Below, piece by piece: positions 1 to 59,544 of a stretch of 59,544 nucleotides of DNA; within the stretch, counting starts at the first letter, position 1, and the number at the start of each line of letters is the position of its first letter. The translations under genes were made by a program, and so were the position numbers. The notes below the pieces were generated by a model. That model was given only the letters and a program-made list of their open reading frames with translations, had not been told where the DNA came from and ran no database searches. Location of the stretch: positions 1-59,544 of the forward strand of contig NZ_JACJSD010000046.1 of the NCBI RefSeq assembly GCF_014697615.1. The letters run 5' to 3'. Source of the DNA: Nostoc sp. FACHB-280. Lineage in GTDB: Bacteria; Cyanobacteriota; Cyanobacteriia; Cyanobacteriales; Nostocaceae.

Positions 1-1
1 A

Positions 2-115
2 GCAAGAACTTATTCTGATTTAGCGAAAGCGATTGAAAATGCTTTTAGCCAAGTCTCATTAAATGACATTTATAATTGGTTTACACATTCTTGTTACTGC
101 ACCTCACCAGAGTAG
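2..115 (+). pseudogene. C-terminal end of an IS630-type transposase (cut by window edge)
   Basis: An open frame enters from the left edge and stops at 113-115. Its 37 residues end with a Asn-Asp-Ile-Tyr-Asn-Trp-Phe-Thr-His segment followed by Cys-Tyr-Cys, which resembles the C-terminal tail of IS630/Tc1-type transposases common in cyanobacteria. Only the tail is visible, so it cannot be said whether the element is intact. The stop lies 12 bases before the hypE start, so the element's right end must sit almost on that start codon. No terminal inverted repeat could be matched, because the left end is outside the window. Confidence 0.5.
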
Positions 116-127
116 AAAACGCTATAT

Positions 128-1231
128 ATGGATTTATCATCATCAAATCAATTACAAAATCCCCTGTTACAAAAAATCGCCCAAACCAAGCGTCGCCAAT
201 CAAAAATTCGAGATAGTCACATAAATTTATCACATGGTAGCGGCGGTAAAGCCATGCGTGATTTAATTGATGATGTCTTTATCCAGAGTTTTGATAATCC
301 AATTTTGAGTCAATTAGAAGACCAAGCCAGCTTTAATTTAGCTAATCTTTTACAACAAGGAGATAGACTTGCATTTACCACTGATTCTTATGTTGTAGAC
401 CCATTATTTTTCCCTGGAAGCGACATTGGAGAATTAGCAATTAACGGCACAATTAATGATTTAGCAGTTAGCGGTGCAAAACCTTTATATCTTACCTGTA
501 GCGTCATTTTAGAAGAAGGATTACCCCTAGAAACCTTACGCCGTGTAGTAGCAAGTATGCAAGCCGCAGCCAAAAATGCAGGTGTGCAAATCGTTACAGG
601 CGACACAAAAGTAGTGCATCGTGGTGCTGCTGATAAATTATTTATTAACACTGCTGGTATTGGTGTCATTCCCACAGGCGTGAATATTTCAGCACACAAT
701 ATTCAACCGGGAGATGCCATTATTATTAACGGCGAATTAGGAAATCATGGCACTGCAATTTTAATCGCTCGTGGAGAATTAGCCTTAGAAACTGATATTC
801 AAAGTGATTGCCAACCCTTGCATAGTTTAGTTGCAACCATCCTCAACGTTTGCCCTGAAATTCATGCCATGCGGGACGCAACACGCGGCGGTTTAGCCAC
901 AGTATTAAATGAATTCGCCCTCACATCTAATGTTGGCATTCGCCTTCATGAAGAATCTATTCCTATCAGAGAAGAAGTCAAAGGAGTATGCGAAATTTTA
1001 GGTTTAGAACCCTTATACTTAGCCAACGAAGGTAAATTAGTCGTAGTAGTAAAACAAGATAATGCCGACAAAGTTTTAGCAGCCATGAAAACTCATCCAG
1101 CAGGTAAAGATTCCTGTATAGTTGGTGAAGTTATCGCCTCACCTCCCGGCGTTGTCTTCCTCAAAACAACCTTTGGTGCTGAACGAATTGTAGATATGCT
1201 AGTTGGCGACCAATTACCAAGAATTTGTTAA
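128..1231 (+). CDS. hypE: hydrogenase maturation protein HypE
   Basis: HypE dehydrates the carbamoyl group that HypF places on its C-terminal cysteine, making the cyanide ligand of the NiFe hydrogenase centre; it acts in the cytoplasm with HypC, HypD and HypF. The 367-residue product has the AIRS/PurM-like opening motif His-Gly-Ser-Gly-Gly-Lys-Ala near residue 37, an Asp-Ala-Thr-Arg-Gly-Gly segment near residue 250, and the diagnostic C-terminal Pro-Arg-Ile-Cys. About 28 residues precede the usual N-terminus; the stretch NPLLQKIAQTKRRQ looks like a native cyanobacterial extension. hypA and hypB follow on the same strand, but the gene upstream is a transposase end rather than hypD. Confidence 0.95.
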   Translation: MDLSSSNQLQNPLLQKIAQTKRRQSKIRDSHINLSHGSGGKAMRDLIDDVFIQSFDNPILSQLEDQASFNLANLLQQGDRLAFTTDSYVVDPLFFPGSDIGELAINGTINDLAVSGAKPLYLTCSVILEEGLPLETLRRVVASMQAAAKNAGVQIVTGDTKVVHRGAADKLFINTAGIGVIPTGVNISAHNIQPGDAIIINGELGNHGTAILIARGELALETDIQSDCQPLHSLVATILNVCPEIHAMRDATRGGLATVLNEFALTSNVGIRLHEESIPIREEVKGVCEILGLEPLYLANEGKLVVVVKQDNADKVLAAMKTHPAGKDSCIVGEVIASPPGVVFLKTTFGAERIVDMLVGDQLPRIC

Positions 1232-1299
1232 ATACTTCTCTTTATTCTCTTTGCGCCCTTTGTGTCCTTTGCGGTTCGTTAAAAAAATTAATTTTAACT

Positions 1300-1641
1300 A
1301 TGCACGAACTAGGAATAACCCAAAATATAGTAGCCATCGTCACCGAACACGCCAAAGGCATGAAAGTACAGAAAGTAGTCTTAGAAATTGGCAAACTTTC
1401 AGCCATTATGCCCGATGCGATTAAATTTTGTTTTGATATTTGCTCAAAAGGCACACTTTTAGAAAATTCCCTATTAGAAATTATCGAAATCCCAGGATTA
1501 GCCAAATGTCGTCAATGCGGGGCGGAAATTGCTCTTGATAAGCCTTTTGGTGTTTGCCAATGTGGTAGCGTGCAACTTGATTTAATAACTGGTGAAGAAC
1601 TCAAAATTAAAGAAATAGAAATAGAGGAAATATGTGTGTAA
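1300..1641 (+). CDS. hypA: hydrogenase maturation nickel metallochaperone HypA
   Basis: HypA delivers nickel to NiFe hydrogenase together with HypB. The start chosen is the ATG at 1300, which gives the canonical MHELGI N-terminus (Met and His bind nickel) and the usual 113-residue length; an in-frame extension back to 1225 only reads through an intergenic repeat. The C-terminal zinc domain has one Cys-x-x-Cys (CRQC) but the second half reads Val-Cys-Gln-Cys-Gly-Ser, that is Cys-x-Cys rather than the usual Cys-Pro-x-Cys. The last ten bases overlap hypB, suggesting translational coupling. Confidence 0.93.
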   Translation: MHELGITQNIVAIVTEHAKGMKVQKVVLEIGKLSAIMPDAIKFCFDICSKGTLLENSLLEIIEIPGLAKCRQCGAEIALDKPFGVCQCGSVQLDLITGEELKIKEIEIEEICV

Positions 1642-2474
1642 CTTGCGGTTGTTCTGATGATGCTGAAGGCAAAATTACAAATCTCCAAACTGATGAAATT
1701 AATCACCATCACGACCATCATACCCACACTCATACTTTACCCGATGGTACTGTGATTACCCATTCCCATCATCATGATGAAGCACCACAAATTCATGCCA
1801 AAATGCACGGCACAACTATATCTTTAGAACAAGATATCTTAGCAAAAAATAATTTATTAGCAGCCCAAAACCGGGGATGGTTTAAAGGTCGAAATATTCT
1901 CGCTTTAAATTTAATGAGTTCTCCCGGTGCAGGTAAAACAACATTATTAACTCGCACTATTAATGATTTAAAACAGCAATTACCGATTAGTGTAATTGAA
2001 GGCGACCAAGAAACAACTAATGATGCTCAAAAGATAAAAGAGACAGGCTGTAAAGTTGTGCAAATCAACACAGGTACAGGCTGTCATTTAGATGCGTCGA
2101 TGATAGAAAGAGGGTTACAACAACTCAACCCGCCGCTAAATTCTGTGGTGATGATTGAAAATGTTGGTAACTTGGTTTGTCCAGCTTTATTTGATTTGGG
2201 TGAACACCTCAAAGTTGTAATTCTTTCTGTCACGGAGGGAGAAGATAAGCCGCTAAAATATCCCCATATATTCCGCGCCAGTGAGATGATGATTCTCACC
2301 AAAATTGATTTATTGCCTTACGTGCAGTTTGATGTGAAACGCTGTATTGAATATGCTAAACAAGTGAACCCGCACATTCAGGTTTTTCAAGTGTCGGCGA
2401 TGACTGGTGAGGGTTTAGATAGTTGGTATAAGTGTCTGACGGAAAAGGTGGGGGATTTGTCTATACCAGTTTGA
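1632..2474 (+). CDS. hypB: hydrogenase/urease nickel incorporation GTPase HypB
   Basis: HypB is the GTPase that drives nickel insertion into NiFe hydrogenase. The 280-residue protein has the N-terminal nickel motif Cys-Val-Thr-Cys-Gly-Cys at residues 2-7. Two His-rich stretches follow (around residues 25-35 and 45-48), as expected for a HypB that also stores nickel. The G domain shows the P-loop Ser-Pro-Gly-Ala-Gly-Lys-Thr-Thr, a Glu-Asn-Val-Gly-Asn-Leu-Val-Cys-Pro segment and Thr-Lys-Ile-Asp as the guanine-specificity motif. The start overlaps the end of hypA by ten bases. This is the last gene of the visible hyp run. Confidence 0.95.
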   Translation: MCVTCGCSDDAEGKITNLQTDEINHHHDHHTHTHTLPDGTVITHSHHHDEAPQIHAKMHGTTISLEQDILAKNNLLAAQNRGWFKGRNILALNLMSSPGAGKTTLLTRTINDLKQQLPISVIEGDQETTNDAQKIKETGCKVVQINTGTGCHLDASMIERGLQQLNPPLNSVVMIENVGNLVCPALFDLGEHLKVVILSVTEGEDKPLKYPHIFRASEMMILTKIDLLPYVQFDVKRCIEYAKQVNPHIQVFQVSAMTGEGLDSWYKCLTEKVGDLSIPV

Positions 2475-2479
2475 ATTTT

Positions 2480-2612
2480 ATTTCACGCAGAGGCGCAAAG
2501 AGGAGAGGATTTTAACAAACCACAGAGGCACAGAGGACACAGAGAAAGAAGAGTTTTAAAGAGTTACTTCTTTCTTCATACCTTTGCGTCTTTGCGCCTT
2601 TGCGCGAGGTAA
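2480..2612. repeat. intergenic repeat of the GCGCAAAGG / CCTTTGCGC type
   Basis: The gap after hypB holds a left arm with cgcagaggcgcaaaga, a stretch of cacagaggcacagaggac, and a right arm with ctttgcgcctttgcgcg. The arms are roughly inverted copies, so the RNA could fold into a long imperfect hairpin. Related stretches occur at 1240-1285, 7150-7198, 9025-9060 and 43300-43385. This is a dispersed non-coding repeat family frequent in Nostoc-type genomes. It may also terminate the hyp transcript, but there is no clear U-tract. Confidence 0.6.
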
Positions 2613-2688
2613 TTCATCCTTGGCCGCAACACCAAACATAAAAACACAGATGCACATTGTCACCTGTGTTTATTCATATATATCTGCG

Positions 2689-4278
2689 TTAAGCGAGATT
2701 CAACACCTTGCGTAACAGTGCTTGGTCTTCTATTTTCGCTTTGAGGCGGCCATTTTCCACATCTCGAATCCAGCTTTGGCTTTTGCCGGTGAGTTTGGCT
2801 AATTCTCGTTGGGAGAGATTTAAATTTTTGCGGGCTTCTAAAATCTGTTCGCCAACTAAATCGCCTGTAAGTCTGACTCGTCTTCGGTTTTTGATAGTGC
2901 GTCGTTGCTTCTTTTCAGAATCAGAGATTTGCTGTTCCCATTCTGGCGGTAGTTCAAATGACAAAATCCGCGCGTTCATCAACAGGTTCCATTTTCCACG
3001 GGGGCCGGAATCTGTCAGTCGGGTTTCGCCACCACCATCATTAATCCAAAATTCTAAGGCTTCGTCTGGATCTTCAGGTATGCCCATTAACTTCGCCCAC
3101 AATGGTTGAATTTCCAAGGGGTAAGTTACTGGGTCAAACATCGGTTTGATACCCAAATGATTCAGCACTTCTAAGTCATTTTCAAATGTCCGCAATAGTC
3201 TTTTGCGTTCTTCTCGCTGTCGGGAAGCTAAGGTAACTTTTTCCTCACCATAAGCAATGCGTAACAAGGTAGGAACAGTGATGCGTTGTTCTCTACCCAT
3301 CTTGGTTTTAAAGAGTAACCACAACATGAGTCGGACTGCGCCTTCGTGTTGTTGCCAAATACTCATAACCGTGGTGAGCAAGGTTTTGGGCAAACTACCG
3401 TATTGGTAAAAGGCGCTGCGCTCTTTACAAGCTTGTTTGTTGAGGAAATGCTGCGCCCAAATTCCGGCGCGAATTTTGAAGGTTAGCCCAACCAGGTATT
3501 TACAGCCTATGTCATCTTCTTGGAAGTGGTGTTGGATATGGACTAAGTGCCACAAGCGAGATTGAGTAACGGAAAATCCTTTGACGCGCCCTTGTTGCGG
3601 CCAGTCAATAGAGATTAACAGCGAGCAAGCTTGTTGGACAAGATTTTTCATTAAGGTGAGTTTGGCAGTTTTACTTAAGTCTTTGCGCTTTTCTAGCCCC
3701 AAGTATTTTTCTATTTGCCGTTCATCTAGGGAAAATTCTTGCTCCCAAGGTTGTTCTAAGGTTGTGGCGTAGGCGGCAAATATTAAATGGATACAAGCCG
3801 CCCGAATATCCATTGTTTCAATCGCTTCTAAATTAGTGATACGATCGCTAACTTGGAAGGGATGTTGAATGTGAAAGGCGATCGCACCTTTGCCTTGGCT
3901 GACTTGTCGGCTGTAACATAGATATCCTTCTGCATCATGTTCCCAATTTAAGGATGTGCGTTGAGCCAATACATTACACGCCTCCCAAATTGCGATCGCT
4001 GAAGCAAAAGGGTTATTCTTCCCATTAGAAAATAAATCCGGGCTGGTAGCATCTCGCGGTTCGACTTTACATCTCCCCTTTTTTGCTTGCCACGGTATGG
4101 GAGAATTGGTCGGACAAGCTATTACACATTGCGGTTCTGGATAATAGCCCTCACAATTGTTACACAGACAAGGATCAATCCAATATTCATCGTCTTCTAA
4201 CTGAATCGCACCCGTAGGACATTGGGGACGGCAGTTATCACATCCAACGCAACTGTTGTTAGGAATTGTATACGGCAT
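2689..4278 (-). CDS. cnfR: nif transcriptional activator CnfR/PatB (ferredoxin-HTH)
   Basis: CnfR (PatB in Anabaena) activates nitrogenase genes under low oxygen in heterocysts. The N-terminus is a bacterial ferredoxin domain. Cys10, 13, 16 and 20 form one 4Fe-4S motif followed by Pro, and Cys37/39, 42, 51 and 55 form a second, less regular one. A long middle region has no recognised domain. The last 60 residues form an Xre-type helix-turn-helix (LSQRELAKLTGKSQSWIRDVENG). The ATG at 4278 is chosen over the in-frame GTG at 4293 because GGGAAGAAG lies just upstream and would be its ribosome site; this gives 529 residues, the length I recall for PatB. It is divergent from fdxB. Confidence 0.93.
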   Translation of the reverse strand: MPYTIPNNSCVGCDNCRPQCPTGAIQLEDDEYWIDPCLCNNCEGYYPEPQCVIACPTNSPIPWQAKKGRCKVEPRDATSPDLFSNGKNNPFASAIAIWEACNVLAQRTSLNWEHDAEGYLCYSRQVSQGKGAIAFHIQHPFQVSDRITNLEAIETMDIRAACIHLIFAAYATTLEQPWEQEFSLDERQIEKYLGLEKRKDLSKTAKLTLMKNLVQQACSLLISIDWPQQGRVKGFSVTQSRLWHLVHIQHHFQEDDIGCKYLVGLTFKIRAGIWAQHFLNKQACKERSAFYQYGSLPKTLLTTVMSIWQQHEGAVRLMLWLLFKTKMGREQRITVPTLLRIAYGEEKVTLASRQREERKRLLRTFENDLEVLNHLGIKPMFDPVTYPLEIQPLWAKLMGIPEDPDEALEFWINDGGGETRLTDSGPRGKWNLLMNARILSFELPPEWEQQISDSEKKQRRTIKNRRRVRLTGDLVGEQILEARKNLNLSQRELAKLTGKSQSWIRDVENGRLKAKIEDQALLRKVLNLA

Positions 4279-4831
4279 AAAACTTCTTCCCACCTAATCG
4301 TTGAGATGTTTGGCTCAAGTCTCCCCTGGATGTGTCCTGTTTATTTATCACTCGCAACCACATTAATTACCTAGCAAGAAGTAAATTTTCTTGCTGCGAT
4401 AATTGCCCACATCCATATTCAGACTTAGTATCCAAGTAGAGGCTCAATTAGGCTTTTCAGCCCAGCCGAATCTTTATTGTTCATTAACTATAAATTTCAT
4501 AAATATTTAGATGATTTTGTTCATCATGAGCTTAGGAAATTTTCTTAAGCTTTCATATTTTTTTAACTACTAACCTTTAATGTTTGGCTTCAAAACCTTA
4601 ACCCAAGGATTTTTGCTGAATTTTTATACACACAATCATTTAGCATAATCCCATTTATTAATAATTTTAATATTTAATATCAAGCTAACTGCTGCTACAA
4701 AAATCACATTTTTAATTAAAATGCTCAAACCACCTGCTATTCTATTGATTTGGGCATTTTTATTGCTAAATAACAATACGTTGCTAATACAAATTGCAAA
4801 TATATTTATGTAATGAAAGAACATAAGGTTT

Positions 4832-4845
4832 GTATAGTGATTTAC
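4832..4845. promoter_or_regulatory. candidate NtcA-type box, GTAN8TAC
   Basis: The sequence gtatagtgatttac fits the palindromic core GTA-N8-TAC bound by the nitrogen regulator NtcA. It lies between cnfR and fdxB, about 360 bases before fdxB and 550 bases before cnfR. No perfect TAN3T -10 element lies 22 bases away on either strand, so the site is weakly supported. A core this short is expected by chance roughly once in several kilobases. Confidence 0.3.
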
Positions 4846-4945
4846 TGTCTTTTTGATATCGGTCAAAAACTGCAAAAGAATTGCATTATTAATTCAGGCA
4901 ATCATTAACTTTAAGGTAATTGATTTAACTAAATATAGGACATTC

Positions 4946-4979
4946 AAATCCCTGACTTGTTGAAGAAGTTGGGGATTTT
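4946..4979. repeat. hairpin repeat, AAATCCC(T/C)GACTT family
   Basis: Left arm aaatccctgactt and right arm aagttggggattt pair over 13 bases with two G-T wobbles, around an 8-base loop. The same family, with better pairing, appears at 13912-13944 and 15137-15168. It lies in non-coding DNA upstream of fdxB. Confidence 0.6.
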
Positions 4980-5205
4980 GGCGTACAAGAATCATTGAAT
5001 ACTAAAATTATTATCAAAAAATATATAAATTATTGCTATAAAATCTCATTTAAATAATCAAAATAAACCTGAAAATAGACCAAAAGTCATCAAACTTTAA
5101 TGAAAGAAAAATTAATCGTTTAACAACAAAACAAAACAATTAGATTAAGTTAGTATGAAATTAAGTACAAACGATTAGATTGGCGAAATCGCCGAAGGTT
5201 TATTC

Positions 5206-5499
5206 ATGGCAGCACTAACAGGATTGACATTTGGAGGTAAACCCTGGACACCTAAATTTGCCCAGGAGATTGACAAAGATAAATGTATCGGCTGTGGCAG
5301 ATGTATTAAAGTGTGTGGGTATAGTGTGCTGGATTTAAAAGCACTCAATGAAGAAGGTGAATTTGTCGAAGATGAAGAAGATGATGAAATCGAGCGCAAA
5401 GTCATGGTAGTTGCTCATCCAGAGAACTGCATTGGTTGTGAAGCTTGCTCTCGGATTTGTCCTAAAAACTGCTACACCCACGCTGAATTGAACAACTAA
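5206..5499 (+). CDS. fdxB: nif-associated 2[4Fe-4S] ferredoxin III
   Basis: A small electron carrier of the ferredoxin III, nif-specific type, probably serving nitrogenase or its cofactor assembly in the heterocyst. The 97-residue protein has two cluster motifs. The first is [11 protein letters not shown] followed by Gly instead of the common Pro. The second is [12 protein letters not shown], followed by an extra Cys three residues later. An acidic loop (EDEEDDE) separates them. GAAGG lies about eight bases before the ATG. It is divergent from cnfR and precedes the oxidase operon. Confidence 0.9.
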
Positions 5500-6149
5500 A
5501 TATTGGCGGAAGGTTGAAAGTTGTTGTTTTGGTAAGGGGGTACTCAGCAAGGTAAATTGAGGGGAATTTATATAGCAGGTGACAGGTGACAGGTGACAGG
5601 TGACAGATGACGGGGTTATAATCCTGGGTTTGTTAAGTGGAGCATCTGTAAATTTCCTAAACCATGTTTCAAGTGCTATTTAATTACTAGGACTAGTGAA
5701 AAAGTTCGTAGTAAACAAATGCGTAAATTTTAAATTGTTACTTATTAACTAAATCATACTTGCTGCTATTTTGAATGTTCAAAATCAGAACTAGTAGTAC
5801 CCTCTGACAACAACTATTACGGCTTGTAGAACTAGAAGGTACTCTTGTCTAATTCATTAGAAATATTGTTAAGTTTTTGGGGGAAGGATCTGAAGAGATT
5901 TGGAAAATTCCCCCAAGTTTTACATTATGTAAGATACAACGTTAATAAGTAGAACTCAAAAGTCAAAAATCAAATTATCGACAGAATTTGATTATAAGCT
6001 TTTGTACTGATTTTAATCGTGAAGTTAGGTGTGTTACTGAAGTATCAAAAAATGAAGTTACATAAATTTCCTACTTCAGATTTCATACTAGCCTGCGGCA
6101 AGTGGCTGCGCGTCTACACACTTCAAACTTCATACTTACAGGAGCTTTT
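5500..6149. other. 650-base intergenic region upstream of coxB
   Basis: This gap holds five copies of a 7-bp repeat (5576-5610) and otherwise AT-rich sequence with no convincing reading frame. The oxidase promoter is expected here. I looked for GTAN8TAC and found no exact match. The last 50 bases can be read in frame with coxB from a GTG at 6102, but that frame precedes the strong ribosome site at 6141. Confidence 0.5.
5576..5610. repeat. STRR: five tandem CAGGTGA heptamers
   Basis: Four exact CAGGTGA units and a fifth CAGATGA run head to tail. Heptamer short tandemly repeated repetitive sequences are typical of heterocystous cyanobacteria. This copy is between fdxB and coxB. Confidence 0.9.
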
Positions 6150-7124
6150 ATGCAACAAATTCCTGTTTCACTATGGACGCTAGTTGCTGGTATGGCAGTT
6201 ACAGCGTTTAGTGTTTGGGTTGGTCAAAATCACGCACTATTACCAGTACAAGCATCACAACAAGCACCTTTGGTAGATGGATTTTTTAACATCATGTTTA
6301 CCATTGCGATCGCTTTATTTCTGGTTGTAGAAAGCACCATTCTGATTTTTTTAGTAAAGTTTCGTCGCCGTCGTGGTGACGAAACCGATGGTTTACCAAT
6401 AGAGGGTAATGTTCCTTTAGAAATTTTCTGGACAGCTATCCCATCAGTGATTGTGATTGGTTTAGGCATCTATAGCGTAGATGTCTTTAATCAGATGGGT
6501 GGTTTGGAACCAGGAAGTCACGCCCATTCTCCGGCTCATGTTGCCCATAGTTCTGGAACTGCCCTAGCTGCTACCTTCAATAATACCCCAGAACCAACTT
6601 CAGCCCCAAGCATTGGCCTTGGTGCGAGTAGAGGAGAAAGCAAACCTGCGGATTTAGTAGTGAACGTTACCGGAATGCAGTTTGCTTGGATTTTCGAGTA
6701 TCCCAACGGTGGCGTTACTGCTGGTGAACTACATATTCCTGTGGGTGCTGATGTACAGTTGAATTTGTCAGCCCAGGATGTAATTCACGCCTTTTGGGTT
6801 CCGCAATTCCGAGTGAAACAAGACGCACTTCCCGGTATCCCCACTCAATTGCGCTTCACCGCCACTAAAACAGGTACTTATCCCGTCGTGTGTGCGGAAC
6901 TGTGTGGTGGCTATCACGGTTCCATGCGATCGCAAGTCATCGTTCACACACCAGAAGAATACGATAGCTGGTTGAAAGAAACCCAACTCGCCCAAAAACC
7001 AGACTTGCAAAAAGCGATCGCTGTTAATCCCGCCGACTTATCACCCTCCGAGTTCCTTGCGCCTCATATCCAACACCTGGGCGTGAGTGCAGCAACTCTA
7101 GAGTCAATAGTCAAAGGTCAATAG
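6150..7124 (+). CDS. coxB: cytochrome c oxidase subunit II (cox2-type operon)
   Basis: Subunit II accepts electrons from cytochrome c or plastocyanin and passes them through a binuclear CuA centre. The start is the ATG at 6150, preceded by AGGAG; a GTG frame from 6102 is an artefact. Two N-terminal membrane helices (about residues 5-23 and 43-70 of 324) are followed by the periplasmic cupredoxin domain. Its CuA signature is Cys-Ala-Glu-Leu-Cys-Gly-Gly-Tyr-His-Gly-Ser-Met, with all ligands present. The last residues (SIVKGQ) are encoded by a heptamer repeat. Position beside cnfR suggests the heterocyst-specific oxidase that lowers oxygen for nitrogenase (inference from the Anabaena gene order). 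Confidence 0.93.
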   Translation: MQQIPVSLWTLVAGMAVTAFSVWVGQNHALLPVQASQQAPLVDGFFNIMFTIAIALFLVVESTILIFLVKFRRRRGDETDGLPIEGNVPLEIFWTAIPSVIVIGLGIYSVDVFNQMGGLEPGSHAHSPAHVAHSSGTALAATFNNTPEPTSAPSIGLGASRGESKPADLVVNVTGMQFAWIFEYPNGGVTAGELHIPVGADVQLNLSAQDVIHAFWVPQFRVKQDALPGIPTQLRFTATKTGTYPVVCAELCGGYHGSMRSQVIVHTPEEYDSWLKETQLAQKPDLQKAIAVNPADLSPSEFLAPHIQHLGVSAATLESIVKGQ

Positions 7125-7137
7125 TCAATGGCCAATA
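7103..7137. repeat. STRR: GTCAATA heptamers overlapping the coxB stop
   Basis: Units GTCAATA, GTCAAAG, GTCAATA, GTCAATG and GCCAATA run head to tail. The coxB stop codon TAG (7122-7124) lies inside the third unit, so the repeat supplies the last codons and the stop of the gene. Confidence 0.8.
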
Positions 7138-7228
7138 GACCTTTTAAAAGTCGTTATTTGCGAACTTTTATTTGCGCCTTTGCGCCTTTGCGCGAAACAA
7201 AAAAAGACCAATGACAAAGGACAAACTT

Positions 7229-8908
7229 ATGACACAAACAGAATTACCTCGGAATACACCGCCCGATAAGAATCCACAAGTAGCCGTTACCCATACCGCA
7301 CATCCTAAAAAGTGGAAATGGTACGACTACTTCACCTTCAACATTGACCATAAAGTAATCGGGATTCAGTATCTAGTCACGGCGTTTTTGTTTTACCTGA
7401 TCGGTGGATTGATGGCGATCGCCATTCGCGCCGAACTCGCCACCCCAGATGCGGATATCCTCGATCCCAATCTGTATAACGCCTTCATGACCAACCACGG
7501 GACAATCATGATTTTCCTGTGGATTGTTCCCAGTGCGATTGGGGGATTTGGCAACTATCTAGTACCGTTGATGGTTGGTGCTAGGGATATGGCATTCCCC
7601 AAACTGAATGCGATCGCCTTTTGGTTAAACCCACCAGCCGGATTATTACTGCTGCTGAGTTTCCTGTTTGGTGGTTCCCAATCAGGTTGGACAGCTTACC
7701 CACCACTGAGTTTAGTCACCGCGCCAGTTGCCCAATCTCTATGGATTTTGGCAATTGTCTTAGTAGGTACTTCCTCAATTTTGGGTTCGTTGAACTTTGT
7801 CATCACCATCTTAATGATGAAAGTCCCCAGTCTGAAATGGGATCAACTTCCCTTATTCTGCTGGGCAATCTTAGCCACCTCCGTACTAGCACTTCTCTCT
7901 ACACCTGTGTTAGCTGCGGGTTTAGTGTTGCTATTATTTGACATCAACTTCGGCACATCCTTCTTTAAACCAGATGCAGGCGGTAACGTTGTTATCTACC
8001 AGCATTTATTCTGGTTCTATTCTCACCCGGCAGTATATCTGATGATTCTGCCAATTTTCGGCATCATGTCCGAGGTGATTCCCGTTCACGCCCGTAAACC
8101 AATTTTCGGATATAAAGCGATCGCTTATTCCAGCGTCGCCATCTGCGTCGTCGGGTTGTTCGTTTGGGTACACCACATGTTTACCAGTGGTACACCCGGC
8201 TGGATGCGGATGTTCTTCACTATTTCTACCCTCATCGTTGCTGTTCCCACTGGCGTAAAAATATTTGCTTGGGTTGCGACCCTCTGGGGTGGAAAAATCC
8301 GCTTTACCAGTGCCATGCTATTTGCGATCGGTTTATTGTCGATGTTCGTCATGGGTGGTTTAAGCGGCGTGACAATGGGAACAGCCCCCTTTGATGTTCA
8401 CGTCCACGATACCTACTATGTAGTTGGACACTTCCACTACGTCTTATTTGGTGGTTCCGTATTTGGTATTTACGCAGGTATATATCACTGGTTCCCCAAA
8501 ATGACCGGACACAAGCTAAACGAATTTTTGGGACGGGTTCATTTTGCCCTCACCTTCATCGGGACAAACCTTACCTTCTTACCGATGCACGAATTAGGTT
8601 TACAAGGTATGCCCCGACGAGTGGCTATGTATGACCCCCAGTTCACTAGCTTGAATGAAATTTGTACCATCGGCGCATTTATCTTAGGCTTATCAGTCAT
8701 CCCCTTTACCATCAACATACTGTGGAGTTGGAGTAGAGGCGAAGTTGCAGGTGATAATCCTTGGCGGGCTTTAACCCTAGAATGGACAACCAGTTCACCT
8801 CCATTGATTGAAAACTGGGAAGTCTTACCCGTAGCCACTCACGGCCCCTACGACTACGGCCATAGCCCCGAAGCACAACCCACCACAACACCTGAAGTGA
8901 GTGCGTAA
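7229..8908 (+). CDS. coxA: cytochrome c oxidase subunit I
   Basis: Subunit I of an aa3-type haem-copper oxidase, carrying low-spin haem, high-spin haem and CuB. The ATG at 7229 is preceded by AAAGG at 7216-7220; the frame from 7172 reads through a repeat. The 559 residues show the haem ligand region Asn-His-Gly-Thr-Ile-Met, the helix VI segment FWFYSHPAVYLMILPIFGIMSE with the CuB His-Tyr region and the proton-channel Glu, the double His in VHHMF, and the helix X motif HVHDTYYVVGHFHYV. About twelve membrane helices are evident. It is the second gene of the coxBAC unit. Confidence 0.95.
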   Translation: MTQTELPRNTPPDKNPQVAVTHTAHPKKWKWYDYFTFNIDHKVIGIQYLVTAFLFYLIGGLMAIAIRAELATPDADILDPNLYNAFMTNHGTIMIFLWIVPSAIGGFGNYLVPLMVGARDMAFPKLNAIAFWLNPPAGLLLLLSFLFGGSQSGWTAYPPLSLVTAPVAQSLWILAIVLVGTSSILGSLNFVITILMMKVPSLKWDQLPLFCWAILATSVLALLSTPVLAAGLVLLLFDINFGTSFFKPDAGGNVVIYQHLFWFYSHPAVYLMILPIFGIMSEVIPVHARKPIFGYKAIAYSSVAICVVGLFVWVHHMFTSGTPGWMRMFFTISTLIVAVPTGVKIFAWVATLWGGKIRFTSAMLFAIGLLSMFVMGGLSGVTMGTAPFDVHVHDTYYVVGHFHYVLFGGSVFGIYAGIYHWFPKMTGHKLNEFLGRVHFALTFIGTNLTFLPMHELGLQGMPRRVAMYDPQFTSLNEICTIGAFILGLSVIPFTINILWSWSRGEVAGDNPWRALTLEWTTSSPPLIENWEVLPVATHGPYDYGHSPEAQPTTTPEVSA

Positions 8909-8912
8909 TTTA

Positions 8913-9140
8913 GATCCCCCCTAACCCCCCTTAAAAAGGGGGGAACATGACTCATATATAGGACTTACGCAAGAAATCTCTCAGACTCTTATAACTTCGC
9001 GTCCTACCCTGCGGGAAGCCGCTATTGCGTCCTTTGCGCCCTTTGCGGTTCGTAAAAAAAGTTAGGTATTCTCACTCACAACAGTACAGGAGTAAAGGAT
9101 GAGAATGTAGCCCCCCTTTTTAAGGGGGGTTGGGGGGATC
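8913..9140. repeat. 228-bp MITE-like element with 30-bp terminal inverted repeats, between coxA and coxC
   Basis: The left end (8913-8943) begins gatcccccctaacccccc and continues into ttaaaaagggggg. The right end (9111-9140) is its reverse complement except for one missing T. Each end is itself a small hairpin (six C against six G). The interior carries fragments of other dispersed repeats, such as ggacttacgcaag, ctgcgggaagccgc and cctttgcgccctttgcgg. No open frame is inside. The element splits coxA from coxC. Confidence 0.7.
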
Positions 9141-9176
9141 TCCAACACCCTTGTTAGAAATTCAGATGGTAAAAAT

Positions 9177-9773
9177 ATGACAGTCGCCACACCCAGCGAA
9201 CATCACGGACATGAAGCCGAACATCATCCAGATTTGCGAGTTCCGGGATTATTAACCTTCCTCATCTCGGAATCTTTAATGTTTGGCGGATTCTTTGCCA
9301 CATACTTGTTCTTTCGCGGCACTACAGAAGTTTGGCCGCCAGAAGGTACAGAAGTAGAATTACTCGTACCGACAATTAACACCATCATCCTGGTGTCTAG
9401 CAGTTTCGTCATTCACTTTGGTGATATGGCGATTAAAAAGAATAACGTCGCCGGAATGCAATGGTGGTACAAAGTGACCGCCGTTATGGGCGCAATGTTT
9501 TTGTTAGGTCAAGTGTATGAGTACCTAACCTTGGGATATGGCATGACAGCCAATATCTTTGCTAATTGCTTTTACATCATGACAGGCTTCCACGGATTGC
9601 ACGTATTTGTGGGACTGTTATTGATTTTAGGAGTATTGAAGCGATCGCAACGTCCCGGTCATTACTCCGCCACCAAACACACTGGCATCGAAATGGCAGA
9701 AATTTACTGGCACTTCGTAGACATCATTTGGATTGTTCTCTTTTCTTTGTTGTACATTCTCACACAGTTTTAA
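9177..9773 (+). CDS. coxC: cytochrome c oxidase subunit III
   Basis: Subunit III of the haem-copper oxidase, a membrane subunit without redox centres that stabilises the complex. The 198-residue protein has a His-rich N-terminus (EHHGHEAEHHPDLR) and five membrane helices. It carries the family motifs FLISESLMFGGFFATYLFF, GFHGLHVFVG and EIYWHFVDIIWIVLF. The ribosome site is weak. It is separated from coxA by a repeat element but is on the same strand and completes the coxBAC set. Confidence 0.95.
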   Translation: MTVATPSEHHGHEAEHHPDLRVPGLLTFLISESLMFGGFFATYLFFRGTTEVWPPEGTEVELLVPTINTIILVSSSFVIHFGDMAIKKNNVAGMQWWYKVTAVMGAMFLLGQVYEYLTLGYGMTANIFANCFYIMTGFHGLHVFVGLLLILGVLKRSQRPGHYSATKHTGIEMAEIYWHFVDIIWIVLFSLLYILTQF

Positions 9774-9777
9774 AAGT

Positions 9778-9819
9778 GAGTAGGGAGTAGTAAATTAACC
9801 CACTCACTACTCCCTACTC
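9778..9819. terminator. hairpin after coxC
   Basis: GAGTAGGGAGTAGT at 9778-9791 pairs perfectly over 14 bases with its complement at 9806-9819. It lies four bases after the coxC stop and could end the oxidase transcript. It has no U-tract, and both arms look like heptamer repeats, so it may be only a repeat. Confidence 0.45.
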
Positions 9820-9839
9820 CCCACTCCCCATCTACAATT

Positions 9840-10325
9840 ATGCAAATAGATACCAACAGATTTTCTTGGTTTCAAGTACCAGAAAATGTCAAAAAATTAC
9901 TAATTCTCGCTGCTGATACTTGGCATAATAATTCTGAATCCGAGAAATATATGCAACAAGCCATCACCGAAGCTGGAGACAATACAGACATTTTAGTTTC
10001 AGCTTATAGATATTTTTACTACAAAAATAATTATTCTCTCGCCTTGCAAACAACAACTAAATTATTAGATAAAATTAAGAAAGCAGAAAATTTTCCTGAA
10101 AATTGGGAACAGCTAAAACCCATACTCATAAATCGGAGGGAAGAAAACCAAATCAGATTGTACCTAAATGCTTATGCTGCGACTGGTTTGGTTTTAGCTA
10201 AATTAGGAAACATCGAACAAGCCAAAGAAATCAGCATCAGGGTGCAAGAAATTGACCCCAAACATGATTATGGTGCTGGTATCCTTCTGGATATTTTGAC
10301 ACGTCCAGCCGAGGAAGAAGATTGA
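9840..10325 (+). CDS. TPR-like protein of the nif/cox neighbourhood, function unknown
   Basis: A 161-residue soluble protein, not recognised as a named family. It is helical, and the pattern around residues 30-75 (YMQQAITEAGDNTDILVSAYRYFYYKNNYSLALQTTTKLLDKI) and 105-145 (AYAATGLVLAKLGNIEQAKEISIRVQEIDP) fits tetratricopeptide-like helix pairs. It ends in an acidic tail. It follows coxC on the same strand and precedes the small proline-rich protein and the cupin, so a role connected with nitrogen fixation or the oxidase is possible but not shown. Confidence 0.7.
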   Translation: MQIDTNRFSWFQVPENVKKLLILAADTWHNNSESEKYMQQAITEAGDNTDILVSAYRYFYYKNNYSLALQTTTKLLDKIKKAENFPENWEQLKPILINRREENQIRLYLNAYAATGLVLAKLGNIEQAKEISIRVQEIDPKHDYGAGILLDILTRPAEEED

Positions 10326-10335
10326 ATAGTCAATT

Positions 10336-10363
10336 GTCATTAGTCATTAGTCATGAGTAATTA
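10336..10363. repeat. STRR: GTCATTA heptamers
   Basis: Four head-to-tail units (GTCATTA twice, GTCATGA, GTAATTA) follow the stop of the TPR-like gene. Confidence 0.7.
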
Positions 10364-10417
10364 GAAAAAATGACAAATGACAAATAACCAACACTCAACG
10401 ATCAAAATTTACAAACC

Positions 10418-10585
10418 ATGATGAACAATTTCTATTTTGCTCGACCTCTTTCCACCTTTACCCTACCCGAAAATCCCCTGCCCAATACTGTTCCTTTATC
10501 ACCTGTAAGTCTTCCTGAAACTAACTCTCCTTGGTATGCAGCACCAGTAATTGTTATGCCTTCAACTTCTCAATTTAGATTCTAA
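10418..10585 (+). CDS. small proline-rich protein, 55 residues
   Basis: This frame is short and easily missed. It begins with tandem ATG codons at 10418 and 10421 and ends with TAA at 10583-10585, five bases before the cupin start. The product begins MMNNFYFARPLSTFTLPENP, is rich in Pro, Ser and Thr, and ends in Phe-Arg-Phe. Reasons to believe it are the uninterrupted frame filling the gap exactly, a balanced amino acid composition, and the tight spacing to the next gene, whose own ribosome site is poor (suggesting coupling). No domain is recognised. Confidence 0.6.
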   Translation: MMNNFYFARPLSTFTLPENPLPNTVPLSPVSLPETNSPWYAAPVIVMPSTSQFRF

Positions 10586-10590
10586 AAGTT

Positions 10591-11202
10591 ATGCAAGGTA
10601 GGGATTGGCTACTTACTGGAGACGGTCAGTATCAAATTTGCAAATCTGTCAGAGCATGGGATTTATTGCGAGAAAATTATCGCCTCTATCGTTTTTTGAC
10701 TGAGGTAGAAGATATTCTCAATGGTGTTGAGGATGAATCTAGCCGTCTACCAGAAATTAGGATGTTGGTGAGGCGCTTAATTGCCAATTCCTACTGGGTG
10801 AGAAGTCAACATTTAGAGCCTTGTCCCAAAACAGGTACTTCTGTTGTTCTCTTATACGATGAATTGGGTTTTCCGTTAACTGTTCAAACAGTAACCTTTG
10901 CACCAGGAACAACTTCAAACATCCATAATCATGGCACTTGGGGAGTTGTCGCGGTGTTAAAAGGTCAAGAAAAAAACACTGTTTGGCGACGCACAGACAA
11001 CTCAACATCTTCAGGTAAAATTGAACAAACAGGAGAAATAATTTTATCTCCTGGAGATATTGTGAGTTTCACTCCTGATGCAATTCACAGCGTGCAAGCA
11101 GTCGGTGATGAACCAACTGTGACTTTCAATATTTATGGGGAAACTGATCCAAAACAACGATTTGAGTTTGATTTAGTTACCCATACTGCACGGAAGTTTT
11201 AG
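10591..11202 (+). CDS. cupin protein of the cysteine dioxygenase-like type
   Basis: A 203-residue single-domain cupin. After a helical N-terminus of about 85 residues, the beta barrel carries the metal motif His-Asn-His-Gly-Thr-Trp-Gly (near residues 111-117) and, later, a conserved Pro-Gly-Asp followed by Asp-Ala-Ile-His-Ser, giving the third His. This layout fits cysteine dioxygenase-like or thiol dioxygenase-like iron cupins, but the substrate cannot be told. It lies directly after the 55-residue protein and before the nitrogenase-associated ArsC-like gene. Confidence 0.8.
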   Translation: MQGRDWLLTGDGQYQICKSVRAWDLLRENYRLYRFLTEVEDILNGVEDESSRLPEIRMLVRRLIANSYWVRSQHLEPCPKTGTSVVLLYDELGFPLTVQTVTFAPGTTSNIHNHGTWGVVAVLKGQEKNTVWRRTDNSTSSGKIEQTGEIILSPGDIVSFTPDAIHSVQAVGDEPTVTFNIYGETDPKQRFEFDLVTHTARKF

Positions 11203-11208
11203 TAGAGG

Positions 11209-11365
11209 GGTGTAGGGGTGTAAGGGTAGAAAGGGTGTACTTCGACTGCGCTCAGTAAGCAGGGTGTAGGGGAAGATTATGTGAATCAGCATTTTTAACC
11301 ACAAGAAAATCTCACAAACATAAACATCTTTCCCTTATACCCCTACCCCCTTACACCCCTACACC
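11209..11365. repeat. inverted pair of GGTGTAGGGGTGTAAGGG repeats
   Basis: A purine-rich arm at 11209-11229 (ggtgtaggggtgtaagggta) is an imperfect inverted copy of a pyrimidine arm at 11343-11365. Between them is a fragment (acttcgactgcgctcag) of another dispersed repeat. The whole gap between the cupin and the ArsC-like gene is made of such repeats. Confidence 0.6.
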
Positions 11366-11426
11366 CTAATTGAGAGGGTTCTCTGCGTAAATCCTAAACC
11401 ATTTAAGTGGATTAGGAGCAAGCACA

Positions 11427-11906
11427 ATGGCAAGAGTAATTTTTTATGAAAAACCAGGCTGTAAAAATGGTACTAGACAAAAAGTGTTGTTAACTGCGGC
11501 TGGTCATGAAGTAATTTCATACAACTTATTAACCGAACCTTGGACGATTGAGCGTTTACGGTCATTTTTTGGGAATCGCCCTGTATCTGAATGGTTTAAT
11601 CGGGCTGCACCCAAGGTAAAATCTGGGGAAATTGTACCCGAAAATATCGACGCAGAAACCGCCTTGGTACAGATGTTGCGTGACCCGTTATTAATTCGCC
11701 GTCCTTTAATTCAAGTAGGCGATCGCCGCGAAGTCGGTTTTGAGGTCGAAAAACTTGATGCTTGGATTGGCTTAAAACCTGTAGATGAATCCTTCCAAGC
11801 TATGAGTGAAGACCTGATGAGTAAGGATTTGCAAGGCTGCGCCCACGGTGGTAATCACCACCATGACCATGAACATGGCCACGGTCATGGTAATTGTAAA
11901 CATTAA
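11427..11906 (+). CDS. nitrogenase-associated ArsC-like protein with His-rich tail
   Basis: The first 115 residues form a thioredoxin-fold ArsC/Spx-like domain (ARVIFYEKPGCKNGTRQKVLL near the N-terminus, then RRPLIQVGDRREVGFE). It matches the nitrogenase-associated protein family known from nif regions. The active-site loop has one Cys (Cys12) and no Cys-x-x-Cys, so classic thioredoxin chemistry is unlikely. The last 25 residues contain two Cys and about ten His in a CAHGGNHHHDHEHGHGHGNC pattern, which probably binds metal. The gene closes the cnfR-to-here block of nitrogen-fixation related genes. Confidence 0.85.
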   Translation: MARVIFYEKPGCKNGTRQKVLLTAAGHEVISYNLLTEPWTIERLRSFFGNRPVSEWFNRAAPKVKSGEIVPENIDAETALVQMLRDPLLIRRPLIQVGDRREVGFEVEKLDAWIGLKPVDESFQAMSEDLMSKDLQGCAHGGNHHHDHEHGHGHGNCKH

Positions 11907-11911
11907 ATTAA

Positions 11912-12036
11912 GTAAAAAGTAAAAAGGCAAAGGGCAATAAAGACATAAGTAAAAAGTAAAAGGGCAAAAGGTAAAAAAGTTTATTTTCTATTTTTACTGT
12001 TTACTCTTCACTTTTTACTTTTTCCTTTTTACTTTT
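11912..12036. repeat. AAGTAAA-type heptamer repeats in inverted arrangement
   Basis: The convergent gap between the ArsC-like gene and cysK is filled with aagtaaaaagtaaaaagg-type units on the left and their complements (cactttttactttttcc) on the right. The RNA could fold into a long imperfect hairpin from either strand, which could serve as a two-way terminator. Confidence 0.6.
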
Positions 12037-12042
12037 GCCTTC

Positions 12043-12987
12043 TTAACTAAGGCTCAAATCTTGAAACATTGCTGTGCTGAGGTAACGTTCGCCGAAGGAA
12101 GGCTGAATCATCACAATCAAACGACCAGCATTTTCTGGTCGTTTTGCTACTTGCAATGCAGCACACAAAGCCGCACCTGAAGAAATACCAGATAACAAAC
12201 CTTCTTCTTTGGCTAACCTGCGTCCGTACATCATGGCTTGGTCATCGCTAACTCGGATGACTTCATCCACCAATTCCAAGCGCAGTACGTCAGGGACAAA
12301 GCCTGCACCAATGCCTTGAATTTTATGAGGGCCTGCTTCGCCACCAGAGAGGACAGGGCTGTTACTGGGTTCAACTGCGATCGCCTGTAAACTAGGTTTA
12401 CGTTGTTTCAATACTTCGGCAATTCCGGTAATTGTTCCGCCAGTCCCAACGCCAGCAATCACAATGTCTACTTCCCCGTCTGTATCTTCCCAAATTTCTT
12501 CGGCGGTGGTTTCGCGGTGAATTTTGGGGTTAGCTGGGTTGCGGAATTGTTGCAGCATATATGCGTCCGGTGTATTCGCTACAATTTCCTCAGCTTTGCG
12601 AATTGCGCCCCGCATTCCTTCTGGGCCTGGTGTCAACTCTAGTTTTGCACCATAAGCACGCAGCATTGAGCGCCGTTCTTGGCTCATAGTTTCTGGCATA
12701 GTTAAAACTAGGCCGTAACCACGGGCGGCAGCGACCATTGCCAAAGCGATTCCAGTATTCCCAGATGTCGGTTCGACTAAAATGGTTTTTCCTGGTGTAA
12801 TTAACCCTTCAGCTTCGGCGTTATTAATCATACTTACGCCAATCCGGTCTTTTACAGAAGCGGCTGGGTTCATTCCTTCGAGTTTGGCAAGTATCCGCGC
12901 CACTGCACCTTCAGCTTGGGGAATTTTATTTAGTTGAACTAAGGGAGTTCCACCGATTAGTTCTGTAACATCTTTAGCAATTCGCAT
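12043..12987 (-). CDS. cysK: cysteine synthase A (O-acetylserine sulfhydrylase), copy 1
   Basis: A PLP enzyme that joins sulphide and O-acetylserine to make cysteine. The 314-residue protein has the PLP lysine in Ala-Ser-Val-Lys-Asp-Arg, the substrate loop Glu-Pro-Thr-Ser-Gly-Asn-Thr-Gly, the phosphate loop Gly-Val-Gly-Thr-Gly-Gly-Thr and the C-terminal Ser-Gly-Ile-Ser-Ser-Gly. The ATG at 12987 is preceded by AGGAG. It is about three-quarters identical to the second copy at 32604-33566. It stands alone, with a 1-kb repeat-rich gap upstream. Confidence 0.94.
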
Positions 12988-13911
12988 AAATTAACTCCTA
13001 GCCTTTTAATTTTAAAACTGCCTATTTACTTATAACTATCATTTTTGGGTAATTGCTGGGTTAAGCGATCGCCAAAACTATTTCCTTTCACTAAAGCATA
13101 AATATGTAACATCCAGAAATAATTTTGGTTAATTTACATCTAAATTCAGATTTTTGATGTCTATTGACAGAAAAGCACAGTATTTAAGTATTGCTCAACA
13201 CTAAACATCAGCTTGTTTTGAGAAACTTAATTAGGTTGCTTACGTCTAACAAGCATATAAAAACTCATTTCATATTTTTCAATACATCACCAATCAAATC
13301 AACAACCTATTTAACAGTTTGCTAAAATATCCATTTTTCCAGATATAAACCCATAAAATGTCATTTAAATACAGCAAAACATTTAATTCATCAAATTCTA
13401 ATATTTGCTAATTAATTAATTGAAATTATCTCCAAATACTGCTATTTAGAGCCTTAATTCTTCATCTTGAGTACAAAAAATATTCATCAAAAATTATCTA
13501 AAAAAATCGTTTTTATCTATAGCCTGTCTAGCTTTAAAGCTGAGTGCAGAAATTCCAGACCCCCTACCAAGCAATACTAGCCCCTCTGCCCAGAAATACT
13601 AGACCCTGTAACCCCAGCAATTTTTATAAAACTTACACAGCAATGCTTTAGGGCTTTGAGTACCGATTTAATCAATTTAATAAACTTAATCCACACCAAC
13701 TAAACAGCCACCTCCAAAGGCAACTGATATAAAACATATAGGATTTACGCAGAGATTCCCCTCTACCCCCCGAAATTCCCTAGCTTGCTAGAGAACTAGG
13801 GGGGACTTCTTAACTAGATATTTTCAGATAAGAGTGCGTTAATTCGACAAGTATAAAAATAGAAATTAAAAAAATTAGGTAATTATTCACTAGTTATTAA
13901 ATCTACAAAAT

Positions 13912-13944
13912 AGATACCCGACTTCTTTGAGAAGTCGGGTATCT
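13912..13944. repeat. perfect hairpin, GATACCCGACTTC family
   Basis: agatacccgacttct pairs perfectly over 15 bases with agaagtcgggtatct around a 3-base loop. It belongs with the hairpins at 4946-4979 and 15137-15168. It could stall or end transcription, but has no U-tract and no gene directly upstream. Confidence 0.75.
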
Positions 13945-13979
13945 GAAAACCACTAACTATGTAAAACTCTCTTATCTAA

Positions 13980-14049
13980 CCTGTAACCTATCACCTGTAA
14001 CCTATCACCTGTAACCTATCACCTATAACCTCCAACCCCTAGCCTCTAC
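13980..14049. repeat. STRR: about ten CCTGTAA / CCTATCA heptamers
   Basis: Units alternate CCTGTAA and CCTATCA three times, then drift (CCTATAA, CCTCCAA, CCCCTAG, CCTCTAC). The run ends only seven bases before the start codon at 14057, so it occupies the leader of that gene. Confidence 0.9.
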
Positions 14050-14056
14050 CCCAAGG

Positions 14057-14461
14057 ATGAAAGTCAAAATTCTCAATGTTCTTACTGTTTGCCTAGTAAC
14101 ATTAATCGTAATTTCTCCAGCAATGGTAGTCCTGAGAGTAGTTTGGGAAAAGCATGGAGAGTTAGTTAAGGCACAGAATTTAACTTGTGAAGTTAATAAG
14201 ATTAACGAAGTCAATCAAGCCTGGTATCCCCCGGTAACGGCTGGTATTAATAATTGCGATCGCTACATCGTGAACCAACCGCTCACAACAGATTATATCT
14301 ATAAACTTGCCATTATTCTCCAATGGTTTATCTTGCTAACCCCTGTATGTATCGGGTTAGGAATTCTTGTATACGACAGGTATCTAGCGCATCGCGCCGC
14401 CGTATATCAAGAACAAGTAGAAATGTTAGAAAGACTTTGGCGACAAAGTATTGAACAATAA
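14057..14461 (+). CDS. small membrane protein with two helices, unknown
   Basis: A 134-residue protein with an N-terminal membrane helix (about residues 5-30), a loop of about 55 residues with two Cys (CEVNKINEVNQ and NNCDRY) that probably faces outside the cytoplasm, a second helix (about residues 87-107) and a charged C-terminal helix (YQEQVEMLERLWRQSIEQ). No family was recognised. The AAGG before the ATG is too close to be an ideal ribosome site. It is followed by two further small genes on the same strand, possibly in one unit. Confidence 0.65.
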   Translation: MKVKILNVLTVCLVTLIVISPAMVVLRVVWEKHGELVKAQNLTCEVNKINEVNQAWYPPVTAGINNCDRYIVNQPLTTDYIYKLAIILQWFILLTPVCIGLGILVYDRYLAHRAAVYQEQVEMLERLWRQSIEQ

Positions 14462-14491
14462 TCAATTCACCTCACACAATTACAAAATATT

Positions 14492-14758
14492 ATGACTGAA
14501 GAACGGCAAGCTCAATATTTTGATTTAATCGATCAATTACTACAATGTCCTAATGGCCAAGAGCCAGCAGTTTTAGAAGCAAACTCAGAACTAGTTGATG
14601 CTAACCTCATCGAAGCAATGGCAAAAGTAGCCACAATGTTTGCTCACGATGGTAATCAAGATGGTGCTAAATTTTTATTTCATGTAGCTCGTGAGCTTGC
14701 CAAACAATTAGGTTTATATCCTGACTTTAACAATTCCGAAGCTGCAAAATCTGAATGA
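14492..14758 (+). CDS. small helical protein resembling the N-terminus of cyanobacterial CHAT/TPR proteins
   Basis: The 88-residue product reads ERQAQYFDLIDQLLQCPNGQEPAVLEANSELVDANLIEAMAKVATMFAHDGNQDGAKFLFHVARELAKQLG. I recognise this as the short helical module that precedes TPR and CHAT domains in many Nostoc proteins. Here it stands alone with its own stop, so it is either a free adaptor or a remnant of a larger gene. It lies 30 bases after the membrane protein and 22 before the next gene. Confidence 0.65.
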   Translation: MTEERQAQYFDLIDQLLQCPNGQEPAVLEANSELVDANLIEAMAKVATMFAHDGNQDGAKFLFHVARELAKQLGLYPDFNNSEAAKSE

Positions 14759-14780
14759 AGTTGCCTAACAAGGAGTAATC

Positions 14781-15092
14781 ATGCTACTTACGGCTACTGA
14801 TGCTGGACATATAGCGTTAGAGTTTCTCTTAGCAGACTGGAATATTCGTGACGAATATCGAGAGTGGTTTACTGTTATCAAATCTCGTTTAGTTGGCGAG
14901 AGTTGGTACATTGTTGAGTTGGGTGTGGAAGGTTTTCCTGATAAATGGTTTATTCAAGTCTACGATACAGGAGAATGCGATCCAAGCTATACTTTTGTTT
15001 CTCCCATCAGTGGTAAAGAAGGATTTTCTGACTTTTGTGATTTACCAGAAATAATTGCTGAAGTATTAGTAGCAGAAAGAAAATCTCGGTAA
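14781..15092 (+). CDS. hypothetical protein, 103 residues
   Basis: A strong AAGGAG lies eight bases before the ATG at 14781. The product is a compact alpha/beta protein with many aromatic residues (DEYREWFTVIKSRLVGESWYIVELGVEGFPDKWFIQVYDTGECDP). No family was recognised. A role in the same small operon as the two upstream genes is likely from spacing only. Confidence 0.65.
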   Translation: MLLTATDAGHIALEFLLADWNIRDEYREWFTVIKSRLVGESWYIVELGVEGFPDKWFIQVYDTGECDPSYTFVSPISGKEGFSDFCDLPEIIAEVLVAERKSR

Positions 15093-15136
15093 TCAATATA
15101 ATGATTTAAAACATCTATCAAAAGTTCGGAAGTTTT

Positions 15137-15168
15137 AGATCCTCGATTTCTTAAAGAAGTCGGGGATT
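15137..15168. repeat. hairpin repeat, AGATCC(T/C)CGA(T/C)TTCTT family
   Basis: Left arm agatcctcgatttctt pairs with right arm aagaagtcggggattt with two G-T wobbles and one mismatch. Same family as 13912-13944. It follows the 103-residue gene and could act as its terminator. Confidence 0.6.
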
Positions 15169-15321
15169 TTAGATTATAAATGAATTAACTATCCACTATT
15201 ATCTATTCATAAAATTAAAACTAATTCACCATGTTTTCTATATATTATTTAACCTAAAAATGCAATATAAACTACACTTTATGTCATGCTTGGTTGACAA
15301 ATATATGTTATATTAAATAGC

Positions 15322-15687
15322 GTGATGAAAGCTACAGAAACATCAGCTAAAATGATTACTGAAGATATCATCGCTCAAGAATTCAAACGAATTATCAGCG
15401 AGTATTATCCAAAGGTTGGAGAACTATTAGACGGGTGTCATGTGAAAGTCATCACCTGTTTTTGGGGAAGACCGCCTAGACGTTTGCAATACATAGGTAT
15501 TTATTGCTCTGAAGAAATGTTGCCCCACATTAGAGAACAGCAAAAAATCCTCAGAGACATAGCCGACAATATGGGATTAGTCCAAGTAGTTTGTATGAAT
15601 GCCAAACGCTTGATTCGAGACCCCAAATCGACGCTCAAAGATACCGATCCACGCCTGTGGTTGGAGTTGCAAATGGTAGCAACCTAA
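15322..15687 (+). CDS. hypothetical protein, 121 residues, upstream of a flavin monooxygenase
   Basis: Starts are GTG 15322 or the adjoining ATG 15325. The product is alpha/beta with the stretch HVKVITCFWGRPPRRLQYIGIYCSEEMLPHIREQQKILRDIADNMGL. No domain was recognised. It lies 12 bases before the luciferase-like gene, on the same strand, and a third unknown gene overlaps the end of that one, so the three probably form one operon. Confidence 0.65.
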   Translation: MMKATETSAKMITEDIIAQEFKRIISEYYPKVGELLDGCHVKVITCFWGRPPRRLQYIGIYCSEEMLPHIREQQKILRDIADNMGLVQVVCMNAKRLIRDPKSTLKDTDPRLWLELQMVAT

Positions 15688-15699
15688 GAATAGCAAACA

Positions 15700-16701
15700 A
15701 TGAAAATTGGACTTTTCTGCAATTACGAAAATCATCACCAAAATTACCGCCGCGCAATTTTTGAGCAAGTTGCTTTAGTCAGACAAGCTGAAAGCTTAAA
15801 CTTTGACGAAGCCTGGGTAAGTGAACACCATTTTAGTGAAGTCAATATCAGTTCTTCGATGCTGTTGTTGATGGCGCATTTAGCAGGTGTCACTTCCACA
15901 ATTCGGTTAGGTACTGCGGCGGTTTTACTGCCATTTCACAACCCGATTCGGGTAGCGGAAGATATTGCGACTTTGGATAATTTGTGTAATGGCAGATTAT
16001 TATTTGGAATTGCCAAAGGCGGGCCTTTTCCTCAGCAAAATAAACATTTTGCGATTGCAATGGGAGAATCTCGCGCCAGAATGTTAGAGGCTATGGCATT
16101 GATTCATAAGCTGTTATATGAAAAAGAAGTTTCATTTTATGGGCAGTATTATCAATGCGATCGCCTCACAGTATATCCTAAACCTTTGCAACAGCAAATT
16201 CCGGTATATATAGCCAGTGGTGACACTTCAAGCATCGAATTCGCCGCGCAAAATTCCTTTAGCTTAATGGGGGGGCCACCCTTTGCGCTAGAGAGATTGA
16301 AAAAAACAGTCAACGAATACCGCAATATTAATCCTAGTGGTGCAGATAATTTTGTCTTAGCGCGGTTCTTTTTTGTGGGGAAAACTAACGAAGCTGCGGT
16401 GAATGAAGCCATGCCTTTTATCCGCCAATTTAGCCAAAAAATGAAAGCTAATACGGCAGTAGTAATGCAGAATAGTTCCACCGGACATAAACCATTTGAG
16501 CGGACAAATATTTGTTTTGACGAAGACTATTTGATTGAGAATTCAATCATTGGTGATGCGATTACTTGTCGAGACAAAATCAAGAAATTTCAGGACGAAT
16601 TGAATCTAGGTACATTAGCACTCAAACCCGCATCGTTTGATATGCAAAAAAACATCGACAGTTTGCAGTGCTACAACCAAGAGGTACGCAATTATGTCTA
16701 A
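15700..16701 (+). CDS. luciferase-like (LLM class) flavin-dependent monooxygenase
   Basis: A 333-residue TIM-barrel protein of the bacterial luciferase superfamily, which uses reduced FMN and oxygen (or F420 in other groups). Family marks are the N-terminal MKIGLF, FDEAWVSEHHF (the typical Glu-His-His), IRLGTAAVLLPFHNPIRVAEDIATLDNLCNGRLLFGIAKG and YVASG-like YIASGDTSS. The substrate cannot be told. The operon partners on both sides are unknown small proteins, and the downstream one overlaps by eight bases. Confidence 0.85.
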   Translation: MKIGLFCNYENHHQNYRRAIFEQVALVRQAESLNFDEAWVSEHHFSEVNISSSMLLLMAHLAGVTSTIRLGTAAVLLPFHNPIRVAEDIATLDNLCNGRLLFGIAKGGPFPQQNKHFAIAMGESRARMLEAMALIHKLLYEKEVSFYGQYYQCDRLTVYPKPLQQQIPVYIASGDTSSIEFAAQNSFSLMGGPPFALERLKKTVNEYRNINPSGADNFVLARFFFVGKTNEAAVNEAMPFIRQFSQKMKANTAVVMQNSSTGHKPFERTNICFDEDYLIENSIIGDAITCRDKIKKFQDELNLGTLALKPASFDMQKNIDSLQCYNQEVRNYV

Positions 16702-17065
16702 ATTAAACCAGCTTCCACCCGATGATTTACCACCAACTCAGGTAACAAAAGAGGATGGAATGCTGCACCTAGAGCTAGAGCAATCGATTGGCAGATGTTT
16801 TTATTACAGTTGCGATCGCATTACTCAAGCTTTACTCAATAACTGTCAGTGGTATCTTACTGATAAAAATGCAAAAGTTATGTTAGTAATTGACTGCCCT
16901 GACATTGTATCTTACTGGCATATAGTCAGCAATATTCCCCAATTAGGTAATAGATTAGAGCGATTTACAACTAATGCCAAAATTAGAGTTTATCCGCCTT
17001 TTGGTAAAGGTGGGCCGTTAGAAATTAGTGTCAACGAAATCTCTGCTTATCGAGATTGGTTGTAA
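16694..17065 (+). CDS. hypothetical protein, 123 residues, coupled to the monooxygenase
   Basis: The ATG at 16694 is preceded by GAGG and overlaps the monooxygenase stop by eight bases, so translation is coupled. The product has an N-terminal Pro-rich stretch (QLPPDDLPPTQVTKEDG) followed by an alpha/beta fold (KVMLVIDCPDIVSYWHIVSNIPQLGNRLERFTTNAKIRVYPPFGKGGPLEISVNE). No family was recognised. A rho-independent terminator follows. Confidence 0.7.
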   Translation: MSKLNQLPPDDLPPTQVTKEDGMLHLELEQSIGRCFYYSCDRITQALLNNCQWYLTDKNAKVMLVIDCPDIVSYWHIVSNIPQLGNRLERFTTNAKIRVYPPFGKGGPLEISVNEISAYRDWL

Positions 17066-17083
17066 AGTCATAACACAATTTTT

Positions 17084-17121
17084 TAAACCCCAGTTTTTTT
17101 CTATAAAAAGCTGGGTTTTTC
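17084..17121 (+). terminator. rho-independent terminator after the monooxygenase operon
   Basis: aaaccccagttttttt and aaaaagctgggtttttc form a stem with one bulged C, with ctat in the loop, followed by a T-rich run. It lies 19 bases after the stop at 17065. Confidence 0.7.
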
Positions 17122-17160
17122 TTTATAATTAATAAATCCAACGCCAGCGAGATAACGGTT

Positions 17161-17844
17161 ATGCTTTCCCCCGATCTCAAAAATGCGTTACCTAGCACTG
17201 ATGAACTGCCATGCTCAGACGATACACCAGTGGATAACGAAGACCAAAACTTACTGCCCAACATTTTATTATTTTTACTCAACACTATTTGGGCAAATCG
17301 CCAAGATTGGTACTTTGGCGTAGATATGGCAGTTTATCACACCACTGGAGTTAACCCCAGAGTGCCAGTAGTACCAGATGCGTTTTTAAGCGTGGGAGTA
17401 GAACGGAGAAAAGGTGGTAAGTCGCGCAAAAGTTACGCCGTCTGGGAAGAAAAGGAAGTAGTTCCCATTTTGGCAATAGAAATGGTGTCTCATACACCAG
17501 GAGAAGAATACGACGCTAAAATGCTAATCTATGCCAAACTCGGTGTACTATACTACGTAATTTACAATCCCGAATACTGGCGACGCGACCAACATCAACC
17601 TTTTGAAGTGTATAAGTTGGTAAATGGTAACTATCAATTACAAATAGGTGAACCTTACTGGATGTCAGAAGTCGGTTTAGGTATCGGCAGATATCAAGGT
17701 GCAGTGGGTGGCATTCCACAAGAATTACTATCTTGGTATGATGAACGAGGTACGCGCTACCTGACAGCAGAAGAACGAGCCGAAAAGTTAGCTCAACATT
17801 TGAGATCGCTTGGCATTGACCCTGATAATTTACCTAGTGAATAA
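17161..17844 (+). CDS. Uma2-family (DUF820) PD-(D/E)XK nuclease-like protein
   Basis: A 227-residue member of the Uma2 family, which is greatly expanded in cyanobacteria. The restriction-endonuclease-like fold is visible as VPVVPDAFLSVG (catalytic Asp), then VPILAIEMVSHTPGEEYDAKMLIYAKLGVLYYVIYNP (Glu, and Lys in the following helix). The C-terminus has the usual helical tail (YLTAEERAEKLAQHLRSLGIDPDNLP). The role of these proteins is unknown; many are thought to be linked to mobile DNA. Confidence 0.88.
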   Translation: MLSPDLKNALPSTDELPCSDDTPVDNEDQNLLPNILLFLLNTIWANRQDWYFGVDMAVYHTTGVNPRVPVVPDAFLSVGVERRKGGKSRKSYAVWEEKEVVPILAIEMVSHTPGEEYDAKMLIYAKLGVLYYVIYNPEYWRRDQHQPFEVYKLVNGNYQLQIGEPYWMSEVGLGIGRYQGAVGGIPQELLSWYDERGTRYLTAEERAEKLAQHLRSLGIDPDNLPSE

Positions 17845-18193
17845 CAGGCGATCGCTTCTCACTAGGGGCAATATGTCGTTACTAGTAATATTTTGTTACA
17901 AAAGACTCTATATTCATCTTTTCAGGCGTTCAGCGAAGAGAATTCTTTGTGTCTACTCATCCATCATATTCGGATGTAGTTTCAAAAAACTCCCTAAAGT
18001 GCTTGACAATTTTTTATTCCGTAAATTTACTATTAATTACTTAGTACTAACTGTAAGGTGAACTTTCCTTCATAGTACTTTTGAACTATAAAAATGCTGG
18101 TAATAAGGCAGTTATAAAGCAATATCTCAAAAATGTTGCTACTGCCGATTACCAGAAATCCTAGAAAAAATACATAAATCTAAAAATACCAGA
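17845..18193. other. 349-base intergenic region without a gene
   Basis: AT-rich, with no strong hairpin or repeat. A forward frame from 17810 to 18061 overlaps the Uma2 gene in another frame and has an implausible composition, so it is not called. The promoter of the large HEXXGH protein should lie here, but was not resolved. Confidence 0.5.
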
Positions 18194-20632
18194 GTGAAAA
18201 AAATTCTATTTGATTTATCTCATGAAGAGCTTTTGCAGGATACAGAGTCTCAAGAAGCGCGACAAGGAGATTCTTGGGGAATTATGAAGCAGCAAGTACT
18301 GGAGGCGCAAAAAGATAAATTTGGCTGGGAAGTAACTTATCATAATTCTACAGAAAAAAAACTGGATGAAAAATTACAGGAAGATGAACCTGATGTATTA
18401 GTATTAATTGCGCCTAAGAAAGCTCTAGATTTTACAGAGATATATGAAATTATCGACTTTGTAAAATCTGGAAAATCTCTACTTTTTGCCTATGATTATA
18501 ATTGCTTATGGCATCAACAATATGAAGAAAAACAAAATACTACTAATTTATTATTAGAAGCTTTTGGGTTACAAGTAGAGCAGTTATTAAGTCGCAGACC
18601 TGACGAAGTATTTAACTTACAACCTCACTACCTCAGCACAGAAGTAACTCGCTTATCTACTTACAAACCAGTTTATTTCAAGACTTTAAATGATGAGCCA
18701 TATATACTTGCTAATTTGCCTGAGACTAACAAGGCATTTTTAGCTACAGTTGATCTCAATCCTGGACGGGTTATTTCAATTGGAGATTATGTATTATTTA
18801 GTAATAGACAAATCAACGAAAAAGATAATAGACAATTTATTGTGAATGCTTTTCGTTGGTTGACATATACCAATCCTGTAGACTGTAATGATGCTTCTAT
18901 CGCAACAGAAGTGACTTATGGTAAAACTGCCAAATATTCCATTACATTAAGCAACCCGCACCAAAAACGTTTAGAGCGCATAAATTGTCTACTAGAATCT
19001 GACACTGGTGTTCTTATTAATAATCCAGTAATAGAAATTCGTTCTATTCCTCCTGGTGGTAAAAATCAAGTAATTTGGGAAGTCAATCCGCAAAAGTTAG
19101 GTAAACAAACCTTAAGGCTGACTATAGATTTTCATGATAAAAATGACTCTATATTTTTAGATTATGCTGGCGAATTTCAATGCCTGCCGGATGCAGAAAT
19201 TGACTTAATTTTCCGCAATCCTCAAGGAGAAGCTCAAGAACTCATTGAAACAGGGATACCTTTTGAAGTTCAAGCCATAACTCGTTGGGCCAATAATGCC
19301 AAACAAACTCCATTAGAATTAGAACTTCACTGTCCATTAGCACATACACAAATTGAGAAAATAGATAATACTCGCTGGCGATTAGTCGCGTTAGATGAAG
19401 GACAATGGAAAATTACATTGAAAGCAAAAGAGATAAATCAGCAAGTGACTCGCTTAATTCATGCCTACCCTTCATCTCAGTCCAAAATAGCGGGTATAGA
19501 ACAGGAGATTGTCTCTCCACTAGCATCGGAAGTACACCGCAAAGTCTGTCAAATTCGTTCAGAATTTGACGTATATGATATCCAACAAATTGCCTTTCGT
19601 TTATTTACACCAGAAGAGCAGGTACGTTTACTATATCAAGGCAACGTCACCGAACATTTACTAGAAGCTATAAACACAGCTAGAACTACAACAGAAAGAT
19701 TCCTGCCATTAGTTGATGAATTACTACGTTACATTGCACCTAGTTATTCACCAATTCATGGATGCTGTATTCCTTACGACCCAAAATTGGCGGCTCATTT
19801 AGCTAAAGCTAACCCAACTCGCAAAGAACACCTAGCTTATAATTTCCTCTGTATGGATGGAAATGATCGCTATGGACAGACGTGGTTAGAGGGTAATATT
19901 GCTGCATTGTTACTACATGAAAAGTACGGTCATGGTTTCTTTTACACTCAAACTACTATAGGTAAACAGTTAGCAATTCTCTATCGTCATGGGTTACTTC
20001 GCAATGTAGATTATGAATATCTGCAATTTCCTTATCCTCAATCATTGCAAGCAAAATACGCTAGAGCCATTCAAGCATTAAATGACAGCACATTAATTGT
20101 GAATGAAGGATTTGCGACTTGGTTAGAGTTAACTGTACTTAACCGGATGGCAGGACAGTTTAATCAAACTGTGTATCGACGTAAAGAATTTTTATTTAAA
20201 GATACAAGCCTAGAAACTTTGCAAATCTCTAGTAATTATTTTCAACGTCAAGACCCATATAAACCATCATCTAAATCTAAATATGAAGAAGGCTGGCAAT
20301 CTTTAGAGTCTATTGAAAGTCTTTTTGGTCCTGATTTTGGCCCTAAATGTGCAGTCCAAGCGGTTATCAAAGCTACTGATGTCAATCTTGGCATTGTTGA
20401 ATGTGGTGGACAAATACAATTTGGATTAGAAGCAGAAAGCCTAGAACAAGCTTTGTTGGAGGCGAAAAGTGACGATGCACGTACTGATATGCGGTTAAAA
20501 CGTATCGAACTTGTCTTAGATGAGTTCAAAGGGCGTATACAAGAAGAACAAGAAAGGTTAAAATGTAATAAAAGTTGCTTGCATTCCGAGTGTCCACTGA
20601 ATAAGATTGTATCTGAGCGTTTAGGTTGGTAG
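18194..20632 (+). CDS. large protein with HEXXGH (DPP III-like) zinc metallopeptidase domain
   Basis: An 812-residue protein, not recognised as a named family. Starts at GTG 18194, giving ILFDLSHEELL, typical of GATase-like N-domains; residues 65-100 (DVLVLIAPKKALDFTEIYEIIDFVKSGKSLLFAYD) support that fold. Two beta-sandwich-like parts follow (about 225-330 and 340-430). The C-terminal half has His575-Glu-Lys-Tyr-Gly-His580 and, 58 residues on, Asn-Glu638-Gly-Phe-Ala. HEXXGH with a Glu about 55 residues later is the zinc site of dipeptidyl peptidase III (M49). The end carries a Cys cluster (KCNKSCLHSECP). No signal peptide is seen, so it is probably cytoplasmic. A small Cys protein follows after four bases. 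Confidence 0.7.
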   Translation: MKKILFDLSHEELLQDTESQEARQGDSWGIMKQQVLEAQKDKFGWEVTYHNSTEKKLDEKLQEDEPDVLVLIAPKKALDFTEIYEIIDFVKSGKSLLFAYDYNCLWHQQYEEKQNTTNLLLEAFGLQVEQLLSRRPDEVFNLQPHYLSTEVTRLSTYKPVYFKTLNDEPYILANLPETNKAFLATVDLNPGRVISIGDYVLFSNRQINEKDNRQFIVNAFRWLTYTNPVDCNDASIATEVTYGKTAKYSITLSNPHQKRLERINCLLESDTGVLINNPVIEIRSIPPGGKNQVIWEVNPQKLGKQTLRLTIDFHDKNDSIFLDYAGEFQCLPDAEIDLIFRNPQGEAQELIETGIPFEVQAITRWANNAKQTPLELELHCPLAHTQIEKIDNTRWRLVALDEGQWKITLKAKEINQQVTRLIHAYPSSQSKIAGIEQEIVSPLASEVHRKVCQIRSEFDVYDIQQIAFRLFTPEEQVRLLYQGNVTEHLLEAINTARTTTERFLPLVDELLRYIAPSYSPIHGCCIPYDPKLAAHLAKANPTRKEHLAYNFLCMDGNDRYGQTWLEGNIAALLLHEKYGHGFFYTQTTIGKQLAILYRHGLLRNVDYEYLQFPYPQSLQAKYARAIQALNDSTLIVNEGFATWLELTVLNRMAGQFNQTVYRRKEFLFKDTSLETLQISSNYFQRQDPYKPSSKSKYEEGWQSLESIESLFGPDFGPKCAVQAVIKATDVNLGIVECGGQIQFGLEAESLEQALLEAKSDDARTDMRLKRIELVLDEFKGRIQEEQERLKCNKSCLHSECPLNKIVSERLGW

Positions 20633-20636
20633 TCTC

Positions 20637-20876
20637 ATGAGTGTAGAAGATTATAGGAAGAGAATTAAAAAAAGAAAGGGTATTACTGGAGAAAAGAGCA
20701 ATCAGTTTGATTATTGTATAGATTGTCTCACAAATCAAGCAGATGAACTGAGTCCGTATCTTTATGGACAACCTTTTAGCAGTTCTCTACCAGAGCTTCA
20801 GAGGTGTCATGAGCAACTTAAAGGTTTTAAATTGACTGAAGCAGAAATCCGAAGGTGTATTGGTATGAATAAATAA
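20637..20876 (+). CDS. small protein, 79 residues, coupled to the HEXXGH protein
   Basis: ATG at 20637 lies four bases after the previous stop, so the two are surely co-transcribed. The product is basic at the N-terminus (YRKRIKKRKGITGEKSNQ), has a Cys-Ile-Asp-Cys pair near residue 27 and two more Cys. No family was recognised. It could be a partner, substrate or regulator of the metallopeptidase, which is inference from spacing only. A terminator follows. Confidence 0.65.
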   Translation: MSVEDYRKRIKKRKGITGEKSNQFDYCIDCLTNQADELSPYLYGQPFSSSLPELQRCHEQLKGFKLTEAEIRRCIGMNK

Positions 20877-20919
20877 TTAATTTAACAAAAATAAAATTTA
20901 AATTTTAAAAAACTTCTAT

Positions 20920-20962
20920 CTTGATAAAGCTATTAGATAGCTTTATCAAGCATTTTTATTTT
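20920..20962 (+). terminator. strong rho-independent terminator
   Basis: cttgataaagcta at 20920-20932 pairs perfectly over 13 bases with tagctttatcaag at 20938-20950 around the loop ttaga, followed by catttttatttt. It separates the metallopeptidase unit from the two effector-associated-domain genes. Confidence 0.85.
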
Positions 20963-20985
20963 AGTGATATTACAGGAGTTAGTCT

Positions 20986-21639
20986 TTGGTTAACTCAAAT
21001 CATGGTGGTGAAGGTAAAGCTTTGCTCCAAGTCCTGAGCCATAACCCTAATGTGCAAATAGAGTGTTCTGAATCTGGAACTGTGATTATCAAGTATGGTC
21101 AAGAAGTCATTTTAGAAACAAATTTACAAATTCCACAGTTATCTAAACCTGTATTACCAGAGAATTCATCTATAATTACTACACCTGAAACACCTGAAAG
21201 TAATACTAGTACCCAAACAACACCTGAGTCTAATCCACAATCTAAACCTGCAATAAATCAATCAGAAAATAAACTTTCACAAGAACCTATTGAGTCACCT
21301 AATAACCAAGCATACGCGAAAATTTCAATACGTAAATGGGAAAAGCGTTTAAAGGAAACTCAGAAATATAGTAGAGATGAAACGAAGCATAGTTCAGAGC
21401 CAGATAAATTAGCAAGTGTTTTGTTAAAATTGCTAATTGAATATTGTCATGGCGAAGAAGAAGTTAGACAATGCTGTTTTCATCTTATCCTCAAGGAACC
21501 CAAATATGATGAGATTATTGGAGAAAAAGGTAAAGATGTGATTGCGCGATGTTTAGTAAAATTACTTTTTGACCGCAAACAACTTGATAAATTAGTGAAA
21601 TATCTTAAGGAAAAGTTTCCAGATATTATTATTCAATAG
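20986..21639 (+). CDS. protein with C-terminal effector-associated-type helical domain
   Basis: Starts at TTG 20986, supported by AGGAG at 20974-20978. The 217 residues have three parts. A short N-domain (residues 6-50, GKALLQVLSHNPNVQIECSESGTVIIKYGQEVILE) comes first, then a Ser/Thr/Pro/Gln-rich linker (about 55-110). A helical C-domain (about 118-217) follows, with LLIEYC, EEEVRQCCFHLILKEPKYDE, ARCLVKLLFDRKQLDKLVKYLKEKFPDI. The C-domain is about 60 percent identical to that of the next protein and has the pattern of bacterial effector-associated (death-fold-like) domains: Glu-Glu-x-x-x-x-Cys-Phe, then Lys-x-x-x-Ala-Arg, then Arg-x-x-Leu. It looks like an adaptor (inference). Confidence 0.65.
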   Translation: MVNSNHGGEGKALLQVLSHNPNVQIECSESGTVIIKYGQEVILETNLQIPQLSKPVLPENSSIITTPETPESNTSTQTTPESNPQSKPAINQSENKLSQEPIESPNNQAYAKISIRKWEKRLKETQKYSRDETKHSSEPDKLASVLLKLLIEYCHGEEEVRQCCFHLILKEPKYDEIIGEKGKDVIARCLVKLLFDRKQLDKLVKYLKEKFPDIIIQ

Positions 21640-21747
21640 TCAAACTATTGGTGTTAAAATCTGATACTATTTGAAATGTGTTGCCTAGTTAAACAATTAT
21701 CTAACACTAGTTAAAGATATTCAAAAGATTAAATAACCATAATTCAA

Positions 21748-22569
21748 ATGTCTAATAATATTAGAAATCCTCCGAAGGTATTCATTAGCTACAGTTGGGA
21801 CTCACCTGAACATAGGGATCGCATACTTGCATTAGCAAATCGTCTGCGTGAAGAAGGAATTGATTGTCAGATTGATCAGTATGAACAATTTCCAAGCCAA
21901 GGATGGCCTCGGTGGATGGAAGCTAAGATTGAATGGGCAGATTTTGTTCTTGTTATTTGCACTGAAAAGTATCTTCAACGATTTAAAGGTGAAGAAGAAA
22001 TTGGTCAAGGTCTAGGTGTTACATGGGAAGGAGTTATTATCACCCAATATCTATATCAAGCTCAAAATAATAATACTAAGTTTATCCCTGTTGTGTTTTC
22101 TTCCCAAGATGTAAAATTTATTCCTATCACACTTGCTTGTTTCAGTCGCTATGTACTCAACACTAAGGAAGGATATGAAGAACTCTATCGCTACCTAACC
22201 AACCAACACAGCACTCCAATACCAGCTATTGGTAAATTACAACCATTACCATATCAAGAACGCAAGCAAGATTTTTTTGATTTTTTCAAGGAGACTCAGA
22301 ACTACACTAGAGATGACACAAAGCAGAATTCAGAGCCAGAATATTCAGCTAGTTTTTTATTAAATTTGTTGATTGAATATTGTGACGAAGAAGAAGTCAA
22401 ACAATGTTGTTTTCATCTTATCCTTAAAGAACCAAAATATGATGAAATTGTTAACGAGAAAGGCAAACTTAAAATTGCGCGACAGTTAATGGAATTACTT
22501 GATCGCCGTAAAAAGCTTGGTGCGTTAATAGATTATCTTAAGAAGACGTATCCTGATATTATCCTTTGA
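21748..22569 (+). CDS. SEFIR domain protein with C-terminal effector-associated-type domain
   Basis: The 273-residue protein starts with a SEFIR domain (TIR-like family), residues 10-155: VFISYSWDSPEHRDRILALANRLREEGIDCQIDQYEQFPSQGWPRWMEAKIEWADFVLVICTEKY, then GLGVTWEGVIITQYLYQ. A linker leads to the helical C-domain at about 180-273, which matches that of the upstream gene. SEFIR and TIR domains in bacteria act in self/non-self signalling and immune-type systems; the shared C-domain suggests that the two products meet through like-like contact. Whether this SEFIR has NADase activity cannot be told from sequence. Confidence 0.8.
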   Translation: MSNNIRNPPKVFISYSWDSPEHRDRILALANRLREEGIDCQIDQYEQFPSQGWPRWMEAKIEWADFVLVICTEKYLQRFKGEEEIGQGLGVTWEGVIITQYLYQAQNNNTKFIPVVFSSQDVKFIPITLACFSRYVLNTKEGYEELYRYLTNQHSTPIPAIGKLQPLPYQERKQDFFDFFKETQNYTRDDTKQNSEPEYSASFLLNLLIEYCDEEEVKQCCFHLILKEPKYDEIVNEKGKLKIARQLMELLDRRKKLGALIDYLKKTYPDIIL

Positions 22570-22594
22570 ACTTTACACTAATTGCTTAAAAGAC

Positions 22595-23065
22595 TTATTG
22601 GCTAATTACAATTAATAAAGTTACTACAATAACCACCAAATAAGGCAAATTTGCCCAAGATTTGATAGTACTCATATACATCTGAAATTCTTGCCCCGCC
22701 GAGATAGCCTCTATCTTTAAAAAATTACCCCTTAATTTCCTGATGTTTTCTAGTTCCTGTTCATCGAAACCGCATAATATCTCTGTCAAGCGATTAAAAT
22801 TATTACGAAAACGTCTTTCTAGAAACAGGTAATACATATCTAAAAAAGCTAGTAATATCACAGAAATAATAGCTAACACAAATAAGGATGGAGTTTTATT
22901 AGTAAAACCAAATCCCACTAATGCAGCCCAGATACTAAAAGCTAGTTGTTTGACTGCTAGTGAATTGGCAGTCATACGAGTAATAACAGCTTGAAGCATT
23001 TCACTTTGTTTTACAAGATACTCTCGATTTTCTTTGACTATATTGTGGTTATCTGGCGTATTCAT
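22595..23065 (-). CDS. three-helix membrane protein, DMYYLxxERRFR-type, unknown
   Basis: A 156-residue protein with an N-terminal amphipathic helix, membrane helices at about residues 40-57 and 60-82, the conserved-looking FLDMYYLFLERRFRNNFNRL after the second, and a C-terminal membrane helix (NLPYLVVIVVTLLIVIS). I recall similar small membrane proteins with the Leu-Asp-x-x-Tyr-Leu-x-x-Glu-Arg motif near signalling and defence genes; this is recollection, not a search. It converges on the SEFIR gene, 25 bases away. Confidence 0.65.
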   Translation of the reverse strand: MNTPDNHNIVKENREYLVKQSEMLQAVITRMTANSLAVKQLAFSIWAALVGFGFTNKTPSLFVLAIISVILLAFLDMYYLFLERRFRNNFNRLTEILCGFDEQELENIRKLRGNFLKIEAISAGQEFQMYMSTIKSWANLPYLVVIVVTLLIVISQ

Positions 23066-23214
23066 AGTTATTAGATAATAATAAATTTATTGTGAAAAGT
23101 TAAATTTTTAAATCATTAGGACTTTCGCACCCATCACTCAAAACCAGTCTTTACGATTACTTCGCTTTGCTCGTAATGACGTAAAATCATATTCTGTGCG
23201 TAGTCCTAATCGTG

Positions 23215-23757
23215 TTAAGATTTTTGATCATACAAAATATCTCTTAATTTAAAATAACCTAGTTGGCAAGCTGAGTACTCACATCGGTTTAAATACTCGA
23301 AAGAATGCCATTCATTTTTACTGATAGATTCATGATAACTACCATCCTGTGGTGCAGTATCTGGTGCTAAATCAGTGACATCGGCATAATACATATAGCA
23401 AATTTCATTCGTCTGAGTACCAACAATGTACTTCCCTAGTGGTAAAACTTGTACAGAAAAACCAGTTTCTTCATAAACTTCTCTAATGGCTGCTATTTCT
23501 GGTGACTCACCTTCATCTAATGCACCAGTCACAGGACAAGGAAATAATTTGAGGCTGCCATCGACTTCTATATTATCAATACATAAAGGTTGCTGTCTAA
23601 TTAAAACTTCATATTCATTGGAATTATGACCCTTTTTTTTCAAAAGAAAAACAGCAACTGAATTTTGACCTTTTCTTTGTAAATAATAAAATCCTTTGGG
23701 TGTTTGCTTAACTTCCAGCCATTCATTACAAAAAATACTTTTATCAGCGTTGATCAT
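23215..23757 (-). CDS. Nudix hydrolase
   Basis: A 180-residue Nudix hydrolase, which cleaves a nucleoside diphosphate linked to another group. The Nudix box is complete: Gly-Ala-Leu-Asp-Glu-Gly-Glu, then seven residues, then Arg-Glu-Val-Tyr-Glu-Glu-Thr-Gly-Phe. The region before the box (VLIRQQPLCIDNIEVDGSLKLFPCPVTGAL) resembles ADP-ribose or sugar-nucleotide type enzymes, but the substrate cannot be fixed. It is on the reverse strand with the membrane protein, 149 bases upstream of it. Confidence 0.9.
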   Translation of the reverse strand: MINADKSIFCNEWLEVKQTPKGFYYLQRKGQNSVAVFLLKKKGHNSNEYEVLIRQQPLCIDNIEVDGSLKLFPCPVTGALDEGESPEIAAIREVYEETGFSVQVLPLGKYIVGTQTNEICYMYYADVTDLAPDTAPQDGSYHESISKNEWHSFEYLNRCEYSACQLGYFKLRDILYDQKS

Positions 23758-23957
23758 ATTAACTCCAAATTTGGCATATTTAAAATAACAGAAAGTTCCT
23801 GAAAGCTAACTATAATTGTCAAAATCATTTACAAATGTAATGTGCGATCGCATCTATTAAACCACAAATCAAATCAGGCGATCGCTCAAAATTATCAATT
23901 ATAATATTTGCTATACTTTTACAGATAATTGCGAGCCTTAGTCTACTTATATAACAA

Positions 23958-25046
23958 CTACAATCGTTGTTGAGGAATCATAATAATCAATTCTGTACCT
24001 GTACCTGGAATTGATTTACAGTCTATTTGACCTTGATGAGTTTCAACAATAATTTGATAGCTAATCGAAAGTCCTAAACCTGTACCTTTACCCACTGGTT
24101 TAGTAGTGAAAAATGGGTTAAATATTTTTTCAGTGACCTTTTCATCAATTCCTATCCCATTGTCACTAATGCGAATTGAAATCCAGTTATCTATTAATTC
24201 TGTAGTAATTTTAATTGTAGGATTAAAAGTTAATATTGGTCGTGTATTGACACCATTTGTTGGATAATAACTATGCAGCAGATAATCTATTTTCTGCTCT
24301 AAAGCATCGATAGCATTACTAATAATATTAATCAAGGCTTGGTTAAGCTTACCTGCATAACAAGCTACCCTTGGTAAATCACCATATTCTTTAATAATCG
24401 TAATTTCTGGGTAATTAAGTCGTGATTTAAGTCGATTTTGCAGCAGCATTAAAGTGCTATCAATGCCTTCATGGATGTTAACCTTTTTCACCTCTGCTTC
24501 ATCCAACCGAGAGAAAATACGTAAAGAACGTACAATTTCGCTAATTCGCTGACTGCCAATTTCCATAGAATTTAGAACTTGTAAAAAATCTTTTTTGACA
24601 AATTCTAAATCCATATTTTTGATTTTATTTGCTATTTTTAAATTTGGCTCTGGATAGGATTCTTGATAACATTGGAGTAGTTCTAAAATATCACCTGCAT
24701 ATTGAGCAACATAGTTGATATTACCATAGATAAAATTGACTGGATTATTAATTTCATGGGCAATTCCAGCCACTAAAATTCCCAAAGCCGACATTTTTTC
24801 AGATTCTACTAATTTGCTCTGTGTAGCACGTAGCTTTTTTAAAGTTTCTTCTAAATCGCAGCTTTGCTGTTCTAAAGTTTTTTGCGACTCACGTAATTCA
24901 TCAATTATCTTTAGAAATAAAGCCTCTTTCTTTTCATTAGTTTCCTCTAAAGCAATCCTTAAAGATTCAGAACGCTCTAGCTTTTTTTGGAGAATCCGAT
25001 TTGCTTTTTCTAATTCCTTAATTCTTTGCTCATGTTCTAATGCCAT
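23958..25046 (-). CDS. cytoplasmic sensor histidine kinase paired with FIST protein
   Basis: A 362-residue kinase with no membrane or classic sensory domain. Residues 1-85 form a coiled coil (HEQRIKELEKANRILQKKLERSESL). The dimerisation domain has the phospho-acceptor in Ala-Gly-Ile-Ala-His-Glu-Ile-Asn-Asn-Pro. The ATPase domain shows the N box (INIISNAIDALEQ), Asp-Asn-Gly-Ile-Gly-Ile and Gly-Lys-Gly-Thr-Gly-Leu-Gly-Leu. It starts six bases after the FIST gene stop on the same strand, so the FIST protein is the likely sensor for it. Confidence 0.9.
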   Translation of the reverse strand: MALEHEQRIKELEKANRILQKKLERSESLRIALEETNEKKEALFLKIIDELRESQKTLEQQSCDLEETLKKLRATQSKLVESEKMSALGILVAGIAHEINNPVNFIYGNINYVAQYAGDILELLQCYQESYPEPNLKIANKIKNMDLEFVKKDFLQVLNSMEIGSQRISEIVRSLRIFSRLDEAEVKKVNIHEGIDSTLMLLQNRLKSRLNYPEITIIKEYGDLPRVACYAGKLNQALINIISNAIDALEQKIDYLLHSYYPTNGVNTRPILTFNPTIKITTELIDNWISIRISDNGIGIDEKVTEKIFNPFFTTKPVGKGTGLGLSISYQIIVETHQGQIDCKSIPGTGTELIIMIPQQRL

Positions 25047-25052
25047 GATAAT

Positions 25053-26210
25053 TTAATGTCTTCCTATTAAAAGAGTGACAAAGGTTTCATGATGTAGCCT
25101 AGTTTCGCCGCCATTATTTAACGGCGAAATTTCACCATGAGTATAAAAACCACAACCAGGAATTGCTGCTGTCAAAAATTCTTGAGCTAGTTGATATTCT
25201 TCGATAGCCCGTGTACCCAATAATAGCCGCCGAGCTGCACAAGAAAAAAATAAAGCTGCATCTGGCTGTTTTCCTGGATAATTATTTAAAGCATTGGTAA
25301 TTGAGGTTTTAGCCGCACCTAAAATCTCATTACGACTAGCTTGTGCTATTTGCACAAAAGCATCTGCTGGTACTTCTCCCAGAAAAGTAATGCTGCCATT
25401 TTCGGGATTATGAATACTAGGCGCACGCATATAAAAATTATCGCTTTCTGACTCAAATACCGCTAAAGGATATTCACCAGAAGGAGGTAAACCACCTAAA
25501 TAGTGATGATAAAACTCTAAGGCGGGTTTGCCATTAATTTCATAAAGAATATTTTTATCAACATTGGTAACTTTACCTTTCTTCCCTATAGGATGCCAAC
25601 CACTAGCTACTCCTTGAGAGAATAATAATTGACCTGAAAAAATCAATACAGGAACAGCATCATTGAGAATTTCTGTTTGGAAAAATTGATAGGTTTTTTG
25701 AAATTGCCATTGATCAGCAGTCAGTCCGCCAAAAATTGGAATATCTTTTCCTAAAGCGAGTTTTAAGCCTTCAACAATTGCTACACCATCAACTGTTAAA
25801 CTTTCAGGAAAAGTCAAACAAAACTGAGAAATAGCCGGATGTTTAATTTTGGATTTTGCCTGTTCTACAGCTTGTTTAGTAGCTAAAATAGGGTCTTGTG
25901 ATAAGTTTTTCCCTAGACCAGCATGAATTTCAATTTCATCACTACAAAAGAGCATCAATGCTAAAGAATCTTGCTGAAATTGTAATAATGAAGAAATTTC
26001 GGCATCACTAGTACCACCAATTAATTCAATTCCTGGAAAAGTTTGCACAATTGTTTGCAATATGAGTGCATAATCAAAATCAATTGCTACAAATACAATC
26101 CCAGCTTGCGGAAGTTTTTCATTTAAATTAGCTTGACATTGTTCTATAACTTCAGTAATTGCAGCTAAAGAATCAGGGTCATTACTATGGCCAACTACTA
26201 CATTCAACAT
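25053..26210 (-). CDS. FIST domain sensory protein
   Basis: FIST domains are thought to bind small ligands such as amino acids and feed signal-transduction proteins. The 385 residues hold an N-domain (about 25-215; GIVFVAIDFDYALILQTIVQTFPGIELIGGTSDAEIS, later LALGKDIPIFGGLTADQWQF) and a C-domain (about 220-370; FYHHYLGG, then AALFFSCAARRLLLGTRAIEEYQLAQEF and GCGFYTHGEISPLNNGGETRLHHETFVTLLIG). These are FIST_N and FIST_C marks. The histidine kinase follows in the same unit. Confidence 0.9.
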   Translation of the reverse strand: MLNVVVGHSNDPDSLAAITEVIEQCQANLNEKLPQAGIVFVAIDFDYALILQTIVQTFPGIELIGGTSDAEISSLLQFQQDSLALMLFCSDEIEIHAGLGKNLSQDPILATKQAVEQAKSKIKHPAISQFCLTFPESLTVDGVAIVEGLKLALGKDIPIFGGLTADQWQFQKTYQFFQTEILNDAVPVLIFSGQLLFSQGVASGWHPIGKKGKVTNVDKNILYEINGKPALEFYHHYLGGLPPSGEYPLAVFESESDNFYMRAPSIHNPENGSITFLGEVPADAFVQIAQASRNEILGAAKTSITNALNNYPGKQPDAALFFSCAARRLLLGTRAIEEYQLAQEFLTAAIPGCGFYTHGEISPLNNGGETRLHHETFVTLLIGRH

Positions 26211-26516
26211 ATATATCTGGTCTGGGATTTTCTACCGTGAACTTATTATTCCCAAACCAAATGGATTTATTTAATACACCCCTCAGACTGGAAGTTTGGA
26301 GTTGTACAAACAAAGCTTGCACTTCGACAAGCTAAGTGATCACCTTCACATGCTAATGATCTACCAATACGCTTCAGATAAGAATATTTAACCGCCGATG
26401 CACACCGATAAACGTCGATAAATTAAGGATTTAATTAACCCATTGCGTTGATTTCTCAGAAATCTAGCGTTAACTGAACCTGATTGAATTATGGTCTGCT
26501 TTATATCGATTTGCGA
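26211..26516. other. 306-base intergenic region
   Basis: It contains a fragment of a dispersed repeat (cacttcgacaagcta near 26321) related to ones at 11240 and 44468, and otherwise AT-rich sequence. No gene or clear promoter was found. Confidence 0.4.
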
Positions 26517-27167
26517 TTACCGATAAAGCACTTCACCAAATCTTTGTCCGACAACTTCTGGATGAGCAACTTTTAATTTCATCTGTTCAGCACGCGCAGT
26601 TAAAAAAGGCTGACCTAAACTTATACCCGCAAAAGGACTTTCCCCAGGGACTTCTAATTGTGAGCTAACTAAACCCAACAGTGCTTCACATTCCGCCGAA
26701 AATCGAAGTAACTCAACACCCTGAACACTAAAGGAGGAACCAGTCAACCGTTGTCGCCACGCTAAACTTTGCTGAGTATAATTCAGAGTACACAAATTGC
26801 GATCGCCCTGACGCACCGTCACCCGCTTATCGTTTTCCCAAGTAAATTCGGCTAACTCTTTTGGTAGTCCCCAAATTTCTCGACCACCAGCCACAGAATC
26901 AGCATTATCTACATAAATGTGCGAAATCCAAGCACCAATTTGATTTTGATAACTCACAATAGCCGGAGCAACAATTAACTCACTGTACTCCAATACAGAG
27001 CCTTCTCTGTAATCAGATAAATACACACAACCAAGAGTTTTACCAGGCCAGACAGAGAAAATTTGAAATTCAGCCGGAATCAGGGAGCGTACTTGATTAA
27101 TATTTACCAGATGTAAAGAGGCGATCGCTTTACCTAAAAGTATCCAAGGCGTTGCAGGATATGACAT
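26517..27167 (-). CDS. acetoacetate decarboxylase-like protein
   Basis: A 216-residue member of the acetoacetate decarboxylase superfamily. The signature region is SVAGGREIWGLPKELAEFTWE near residue 95-113. The single Lys there sits where the Schiff-base Lys would be expected, though only one of the two adjacent Lys of true decarboxylases is present. Many relatives have other or unknown reactions, so the activity is not assigned. It is a single gene, downstream of dnaK on the same strand but separated by a terminator. Confidence 0.75.
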   Translation of the reverse strand: MSYPATPWILLGKAIASLHLVNINQVRSLIPAEFQIFSVWPGKTLGCVYLSDYREGSVLEYSELIVAPAIVSYQNQIGAWISHIYVDNADSVAGGREIWGLPKELAEFTWENDKRVTVRQGDRNLCTLNYTQQSLAWRQRLTGSSFSVQGVELLRFSAECEALLGLVSSQLEVPGESPFAGISLGQPFLTARAEQMKLKVAHPEVVGQRFGEVLYR

Positions 27168-27296
27168 ATAACAATTTTGGATTTGAGATTTTGGATTTTG
27201 CGGAAAGTTGCGTGGGCGGGTTCCCCGACTTGAGCAAACTTTCCAAGACGGATTGGAAATTGCTGATGTATAAAAATTGAAACAAGGCTTTTAAAT

Positions 27297-27331
27297 CTGT
27301 AACCTGTAACCTGTAACCTATCACCTGTAAC
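27297..27331. repeat. STRR: five CTGTAAC / CTATCAC heptamers
   Basis: CTGTAAC three times, CTATCAC, CTGTAAC, head to tail. It matches the unit family of 13980-14049. Confidence 0.9.
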
Positions 27332-27352
27332 CTAAATACCAAATCCCTCCAT

Positions 27353-27388
27353 AAAAAAAATCCCCACCCAGGCGAATGCGTGGATGGG
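27353..27388 (-). terminator. rho-independent terminator of dnaK
   Basis: On the reverse strand cccatccacgc and gcctgggtggg pair over 11 positions, with one mismatch and one G-T pair, around attc, followed by attttttttatgg. It lies about 50 bases after the dnaK stop. Confidence 0.85.
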
Positions 27389-27435
27389 AAATATTAACTA
27401 GGGAATGTCTCACCTTCCCTACATCATTGGAGGAA

Positions 27436-29337
27436 TTATTTGCTTTCAGTGAAATCTGCATCAATTACATCATCACCGCCACCAGAAGAAGTAGAAGAAC
27501 CGCCATCTTGAGGTTCAGCACCAGGCGCAGCACCACCAGCTTGTTGATAGATATTGCTACCAACTGCGAACAGTGCTTGTTGCAATTCTGGCATCAGCTT
27601 GGTGATTTGCTCATCATCTTCCTTCGCCACAGCTTCCCGCAGGTCTTTCACCAAACCTTCAACTTTGGTTTTGTCAGCAGCAGGAACTTTATCACCTAAT
27701 TCTTGCAGTTGTTTTTCAGCTTGGTATGCTAAAGAGTCAGCTTGGTTCTTGCGGTCAATTTTCTCACGGCGCTCTTTATCAGATGAAGCATTTTGTTCTG
27801 CTTCACGTACCATCCGGTCAACATCATTCTTATCTAAGGTAGAAGCACCAGTAATGCTGATGGACTGTTCTTTACCAGTACCTTTGTCCTTAGCGGTAAC
27901 GTTGAGGATACCGTTAGCGTCGATGTCGAACACAACTTCGATTTGGGGTACACCACGGGGTGCGGGAGGAATACCATCAAGGCGGAAGGTTCCCAAACTC
28001 TTGTTGTCGTTAGCAAATTCCCGTTCACCTTGGAGGACGTGAATTTCTACGTTGGTTTGTCCATCAACAGCAGTAGAGAAGACCTCAGATTTCTTGGTGG
28101 GAATTGTGGTGTTGCGAGGAATAATCTTGGTCATCACACCACCCAAGGTTTCTACACCCAAGGACAATGGTGTTACGTCTAACAACAAGATACCTGTAAC
28201 TTCACCACCCAATACACCACCTTGAATCGCAGCACCAACAGCTACCACTTCATCAGGGTTAACAGTTTGGTTAGGTTCTTTACCTAATGCTCGCTTCACT
28301 AACTCTTGGACTGCGGGGATACGGGTAGAACCACCAACGAGTACAACTTCATCGATGTCATTTTTGCTTAACTTAGCATCGCGGAGCGCATTCTCTACAG
28401 GAATACGGCAACGGTCAATTAAATCAGCGCAAAGTTCTTCAAACTTAGCACGAGTCAGCGTCGTATCCAGGTGCTTTGGCCCGTCTTGGGTAGCGGTGAT
28501 GAATGGGAGGTTAATTTCCGCTTGAGTCACGCTGGAAAGTTCAATTTTGGCTTTTTCAGCCGCTTCGGTTAAACGTTGCAGTGCTTGTCTGTCTTTGCGG
28601 AGGTCAATACCTTCGTCTTTCTTAAACTGTTCTGCTAAGAAATCCACAATTTTCTTATCGAAGTCGTCCCCACCAAGGTGGGTATCACCAGAAGTTGCTA
28701 ATACTTCAAATACGCCGTCGCCGACTTCTAGGACGGATACGTCGAATGTACCACCACCCAAGTCAAATACCAGGATAGTTTCGTTGCTCTTCTTATCAAA
28801 GCCGTAAGCCAAAGAAGCGGCGGTAGGTTCGTTAATAATCCGCAGTACTTCAATACCAGCGATTTTACCAGCGTCTTTGGTAGCTTGACGTTGAGAGTCG
28901 TTGAAGTAAGCCGGAACGGTAATTACAGCTTGGGTAACAGTTTCACCCAGATATTTGCTTGCGTCTTCAACAAGTTTACGCAGAACTTTTGCGGAAATTT
29001 CTTCTGGGGCGAACTGCTTACCAGCGCCAGGAGAGTCTAGCTTGACGTTACCGCCACTGCTTAACACTTTATAAGAAACTTCTGTCGCTTCGTTAGTAAC
29101 TTCGTCGAAGCGGCGACCAATGAACCGCTTAACTGAGTAAAAAGTGTTTTCGGGGTTCATCACCGCTTGGCGCTTGGCAATTTGTCCTACCAAGGTGTCG
29201 CCATTTTTCGCAAACGCTACTACTGATGGTGTTGTGCGAAAACCTTCTGCGTTAGCAATAACCGTGGGTTTACCACCTTCCATCACTGCCACGCAGGAGT
29301 TAGTTGTTCCTAAGTCAATTCCAACTACTTTTGCCAT
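27436..29337 (-). CDS. dnaK: molecular chaperone DnaK (Hsp70)
   Basis: The ATP-driven Hsp70 chaperone of the cytoplasm, working with J-domain proteins and GrpE. The 633 residues start [15 protein letters not shown], contain [21 protein letters not shown], the Asp-Leu-Gly-Gly-Gly-Thr-Phe-Asp nucleotide loop and [11 protein letters not shown], then the substrate-binding domain ([17 protein letters not shown]) and the helical lid. The tail is Gly/Ala/Ser-rich and ends [12 protein letters not shown]. Length and tail fit the main housekeeping DnaK (DnaK2 type) of cyanobacteria. No neighbouring grpE or dnaJ, but a short J-domain gene lies 2.6 kb away. Confidence 0.97.
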
Positions 29338-29938
29338 GTTAGGTGCTGGCTCCGTATAACTACAAATGAATGAATGGGAATATAAGGACTAAATCTTGAA
29401 CCAACTGATTTTATGAAAGCAGTTACTTCAGCATCAATGACCTTTAGCTCGGTTGCGTTGGGGTTATAGCCCCAATTTCTGCTGATATATATACTGAGCT
29501 TGTATAGCCAGTCCATGAAGGGTGGTTTCCCGAACCTGCTTTGGGACGGTTAATTTTAAAGTTTTGTCTAGTTGGTTCATGGATTAATTTGCTTTCACTT
29601 CGTCTAATTTATGAGAATTAATACATCCAGTAATTAGGGTGAACCGTAATCACCATGTGGTGTTTGCCGTCTTTAAGCAACATTAACTCCAGAGATACAG
29701 AGAATTAGTGAGCTATAAAAGGATTCCTTGGCTAATAAATTCAGTCAAAATGCGGATACTTATAGGAGTTACTTAAGAAAATCAGATCAAAGGTTGGAAA
29801 AAGAGTCTAGGTGTTCAAAACACTTATAGCCTCATACCCTTAATACCCAGTTGAAACAGACAACTTTGGTGCTGAATTTTTAACTTAAATGTAAGGGTAG
29901 ATTTTGTAGCGTTCATGTATTAAAAATGTAATTAAAAA
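29338..29938. other. 601-base divergent intergenic region upstream of dnaK
   Basis: The dnaK promoter must lie here. I looked for a CIRCE element (TTAGCACTC and its inverted copy) and did not see one. A short palindrome, ttggggttatagccccaa, is at 29458-29475, roughly 120 bases before the dnaK start. No open frame here is convincing. Confidence 0.5.
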
Positions 29939-30940
29939 ATGTTAGTTATGCGTCGTGCCTCTGGATGTTTATTTGGGCTTGCCTGTGGTGATGCTTTGGG
30001 TGCTGCTACAGAATTTTTAAGTGTGGAAGAAATTCGTCGTCGCTTTCCGCCAAATGGGCCACAAGAAATTGTGGGTAATCCTGTGCGTGTCACTGATGAC
30101 ACACAGATGACATTGGCAGTGGCGCAAGCTTTAGTTGAGGTTGGTGCCGCAAACTTGAGTTTAGCTAATTTGGAACCTGTTCTTCGACGTACTTTTGTGG
30201 AGTGGTTAAACAGTCCCGACAATAATCGCGCTCCGGGAATGACTTGCTTACAGGCTTGTGAATATCTGGAAGCAGGGTTGTCTTGGCAGCAAGCAACTAG
30301 GCCAAATTCTAAAGGCTGTGGTGCCAATATGCGTGTTGTTCCTGTAGGTTTATTATCCACAGATGATACAACCCGTGCGGCGGTGGCTCAATTTCAAGCC
30401 GCATTAACGCATGGTCATCCAACTGCCTTGGCAGCTTCTGATTTAACCGCAGCAGCAATCACTTATTTTGTCAAGGGCGGTGAACCGCAAGAATGTTCGG
30501 CTTATCTTCGCAACTATGCCTTAAGTCAGCGTTCAGTTTATCATGCTGATTGGCTGGGGAATTTATGGCAGCGTCCAGGCATTAATACGCCAACAGAATT
30601 TATTAGTCGTGGTTGGGATGAGTGTTTAGCCGTACTTGACCGTCTGGACGCAGCATTAGTCAACCCCAACCGCGACATTGACCCCTGTTTAGCTATAGGT
30701 GAAGGCTGGGTGGCTGAGGAAGCTTTTGCTACTGGTTTATTATGCTTTTTGTTTTTTCCAGAAGCACCTTTAGACGCAGTGCGACGTGCTGCACTGACAG
30801 CCGGAGATTCTGACTCAATTGCTTGTTTAGCAGGCGCTTTTGCTGGAGCATATTTAGGAATGGCTGCATGGCCAGAAGATTGGGTAATTCGCATTGAATA
30901 CCGCGACCAATTGGCAGCCCTAGGTGAAATCTGGGATTAA
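29939..30940 (+). CDS. ADP-ribosylglycohydrolase family protein (DraG/ARH-like)
   Basis: Removes ADP-ribose from proteins or hydrolyses related compounds. The 333-residue protein has the metal-site motifs of the family: Gly-Leu-Ala-Cys-Gly-Asp-Ala-Leu-Gly-Ala-Ala near the N-terminus, Thr-Asp-Asp-Thr-Gln-Met-Thr near residue 55, and Gly-Asp-Ser-Asp-Ser-Ile-Ala near residue 285, so both metal clusters look intact. DraG of this family reactivates dinitrogenase reductase in some bacteria, but nothing here shows that substrate. The start is ATG 29939; an ATG three codons later is an alternative. It stands alone. Confidence 0.9.
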   Translation: MLVMRRASGCLFGLACGDALGAATEFLSVEEIRRRFPPNGPQEIVGNPVRVTDDTQMTLAVAQALVEVGAANLSLANLEPVLRRTFVEWLNSPDNNRAPGMTCLQACEYLEAGLSWQQATRPNSKGCGANMRVVPVGLLSTDDTTRAAVAQFQAALTHGHPTALAASDLTAAAITYFVKGGEPQECSAYLRNYALSQRSVYHADWLGNLWQRPGINTPTEFISRGWDECLAVLDRLDAALVNPNRDIDPCLAIGEGWVAEEAFATGLLCFLFFPEAPLDAVRRAALTAGDSDSIACLAGAFAGAYLGMAAWPEDWVIRIEYRDQLAALGEIWD

Positions 30941-31182
30941 AAGTAGGTATGGTGGAAATCTATTATTGAGTTTTTGTGAACCCTATCGACTGCACTCAGG
31001 GTTCAATCACTGAAATTTATTTATGGCGGTTCCCTCCTGCCTTCTGCCTTCGTCCTCCTGCCTCCTCTGTACTGGCGATCGCTATAAAGCAATCATAAGT
31101 GCTAAATTGTTACTTAATCAGTCAATATGTAGATGTAAAGCTGTTTAAATCGTTTGTGCATCCTTCATTTTGAATCACGGCA

Positions 31183-31845
31183 ATGGATACAAAACGCAAA
31201 GTCAACGTTTGGTGGAATTACGTTGTTCTATTTATGTTAATTTTGGCATTTAGACCAACTACCTATTTTATTCGTCAGGCTTTGCGGGGAGACCCCATAG
31301 ACATTAATTATTTTTGGACAGAACTTTCTCCCTTTGGACTGCTCAAACAAGGTCTATATAACGGCAATGGTGGCGCTGATTGGCAAATCGGCCGACCGAA
31401 AGTTACCATTTGGAATGCGGAACAGTTGCGTTCTGAGCCAGAGTTAAGACAATTTGCTTTAGAATTAGTCAATCGCGATCGCACTTTAAATAATTTAAAA
31501 CCTTTAACAGCCGATTCTTTACTATCACTCGCCGCCCAATTCCACGCCCAAGATATGCTAGAGCGGCAGTATTTTAATCATATTTCTTTAGATGGGAAAA
31601 ATCCCCGCGATCGCTACATTGCAGTTGGTGGTAATCGGGGTGAGGCAGTTGGTGAAAATATTATTCAAGATAGTGTCCAAGGTTTAGGTTTAACTTACGG
31701 TAAAGTCGAAGATTTTCAACGCAGTTGGATGTACAGCAACAGTCACCGTCAAAATTTGCTGCAACGTGAATATAAAAAATTTGGCTATGGTATAGCTGTC
31801 GGCAAAAATGGTCGAATTTATGCTGTCCAAATGTTTAGCGATTAA
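31183..31845 (+). CDS. membrane-anchored CAP (SCP/PR-1) domain protein
   Basis: A 220-residue protein with one N-terminal membrane helix (about residues 10-28) and a CAP domain at about 85-218. Motifs are ALELVNRDRTLNNLKPL, LAAQFHAQDMLERQYFNHISLDGKNPRDRYI, GEAVGENI and WMYSNSHRQNLLQREYKKFGYGIA, giving the two His and two Glu of the CAP cleft. The domain should lie outside the cytoplasm. Bacterial CAP proteins are mostly uncharacterised. Confidence 0.88.
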   Translation: MDTKRKVNVWWNYVVLFMLILAFRPTTYFIRQALRGDPIDINYFWTELSPFGLLKQGLYNGNGGADWQIGRPKVTIWNAEQLRSEPELRQFALELVNRDRTLNNLKPLTADSLLSLAAQFHAQDMLERQYFNHISLDGKNPRDRYIAVGGNRGEAVGENIIQDSVQGLGLTYGKVEDFQRSWMYSNSHRQNLLQREYKKFGYGIAVGKNGRIYAVQMFSD

Positions 31846-31895
31846 AATTGTGCAACAATCATCCCCGAATAAAGCGACGCGAAATAGAAAGGGCA

Positions 31896-32588
31896 TTAAT
31901 TATGCACTGAATCTTGGGCTTCGTAGTATAATCTGGTCGCTATGCGAAACATTTCTTGACCAGTGTGCAGATAGCGATCGTCATAGTTCATGGGAAAGTA
32001 TGCCAATTCTTCTATGCCATCAGCTACTTGATTGAGGCTGTAATAGAGATGCGCCGCAGTTCTGGCCAAACTGGGGGGATTAGGCAAAGACCGAAAAATC
32101 ACTTGCGCTTGTTTAATTTCTTCTCGACAAGTATTTAAATATTCCTGAAATTCTTCTAATAATTGATCATCAAAAGGATCGGCGGCTAATTGCTCAATTT
32201 GCTCTTCTAGAGAATCAAGCACTTCACCAAGAACGTTGTTAACTGGTTGATAAATTAAACGTAGCCATTCTTCGACTTGTTCATCAGCATTTTTACCTGA
32301 TTTTCGATTGGCTTGGTAATGTTGTTGCGCCGATGCTGCCCGTTGTTGGCGATTTTGAGATTCATCTTGCAATTTTTGGTCATAGTCAAGGCGACTTTGA
32401 GAATCACCCAAGACTTCATAAGCAGCATTAATGCGAATAATTTCATCTTTATCGGCTGTATCTTGATTGCTATCAGGATGAAATAATTTCACCAAGCGGC
32501 GATAAGCTTGTTTTATCTCCGCTTGGCTGGCATCACGATTAATTTTGAGAGTTTCGTAGTGGTTCTCAGTGTGTTTGGAGTTAACCAT
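31896..32588 (-). CDS. short J-domain protein (DnaJ-like co-chaperone)
   Basis: A 230-residue protein with an N-terminal J domain, residues 10-75 (HYETLKINRDASQAEIKQAYRRLVKLFHPDSNQDTADKDEIIRINAAYEVLGDSQSRLDYD). His-Pro-Asp is intact, so it should stimulate an Hsp70. It lacks Gly/Phe-rich, zinc-finger and C-terminal domains of true DnaJ. The rest is helical (EEWLRLIYQPVNNVLGEVLDSLEEQIEQLAADPFD). It lies 15 bases after cysK copy 2, so it is the third gene of the rrf2-cysK-J unit. Confidence 0.9.
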   Translation of the reverse strand: MVNSKHTENHYETLKINRDASQAEIKQAYRRLVKLFHPDSNQDTADKDEIIRINAAYEVLGDSQSRLDYDQKLQDESQNRQQRAASAQQHYQANRKSGKNADEQVEEWLRLIYQPVNNVLGEVLDSLEEQIEQLAADPFDDQLLEEFQEYLNTCREEIKQAQVIFRSLPNPPSLARTAAHLYYSLNQVADGIEELAYFPMNYDDRYLHTGQEMFRIATRLYYEAQDSVHN

Positions 32589-32603
32589 TAGTCTAAGTGA
32601 TTG

Positions 32604-33566
32604 TTAGCTGACGCTGGTAGTTATTTTTGCTTCCAGGTCTTGGAACAACGGTGTACTTAAATACCTTTCGCCAAAACTGGGCTGAATCATCACAATTAAG
32701 CGTCCGGCGTTTTCTGGGCGTTGGGCAACCTTAATTGCAGCGCATAAAGCCGCACCGCTAGAAATTCCTGATAATAAACCTTCTTCTCTAGCTAACCTTC
32801 GACTGTATGCGATCGCTTCTTCATCAGTCACAGTAATTATTTCATCAATAAACTTCATCTTTAAAACTTGCGGAATAAACCCCGCACCAATCCCTTGGAT
32901 TTTGTGCGCTCCTGGTTGTCCGCCTGATAAAACTGGGCTATTGGCTGGTTCAACTGCGATCGCCTGAAAACTTGGTTTCCGTGCTTTTAGAACTTCTGCT
33001 ACACCAGTAATCGTACCACCTGTACCCACTCCAGCAACAATCATATCTACCTGACCATCGGTATCTTCCCAAATTTCTTCGGCGGTTGTTTCTCGATGGA
33101 TTTTGGCATTCGCTGGATTGCGAAATTGCTGCAACATGTATGCGTGTGGTGTAGTATTAACTATTTCTTGGGCGCGGCGAATCGCACCACCCATCCCTTC
33201 CAGCCCCGGAGTCAATTCTAATTCTGCCCCGTAAGCTCGTAACATCGCCCGTCGTTCGCCACTCATGGTATCGGGCATTGTCAAAATTAAGCGATAACCC
33301 TTAGCAGCTGCTACCATTGCTAGGGCAATTCCCGTATTCCCAGAAGTTGGTTCTACCAATATAGTCTTTCCGGGAGAAATCAATCCTTCAGCTTCGGCGG
33401 CATTAATCATGCTAATCCCAATGCGGTCTTTTACCGATGCTGATGGGTTCAGGCTTTCTAACTTAACTAATATTTGTGCTACACATCCCTCAGCTTGGGG
33501 AATGCGATTTAACTGCACTAAGGGCGTACGACCAATAATTTCTGTAATGTTACGGGCAATTCGCAT
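32604..33566 (-). CDS. cysK: cysteine synthase A, copy 2, with an Rrf2 regulator
   Basis: The same fold and motifs as copy 1 at 12043-12987: PLP Lys in Ala-Ser-Val-Lys-Asp-Arg, Glu-Pro-Thr-Ser-Gly-Asn-Thr-Gly, Gly-Val-Gly-Thr-Gly-Gly-Thr and Ser-Gly-Ile-Ser-Ser-Gly. It has 320 residues and is about three-quarters identical to copy 1. The ATG at 33566 is preceded by AAAGGAA. The Rrf2-family gene lies upstream on the same strand, 95 bases away across a heptamer repeat, and a J-domain gene follows. In Bacillus the Rrf2 protein CymR is controlled by binding CysK, so this pairing may be regulatory (inference). Confidence 0.94.
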
Positions 33567-33621
33567 AATATTCCTTTGTAATTAGTCAAGAGTCAAAAGT
33601 CCACAATCAAGAGTAAAAACT

Positions 33622-33656
33622 ATTGACTATTGACTATTGACTGTTGAGCATTGACT
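33622..33656. repeat. STRR: ATTGACT heptamers
   Basis: ATTGACT three times, GTTGAGC, ATTGACT, between the rrf2 and cysK genes. Related units (GTCAAGA, GTCAAAA) precede it from 33585. Confidence 0.85.
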
Positions 33657-33661
33657 AATAA

Positions 33662-34099
33662 CTAAATGTAGTACATGATGTCTAGCTGTTTACGGGCATC
33701 TCTTTTTTCACAAAGATCCTGAAGTGTATAGTTTTGTAAAACAGCATTTGCAGCTAAACAGGCTTCTTGCCAGACTTCATCGACAACAGCACTATCTACA
33801 CTTTTGATAGTGGATGTTTCTTCGCTTACACGCACATCTAAACCTTCTAAGCATTCTAAAACTTCATATATCGTAATTTTCCAAGGTTCTTTCGACAACA
33901 GATAGCCACCTTTAGAGCCGCGTTGACTCTTGATGATACCCCCACGTCTCAAGGTTGCCAGAAGTTGTTCTAAATAGCGATCGGGTATGCTTTGTTGAGC
34001 AGCGATTTGCCGAATTTGCATCGGTTCACCGTTTTCGTAATGAGTTGCCATTTCGATCAGGGCAAGAATTGCGTATTCTGATTTACACGATAGTTCCAC
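33662..34099 (-). CDS. Rrf2-family transcriptional regulator (CymR-like)
   Basis: A 145-residue winged-helix regulator starting at GTG 34099. Residues 1-80 match the family: CKSEYAILALIEMATHY, IRQIAAQQSIPDRYLEQLLATLRRGGIIKSQRGSKGGYLLSKEP. Only Cys83, Cys114 and Cys130 lie in the effector half. The close three-Cys cluster of IscR (spacing five and five) is absent, so a 2Fe-2S cluster of that kind is unlikely and a CymR-type cysteine sensor is a better guess. It heads the unit rrf2-cysK-J-domain. Confidence 0.88.
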   Translation of the reverse strand: MELSCKSEYAILALIEMATHYENGEPMQIRQIAAQQSIPDRYLEQLLATLRRGGIIKSQRGSKGGYLLSKEPWKITIYEVLECLEGLDVRVSEETSTIKSVDSAVVDEVWQEACLAANAVLQNYTLQDLCEKRDARKQLDIMYYI

Positions 34100-34354
34100 A
34101 GGCAGTAATTAAAGTTTAAGTATGAAGTATGTAGACACCCTTTGGGTAGCTTCCCGCAGAGTAGTATGAAATATAAATATTCATACTTTTCTAGTATACT
34201 CCGGTTAATTGCTGGGGTTTTTGGATAAATGCGATTAACTTTGAATAAGGTAGGAGTCAGGAGAAAATATAAATAAATCAAATAACTAACGCAACATCAG
34301 CAACGCCGTATCAGTCACAATGATTAGCTACAAGTCTCTTTAGGGATGTGAGGA

Positions 34355-34900
34355 ATGTCAAATCTTGTCAAACGCCAATCTCGTCAACTCAAAAAACGCC
34401 GACCTTTTGGTTTATTTTTGGTCATTGTGGCTTGGAGTCTGATTATGGGTTGGCTATTTGCTTCAGCAACTAGTGTTTACAGTGCGGCTCCCACATCAGA
34501 AATTGGTACAGTTGATGTAGTATCTGCTCAGTACAAGCTAGGACAAGAACTTTACATAGAAAATTGTGCTAAATGTCATATTGCCATCCCACCGCAGGCT
34601 TTACCGACCCAAACCTGGAAAAATCTTTTAGAAGACTCCCAGCACTACGGTGTACAACTTAAGCCGTTAGTTGACCCATCCCGAATTCTGGTGTGGCGAT
34701 ATCTGGCTAATTTCTCACGCAGCCAACTCAAAGATGAAGAAACACCCTATCGCCTGGATAAATCGCGTTTCTTCAAAGCTTTGCACCCCAAAATTGATTT
34801 ACCCCGTCCAATACAAATCAGTAGCTGCGTTAGCTGTCATCCCAGCGCCGAGGAGTTTAATTTTCGTCGCCTGTCTGCGAAGTGGGAAAATTCTAATTGA
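34355..34900 (+). CDS. membrane-anchored diheme cytochrome c
   Basis: A 181-residue electron carrier with one N-terminal membrane helix or signal anchor (about residues 19-45) and two haem c motifs: Cys-Ala-Lys-Cys-His at about residue 72 and Cys-Val-Ser-Cys-His at about residue 162. The first is followed by PPQALPTQTWKNLLEDSQHYG, as in the DHC family of diheme cytochromes. The haem part should face the periplasm or thylakoid lumen. It stands alone next to the Rrf2 gene (divergent) and converges with the Wzy-like gene. Confidence 0.85.
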   Translation: MSNLVKRQSRQLKKRRPFGLFLVIVAWSLIMGWLFASATSVYSAAPTSEIGTVDVVSAQYKLGQELYIENCAKCHIAIPPQALPTQTWKNLLEDSQHYGVQLKPLVDPSRILVWRYLANFSRSQLKDEETPYRLDKSRFFKALHPKIDLPRPIQISSCVSCHPSAEEFNFRRLSAKWENSN

Positions 34901-34943
34901 TTCTGACTTCTGAATTCTGGCTGCTGTATTCTTCTTCAATCTC

Positions 34944-36266
34944 TTAAGACTCTTCTAATACTGGCTGATTTTGCTCATAGCGTGGCTCTTGACAACCAAT
35001 GCCCATAACTAATAATCCAGGCCAGTATAAATAAACTAATATTTCTAAATTTTCACCAAAGGTATACAAAAAAAGAATCATTACAATACTTAAGCCAACT
35101 TTAGCTGTAGGGCATCTGCTATCCATTGACTTAATTAATAAATATATAAAAGTTAAACCCATCGGTATAGCTAGTGCAATAAATCCCACAATTCCTTTGA
35201 CAAACAATAAACCTGCCCAAGTATGATGTGAACCGATAGGCATGTGTTCCACAAGGTGCGGGCCATCTTCTACTACACCATGTCCCCAGATTGGAGCTTC
35301 AGCTTTCCAACGATATATAGCAATTCTTTTCAAGGCCATACGTACCCTTGTAGAACCAGCCCTCGCTGCTTTGAAACTTTCCCAAAAATTTTTTATGGCC
35401 ATAATGATTGATGGTGAGAAAATACCACCTAAATAACTAAAAAATCCTAGTCCAATTAAGATTTTGGGTCGATTCATCCCAGAGAAAATTGTTGTAAATA
35501 AAGGAATTAATACTATACAAACTTGTGCCAGACGTGACTTACAAACAAAGCACATTAATATAGCACCAATTAATCCAAACCAGCGCCACTTTTTATCTTT
35601 TTCTTGTAACGCCAGCATAAAGTAAACATTACCAACAAAACCCAAGGCTGGCCCCCAAGGGGTAAATAGTCGCCAACGTAAATCGCCTGTGCTACCGTCA
35701 ATTTCGTAAAGCGGCACGTCAAAAAATTCATTACCTGGCCCCCCTACTGCTTTGAGTGGTGATACATAGAGAATTTGGGGTAGATGCAATGAAGGAGTTA
35801 ATAGTAAAAAAGGAGTAATTAATAACGTATGAAAACCAACAATGCAAACGGCGCGATAAATAACTTGAGGTCGGATTTTTAAGCATCCTGCTAAGGGATA
35901 AAGTGCTAGTGCTGCCCAACCTTTAGCCCAACCAATAGAAGATTTAATAATTAAACCTGTTGGCAAATTATAGTCTAAATGTCCAGCTACTAATGCTATT
36001 TCCATCAAGAGCATCCCAATTACCCAAACCCAGAGAATCCAAGAAATAGAGATTTTTTCTTCGGGGGGTGTATCTGGGGTTTGAGCCAGAATTTTAATCA
36101 AGAGAAATAGTAATAGTAGCCAACCCATGAGAGCGCCAACAACATATAGCCCTCCCACCACCCAAATAAAATAAGTGTTAGCGATCGCCCACCAAACTAC
36201 TTTTTCTGGTATATTCTGCGGTTGGATATCATCGGGATTAATTTGTTTTTTGGGTTTTTTGCTCAT
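34944..36266 (-). CDS. O-antigen ligase/polymerase-like membrane protein (Wzy-like)
   Basis: A 440-residue protein with about ten to twelve membrane helices and a large non-cytoplasmic loop towards the C-terminus (ARAGSTRVRMALKRIAIYRWKAEAPIWGHGVVEDGPHLVEHMPIGSHHTWAGLLFVKGIVGF). The loop with Arg, Gly-x-Gly and His residues followed by a helix is typical of the Wzy_C/O-antigen ligase superfamily that polymerises or transfers polysaccharide repeat units. It starts one base after the stop of the chain-length gene, so it is the third gene of the reverse-strand export operon. Confidence 0.82.
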   Translation of the reverse strand: MSKKPKKQINPDDIQPQNIPEKVVWWAIANTYFIWVVGGLYVVGALMGWLLLLFLLIKILAQTPDTPPEEKISISWILWVWVIGMLLMEIALVAGHLDYNLPTGLIIKSSIGWAKGWAALALYPLAGCLKIRPQVIYRAVCIVGFHTLLITPFLLLTPSLHLPQILYVSPLKAVGGPGNEFFDVPLYEIDGSTGDLRWRLFTPWGPALGFVGNVYFMLALQEKDKKWRWFGLIGAILMCFVCKSRLAQVCIVLIPLFTTIFSGMNRPKILIGLGFFSYLGGIFSPSIIMAIKNFWESFKAARAGSTRVRMALKRIAIYRWKAEAPIWGHGVVEDGPHLVEHMPIGSHHTWAGLLFVKGIVGFIALAIPMGLTFIYLLIKSMDSRCPTAKVGLSIVMILFLYTFGENLEILVYLYWPGLLVMGIGCQEPRYEQNQPVLEES

Positions 36267-36267
36267 T

Positions 36268-37665
36268 TTAAGAAAGCCACTTTGATAGCTTGTCTAGCCA
36301 AGGTTTACGAATCCATAACAAACACAAGCCAAGGGTAGAAAACATAGAACCAGCCGCAGCGCCAGCTAAAACAAAGCCTTTTTTCGGTGCTGTGGGTTCG
36401 TCGGGTACACTCGGCTCTACCAACATTTGCGCTAAAGGATAAGCGGCAAAAATATCACCTTGTCCCAAATCTAATTTTGTTAAAGTGGAAGCAAACATCG
36501 CTTCGGCAATTTGTTCATCTCGCTTCAGGTTTTCCAGTGTTGATTGTCGTTGAGAAAGACTTTCTAAACGTTTCTCTAATCGCTGAATTTCTAAATCTAA
36601 AGTTTGAACCTGAGCTTTGAATCCTTGTTTATCAGATCGGTAAGAAACTAAATTTTGAAATAATGTATCTCGACTGGTACCACTTGTAGGTAAAGCTAAA
36701 CGGTTTAAGGCTTCTATAGTCATCTGTTTTTTTAATAACAGTTCACTGCGTTGTAATATTGCTGCTAAAGCAGATTCTTGCCTTTTAGTTTCCTTAACTA
36801 CTTGGGGATGGTTAGGGCCAAACTTAGTGATTAAAATTTCAAGACTGGCTGTCGCCTCGCTGTAGTCTTTGACATTTTGTTGAAAAATTTGGTCTACATA
36901 CAATAAAAAAGCATCTGCTGCATCTTGAGATGATAGCCCCAAATTATTTTCTAACTGTTGCAATCTCTGGCTAGTAAATTGTTCTTGGGCTTTAAGTTCT
37001 GCTCGTTGTCGGCGTAACTGCTCAATATTAGATGACAAGTTACCGACTTGATCAGGAAAACTTAAACCAGAGCGCATTTTATATTCTGAAAGATGTTGTT
37101 GTGCTTGTTCTAGTTTATGTTGAGCCGCTAGTAAAGTTTTTTCTGTCGGCCCTTTGCGCTGACTCAGTTCTCCAGAGCGTAAAAAGTTGATTTGATAGAC
37201 AATAGCTTGATACAAAGCTAAAGATTTATTCCGGGCTTCTTTGGGACTTCTGCCAGTAACTTCAAACTGCATGATTGTTGTGTTGTCTAGCAGTTTGATG
37301 CGGGGTTTACCAAATTGATCGGTGTGAATTTTAGCGATCGCAGCGGCTTTCTTTAACACTGCATCACTAGTAAAAATATATTCGTAGTTTGCTCTGGCAT
37401 CATAAGTAGAACCACCAATAGCCGAACTGCTAAAAGATGATGCTTGACCAATTCCTGGCAAGTTAACATTCACACCAAAACTTGCTCCAGATAGAATTAA
37501 AGCAAACTCGCTGGTATAAGATGGTTTGGTAACTTTTAAATATTGCAGCGATGAACTCCAAATTAATGTGTTACCGATAATACTCAAAATAAAATAACGT
37601 AACCAACGACCTTTGAGCAGATTAATAATTTTGATTTTTGGCAAAGTGGAAACTTTTTGCATCAT
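36268..37665 (-). CDS. polysaccharide co-polymerase (Wzz/GumC-like) without kinase domain
   Basis: A 465-residue inner-membrane chain-length protein. One membrane helix lies near residues 25-45 and one near 432-455, with a Wzz-type N-domain and a long coiled coil (about 165-395; EKTLLAAQHKLEQAQQHLSEYKMRSG, QRQSTLENLKRDEQIAEAMFASTLTKLD) between them. The Pro-rich stretch before the last helix (PSVPDEPTAPKKGF) is the usual family mark. No tyrosine-kinase domain follows. The first four bases overlap the end of the export gene (ATGA), so the genes are coupled. Confidence 0.87.
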   Translation of the reverse strand: MMQKVSTLPKIKIINLLKGRWLRYFILSIIGNTLIWSSSLQYLKVTKPSYTSEFALILSGASFGVNVNLPGIGQASSFSSSAIGGSTYDARANYEYIFTSDAVLKKAAAIAKIHTDQFGKPRIKLLDNTTIMQFEVTGRSPKEARNKSLALYQAIVYQINFLRSGELSQRKGPTEKTLLAAQHKLEQAQQHLSEYKMRSGLSFPDQVGNLSSNIEQLRRQRAELKAQEQFTSQRLQQLENNLGLSSQDAADAFLLYVDQIFQQNVKDYSEATASLEILITKFGPNHPQVVKETKRQESALAAILQRSELLLKKQMTIEALNRLALPTSGTSRDTLFQNLVSYRSDKQGFKAQVQTLDLEIQRLEKRLESLSQRQSTLENLKRDEQIAEAMFASTLTKLDLGQGDIFAAYPLAQMLVEPSVPDEPTAPKKGFVLAGAAAGSMFSTLGLCLLWIRKPWLDKLSKWLS

Positions 37666-38690
37666 TTGAAGATATCTCGCAGAATTGGAATCGGAGAGAG
37701 GATGGTTTTAATCACATCCTGGAATTGAATCACTCTGGAGTCATAACAAGCGACAATATCGTTGGGCTTCAAAAATGGATTGTTGGTATCATCGTTTGAT
37801 TTCATCAGCAAATTATTAACATGACGCTCTAAGTATGTAGTTTTGCCAGTTAAATGTTCGGTCGTAACTAATATGGCTTTGCGTTCTGCATTCGTTCCCC
37901 GCGTTCCGCCAGCGCAGTTAGCCGCCGCCACTGCATGAGAAAAGCGAGAACCATAGGGAAAAGATGTAGCATCACGACCAACACCAGAAACAGCGTTACC
38001 TGTAGCTGGTACCGTTAAATTCGAGATAAAAATTTTCACACCCATAGGTGTAATTGGTGAGGGACGCACCAGTTCGTTGTGCATTTGTCCGGAATCGGGA
38101 ATGATAACGCGATCGCCTGCAATTAAGGCCACATCTGCAAAGGGTTCACCTGTTAACACACCAGATAAATCAATAATCTGAGTCTGTCCTTGACGAATTA
38201 ACTGCACATTTTTAATATCGGCGGTGGGGGTAACTCCTCCAGCATCATGAATTGCTACTGTTAAATAACGGTTGTAAGCATATTGACCAGCTACCGGCAC
38301 AGGCGGTTGTGTTTTTTCTCCTAGAGAGAGGTCATTGATCATTACCCTTCCTGGGGAAAATGTGGCTCCACTGACAAACACCATAATCGGCGACCACTGC
38401 ACCACACCCACATTCACCCGCAAAAAAGACGGCTGAAAAAAACCACCATCAATTAAAGCGTGGGTAAGATTAGCTTGAACTTGCTCTGGTTCTAAGCCAG
38501 CTACAGCTAAAGGCGATAAATAAGGAATTTCCAACTTTCCATCTAAGTTGACCTCAAAAATCCCGCTAAACTCGTCACCTTCGGGAATACTCACCTTCAA
38601 GCGATCGCCTGGAGAAAGCGGTAAGGCAAAACAAGGTGTTGCGATGGTCAAGATAGCAGCGATCGCATTCAAAATTAAATATTTAAACAT
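37662..38690 (-). CDS. outer-membrane polysaccharide export protein (Wza/OPX-like)
   Basis: A 342-residue export protein with a signal peptide (MFKYLILNAIAAILTIATPCFA). The polysaccharide export domain follows (about 24-105; LSPGDRLKVSIPEGDEFSGIFEVNLDGKLEIPYLSPLAVAGLEPEQVQANL), with an SLBB-type region (about 105-215; VFVSGATFSPGRVMI, LTVAIHDAGGVTPTADIKNVQLIRQGQ). The C-terminal part is less usual and includes two Cys. It is the first gene of the reverse operon OPX-Wzz-Wzy and is divergent from the biosynthesis genes. Confidence 0.88.
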   Translation of the reverse strand: MFKYLILNAIAAILTIATPCFALPLSPGDRLKVSIPEGDEFSGIFEVNLDGKLEIPYLSPLAVAGLEPEQVQANLTHALIDGGFFQPSFLRVNVGVVQWSPIMVFVSGATFSPGRVMINDLSLGEKTQPPVPVAGQYAYNRYLTVAIHDAGGVTPTADIKNVQLIRQGQTQIIDLSGVLTGEPFADVALIAGDRVIIPDSGQMHNELVRPSPITPMGVKIFISNLTVPATGNAVSGVGRDATSFPYGSRFSHAVAAANCAGGTRGTNAERKAILVTTEHLTGKTTYLERHVNNLLMKSNDDTNNPFLKPNDIVACYDSRVIQFQDVIKTILSPIPILRDIFK

Positions 38691-39285
38691 AAACTCATCA
38701 AACCAAGCATTAATTCAGTACATAAGCATTAAACAAAGTATCTATTTGCGTAAAAATACTGTTAAGCACGTTATCCTTGTTCGTTAAAAACTATACCTCT
38801 TTTTTCTTTATGCCATCTAAATAATCAGGACGGTTTTTTAAGTTGGTATAAAACTTTTCTGATTTTGATGAACGATTATAAGCTTTATAGCTTGCTGTGA
38901 ATTTATTAAACTATGTAATTCTACTTTTGCTATCTCAGTAGAGATTAAATACTAGAAAAAAAATATACAAAAAATATTAGACAAATATCCAAAAATAGTT
39001 TATAAAAAAAATACATTCGTTTTGCATATCTGAACTACTCTTTCAATTAGCTACTGGTTACTGGAAGCAGTTAGGTTTGATGCAAAGATCAGGGTAAATC
39101 AGGCGTATGAAGCAGTGTAGGGATTTAACCCTCACAGGCACAAGAAAAATATAGCTGTCGCAGTGTAGGTTAAAACATTTTGCAAGCGTCCATTTAGCAA
39201 GAGTAATTTTCTGCCGCCTGTGTTCTGCTATGTCAAGCATCTACCAGTCACATAACTATGGAATTCACAACGCTGTTGAGCAAAC
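38691..39285. other. 595-base divergent promoter region of the exopolysaccharide locus
   Basis: Non-coding and AT-rich. It should hold promoters for the export operon (left) and the biosynthesis operon (right). A short reverse frame at 39058-39240 is not supported. No box was assigned with confidence. Confidence 0.5.
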
Positions 39286-40344
39286 ATGGGACTCACCATT
39301 GGACTGGTAAATACATATTCAACTTTAAATATTGGGGATGCGGCAATTTATAGTGCGCTGACGGCTTTAGCATCAGAGGCTCAAGTTGTAGCACAATTTC
39401 CCGATGCCCAACCAAATTACATCCCAGGATTACAGGTTTTACCCCAGATTGGGCAATGTGATGCTTATATTAGTGTGGGTGGCGATATTTTCAACAACGC
39501 CCGTGAAGGTTTAATTACCAAAACCTTTATCCGTAATTTGCTTCAGTTAAGACGATCGCCACAGCAAACCTTTGTATTTGGTCAATCAATTCCGCGATCG
39601 TGTCATGGGTTGAGTTTTCAAGCGTTGACATTTTGTTTACGTCGCTTGGCTGCTGTATGTGTGAGAGATGCGGAAAGCCATCAACGTCTAACCCAAGCTG
39701 GAGTCAACGCCATTTTATCTTTTGATGCGGCTTTTAGTTTATCAGTATGCGAACAGGCAAAAACTACAGCCAAAAATGTTTTACAAACCTTAGATATCCA
39801 ACCAGAGTCAGCCGCATTGATTTCCCTGCGTGCTTTTGACTCGATGTACAGCCATGACAATCACCAGTTTCAACAACAAATAGTGACTCTGAGTCGTAAC
39901 CTCTACAAACAAGGATATCAACCAGTACTATTAATTCAATCTCAAGCTTACGGTGCTGATAATGACTTAGCGGTAGCAGAACAAATCGCCGTACAAGTTC
40001 CAGAGTTAAAAATTTTTAATCCTTTTGTGGTGGCTCATCAGCAGTCTCATTGGCAATTGGTGATGGGAGTGTTAGCTATTTGCCGTTTAATTGTCGCCGT
40101 TCGTTATCATACGGCAGTGCTGGCAATGGCTAGTGGCAAGGTTCCGTTTAATTTGTACTACTCAAATAAGGGCAAAGATTTAACGCAACGGTTAGGAATT
40201 CCTGGGTGTAGTTTAGACAAGTTTGATCCCAATACCTATATAGATGCGATCGCTCGTACTTCTGAACAGACTTTTGATCATAATGCCATTCGTACTCAAG
40301 TCAAACAAGCTTTTAATCAATGCTGGCAAACTATCAAAGGATAA
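39286..40344 (+). CDS. polysaccharide pyruvyl transferase family protein (CsaB/WcaK-like)
   Basis: Transfers pyruvate from phosphoenolpyruvate to sugars as a ketal, adding negative charge to the polymer. Family marks in the 352 residues are the opening IGLVNTYSTLNIGDAAIYSAL, the stretch DAYISVGGDIFNN, FVFGQSIPRS, CVRDAESHQRL and the C-terminal VAVRYHTAVLAMASGKVPFNLYYSNKG. It is the first gene of the forward exopolysaccharide operon; a short glycosyltransferase follows after four bases. Confidence 0.88.
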   Translation: MGLTIGLVNTYSTLNIGDAAIYSALTALASEAQVVAQFPDAQPNYIPGLQVLPQIGQCDAYISVGGDIFNNAREGLITKTFIRNLLQLRRSPQQTFVFGQSIPRSCHGLSFQALTFCLRRLAAVCVRDAESHQRLTQAGVNAILSFDAAFSLSVCEQAKTTAKNVLQTLDIQPESAALISLRAFDSMYSHDNHQFQQQIVTLSRNLYKQGYQPVLLIQSQAYGADNDLAVAEQIAVQVPELKIFNPFVVAHQQSHWQLVMGVLAICRLIVAVRYHTAVLAMASGKVPFNLYYSNKGKDLTQRLGIPGCSLDKFDPNTYIDAIARTSEQTFDHNAIRTQVKQAFNQCWQTIKG

Positions 40345-40348
40345 TTTT

Positions 40349-40936
40349 ATGAATCAGATACATCCTGAATTTAATACAAAGCAGACTATTCAGCAGCAAA
40401 TAGGCGATCGGCCTTTTGTCTTAAATGTCAGTGACAATCTGCCCCGCAAACAGTTGGATATTCTGCTAGAAACCTATGCTCGTCTCAGATATCATCACCC
40501 AGAATTACTATTGGTGAGAGTCGGCTCAGAATGGGAACCAGAAATGCAGGCACGAATCGAGCGATTGGGCATTCGTTATGGTATCCGATTGTTCTCTCAA
40601 CTAGAACATCAAGATTTAGTAGAACTGTATCAACGCGCTGCGATCGTTCTCATCACCAACGACAGCGAAAGTTTGGATGTGCCTTTGGTTTGTGATCCCA
40701 TAGCTTTAGTTAATGAGGTTCCTGTACTGCAAGCAGTAGACAAAAATACTGTTGTTTACTGTCGAATTAGCAAGCCGGATGTTTGGGCTAACACCATTAC
40801 TCGTTTACTCAATCATCTAGTAATCTGCCAACGTAACTTTGCGTGGTGGCAGGGGGTAGGGAGAGGAGGGGAAAGATTCTCCCCCTACACCTCTGCTAAG
40901 TCTACACAGCAATGTTGGGTTGGTGAACTACAATGA
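40349..40936 (+). CDS. short, N-terminally truncated GT-B glycosyltransferase
   Basis: The ATG at 40349 follows AAAGG. The 195 residues match only the C-terminal, nucleotide-sugar-binding half of group 1 glycosyltransferases: RPFVLNVSDNLPRKQLDILLETYARL, LLLVRVGSEWEPEMQARIERLGI, LVELYQRAAIVLIT. The catalytic EGFGLP-type stretch is replaced by ESLDVPLVCDPIALVNEVPV. There is no N-domain in this or the previous gene. The C-terminus (GVGRGGERFSPYTSAKSTQQ) looks like read-through of repeat DNA. It is probably degenerate or a partner subunit. It overlaps the flippase gene by four bases. Confidence 0.7.
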   Translation: MNQIHPEFNTKQTIQQQIGDRPFVLNVSDNLPRKQLDILLETYARLRYHHPELLLVRVGSEWEPEMQARIERLGIRYGIRLFSQLEHQDLVELYQRAAIVLITNDSESLDVPLVCDPIALVNEVPVLQAVDKNTVVYCRISKPDVWANTITRLLNHLVICQRNFAWWQGVGRGGERFSPYTSAKSTQQCWVGELQ

Positions 40937-42210
40937 ACTGGACGCGAACTCTACAAAAACGTCTGTTTCAAGACCGTTTTATTCGTAATATTGGTTGGAT
41001 GGGGGCGGCAGAATTAGTAATTCGAGTGTTTAGACTTGTTACTACTGTGATTTTGGCGCGGTTTCTCAGTGCAGAAGATTATGGACTAGCCGCTATTGTC
41101 TTGATGACTTACGAATTTATTCGTGTTTTTACCCGCAATGGCATAGCCGATAAAATTATCCAAGCTGAGGCTGCGGAGGTTGAGGAATTATGCCGTACAG
41201 CTTACGGTTTGAATTGGTTACTTGCTGGTGTTTTATTCACTGTGCAGTGTTTTGCATCTTTAGCGATCGCCAAATTCTATAATAATTCCCAACTCATCCT
41301 TCCTATCTGTTCAATCGCCATTACCTATCTCATCTATCCCTTGGGAATGGTGCAAACAGCCTTAATTAGAAGAGAAAACCGCCTCAACATTTTGGCTTTG
41401 ATTACTTCGGTGCAAGTCTCGACAGATAACGTTTTAACAGCCCTCTTGGCCTTATCTGGGATGGGAATGTGGGCAATTGTCTTACCAAAGTTCCTCGTGG
41501 CTCCTATTTGGATTATTCTTGCACTGAAATATCATCCTTGGCGGATGACTGCATCTCTCAGCTTTGAGAAAGGGCGACAAATTACTTCCTTTGGTTCCCG
41601 TGTTTTAGGTATTGAGTTACTGTCTATCTTTAGAGAAAACGTAGATTATCTTTTAATTGGTCGGTTTGTCAGTGTGGAAGCTTTAGGTGTATATTATTTT
41701 GCTTTTAATGCCGGATTAGGACTGAGCCTTAGTGTAATAAATGCTATCAGGGTATCATTATTCTCTGACTTATGTGACCTCAATTCTCAAGCCAGCTTAT
41801 TTGCTCAACGTTATCTACAAAGTCTACGTAAAATCGCTGTGATTATTGTGCCACTGGTAATGTTGCAATCAAGTTTAGCTCCCTTCTACGTTCCCTTAGT
41901 ATTTGGACATCAATGGGTTGAGCGTGGAGCCTTACCAATTTTAATTTTGATTTGCTGTTCAGCTTTATCTCGTCCCTTTGCTGATGCAGCTTCCTTAATG
42001 TTCCGCGCCTTTGGTCAGCCGCAAATTGAGTTGCGTTGGAATTTAATATTTACTATATGTCTAGCCACAGCTATCTGGATAGGAACACAGTGGGGTATTG
42101 TAGGAGCCGCAATTGCAGTGATGGCAACCCACCTAACTTTGCAACCTTTATATACTCTTTGGGCGACTCGTCAGACTCTACCTAAATTTGTGCAGGAGGC
42201 GCAAGGATGA
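40933..42210 (+). CDS. polysaccharide flippase (Wzx/PST family)
   Basis: A 425-residue membrane protein with about twelve helices that should move lipid-linked repeat units across the inner membrane. Marks are the N-terminal GWMGAAELVIRVFRLVTTVILARFLSAEDYGLAAIVLMTYEFIRVF and ENVDYLLIGRFVSVEALGVYYFAFNAGL in the middle. It overlaps both neighbours by ATGA, so the run of genes is translationally coupled. Confidence 0.9.
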   Translation: MNWTRTLQKRLFQDRFIRNIGWMGAAELVIRVFRLVTTVILARFLSAEDYGLAAIVLMTYEFIRVFTRNGIADKIIQAEAAEVEELCRTAYGLNWLLAGVLFTVQCFASLAIAKFYNNSQLILPICSIAITYLIYPLGMVQTALIRRENRLNILALITSVQVSTDNVLTALLALSGMGMWAIVLPKFLVAPIWIILALKYHPWRMTASLSFEKGRQITSFGSRVLGIELLSIFRENVDYLLIGRFVSVEALGVYYFAFNAGLGLSLSVINAIRVSLFSDLCDLNSQASLFAQRYLQSLRKIAVIIVPLVMLQSSLAPFYVPLVFGHQWVERGALPILILICCSALSRPFADAASLMFRAFGQPQIELRWNLIFTICLATAIWIGTQWGIVGAAIAVMATHLTLQPLYTLWATRQTLPKFVQEAQG

Positions 42211-43160
42211 ACAAAACTAGCCCAATGGTATCGGTAATTATTCCAGCTTACAATGCGGCTCAGTTTTTACCAGATGCGATCGCCTCTGTACAACAACAAA
42301 CCTTTGCTGATTGGGAACTACTGATAGTTAACGATGGTTCTACAGATAACACAATAGAAGTTGTGCAAGAATATCAAAAAAATTGCGATCGTATTCATCT
42401 GATTAATCAACCAAATCAAGGTGTTTCCACTGCTCGCAATCATGGGGTAAAAAACAGTCAAGGTCAAATCATCGCCTTTCTTGATGCTGATGATCAATGG
42501 TATTTCGACAAACTCAGCCAACACCTAACACATCTGCAATCAAATCCCTGTTTAGGAGTCAGCTTTGCCCAAGTGGAAATTCTCAATCAGACAGGTGAAC
42601 CAACCGGACAGATTTCTAGTTCTCGCTTAACCCAATTAAAACCAGAATATTTCCTCTCGGAAAACCCTACTACCACCACTTCTAACTGGGTAATTCGCAA
42701 AGAAGTATTTACACAAGTAGGAGGATTCTGCCCCGAAATGAGTTATTCCGAAGATTTAGAATGGCTACTCAGAGTTATCTGTACAACTGATTGGCAAATA
42801 GCCGGAATTAACCAAGTTTTGACGCGCTATCGTACAAGTTCCAGTGGACTGTCCTCCCAGTTATATCGCATGGAAGCAGGCTGGAATCAACTCATAGCTA
42901 AAGCCAGAATCTATGCACCCCAACTAGTTGAGCATCACTTTGCTTTAGCCCAAGCTGTACATCTGCGTTATTTGGCTCGCCGGGCTTTTCGCTTGAAATT
43001 ACCTGCTAAAGTCGGTATTGATTTTATCAGTCGTGCCTTACATTCAGATTGGCGACTGCTATTTCATCAACCGCAACGTACTTTCTTAACTTTGGTAGCA
43101 GTATTAGCAACGTTGGTAGGTGACAGGTTACAGGTTACAGGTGATAGGTTACAGAGTTAA
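42207..43160 (+). CDS. family 2 glycosyltransferase with repeat-derived C-terminus
   Basis: A 317-residue GT-A transferase. Marks are VSVIIPAYNAAQFLPDAIASVQQQTFADWELLIVNDGSTDNT at the start and FLDADDQW (the metal-binding Asp pair) at about residue 92. A later GluAspLeuGlu-Trp motif (YSEDLEWLLRV) is the usual acceptor-side base region. The last 13 residues (GDRLQVTGDRLQS) are encoded by heptamer repeats. It shares most of its length with the next glycosyltransferase, so the two are probably paralogues. Confidence 0.9.
   Translation: MNKTSPMVSVIIPAYNAAQFLPDAIASVQQQTFADWELLIVNDGSTDNTIEVVQEYQKNCDRIHLINQPNQGVSTARNHGVKNSQGQIIAFLDADDQWYFDKLSQHLTHLQSNPCLGVSFAQVEILNQTGEPTGQISSSRLTQLKPEYFLSENPTTTTSNWVIRKEVFTQVGGFCPEMSYSEDLEWLLRVICTTDWQIAGINQVLTRYRTSSSGLSSQLYRMEAGWNQLIAKARIYAPQLVEHHFALAQAVHLRYLARRAFRLKLPAKVGIDFISRALHSDWRLLFHQPQRTFLTLVAVLATLVGDRLQVTGDRLQS
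43120..43154. repeat. STRR inside the 3' end of a glycosyltransferase gene
   Basis: GTGACAG, GTTACAG, GTTACAG, GTGATAG, GTTACAG head to tail, in frame with the glycosyltransferase, ending just before its stop codon. The repeat family is the complement of that at 13980-14049. Confidence 0.9.
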
Positions 43161-43232
43161 ATTTCATCTATAACTATCAATATGAATTAGGCTCAAAACC
43201 GCTTCAATAATTGCCTTCTCCTCAAGACAATC

Positions 43233-43407
43233 GGACTTACACAACACTCCTTTAAAACTCTGATTCCACCAAAATCTAGATTAATAGAAGCCACTGCTCT
43301 AACTTCTCTCCGTGTCCTCCCGAAGTTTGCTCAACGCGGGGAACCCGCGCACGCAACTTCTCTCTGCGTCTCTGTGGTTCGATATCTGAGTACTTGAGCG
43401 TAAGTCC
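43233..43407. repeat. possible small element bounded by GGACTTAC / GTAAGTCC
   Basis: The gap between the two glycosyltransferases begins with tcggacttacacaac and ends with gcgtaagtccaaac, an inverted 8-base pair. The interior includes fragments of the dispersed repeats, such as cgaagtttgctcaacgcggg and ctctgcgtctctgtggttcg. The same ggacttacgca word begins repeat DNA at 8961. The terminal match is short, so the boundary is uncertain. Confidence 0.4.
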
Positions 43408-43442
43408 AAACGAAAATCTTCACACCAAATCAATTACACACT

Positions 43443-44567
43443 ATGAATTTATCTGTGATTATTCCGGTTTATAACTCGGAAAGTTCAGTTGCAGAAACCC
43501 TGCGTTCTGTCTTAGCGCAAACTTACCGCGACTTTGAAATTATCATTGTTGACGATGGTTGCACAGATAAAAGCATTGATATCTGCAAAAGCTTTAATGA
43601 TCCGCGCATTAAAATTATCCATCAACAGAATCGCGGATTAGCTGGGGCGAGAAATACGGGTATTCGTCATGCTCAAGGTGAATATTTAGCTTTTATTGAT
43701 AGTGATGATTTGTGGCTACCACAGAAATTAGAAAAACACATACAGCATTTTGCGCGATCGCCCAATGTGGGAGTGAGTTTTTCTCGTTCTAGCTTGATTG
43801 ATGAACAGGGTAAACCTCTAGGAATTTATCAAATGCCCCGATTAACCGATATTTCACCCGAATATTTATTCTGTCGCAATCCGATCAGTAACGGTTCTGC
43901 GGTAGTAATTCGGCGGGTTGTGTTGGATGAAATCAAGTTTCTAGAAAATCTCTATGGAGAGACTGAAGACTTCTACTTTGACGATCGCTTTCGCCAATCA
44001 GAAGATATTGAATGTTGGTTGAGAATTGCCTTGCAAACTAATTGGCAGATAGAAGGCATACCCGAAGCCTTGACTCTCTACCGCGTCAATATGGGTGGTT
44101 TATCGGCCAATATTCTCAAGCAATATGAATCTTGGGAAAGGATTATTGTGAAAACCCAAGTCTATAACCCTGGTTTTGTTGAAGAATGCGGTAATCAAGC
44201 CAGAGCTTACCAACTTCGATACTTAGCACGTCGAGCAGTCAGACAGCGATCGCCCGAAATAGCTGTTAATCTTCTGCATAAAGCTCTCAAAACCTATTGG
44301 CGAATTTTATTAGAAGAACCTCGACGCACTTTCATTTCTTTGAGTGCAGCTTATTTACTGTGGATGCTGCCAAAAAATATATATCAACAACTAGAAAAAT
44401 TAATGATGCAAATCACTGGTATGAGTCAAAAACGACGGATTCAGAAGGAAGAATCCAAGAGCGATGCCCTGAGCTTGTCGAAGGGTCAGCACCAAAAGAA
44501 TTCCAACCCATTAATAAGTGGGGAAATGTTACCTACTGCTCAGATATCCTCAAAACAATCAATGTAA
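43443..44567 (+). CDS. family 2 glycosyltransferase
   Basis: A 374-residue GT-A transferase with LSVIIPVYNSESSVAETLRSVLAQTYRDFEIIIVDDGCTDKS, then GEYLAFIDSDDLWLPQKL (Asp-x-Asp region) and EDFYFDDRFRQSEDIECWLRIALQTNWQIEGIPEALTLYR. The middle and C-terminal parts resemble the 42207 protein (YLARRAVRQ, RRTFISL). From about residue 335 the sequence turns low-complexity (KEESKSDALSLSKGQHQKNSNP), where the DNA carries a dispersed repeat (ccctgagcttgtcgaaggg). The natural C-terminus may be earlier. Confidence 0.9.
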   Translation: MNLSVIIPVYNSESSVAETLRSVLAQTYRDFEIIIVDDGCTDKSIDICKSFNDPRIKIIHQQNRGLAGARNTGIRHAQGEYLAFIDSDDLWLPQKLEKHIQHFARSPNVGVSFSRSSLIDEQGKPLGIYQMPRLTDISPEYLFCRNPISNGSAVVIRRVVLDEIKFLENLYGETEDFYFDDRFRQSEDIECWLRIALQTNWQIEGIPEALTLYRVNMGGLSANILKQYESWERIIVKTQVYNPGFVEECGNQARAYQLRYLARRAVRQRSPEIAVNLLHKALKTYWRILLEEPRRTFISLSAAYLLWMLPKNIYQQLEKLMMQITGMSQKRRIQKEESKSDALSLSKGQHQKNSNPLISGEMLPTAQISSKQSM

Positions 44568-44582
44568 AGGAAAGAATTATTT

Positions 44583-45038
44583 ATGAAAGTTTTACTTGTT
44601 TGCTCTTCTGGTGGACATTTTAAAGGACTCCAACAACTCAATTCTTTTTGGGAAAATCATGAACGAATTTGGGTGACTTTTAACACTACTACAACTGAAG
44701 CGGCTTTAAATGGAGAAAAAGTTTACTGGGCTTATAGCCCAACCAACCGAAATATTCCTAATTTATTGAGGAATATGTTATTAGCCTTTCAAGTTATCAA
44801 TCAAACTCGACCACAACTGATTTTATCTACAGGTGCGGGTGTGGCTGTTCCCTTTTTAATTGTGGGGAAATTATTTGGCAGTCAAACAGTATTTGTAGAA
44901 TCAGTAACTCGAATTAAAACTTTGAGTTTATCTGCCAAGTTAGTGTTGCCTTTTTTAAATGTTTTGTATGTGCAGTGGCCGCAACTGCAAGCCCGTTATC
45001 CTCAAGCCGAACTCATTACACCCCAGGAAAGTTTATGA
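44583..45038 (+). CDS. Alg14-like glycosyltransferase subunit
   Basis: A 151-residue protein matching the Alg14/PssD/CpsF family, the membrane-side partner of a split GT-B enzyme. Marks are MKVLLVCSSGGHFKGLQQL at the start and PQLILSTGAGVAVPFLIVGKLFGSQTVFVESVTRIKTLSLSAKLVLP. It overlaps the Alg13-like gene by four bases, so the two subunits are made together. It is preceded by GGAAAG. Confidence 0.9.
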   Translation: MKVLLVCSSGGHFKGLQQLNSFWENHERIWVTFNTTTTEAALNGEKVYWAYSPTNRNIPNLLRNMLLAFQVINQTRPQLILSTGAGVAVPFLIVGKLFGSQTVFVESVTRIKTLSLSAKLVLPFLNVLYVQWPQLQARYPQAELITPQESL

Positions 45039-45547
45039 TTTTAGTCACAGTTGGTACAGAACAATATCCATTTAATCGCCTCATGTCTTGGATTGAAGTA
45101 TTACTAGAAACTGGATTAATCCAAGACGAAATAGTAGTGCAGTATGGTAATTCTACGATTTTACCTGCTGGCGCAAAAGTGTATCGTTTCCTCAAAGAAG
45201 ATAAATTTCAGGATTTGATTAATCAAGCAAGCATTGTGATTGCTCATTGTGGAGAAGGGACTTTATTACTGCTAGATTCTCTAGAGAAACCTTATATTTT
45301 GGTGTCTCGCAGCCAGAGATATCAAGAACACGTCGATGATCATCAAGTAGAACTAGCTTTAGCACTATCACAAATCAATGTTCCGATTGCTTGGTCGCCT
45401 GGTGATTTAGTACGATTTATTAATGAGCCTAGAAAAGTTTCTTTAGCAGAAATTTCTCAAGCTTCAGCACTGGCTATTTGCGAAAGTCTCCATAACCGTT
45501 TTAATCAACCCTTGACCACAGAATTATCAGTAGGTATATCCAGATGA
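45035..45547 (+). CDS. Alg13-like catalytic glycosyltransferase subunit
   Basis: The ATG at 45035 (AGGAAAG upstream, overlapping the previous stop) gives a 170-residue protein that starts MILVTVGTEQYPFNRLMSWIE and has IVIAHCGEGTLLLLDSLEKPYILVSRSQRYQEHVDDHQVELALAL, the nucleotide-sugar-binding half of the split GT-B enzyme (Alg13/PssE). With the Alg14-like protein it should form one glycosyltransferase. It overlaps the next gene by four bases. Confidence 0.9.
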   Translation: MILVTVGTEQYPFNRLMSWIEVLLETGLIQDEIVVQYGNSTILPAGAKVYRFLKEDKFQDLINQASIVIAHCGEGTLLLLDSLEKPYILVSRSQRYQEHVDDHQVELALALSQINVPIAWSPGDLVRFINEPRKVSLAEISQASALAICESLHNRFNQPLTTELSVGISR

Positions 45548-46545
45548 GCAGTCCTAACGCTAAAACTTCCTTTTGTCTACTTACTACACGGATGAATAGC
45601 ACTCTATTAGTGCAGTTACCACCAAGATTAACTGTCATTGATGCTGTTGCCTTTAGAAAATGTTTTCAACAATGGGTTGAAGATGCAAATTTGACAAAAA
45701 TTATCTTAGATTTTGGTCAAACGACAATGATTGATAGTAGTGGGATGGGGTCATTAATTAGTAACCATAAATCAGCACAAGCCAACAATATTCAATTAAC
45801 TTTTTGGAGTGTACAACCACAGGTAAAATTAGCTTTTGCTTTAGGTGGCTTAGAACAGATATTTAATATTGAGGCGAATACCGCAGCGATTATTCCTACA
45901 GAAAGTCGCAGAATTGAACAGCGTCCACCCCTAACTCATCCTTCGGTGCGATCGCTAATGAAACGAGCCATTGATATTATCGGGGCGATTATTGGCTTGA
46001 GTATAACTGTCTTACTCTTTATCCCAATTGCGATCGCCATTAAACTTGATAGTCCAGGGCCTGTACTGTTTAGTCAAATTCGCTGTGGTTGGATGGGACG
46101 AAGGTTTCGCATTTGGAAATTCCGTTCAATGGTGTCTAATGCGGAAGCTCTGAAAAGTAATGTTCCTAACCAAGCTGCTGGTGCTTTTTTCAAAAATGAA
46201 CATGATCCACGCATTACCCGTGTTGGTCGCTTTTTGCGTAGAACAAGTTTGGATGAATTTCCTCAGTTTTGGAATGTTCTGATGGGTGATATGAGTTTGC
46301 TAGGGACTCGTCCACCTACACCCGACGAGTTAGAAAAATATGAAGTGAGTAATTGGCAAAGATTGGATGTCAGACCAGGAATGAGTGGCGAGTGGCAAGT
46401 TAATGGTCGTTCCAAAATCCGTAACTTTGAGGATGTGATTGAGCTAGATTTGCGTTATCAACAGAATTGGAGTTTATTTTATGATTTCAAGTTAATGCTC
46501 AAAACAGTGATGCTGATTTTCAATAAAAATTCAGGGGCAGCTTAA
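45544..46545 (+). CDS. STAS domain fused to a polyprenyl-phosphate sugar-1-phosphate transferase
   Basis: A priming enzyme for exopolysaccharide with an unusual regulatory head. Residues 18-115 form a STAS (anti-sigma antagonist type) domain with the phospho-site motif Met-Ile-Asp-Ser-Ser-Gly-Met-Gly (Asp64, Ser65). From residue 139 comes the bacterial sugar transferase domain: a membrane helix (IDIIGAIIGLSITVLLFIPIAIAI), KLDSPGPVLFSQIRCGWMGRRFRIWKFRSM, LRRTSLDEFPQFWNVLMGDMSLLGTRPPTPDE and the C-terminal GMSGEWQVNGRS. Only the single helix of the short PglC-type enzymes is present. The start overlaps the Alg13-like gene by four bases; the RsbW-like gene begins immediately after the stop. Confidence 0.88.
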   Translation: MSSPNAKTSFCLLTTRMNSTLLVQLPPRLTVIDAVAFRKCFQQWVEDANLTKIILDFGQTTMIDSSGMGSLISNHKSAQANNIQLTFWSVQPQVKLAFALGGLEQIFNIEANTAAIIPTESRRIEQRPPLTHPSVRSLMKRAIDIIGAIIGLSITVLLFIPIAIAIKLDSPGPVLFSQIRCGWMGRRFRIWKFRSMVSNAEALKSNVPNQAAGAFFKNEHDPRITRVGRFLRRTSLDEFPQFWNVLMGDMSLLGTRPPTPDELEKYEVSNWQRLDVRPGMSGEWQVNGRSKIRNFEDVIELDLRYQQNWSLFYDFKLMLKTVMLIFNKNSGAA

Positions 46546-47019
46546 ATGGCGCTGGAAACAGAGTTATTGATTCATCATTCTACCTTGCAAGTCGTTAGTC
46601 ATTTAGATGCAATGGCAACGGTGGTAGAGTGGTTTGATCAATTCAACTGTACACAGTTGCCTTATCAAGTGTGGATAGAAGGACAAACTGCATTAGTAGA
46701 AGGATTTACCAATGTAGTTCGTCATGCCCATAAACATCTGCATCCACAAACACCTGTTCAGTTAGCAGCCGCTATTTCTGCTGATGAGTATTTCCAAATT
46801 TATATCTGGGATCAAGGAGAGATTTTTAATTTAGAAGCCGAATTAGAAAAGCTGAATCAACAAACAAGCGATCGCAACTTTAACCCCTTAGACCATGAAG
46901 CTCATTGGGGCTGTATTTTTCTCCTCAAACTTAGAAAAGACTATGGGTGGAATGTCAGTTACACGCGTGAATCACCAGAGAGAAATTGTTTGTTACTCAA
47001 GAAAAAAATAACATTTTAA
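46546..47019 (+). CDS. RsbW-like (anti-sigma type) ATP-binding protein kinase
   Basis: A 157-residue protein of the GHKL ATPase fold. Motifs: N box Glu-Gly-Phe-Thr-Asn-Val-Val-Arg-His-Ala-His, the Asp-Gln-Gly loop (IYIWDQGEIFN) and the glycine loop region HEAHWGCIFLLKL. Proteins of this class phosphorylate STAS domains on Ser or Thr and bind a partner. The ATG follows the stop of the STAS-sugar transferase directly (TAAATG). No sigma factor gene is in the window, so the partner is likely one of the STAS proteins next to it (inference). Confidence 0.87.
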   Translation: MALETELLIHHSTLQVVSHLDAMATVVEWFDQFNCTQLPYQVWIEGQTALVEGFTNVVRHAHKHLHPQTPVQLAAAISADEYFQIYIWDQGEIFNLEAELEKLNQQTSDRNFNPLDHEAHWGCIFLLKLRKDYGWNVSYTRESPERNCLLLKKKITF

Positions 47020-47123
47020 GTGATTAACAATGGGCATGAGGTTTAGCTTCCCGTTATTTTTATTTCCTCATGTCCAAATTTCTTTAGTTGAGTTTTGGAA
47101 AATTACTATTTTACCTCAAGATT

Positions 47124-47774
47124 ATGAATTCTAAAGTAAAAGTGATTAAACCTAGTGGAATTTTCGACGGTAGAAAAGGCAGACAAGTTAACGAACGTGT
47201 GAGTAATTTGCTTGATTCTGGCTTCAAAACTTTTTTGATTGATTTTCAGTCTGTTCACTTTATGGATAGTGCTGGATTCGGGACTTTGATTTTAACCCTG
47301 AAAACTGTTAAAGATAAACAAGGAAGACTAGGTATTTGTGCTATCAACGATCAGATTCACATGATTCTTGATATCAGTGGGACAATTACCGCCTTTGAAG
47401 TGTTTCCTGACCAAGAATCATTTGTAAAAACAGTGAATACACTTGTTAATTCTAAAGTGAAAATTATTAAACCTACTGGGATTTTTGATGGCAAAAAAGG
47501 CAGACAAATCAATGAACGAATTACCAAATTATTAGAATCAGAAATTAAAAACTTTTTGCTAGATTTTCAATCTGTTAATTTTATGGATAGTGCAGGCTTC
47601 GGCACCCTAATTTTAACTTTAAAAACTGTTAAGGATAAACAAGGAAGGCTGAGTATTTGTGGAATTAATGAGCAGATTAAACTGATTTTTGATATTAGCG
47701 GCACCACGAAAGCTTTTGACGTGTTTCCTGACCAAGAATCATTTATTAAAAAAGCTACACAGCTCCAAAACTGA
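47124..47774 (+). CDS. tandem STAS-STAS protein (anti-sigma factor antagonist type)
   Basis: The ATG at 47124 is chosen; a TTG frame from 47088 lacks support. The 216 residues are two STAS domains of 107 residues each (47127-47447 and 47448-47768), about three-quarters identical, with runs such as MDSAGFGTLILTLKTVKDKQ unchanged. Each has the phospho-site motif Met-Asp-Ser-Ala-Gly. The copies look recently duplicated. It follows the RsbW-like gene by 104 bases and overlaps the convergent phosphatase gene by 20 bases. Confidence 0.88.
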   Translation: MNSKVKVIKPSGIFDGRKGRQVNERVSNLLDSGFKTFLIDFQSVHFMDSAGFGTLILTLKTVKDKQGRLGICAINDQIHMILDISGTITAFEVFPDQESFVKTVNTLVNSKVKIIKPTGIFDGKKGRQINERITKLLESEIKNFLLDFQSVNFMDSAGFGTLILTLKTVKDKQGRLSICGINEQIKLIFDISGTTKAFDVFPDQESFIKKATQLQN

Positions 47775-48939
47775 CTTCAAGTAACGAAAAGTCATCAGTG
47801 AATATTTGACTCCCCGTTGTGTCTTTGATGGCTGCCAAAATGGTATCTAAATCAGTGGAAAATTGCTGATTACATAAAGTAAGTAAGTTGATAAAGCTCT
47901 GTAAGTTCCACATCTTACCATCAGATTTTTCCACTTCGTAAATGCCATCACTAAACACATACAATTTACTGCCAGATTGAACGTCACACACGGTATGATG
48001 ATATTGGTGTGTGGCATATACCCCGATAGGCGCACTACGAGTCATTAATTGTTCTACCCGTAAATCAAACTCTGTAACAGGTGACAATAATATCGCTGGG
48101 GGATGACCAGCACTAGCATAGGTGAGCTGAGAAGAAACTCGGTTAAAAACACCATACCAGATAGTAAAATACTGGTAGTTTTGTTGCTCCATTTGAAACA
48201 CTTTATTTAAGCTTTGAAAAACTTCATCTGGATGATAAAGACTAGCTTGGGGGAGAGACTGCGATCGCAGCATGTTATGTATGGAAATTGAAGGTAAAGC
48301 CGCAGCTAATCCATGCCCCGAAACATCAAGTAAATACATGACTAAATTGTCTTCATCCAACCAATAGTAATCAAAACAATCGCCCCCTAATTGACGAGAG
48401 GGAAAGAATCGAGAATTAATTGTAATTAATCCTGATAACGGTTTAGGCAGAATTGATTTCACATAATCAGCCGCTTCACTTAATTCTGCTTCTAAAAGCT
48501 GTTTTTGAGTTTGTAAATCTTGAGCTAATGTCTGAAGTTCTTGATTTGCCTGATATAACCTGAGTCCAGCTCTGACACGAGCTTTTAACTCATTGACTTC
48601 AATTGGTTTACTTAAAAAATCATCTGCACCTGTATCTAAACCCTCTACTCGGTCTTCCACCGCTTTCCGGGAGGTGAGCAAAATAAAGAAAATAGATGAT
48701 AAAGATGGTTCTGATTTGATTTTCCGACATAGTTCTAAGCCATCCATTTCATCCATTTGCCAATCGGAAATAATCAATGCTGGATGGTGTTTATGAGCTT
48801 TTTCTAATCCTTCTATGCCACTTGAGGCCAAAATTACTTCATATCCTTGACTTTGCAGAGCTTGTTTTAAAAGTATTTGAATCAGACGGTCATCATCAAT
48901 CACTAAAATTTTTACAGAAGAATTTGAATTGTTAGACAT
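47755..48939 (-). CDS. response regulator with PP2C-type phosphatase domain (RsbU-like)
   Basis: A 394-residue output protein. Receiver domain at residues 9-125 (KILVIDDDRLIQ, phospho-Asp in IISDWQMDEMDG, Lys in LSKPIE); a coiled linker (YQANQELQTLAQDLQTQKQLLEAEL); and a SpoIIE/RsbU phosphatase domain from about 165 (GGDCFDYYW, LLDVSGHGLAAALPS, YASAGHPPAILL, YVFSDGIYE, TDDFSLLEV), with the metal-binding Asp residues intact. Such phosphatases dephosphorylate STAS proteins. Its gene converges on the STAS-STAS gene with 20 bases of overlap. Confidence 0.9.
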   Translation of the reverse strand: MSNNSNSSVKILVIDDDRLIQILLKQALQSQGYEVILASSGIEGLEKAHKHHPALIISDWQMDEMDGLELCRKIKSEPSLSSIFFILLTSRKAVEDRVEGLDTGADDFLSKPIEVNELKARVRAGLRLYQANQELQTLAQDLQTQKQLLEAELSEAADYVKSILPKPLSGLITINSRFFPSRQLGGDCFDYYWLDEDNLVMYLLDVSGHGLAAALPSISIHNMLRSQSLPQASLYHPDEVFQSLNKVFQMEQQNYQYFTIWYGVFNRVSSQLTYASAGHPPAILLSPVTEFDLRVEQLMTRSAPIGVYATHQYHHTVCDVQSGSKLYVFSDGIYEVEKSDGKMWNLQSFINLLTLCNQQFSTDLDTILAAIKDTTGSQIFTDDFSLLEVSFGAV

Positions 48940-48981
48940 ATTTTCTAGCCGATAGGTATATTTATAAGGGAAATAATTTGT

Positions 48982-51900
48982 TTAATGGGCAGATGCAGAG
49001 ATATCTTGTAAAGCTGTAATGACTTTGTGATATTCACTTTCTAATTGATTAATCAGCAGAACAAGGGACTCTAATGATTGGTCAGAAGCGGAATTTTCTA
49101 AAGTTTCACAGATGTCTCCTAAGTTAACAGCACCAATACTCACACTAGGCGATCGCAAAGCATGAGCCGCTTTTTGTAAGTTGATTCTGTCTCCCACTGC
49201 AATGGCTGTTTGAATCATTTCTATTCTCCTTGGAGTATCTTCTAAATAAACTTGGATAAGTTCAGAGACTAAATGCTCACCATCACTACCTGCCATATTT
49301 TTTAGTTCTTCGATAAAACTGTAGTCAATGGCAGCTGTAACATCAGCATTTAGAGATATAGAAGGTAAAACATATTCAGTTTCTGCTATTAGCTGAGGCG
49401 GTAGAGAATCTTGATATTGTTGAATATTCGAGTGTTTTAAAACTGCTTCTAGCGCCTCTAGACGAATTGGCTTACTAACATAATCATTCATCCCGACTCT
49501 TAAGCACTCCTGACGGTCTTCGGGACGAGCATGGGCAGTCATAGCAATTATCCAAGGTTGGACTTGTGGGGAGAATTCCTGACGAATCCGCATCGTAGTT
49601 TCCCAACCATCCATTTCTGGCATTTGGATATCCATAAACACAACATCATAGAGTTGCCGTTGTAAAGCTTCTAGAGCCTCGCGCCCATTATTGGCCACAT
49701 CGGCCCGAAAACCTAACCGATTCAGCATTTTCAGCGCAATTTTCTGATTCACTAACACATCTTCCACTAAGAGAATTTTGAGTGGTAAATTTTGGGCAAG
49801 TTGGTCATCAATTCTTGGTAAGTGTGGTGCAGGTAAGCGGGAATAAGAAGGAATGGTAATTTGAGTATCGACACGGCGGGTAGACCAACTACCACGCACA
49901 ATTTGTAAAAGCGTATTTTGCAATTGGTACTGTCGCACAGGCTTGTGCAGAAAGGCAGTAAATTCAGCCGCTATTTGCCTCACCTCTAAAGTTTGCTTGC
50001 CTTTGGAACTTAACATGACCAAAGGCAAATTTTGCTGTTGGGGTATGCTACGAATTTGTGTAGTTAGTTCTAGGATATCTAGATAAGGGCAATCGACATC
50101 TAAGATAGCGAAGTCAAAGTTAGGCTGTAGTTCCAAGCACTGCTGAACAGCCTTGAATGGGATTGTTTGGACATCAACTCCCAAGCTCTGAAGTTGCCAA
50201 GTTAAACATTTCTGTAAACTAGCATTATCTGTGATCAGCAGTAATCGCTTGTCCAGCAACTCTGGATAAATACTATATGAACTATCAATTACTGAAGGAT
50301 CAACTTGCAGTGTAAGGGTGAAATTGAAAGTCGAACCCTGACCTATTTCACTTTCTACCCACATGCTGCCCCCCATAATTTCGCTCAGGCGCTTACTAAT
50401 GGCTAATCCTAAGCCTGTACCACCATAACGCCGAGTCATGGAAGCATCAACCTGACTAAAGGGCTTAAACAGTCGATCTAAGCGATCGCGTGGAATTCCA
50501 ATTCCGGTATCACTCACCGCAAACAGAAATTCGTAATATACATGATCATCTGTTACGGTTTCTGGTTGTTGGACTTGCTGCATAGCAATGGTGACAACCA
50601 CTTCTCCCACCTTGGTGAATTTAACCGCATTGCTGACCAAATTCCAAAGAATCTGACGGACACGGGTAATATCACCAATAATTAAAGTTGGTGTCTGGGG
50701 TTGGAATTGATATAACAATTCGATGCCTTTGAGGGCTGCTTGGGGAGCCAGCAAATCCAAGGCTTCTTCCACACAAACTTGCAAGTCAAAAGGTTGTTCT
50801 TCTAACTCTAAATTGCCAGACTCAATTTTAGAAAAGTCGAGAATGTCATTGATAATTGTTAATAAAGCATCGCCACTATTACGGATCGTTTCTACATAGT
50901 CAATTTGCTCAGGTTTGAGAGGTGTATCCAAAAGTAATCCCGTCATCCCAATGATTGCGTTCATGGGCGTGCGAATTTCATGACTCATGGTAGCGAGGAA
51001 ATTACTTTTGGCCATATTGGCCGCCTCAGCTGCTTGTTTGGCAATATTCAATTCTTCGTTTTGCTGGGCGAGCAAATCCGCTTGGCGAGTTTCTTTGGCT
51101 AACAATTGGGCTTGGGTGAGAGCAATGCTCATTTGATCTGCTAGGTGTTTGAGCAAGTCTAATTCCAAATCTGTCCATTGTCTGGGGCGATCGCATTGAT
51201 GTACTACTAATAATCCCCATAAATGTTCCCGCACTAAAATCGGTACAACCAGATTAGCTTTTACCTGACAATCTTCGATTTCACATGGTTGAAATTCTGT
51301 TTGTCCTAACTGGGAAATTACACTTAACTGCCCATCACGATACAAGTTGAGATATTTATCTTGTAAACAACCATCACAAATATCTTTGTTTAAAACTACT
51401 GACCATTCCGGGACTACTGCTTCCTGAACAACTTTACCTGAACCATCAGGGTTAATTTGGAAGATTAACACCCGATCAGCCTGTAAAATGTGTTGTACCT
51501 CTGTGACTGTGGTCTGGAGAATTTTTTCTAGTTGTAAGGACTGACGAATTTCTTCTGTAATTTGCTTGAGTAAAAGAGCGCGTTGATATTGCTGCTGTAG
51601 TTCTTCTTCAGCTTTTTTGCGTTCTGTAATATCTAAATGAGTTCCGACCATTCTCAGAAACTTGCCTTGGAAATCGCGGTTGACTAACTTACCTCGATCC
51701 AAAATCCATTTCCATTTCCCTGATTTAGTCAAAAATCGGGCTTCAGCTTCATAAAAAGGTGTATGTCCCTTGAGGTGAGCGATTAGTCTTTGTCGCATCA
51801 ACAATCGGTCATCGGGATGAATCAATTCATTGACAACTTTAATATCATCTTGGAGTTCATCGGGATGATACCCTAGCATTGTGTACCAACGGGCGCTACG

Positions 51901-52875
51901 ATAAACTTCTCCAGTGGCTAAATTCCAGTCCCAAAGCCCTTCTTCTACCGCATCCAGCGCCAATGCTAACCGTTCTTCACTTAATTTCAGGGCATTTTCT
52001 GATTGTTTTCTGAGGGTAATGTCACGATATTTCCACAAGTGACCATATAATTTGTCATCAACAACAATGGGTACATAATCTTGTTCCAAAATTCGTCCAT
52101 CTTGGAGTTGCCATTCTTGATTGATGACGATTTCTCCTTGGTAGAGAATCTCATCTAGGCGCTGAATAAATTCGTCAGGCTCCACAAACATTTGCTTGCT
52201 GACTTCTGAGGCTTGGCGACAATCCATGCCCTGTAAGGCTGCTGGAGGAATAGGAATATTAAATAAATTACAGAATTCTTGATTTGCCAAAACAACATGT
52301 CGCTTCTCATCTTCTAGCAAAATCCCAATTTGTAAACTTTCAATCAGTGTTGTTAACCTGGAAGCTGTGGCTCTTAATTCGGCGCGTTGTTCTGTGAGTT
52401 TTGTGGTGAGCTTTTTGGCATCTGTAAGTGCAGAATTCTTGGCCTGTAAGAGAAACAGATAATCTGAAACTGAGTCATATAAAGGAAAATCATCAATGCT
52501 CAGTTCTAGCTTTTTGAGATTAGTAATATCTGTAATCCAGGGAGAGCCAAGAAATACCAATTGATCACCATTTTCCCCACATACTATCTGTCCCTTAAGC
52601 TGCATATCTTTGTGGAGTGATTGCAGCAGAAACAGCGATCGCGTTTGTTGGCAAAGAGCTTCAAAGTTAACTGCACAGTTGGGGCGATTGATGCAAAAAT
52701 GCGCTTCTAGAGGACTATTGAGGATCTCAATGGGTGAGAGAATTCGCTCAAGCACTTCACCCACTTGGATGATCTGCATCTGTTGATCTATCACCAGATG
52801 GAACGGAAACAATGCTGCAAATTGGTCAGCACTGAGGCTGAAGTGTCTTAACCCGATCGCATCATTCTTGGTCAT
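48982..52875 (-). CDS. H-NOX-associated hybrid sensor histidine kinase
   Basis: A large sensor (1297 residues from ATG 52875; a GTG at 52932 would add 19). Order: H-NOX-associated domain (about 1-150; [35 protein letters not shown]), PAS (165-290), PAS with PAC (300-415), GAF (about 435-595), HisKA with Met-Ser-His-Glu-Ile-Arg-Thr-Pro, ATPase ([26 protein letters not shown]), a degenerate receiver (ILDVDCP), a good receiver ([17 protein letters not shown]) and a C-terminal Hpt domain ([14 protein letters not shown]). Its start overlaps the H-NOX gene by 14 bases, so it is the coupled partner of that NO sensor. Confidence 0.9.
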
Positions 52876-53434
52876 CGGAGTCAGAATCTGTGTATTTAAT
52901 AGTGAAGGTATCTTGAGAATCTCCTTGGTCACGAAAACTCTTTTGGGTAATATCCACTTTGGTGTGAAAGCGTTTTCCTAATCCGTGGAGTAAACCAATC
53001 ACCATTGGTGCTAATCCTTGGCGAGTTGATTGGTAGTGGAGATCCAATGATTGTTCACTTGTGTGTTCACACTCAAACGATGGTGGACGCAGTTGGGAGA
53101 AACTCAAACCTACTCTGGCATGAAGGTTATCCAGATTTTCGACAAATTGGGGTAATGAGTTGCCAGCACTGTCTAACAGATCCCCATAGCCTTCTTTGGC
53201 GGTATAGTTAACCCAATATTCACCAAAAGCTTGCAAAATTTCCGGTGCAGGCATATTCAATACGTCACAAGCTGCTGCCACTAAACTATAGGTGACTTCA
53301 TCGGGATAACCATCCATACCGATAAAAAAGTCTATATCCTCATATCCTGCCTTGCTCTTAATGATTTCCCATATCTTCTCTCCGTGGCATTCACAAATCA
53401 TATCTTGAATTGCTTTGTTAACAAGTCCGTACAT
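52862..53434 (-). CDS. haem NO-binding sensor protein (H-NOX)
   Basis: H-NOX proteins bind NO (and sometimes oxygen or CO) at a haem and control a kinase. The 190-residue protein has the proximal haem ligand His105 ([10 protein letters not shown]), Pro in RPPSF near 118, and the haem-propionate motif Tyr134-x-Ser136-x-Arg138 (YQSTR). Trp74 is at the position seen in the structurally known Nostoc H-NOX. The overall sequence is very close to that protein. A short acidic tail (DSDSDDQE) is specific here. The stop overlaps the start of the hybrid kinase. Confidence 0.93.
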
Positions 53435-53664
53435 ACTCTTAACCTATATGTATATTATTTTTGGTAAACGCTTCAGTAATATTATGTATTACCAGGACTC
53501 TGATCTGATAAAAAATGGAGTATGCCTTATCAAACAAAGTTGTTAAAATTTATAGCTTCTGAAGCGACCTTTTGTCCACATCAAGAGCATAGTATAAAAT
53601 TAACATTCTTGAAGCATAAGCAAGTATTGTGCGATCAGCCCTTGTTGTGCGCTTTTAAACAAAG

Positions 53665-56600
53665 TTAAATGGGAAGGGAAATTACAAACTCTGTTCCCTC
53701 TCCCAGAACAGAATGAACTGTGATTTTACCACCGTGTTTTTCTTCAACAATTTGCCGGGCGATCGCTAATCCTAATCCCGTACCTTTACCTACAGCTTTA
53801 GTAGTAAATAAATGGTCAAATATTTTTTCTTGTACTTCTGCACTCATGCCCTTGCCGTTATCAGCAATTGATATTTTTACATATTGATTATTTATGATTG
53901 ATGTTGTGATTGTGATACGGTTAGGATAAGCTTGAATTTCTGCAAAACTCTTACCAATATTTGCTTCTTCTAACGCATCAATAGCATTGGCAAGAATATT
54001 CATAAATACCTGATTTAATTGTCCAGGAAAACAATTGACTAAAGGTAAATCACCATAGTTAGTAATTACTTCAATTGCTGGGTGTTGTTGATTTGCCTTC
54101 AGGCGATGCTTGAGAATTAAAACTGTGCTGTCAATGCCTTCATGGAGATTAAACTGGACTTTGTAGTCTTTGTCAGCACGCGAAAATGTCCGCAGGCTAG
54201 TGCTAATATTTTTCAACCTGTCGCAAGCCATGACCATTGCATCGATTGTTTTAGGTAAGTCTTCTAACAGATACTCTAAGTCAATTTTCTCCGCATGGTC
54301 TTGAATTTCAACACCAGGATTTTCTAAGTTTTCTTGATAAAGTTTCAAGTGTTCTGTAATATCAGCAAAATTTGGTTTAGTTTGTTGGAGAGTAGCAGAA
54401 ATAAAGCCCAATGGATTATTCATTTCATGGGCGACACCTGCAACTAAATTACCCAACGCAGACATTTTTTCACTTTGAACTATCTGCAATTGGGCATTTT
54501 GTAAATCGGTGAATGCTTGTTCTAACTTTTGGGCATATTCTTGAGCAGATTCATAAAGTCGGGCATTTTCTAGTGAAATGGCAGCTTGAGCGCAAATTAA
54601 ATTGAGTATTTCGACGCGATCGCTTGTGAACGCTCCTGTAACTAAATTATTTTCTAGATATAAAATGCCCATCAACTTGCCTTGATGTAAGATTGGGCTG
54701 CACAAAATACTCTTGGGTTGTTGATGCAGAACATAAGGATCATCAGCCAAGGAAATATCCGTTGTTGCATCTAGCACAACAATAGTCTGACTATTGCGTT
54801 TGACTTTGTAAATTAGTTTTAAGGGAATTTCCTGGCTGTTTTCAATGGGGAGGTGTTGCCATACAACTGGCTGCAAACCTTCAATTACTGAACCTTGAAT
54901 GAGTAAGCTATCAGCTTGCAACATAATGAACACACATTTATCCGCCCCAGCATTTTCGATGACGATTTTCAGCAATGATGAGAGAAGTTTTTCGAGTTCA
55001 ATTTCACCAGAGAGAGCTTGAGAAGCTTTGAGGATAGCTGTTAAATCTAGGGTATCGGAGACACTGCTGTTAGACGTGAGGGAACTGGCGGATGAGACAG
55101 TCCTTAATGTGAGGATGGTTTCGTCAGTGGAGAGCGGTGTATAGGTTTGCTCTAATATGGGAGCGAGTAATTGGGGATAGCGAGTTTCTAAATCAGCGAC
55201 TTTGGCTTCTGCTCCCCAACGAGCATAAGCATAGTAGGCTTCAATCATATAGTCTTGAGCAAACCGTTGTTTGCCCCAATCAAGATAGAATTTTGCCGCC
55301 AGTTCGTTAGCCAGTGCTTCTTCCTGTAAGTAATCGTTGATTTTGGCTCCATATATTGCCTTGTCATAGAACTCACTAGCTGGTATTTTTTGTCCTAACA
55401 CTCGGCATTTTTCTGCTTCTACTAAATCAAACTTATGCTGATGGTTCATAGGTGCATGGTGCGCCCAGTTTTTTAACTGAGTTTGATTTTGCTCTACCCG
55501 TTGCAATACCTCTGATGAATCTTGTAATTGCAAGTTCAAACTGGCTAAAGCAATCAAAGAATCGTAGAAATAAAATGCCGGCTCATATACTAGTCCCTGA
55601 GCAGCAATTAAATTGTTTCTGCATTCAACAGTATGATTTTGCGCTTGTTCAATTTCTCCAAACAAAAAACAAAGCATGAGTTTATATGAATGGAACACAT
55701 ACAACTCACTCAAGTCATTATCAGATATGATTTGCGGCAGAATTTCCGTTTCTTGTACAACTTCTCCAGACAAAATACAAGGATTTTCCCCATAACCAAG
55801 CAAATTGAGTGCAGACTGCCAAGAAAGCCGACAGTGATTAGCTAGTCCTAGTTGATTGAGTTGCATCAACCCATTGTAGTAAGCACGAGCATTCTGTTCT
55901 AAGGTAGCAAGAGGTTGATTACACCAAAAAGCAGCATTACAAAAGGTACGGGCATGATATCCGGCAAACTTTGTACTACCAACTTCTAAAGCAATCACAT
56001 AACTTTCTTGCAACAAAGGAAGGATATCTTTGATGTGAGATTTGCGATGTAGGATAAAACCGCCCAATACTAAAATTACTTCTGGTTTAATAGCTTGAGC
56101 GTCAAATTTGGATATAAGTTTTAGTGATAATTGAGCAAATTCTGTTGCTTTATCGACATCTTGTAAAAAATTGCAGAGAATGAAGCCATAGTTAGCATAA
56201 GCAAATGCAGAAATAATTGTATTGCCATACTGAATAGATAATTTGACTGACAACGCCATCAGTAATGGACACAAAATAGAACCAACGTTGTAAGCTGGTG
56301 GGATGAGAGCATAGGCAATTTGGATAATTGCCAAAACTTCCCGATCTGTCATTACAGGTAAATCACATAAATTGGCAATTTCTCTGTCTGCAATTAGTTC
56401 GCTAATTTCCTGAATTGCTTGTTGAATATCTACTGGACTTGGTGATTCGGCAAATTTGACACCAAACTCTTGCAGGAGATTCTGCCCGATATCAATGGCT
56501 TTAACTGGTTCATTCTGAAAAACATAAGATTGAATTTTAATACAATAAATATTGACCTTTTCTAGCAAAGAGTTTGCGTGTGTAATCACACTATCAATCA

Positions 56601-59070
56601 ATTGCTCCATTAATTCAAATTCGCCGCATAAAGAAGCGATTTCTGATGCTAATTCATGGAATGCCAAGCTCAGATCATATTGCCGTTGCCAAGCTTGTTC
56701 TCCTAATAAACATAATCCTGTTGCAGCATATTCTCTTGCAGCTTGATAGGCAGTAGATTTTTTAGCCTTACGACAAGCAATTAAGTTAAGTTCTGCTAAT
56801 TCATCTCGTTGATTTTGCTCGGTAATTAACGTAGTTCCGTAATTTAATTGATTGACCAGTTCAAAAATTCTCTCTTCTCTAACATCTAACGACATCTGTT
56901 GCAACAGCAGTTGTCCAATTTGGTAGTGAGTTATCTGTTTTTGGTCGTTGGGAATCAGGGAATAGGCTGCTTGTTGGACGCGATCATGTAAAAATTTGTA
57001 TGTAACTGTGATTTGTTTTTGGTCATCTTTCTGTAGTTCGCTATTTTTTAATGAATAGTCTTGATAAAGTTTATAAACCTCATTAATTGGTAAAATCAGC
57101 CCTTCCTGTAAGGCTTTCCACAAAGCAGCGGCGGTTTCAATAACTGATTGCTCACAAATAATAGCCAAAATATCTAAATCGAATTGATTACCAATACAAG
57201 CTGCTAACCGCAATATTTTTTGAGTTGATGATGGTAGTTTTTGCAGTTGCGAACTCATAAATACCACAACATCATCTGTGACTGCTTGAGTTGCTACCTG
57301 TGCAATGTCAAATTGCCAACAACCTAATTTGACATCAAATTCAATGAATCCATCTTGATGTAATGCTTTAAAAAACTGGATAGTAAAAAATGGATTACCT
57401 TGGGTCTTTTGATAAACTAATAAAGATAGATCCCATGCTAAACTCTCACTACATTTGAGGGTATCAGCAACTAATTGATTTACTTGTGCTTGACTTAATG
57501 GTGCTAAGGTAATTGTATTAATTGTTGCTTGTTTGTTTTGGATATCACTCAAAGTTAACATTAATGGATGTCCTAGATGGACTTCGTGATCACGATATGC
57601 ACCGATAAGCAGGAGATGGCCTGTATCCGCCATTAGTAGCTGCATTAATTTTAGTGATGCTGAATCTGCCCATTGCAAATCATCTAAAAAGATTACTAAG
57701 GGATGTTCTACATCAGTAAATACTTGCGTAAATTTTTGAAATAATAGGTTAAAGCGATTTTCCGCTGCATTTCCTGATAATTCGATTGCTGGTGGTTGTT
57801 GACCAATAATTTCTTCTAGTTCAGGAATAACATCAATAATAATTTGTCCATTGTCGCCGACAGATGCTAATATTTTATTTTTCCATTTTTCTATTTGAGT
57901 GTCACTTTCTGTTAATAGTTGTGTGATTAAATTACGAAATGCTTGGACAAAGGCAAAGAAGGGAACATTGCGGTTAAATTGGTCATATTTACCTTTAATA
58001 AAGTAGCCGCGTTGTCTGACAATTGGTTTATGAACTTCATTGACGACTGCTGTTTTTCCAACTCCAGAAAATCCAGCAACAAGCATCATTTCTGTTGCAC
58101 CTTGGCTGACTCTGTCGAATGCTTCGAGTAGGGTTTGTACTTCCGTATCTCTGCCATAAAGTTTATCAGGAATGATGAAGCGATCGCACACATCCCGACT
58201 AGCAATTTTAAAGTTGTCAATTTTACCAGTTTCTCTTATTTGAGTTAAACAATTTGTTAAATCAAATTTCAAACCCAAGGCACTTTGATATCTATCTTCA
58301 GCATTTTTCGCCATCAGCTTGCTGATAATTTCTGAAAGTACCGACGGAATTTCGGGATTAATTTCTGTAATTGATGGTGCGGTTTTTGCTAGATGACAAT
58401 GTACTAATTCCATCGCATCATCAGACTGAAATGGTAACTTGCCTGTGAGTAATTCATAAAAAGTTATGCCCAGGGAATAAAAATCTGTACGATAGTCAAT
58501 CCCGCGATTCATTCTCCCTGTTTGTTCTGGAGATATATAAGCAAGTGTTCCTTCTAATACTTTGGGATTAACTAGGGTTTGGGTTTCTCTGGGTAATAAT
58601 GATGCAATACTAAAATCAATTAATTTAATTTGTTTGGTTTCGGGATTTATTAAGATATTGCTGGGTTTAATATCTTTATGAATAACGCGCTGATGATAGA
58701 GTAAATCTAATACATTGCACAGAGCGATCGCTATTACTAAGAATTCTTCTAAAGATTGTTGAGTTTCTCTAGTTCCCCACTTTTTAAGAGAAATCCCCCC
58801 AAAGTCTTCCATAACTAGTGCATAACCATTTTGACAAGGTTCTAGACTGTAGGTTTGGACTATTAGGGGGGAGTTGAGATTTTTGGCAATGGTGTACTGG
58901 TTGCGAAACAACAACAGTTCGTTAAAGCTGGGATAGGGATTTTTGAGTAATTTAATGACTACTGGTTGTTGATCAACTTCTCGATAACCGCGATAAACCA
59001 GTGTGCGAGAGCCATTATAGAGTTCTTCGCTGATCCTATATCCAGGAATTTTCACAAGAATGTCAACCAT
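53665..59070 (-). CDS. multi-domain Ser/Thr kinase-AAA-GAF-histidine kinase, copy 1
   Basis: A giant signalling protein (1801 residues from ATG 59070; a TTG at 59112 is an alternative). Residues 1-270 are a Ser/Thr kinase (PVVIKLLKN with the ATP Lys, VIHKDIKPSNIL, LIDFSIASL with DFS in place of DFG). Then an AAA/MalT-type ATPase (GFSGVGKTAVV, LVIFLDDLQWAD) and a long helical region of TPR-like character. A GAF domain (about 1360-1500) and histidine kinase follow ([30 protein letters not shown]). These kinases are typical of Nostoc (HstK type). The sense signal is unknown. Confidence 0.92.
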   Translation of the reverse strand: MVDILVKIPGYRISEELYNGSRTLVYRGYREVDQQPVVIKLLKNPYPSFNELLLFRNQYTIAKNLNSPLIVQTYSLEPCQNGYALVMEDFGGISLKKWGTRETQQSLEEFLVIAIALCNVLDLLYHQRVIHKDIKPSNILINPETKQIKLIDFSIASLLPRETQTLVNPKVLEGTLAYISPEQTGRMNRGIDYRTDFYSLGITFYELLTGKLPFQSDDAMELVHCHLAKTAPSITEINPEIPSVLSEIISKLMAKNAEDRYQSALGLKFDLTNCLTQIRETGKIDNFKIASRDVCDRFIIPDKLYGRDTEVQTLLEAFDRVSQGATEMMLVAGFSGVGKTAVVNEVHKPIVRQRGYFIKGKYDQFNRNVPFFAFVQAFRNLITQLLTESDTQIEKWKNKILASVGDNGQIIIDVIPELEEIIGQQPPAIELSGNAAENRFNLLFQKFTQVFTDVEHPLVIFLDDLQWADSASLKLMQLLMADTGHLLLIGAYRDHEVHLGHPLMLTLSDIQNKQATINTITLAPLSQAQVNQLVADTLKCSESLAWDLSLLVYQKTQGNPFFTIQFFKALHQDGFIEFDVKLGCWQFDIAQVATQAVTDDVVVFMSSQLQKLPSSTQKILRLAACIGNQFDLDILAIICEQSVIETAAALWKALQEGLILPINEVYKLYQDYSLKNSELQKDDQKQITVTYKFLHDRVQQAAYSLIPNDQKQITHYQIGQLLLQQMSLDVREERIFELVNQLNYGTTLITEQNQRDELAELNLIACRKAKKSTAYQAAREYAATGLCLLGEQAWQRQYDLSLAFHELASEIASLCGEFELMEQLIDSVITHANSLLEKVNIYCIKIQSYVFQNEPVKAIDIGQNLLQEFGVKFAESPSPVDIQQAIQEISELIADREIANLCDLPVMTDREVLAIIQIAYALIPPAYNVGSILCPLLMALSVKLSIQYGNTIISAFAYANYGFILCNFLQDVDKATEFAQLSLKLISKFDAQAIKPEVILVLGGFILHRKSHIKDILPLLQESYVIALEVGSTKFAGYHARTFCNAAFWCNQPLATLEQNARAYYNGLMQLNQLGLANHCRLSWQSALNLLGYGENPCILSGEVVQETEILPQIISDNDLSELYVFHSYKLMLCFLFGEIEQAQNHTVECRNNLIAAQGLVYEPAFYFYDSLIALASLNLQLQDSSEVLQRVEQNQTQLKNWAHHAPMNHQHKFDLVEAEKCRVLGQKIPASEFYDKAIYGAKINDYLQEEALANELAAKFYLDWGKQRFAQDYMIEAYYAYARWGAEAKVADLETRYPQLLAPILEQTYTPLSTDETILTLRTVSSASSLTSNSSVSDTLDLTAILKASQALSGEIELEKLLSSLLKIVIENAGADKCVFIMLQADSLLIQGSVIEGLQPVVWQHLPIENSQEIPLKLIYKVKRNSQTIVVLDATTDISLADDPYVLHQQPKSILCSPILHQGKLMGILYLENNLVTGAFTSDRVEILNLICAQAAISLENARLYESAQEYAQKLEQAFTDLQNAQLQIVQSEKMSALGNLVAGVAHEMNNPLGFISATLQQTKPNFADITEHLKLYQENLENPGVEIQDHAEKIDLEYLLEDLPKTIDAMVMACDRLKNISTSLRTFSRADKDYKVQFNLHEGIDSTVLILKHRLKANQQHPAIEVITNYGDLPLVNCFPGQLNQVFMNILANAIDALEEANIGKSFAEIQAYPNRITITTSIINNQYVKISIADNGKGMSAEVQEKIFDHLFTTKAVGKGTGLGLAIARQIVEEKHGGKITVHSVLGEGTEFVISLPI

Positions 59071-59144
59071 AATACCTAAATCTTCACAATGTCTTGATTT
59101 AGTATTCCCCAATGATCAACAGCACTCTATAATGACCTAAAAAT

Positions 59145-59544
59145 TTACACTGGGAGTTGAATGATAAATTCGCTTCCTGCTCCTACAACAGAATTAACCG
59201 TGATTTGACCGCCGTGTTTTTCTTCGACAATTTGCTTTGCGATCGCTAATCCTAATCCCGTACCTTTACTGACTCCTTTGGTAGTAAATAAATGGTCAAA
59301 GATGCGATTTGTCACCTCTGCACTCATACCTTTGCCGTTATCAGCAATGGAGATTTTCACGGATTTATCTACTATTGATGTGGTAATTGTAATAGAGTTA
59401 GGATGAGCTTGAATTTCCTCAAAATTACGTCCGTGAGTCGATTCATCTAATGCGTCAATAGCATTGGCAAGAATATTCATAAATACCTGATTTAATTGCC
59501 CAGGAAAACATTCAATTTGGGGTAAATTACCGTAGTTCGTGATT
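59145..59544 (-). CDS. C-terminal end of a second multi-domain kinase (cut by window edge)
   Basis: An open frame runs from the right edge to the stop at 59145, reading ITNYGNLPQIECFPGQLNQVFMNILANAIDALDEST and ending with the G-box [27 protein letters not shown]. It is very close to the end of the neighbouring copy at 53665-54060, so it is the histidine-kinase ATPase domain of a tandem paralogue whose 5' part lies outside. The two stop/start regions are only about 75 bases apart. Confidence 0.9.
   Translation of the reverse strand, partial: ITNYGNLPQIECFPGQLNQVFMNILANAIDALDESTHGRNFEEIQAHPNSITITTSIVDKSVKISIADNGKGMSAEVTNRIFDHLFTTKGVSKGTGLGLAIAKQIVEEKHGGQITVNSVVGAGSEFIIQLPV

What the first reader, a model, noticed from the sequence alone, without database searches (positions are those of the whole stretch)
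45544..48939. Partner-switching circuit fused to the exopolysaccharide priming enzyme
Seen: a STAS domain with an intact DSSG phospho-site is fused to a sugar-1-phosphate transferase. The next gene is an RsbW-like ATPase starting at the stop codon, then a double STAS protein, then a convergent receiver-PP2C phosphatase. Known: RsbW/RsbV/RsbU-type modules switch partners by STAS phosphorylation and normally free a sigma factor. No sigma factor gene is here. Inference: the kinase binds or phosphorylates the STAS head of the glycosyltransferase and so sets polysaccharide initiation at the protein level, with the STAS-STAS protein as competitor and the phosphatase (driven by a histidine kinase such as the nearby one) as reset.
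Basis: partly seen in the sequence, partly recalled or inferred. Interest (0 to 1): 0.82.

Follow-up and report, generated by a model that had tools for sequence, protein, structure and literature searches.

The report
STAS-headed sugar-transferase with RsbW kinase
A cyanobacterium carries the enzyme that starts making slime sugar chains with a stress-signalling switch domain fused to its front, next to genes for the matching kinase, phosphatase and a probable nitric-oxide sensor, which suggests that slime-making may be switched directly at the enzyme rather than through gene expression.

Summary
In a Nostoc-like cyanobacterium, a STAS domain with intact D-S-S-G is fused to a bacterial sugar-1-phosphate transferase. 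An RsbW-like ATPase gene starts right at its stop codon, followed by a double-STAS gene and a convergent receiver-PP2C phosphatase gene.

The fusion itself is not new: all4160 of Anabaena is described as one, and fusions are widespread in Cyanobacteria. New, as far as my searches go, is the linkage. An RsbW-like gene lies just downstream of 55 of 117 fusions examined, but of 1 of 39 unfused transferases, and that one is half of a frame-broken fusion. The phospho-serine position is kept in 55 of 55 linked fusions. STAS and kinase distances covary beyond the transferase. No sigma factor gene was listed within 10 kb in 16 genomes.

Best reading: partner switching whose output is an enzyme, perhaps gated by nitric oxide. 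Binding, phosphorylation, direction and signal are untested. Against it: 62 of 117 fusions lack a linked kinase, one relative keeps the kinase without this fusion, and this kinase's ATP lid is atypical.

The parts
45544..46545 (+). STAS domain (residues 19-114, DSSG at 64-67) fused to a Bac_transf sugar-1-phosphate transferase (140-326), the presumed priming enzyme
   Evidence: motif
45733..45744 (+). codons of D64-S65-S66-G67; Ser65 is the position of the phospho-serine of SpoIIAA/RsbV (assignment by motif, recalled)
46546..47019 (+). RsbW-like GHKL ATPase, 157 aa; E52, N56, D89, G91, G122 kept; G2 box HWG instead of GxG
   Evidence: profile match to RsbW 6m36
47124..47774 (+). double STAS protein (tandem duplication, 79 of 107 identical; DSAG twice); also double in G483 of the same genus, single (109-131 aa) in the eight other linked loci of this clade
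47755..48939 (-). receiver + SpoIIE-type PP2C phosphatase
48982..52932 (-). hybrid histidine kinase with HNOBA, PAS, GAF, HisKA, HATPase, two receivers, Hpt
52862..53434 (-). H-NOX (heme-NO-binding) sensor, close relative of Alr2278
   Evidence: (E 7.1e-91 to 4iae)
44583..45038 (+). Alg14-like protein of the polysaccharide gene row
45035..45547 (+). Glyco_tran_28_C (Alg13-like) gene directly upstream of the fusion
34944..44567 (.). polysaccharide gene cluster: Poly_export (37662-38690 -), pyruvyl transferase, GT1, Polysacc_synt_3 flippase, two GT2 by Pfam; co-polymerase-like and polymerase-like ORFs 36268-37665 and 34944-36266 (-) by eye only

Best explanation
This is a partner-switching module whose output is an enzyme. 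The STAS head of the priming transferase is a client of the RsbW-like kinase encoded next to it. The kinase binds, and probably phosphorylates Ser65 of, that head, and so sets whether the transferase starts polysaccharide chains at the membrane. The (double) STAS protein competes for the same kinase when it is dephosphorylated. The receiver-PP2C protein does that dephosphorylation, driven by the H-NOX/histidine kinase pair encoded in the same apparent operon, so that nitric oxide or redox state would be the input. Shown here: gene content, intact motifs, recurrence of the linkage, covariation, absence of listed linked sigma genes. Inferred: binding, phosphate transfer, competition, sign of the effect, the H-NOX to PP2C phosphotransfer and the ligand.
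For: D-S-S intact in 55 of 55 linked fusions. Kinase positions E52 and N56 55 of 55, D89 52 of 55, G91 and G122 55 of 55. On a tree of 101 fusions the linkage needs 8 changes, shuffled mean 33.7. Distance covariation over 47 pairs: STAS-RsbW given transferase 0.57 (0 of 2000 permutations), transferase-RsbW given STAS 0.20. Fusion-type RsbW (>= 186 bits) in 77 of 195 genomes: 74 hold a fusion, against 47 of the other 118. The same parts recur in other layouts: fusion, RsbW, long PP2C protein and a STAS gene on the other strand in 11 loci (L139-L143, L167-L170, L187, L189), and RsbW, RR-PP2C, STAS beside an Alg13-like gene and the fusion in three genomes (L132/L221, L223, L224). No Sigma70_r2 gene listed within 10 kb of the fusion in 16 of 16 genomes, nearest about 18 kb (166 matches tallied, not all listed). 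H-NOX, HK and RR-PP2C in one row beside the switch in the window, G483 (L275), L036, L038 and L039.
Against: 62 of 117 fusions have no RsbW-like gene there, including the second fusion of this genome (L115), and 52 of 61 readable ones of these keep DSS, so the motif does not track linkage. The G2 box of the window kinase is HWG; the first glycine of GxG is missing in 20 of 55 linked kinases, so kinase activity is uncertain. G429 keeps RsbW, STAS, PP2C, HK and H-NOX but not this fusion; its only full-length STAS-transferase match is elsewhere. H-NOX is not beside the switch in G077, G111, G260, and 51 of 80 genomes of the family have no H-NOX match at E <= 1e-30. STAS and RsbW both evolve fast, so part of the covariation may be a rate effect; the control gene gave only 7 sequences. 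The read-through model had pTM 0.50, so says nothing on docking.
Confidence: 0.6

Rival explanations
1. The arrow runs the other way: the STAS head of the transferase is an anti-anti-sigma (or anti-kinase) domain that titrates the RsbW-like protein, so that the state of polysaccharide synthesis is reported to an unlinked sigma factor or other target.
For: RsbW family members classically hold sigma factors (recalled; also PMC6495340 passage); own genome has 14 Sigma70_r2 matches; G429 keeps the kinase without this fusion.
Against: No sigma gene listed within 10 kb of the fusion in 16 of 16 genomes (list cut); linkage is to the enzyme gene and recurs in many families.
Confidence: 0.15
2. The kinase and phosphatase act only on the free STAS protein, which then acts on something else (as proposed for HmpV); the fused STAS head is a separate dock or scaffold, and linkage reflects a common polysaccharide theme.
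For: HmpV is reported as the output of its own system (PMC6495340, PMC8256260 passages); 62 of 117 fusions have no linked kinase; G429 has kinase, free STAS and phosphatase without the fusion.
Against: In 34 of 55 linked loci no free STAS ORF is found in the stretch held, some stretches being short, so there the fused head is the only STAS next to the kinase; phospho-serine position 55 of 55 in linked fusions.
Confidence: 0.17
3. The STAS head only sets membrane placement, oligomer state or ligand binding of the transferase, as suggested for STAS in SLC26/SulP proteins, and has no partner.
For: STAS heads without linked kinase are common; three have lost the serine (DGA twice, DTS once, all Pseudanabaena-type proteins).
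Against: Specific linkage to RsbW-like genes and STAS-kinase covariation; the best STAS hits of the model are of the SpoIIAA/RsbV type.
Confidence: 0.08

Closest known systems
RsbU/RsbV/RsbW and SpoIIAA/SpoIIAB/SpoIIE partner switching (Bacillus)
   Same: GHKL kinase, STAS with phospho-serine motif, PP2C phosphatase; solved RsbW 6m36 and SpoIIAB 1til are matched by sequence profile and by fold
   Different: no sigma factor gene listed nearby; one STAS is the head of a sugar transferase; the phosphatase has a receiver
all4160 of Anabaena PCC 7120 (N-terminal STAS plus glycosyltransferase; heterocyst envelope polysaccharide depends on it)
   Same: domain make-up as described in PMC8256260; role in PMC4390870; Wang 2007 itself not held
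   Different: I could not fetch all4160; the second fusion of this genome (L115), without a linked RsbW, may be its orthologue, not tested
HmpU/HmpV/HmpW of Nostoc punctiforme
   Same: cyanobacterial partner switch tied to motility and polysaccharide, output through the STAS protein on an undefined effector (PMC6495340, PMC8256260 passages)
   Different: hmpU and hmpW are neighbours and hmpV apart by locus tags (PMC10581220 table); a PP2C/RsbW pair on C20 of this genome is the likelier orthologue by gene order; Riley 2018 not held
SypE/SypA of Vibrio fischeri
   Same: STAS phosphorylation controls a polysaccharide biofilm (PMC8256260 passage)
   Different: SypA is a free STAS protein with unknown target
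H-NOX/histidine kinase pairs; Alr2278 (Ns H-NOX)
   Same: H-NOX followed by an HNOBA kinase; window H-NOX matches Alr2278 at E 7.1e-91
   Different: here the row continues into a PP2C that faces a partner switch on a polysaccharide enzyme

Membership tests
RsbW-type partner-switching module | GHKL kinase of the RsbW/SpoIIAB type with catalytic Glu and Asn (roles recalled) | tested here: met
   PF13581 E 3.7e-13; E52, N56 in 55 of 55 linked proteins
RsbW-type partner-switching module | complete ATP-lid GxG box | tested here: not met
   HWG in the window; first Gly absent in 20 of 55 linked kinases
RsbW-type partner-switching module | STAS antagonist with phosphorylatable serine | tested here: met
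   DSSG in fusion head, DSAG twice in double STAS
RsbW-type partner-switching module | PP2C phosphatase | tested here: met
   PF07228 E 4.8e-40
RsbW-type partner-switching module | sigma factor as client, usually linked | tested here: inconclusive
   none listed within 10 kb of the fusion in 16 of 16 genomes (list cut); an unlinked client is not excluded
RsbW-type partner-switching module | binding and serine phosphorylation | not testable with these tools
   pTM 0.50 model gives no docking
Bac_transf (monotopic phosphoglycosyl transferase) | full-length Bac_transf domain with the S-L-D-E-F-P-Q motif (motif recalled) | tested here: met
   PF02397 positions 1-178 of 179, E 2.9e-64; motif in the translation
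HmpU/V/W orthologue | PP2C gene directly before RsbW gene, STAS elsewhere | tested here: inconclusive
   window order differs; the C20 locus of the same genome has PP2C then RsbW (L208); no Npun sequence was compared
H-NOX/HK pair | HNOB protein next to HNOBA histidine kinase | tested here: met
   kept in relatives

The most novel reading that the evidence does not exclude
A nitric-oxide (H-NOX) pathway ends not in transcription or cyclic-di-GMP but in partner switching onto a priming phosphoglycosyl transferase whose regulatory head is itself a STAS domain; this would give an output for the Alr2278-type H-NOX and a candidate kind of effector for the Hmp-type switches of cyanobacteria.
Probability: 0.4. 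Interest if true: 0.8.

Novelty: new variant of a known kind. Interest (0 to 1): 0.62.

Why it matters
Partner switching is known mainly as control of sigma factors. If the STAS head of a priming transferase is a direct client of an RsbW-like kinase, many cyanobacteria would control the first step of exopolysaccharide synthesis by protein switching, which bears on biofilms, blooms, hormogonia and heterocyst envelopes. It also makes two open points testable: what non-sigma effectors such switches act on (HmpV's effector is called undefined in PMC6495340) and what the structurally well-studied Alr2278-type H-NOX does in its cell (that this is open is recalled, not looked up).

Tried and rejected
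Viral contigs: no relative of the fusion. L101, titled Chloroflexaceae, looked like spread beyond cyanobacteria; its contig has the length and ORFs of G010:C99, and G010 is placed in the window's order, so I drop that claim. The phospho-serine as a marker of linkage: rejected, since 52 of 61 readable unlinked fusions keep DSS. A docking test by folding the in-frame read-through of fusion and kinase: STAS and kinase fold well, transferase poorly, pTM 0.50, no docking evidence. Alg13-like gene as control for covariation: only 7 sequences (STAS-kinase 0.80, STAS-Alg13 0.22, kinase-Alg13 0.46 given the transferase); too few, not used as support. Promoter/terminator scan: 18 promoter-like sites against 25.4 in shuffles, 9 terminator-like against 6.9; uninformative. 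Fixed linkage to H-NOX: rejected (G077, G111, G260). The original papers on all4160 and HmpUVW are not held.
Full report
WHAT IS THERE. The window lies in contig C55 of a 7.64 Mb genome of a Nostoc-like cyanobacterium (nearest named hits of the fusion: Nostoc parmelioides, Nostoc sp. UCD121, Calothrix PCC 7103). The fusion 45544-46545 has STAS at 19-114 and a full Bac_transf domain at 140-326. The RsbW-like gene 46546-47019 begins directly after the TAA, in frame. The double STAS 47124-47774 is a tandem duplication (79 of 107 identical); tblastn shows the double form also in G483 of the same genus, while the STAS ORFs beside the fusion in the eight other linked loci of this clade are 109-131 aa (L035-L040, L116, L117). 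The receiver-PP2C 47755-48939 is convergent. Upstream lies a polysaccharide cluster with export protein, flippase, glycosyltransferases, pyruvyl transferase, Alg14-like and Alg13-like genes.

The PP2C gene is preceded on its own strand, at 42 bases, by a hybrid histidine kinase with an HNOBA domain (48982-52932), whose start overlaps the end of an H-NOX gene (52862-53434). The H-NOX matches Alr2278, a solved protein, at E 7.1e-91. The row H-NOX, HK, RR-PP2C beside fusion, RsbW and STAS is seen in the window, G483 (L275), L036, L038 (whose contig length equals that of G249's, so counted once) and L039. In G429 (L276) the same row stands beside RsbW and STAS but the fusion is missing there; the only STAS-transferase match of that genome over most of the query is elsewhere, at C1:7661962. 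L037 has H-NOX and HK on the other side of the fusion. L035, L116/L278 and L117/L279 have the HK next to the PP2C; in L278 and L279, read past the kinase, no H-NOX follows. G260 has the PP2C beside the fusion but H-NOX and kinase elsewhere; G434 has H-NOX and kinase without a window-type PP2C. In the family, 29 of 80 genomes have an H-NOX match at E <= 1e-30. So this input is recurrent but not fixed.

HOW WIDE THE FUSION IS. With the first 210 residues, 69 of 292 genomes of the phylum match at E <= 1e-30 (two listed rows start past residue 113 and are no evidence of a fusion). In the window's order 195 genomes were searched with the whole protein (its list of matches is cut). From its rows I chose 80 stretches, aiming at one or more per genus, not at random. 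With the 80 named loci and the window these gave 121 ORFs with both domains in 120 loci; the other 41 named loci hold unfused or unreadable copies.

LINKAGE TO THE KINASE. Of 117 fusion ORFs with enough sequence downstream (4 of 121 dropped), 55 have an RsbW-like ORF within 1.3 kb on the same strand: 45 of 82 in the unnamed set plus window, 10 of 35 in the named set. Of 39 unfused Bac_transf ORFs with enough sequence (6 of 45 dropped), 1 has it: L101, which is the second half of a frame-broken fusion. The named set includes 13 Pseudanabaena-type proteins of 708-730 aa, none linked. L149 has the kinase convergent and so is not counted; in three genomes (L132/L221, L223, L224) kinase, RR-PP2C and STAS lie upstream, beyond an Alg13-like gene, and are not counted either. 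In one family (code f20) nine of eleven genomes have the orthologous kinase unlinked, in eight of them convergent to a gene of about 296 codons. Outside the order, four of seven fusion loci fetched have the kinase next door (L214-L217; not L218, L219, L220). On a quick tree of 101 fusions the linkage label needs 8 changes, at least 4 by starred branches, against 33.7 in shuffles; shuffles ignore relatedness.

CO-OCCURRENCE. Using a profile of 26 linked kinases, 77 of 195 genomes have a match of at least 186 bits, a cut I set after seeing the list. 74 of the 77 hold a fusion by my reading (matches that start by residue 30, plus G037, G060 and G176 with shorter matches; G037 confirmed in L236, the other two not checked); of the other three, G010 has a frame-broken fusion, G112 is cut by the contig end, G187 has none seen. 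Of the remaining 118 genomes 47 hold a fusion. The Fisher value 2e-17 ignores phylogeny, and the profile was trained on linked kinases.

OTHER LAYOUTS. In 11 loci (L139-L143, L167-L170, L187, L189) the order is fusion, RsbW, a protein of 650-876 aa that matches the PP2C half of the window's phosphatase profile, and a STAS gene on the other strand; of these only L139's was checked in Pfam (PAS plus SpoIIE). In the three f5 genomes named above, the triad RsbW, RR-PP2C, STAS stands beside the fusion. The same triad stands alone in this genome (L210) and in L241 and L243.

MOTIFS. DSS is intact in 55 of 55 linked fusions (54 DSSG, 1 DSSA). In 62 unlinked ones: 52 DSS, 4 DSA, 2 DGA, 1 each DSM, DTS, DSP, 1 unreadable. 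The linked kinases keep E52, T55, N56, G91 and G122 in 55 of 55 and D89 in 52 of 55, but the first residue of GxG is not Gly in 20 of 55, the window among them. Whether it phosphorylates or only binds is therefore open.

COVARIATION. Over 47 non-redundant pairs, the partial correlation of STAS and kinase distances given the transferase is 0.57 (0 of 2000 permutations), that of transferase and kinase given STAS 0.20 (permutation 0.0025). This fits contact between head and kinase; shared fast rates could add to it. The control with the Alg13-like gene rests on 7 sequences only.

SIGMA FACTORS. In 16 genomes searched with Sigma70_r2, I find no listed match within 10 kb of the fusion; the nearest are about 18 kb (G041) and 23 kb (G111). 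166 matches were tallied and not all are listed. An unlinked sigma client is not excluded.

STRUCTURE. The read-through chain gave well-folded STAS and kinase parts, a poor transferase part and pTM 0.50. The best Foldseek hits are SpoIIAB and SpoIIAA/RsbV chains. By sequence profile the kinase's nearest solved relative is Bacillus RsbW 6m36, E 1.7e-11. None of this tests docking.

MECHANISM. Best reading, part shown and part inferred: kinase and two kinds of STAS client, one of them the transferase head; PP2C resets the free STAS and perhaps the head; the H-NOX/HK pair sets the PP2C. Sign unknown: either the kinase-bound head is the silent state, or phosphorylation is the silencing act. Confidence 0.6 for control of the transferase through its head by the linked kinase; lower (about 0.4) for nitric oxide as input.

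LITERATURE. Ten searches. Seen as passages only: PMC6495340 and PMC8256260, PMC8205485 (the word STAS does not occur), PMC8365994, PMC4390870, PMC10581220, PMC4517449. PMC8256260 names all4160 as a glycosyltransferase with an N-terminal STAS domain. None of the passages or listings seen describes a kinase linked to such a fusion or an H-NOX input. The original reports on all4160 and HmpUVW are not held, so the linkage may be in print there.

VERDICT. It is a new variant of partner switching, with the fusion part already known.

Noticed in passing
L210 (own genome C59, about 120.6-122.7 kb): A second RsbW / RR-PP2C / STAS triad in the same genome, with no transferase in the stretch; its PP2C is 54% identical to the window's, and a PP2C of this kind matches at E <= 1e-100 in 80 of 80 genomes of the family.
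   Followed up: partly
L208 (own genome C20, about 94.4-96.5 kb): Receiver-GAF-PP2C gene followed by an RsbW-like gene on the same strand, a likely hmpU-hmpW pair by gene order only.
   Followed up: partly
L149:5998-7416 (-): 473-aa ORF that carries an Alg13-like start by eye, then STAS and Bac_transf in one chain: a possible triple fusion; Pfam reports only the last two.
   Followed up: partly
L059-L065, L067, L072-L075, L105: Thirteen Pseudanabaena-type proteins of 708-730 aa hold STAS and Bac_transf with some 380 further residues of unknown kind, none with a linked RsbW; three have lost the serine.
   Followed up: no
window 18194-22569: Large putative peptidase ORF followed by two proteins sharing a C-terminal region, one with a SEFIR/TIR-like front, all by eye: a possible conflict or signalling set.
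   Followed up: no
window 23958-26210 (-): FIST-like sensor ORF followed by a histidine kinase ORF, by eye.
   Followed up: no
window 53665-59112 (-): 1815-aa Ser/Thr kinase, AAA, GAF, histidine-kinase protein next to the H-NOX gene; relatives stand by the module in L035, L275, L278, L279 and by the H-NOX/kinase pair in L281.
   Followed up: partly
L225-L228, L230-L232, L238: In these eight loci the fusion-type kinase stands unlinked, convergent to a gene of about 296 codons; a similar gene, by eye, lies near the kinase-less fusion of L219.
   Followed up: no
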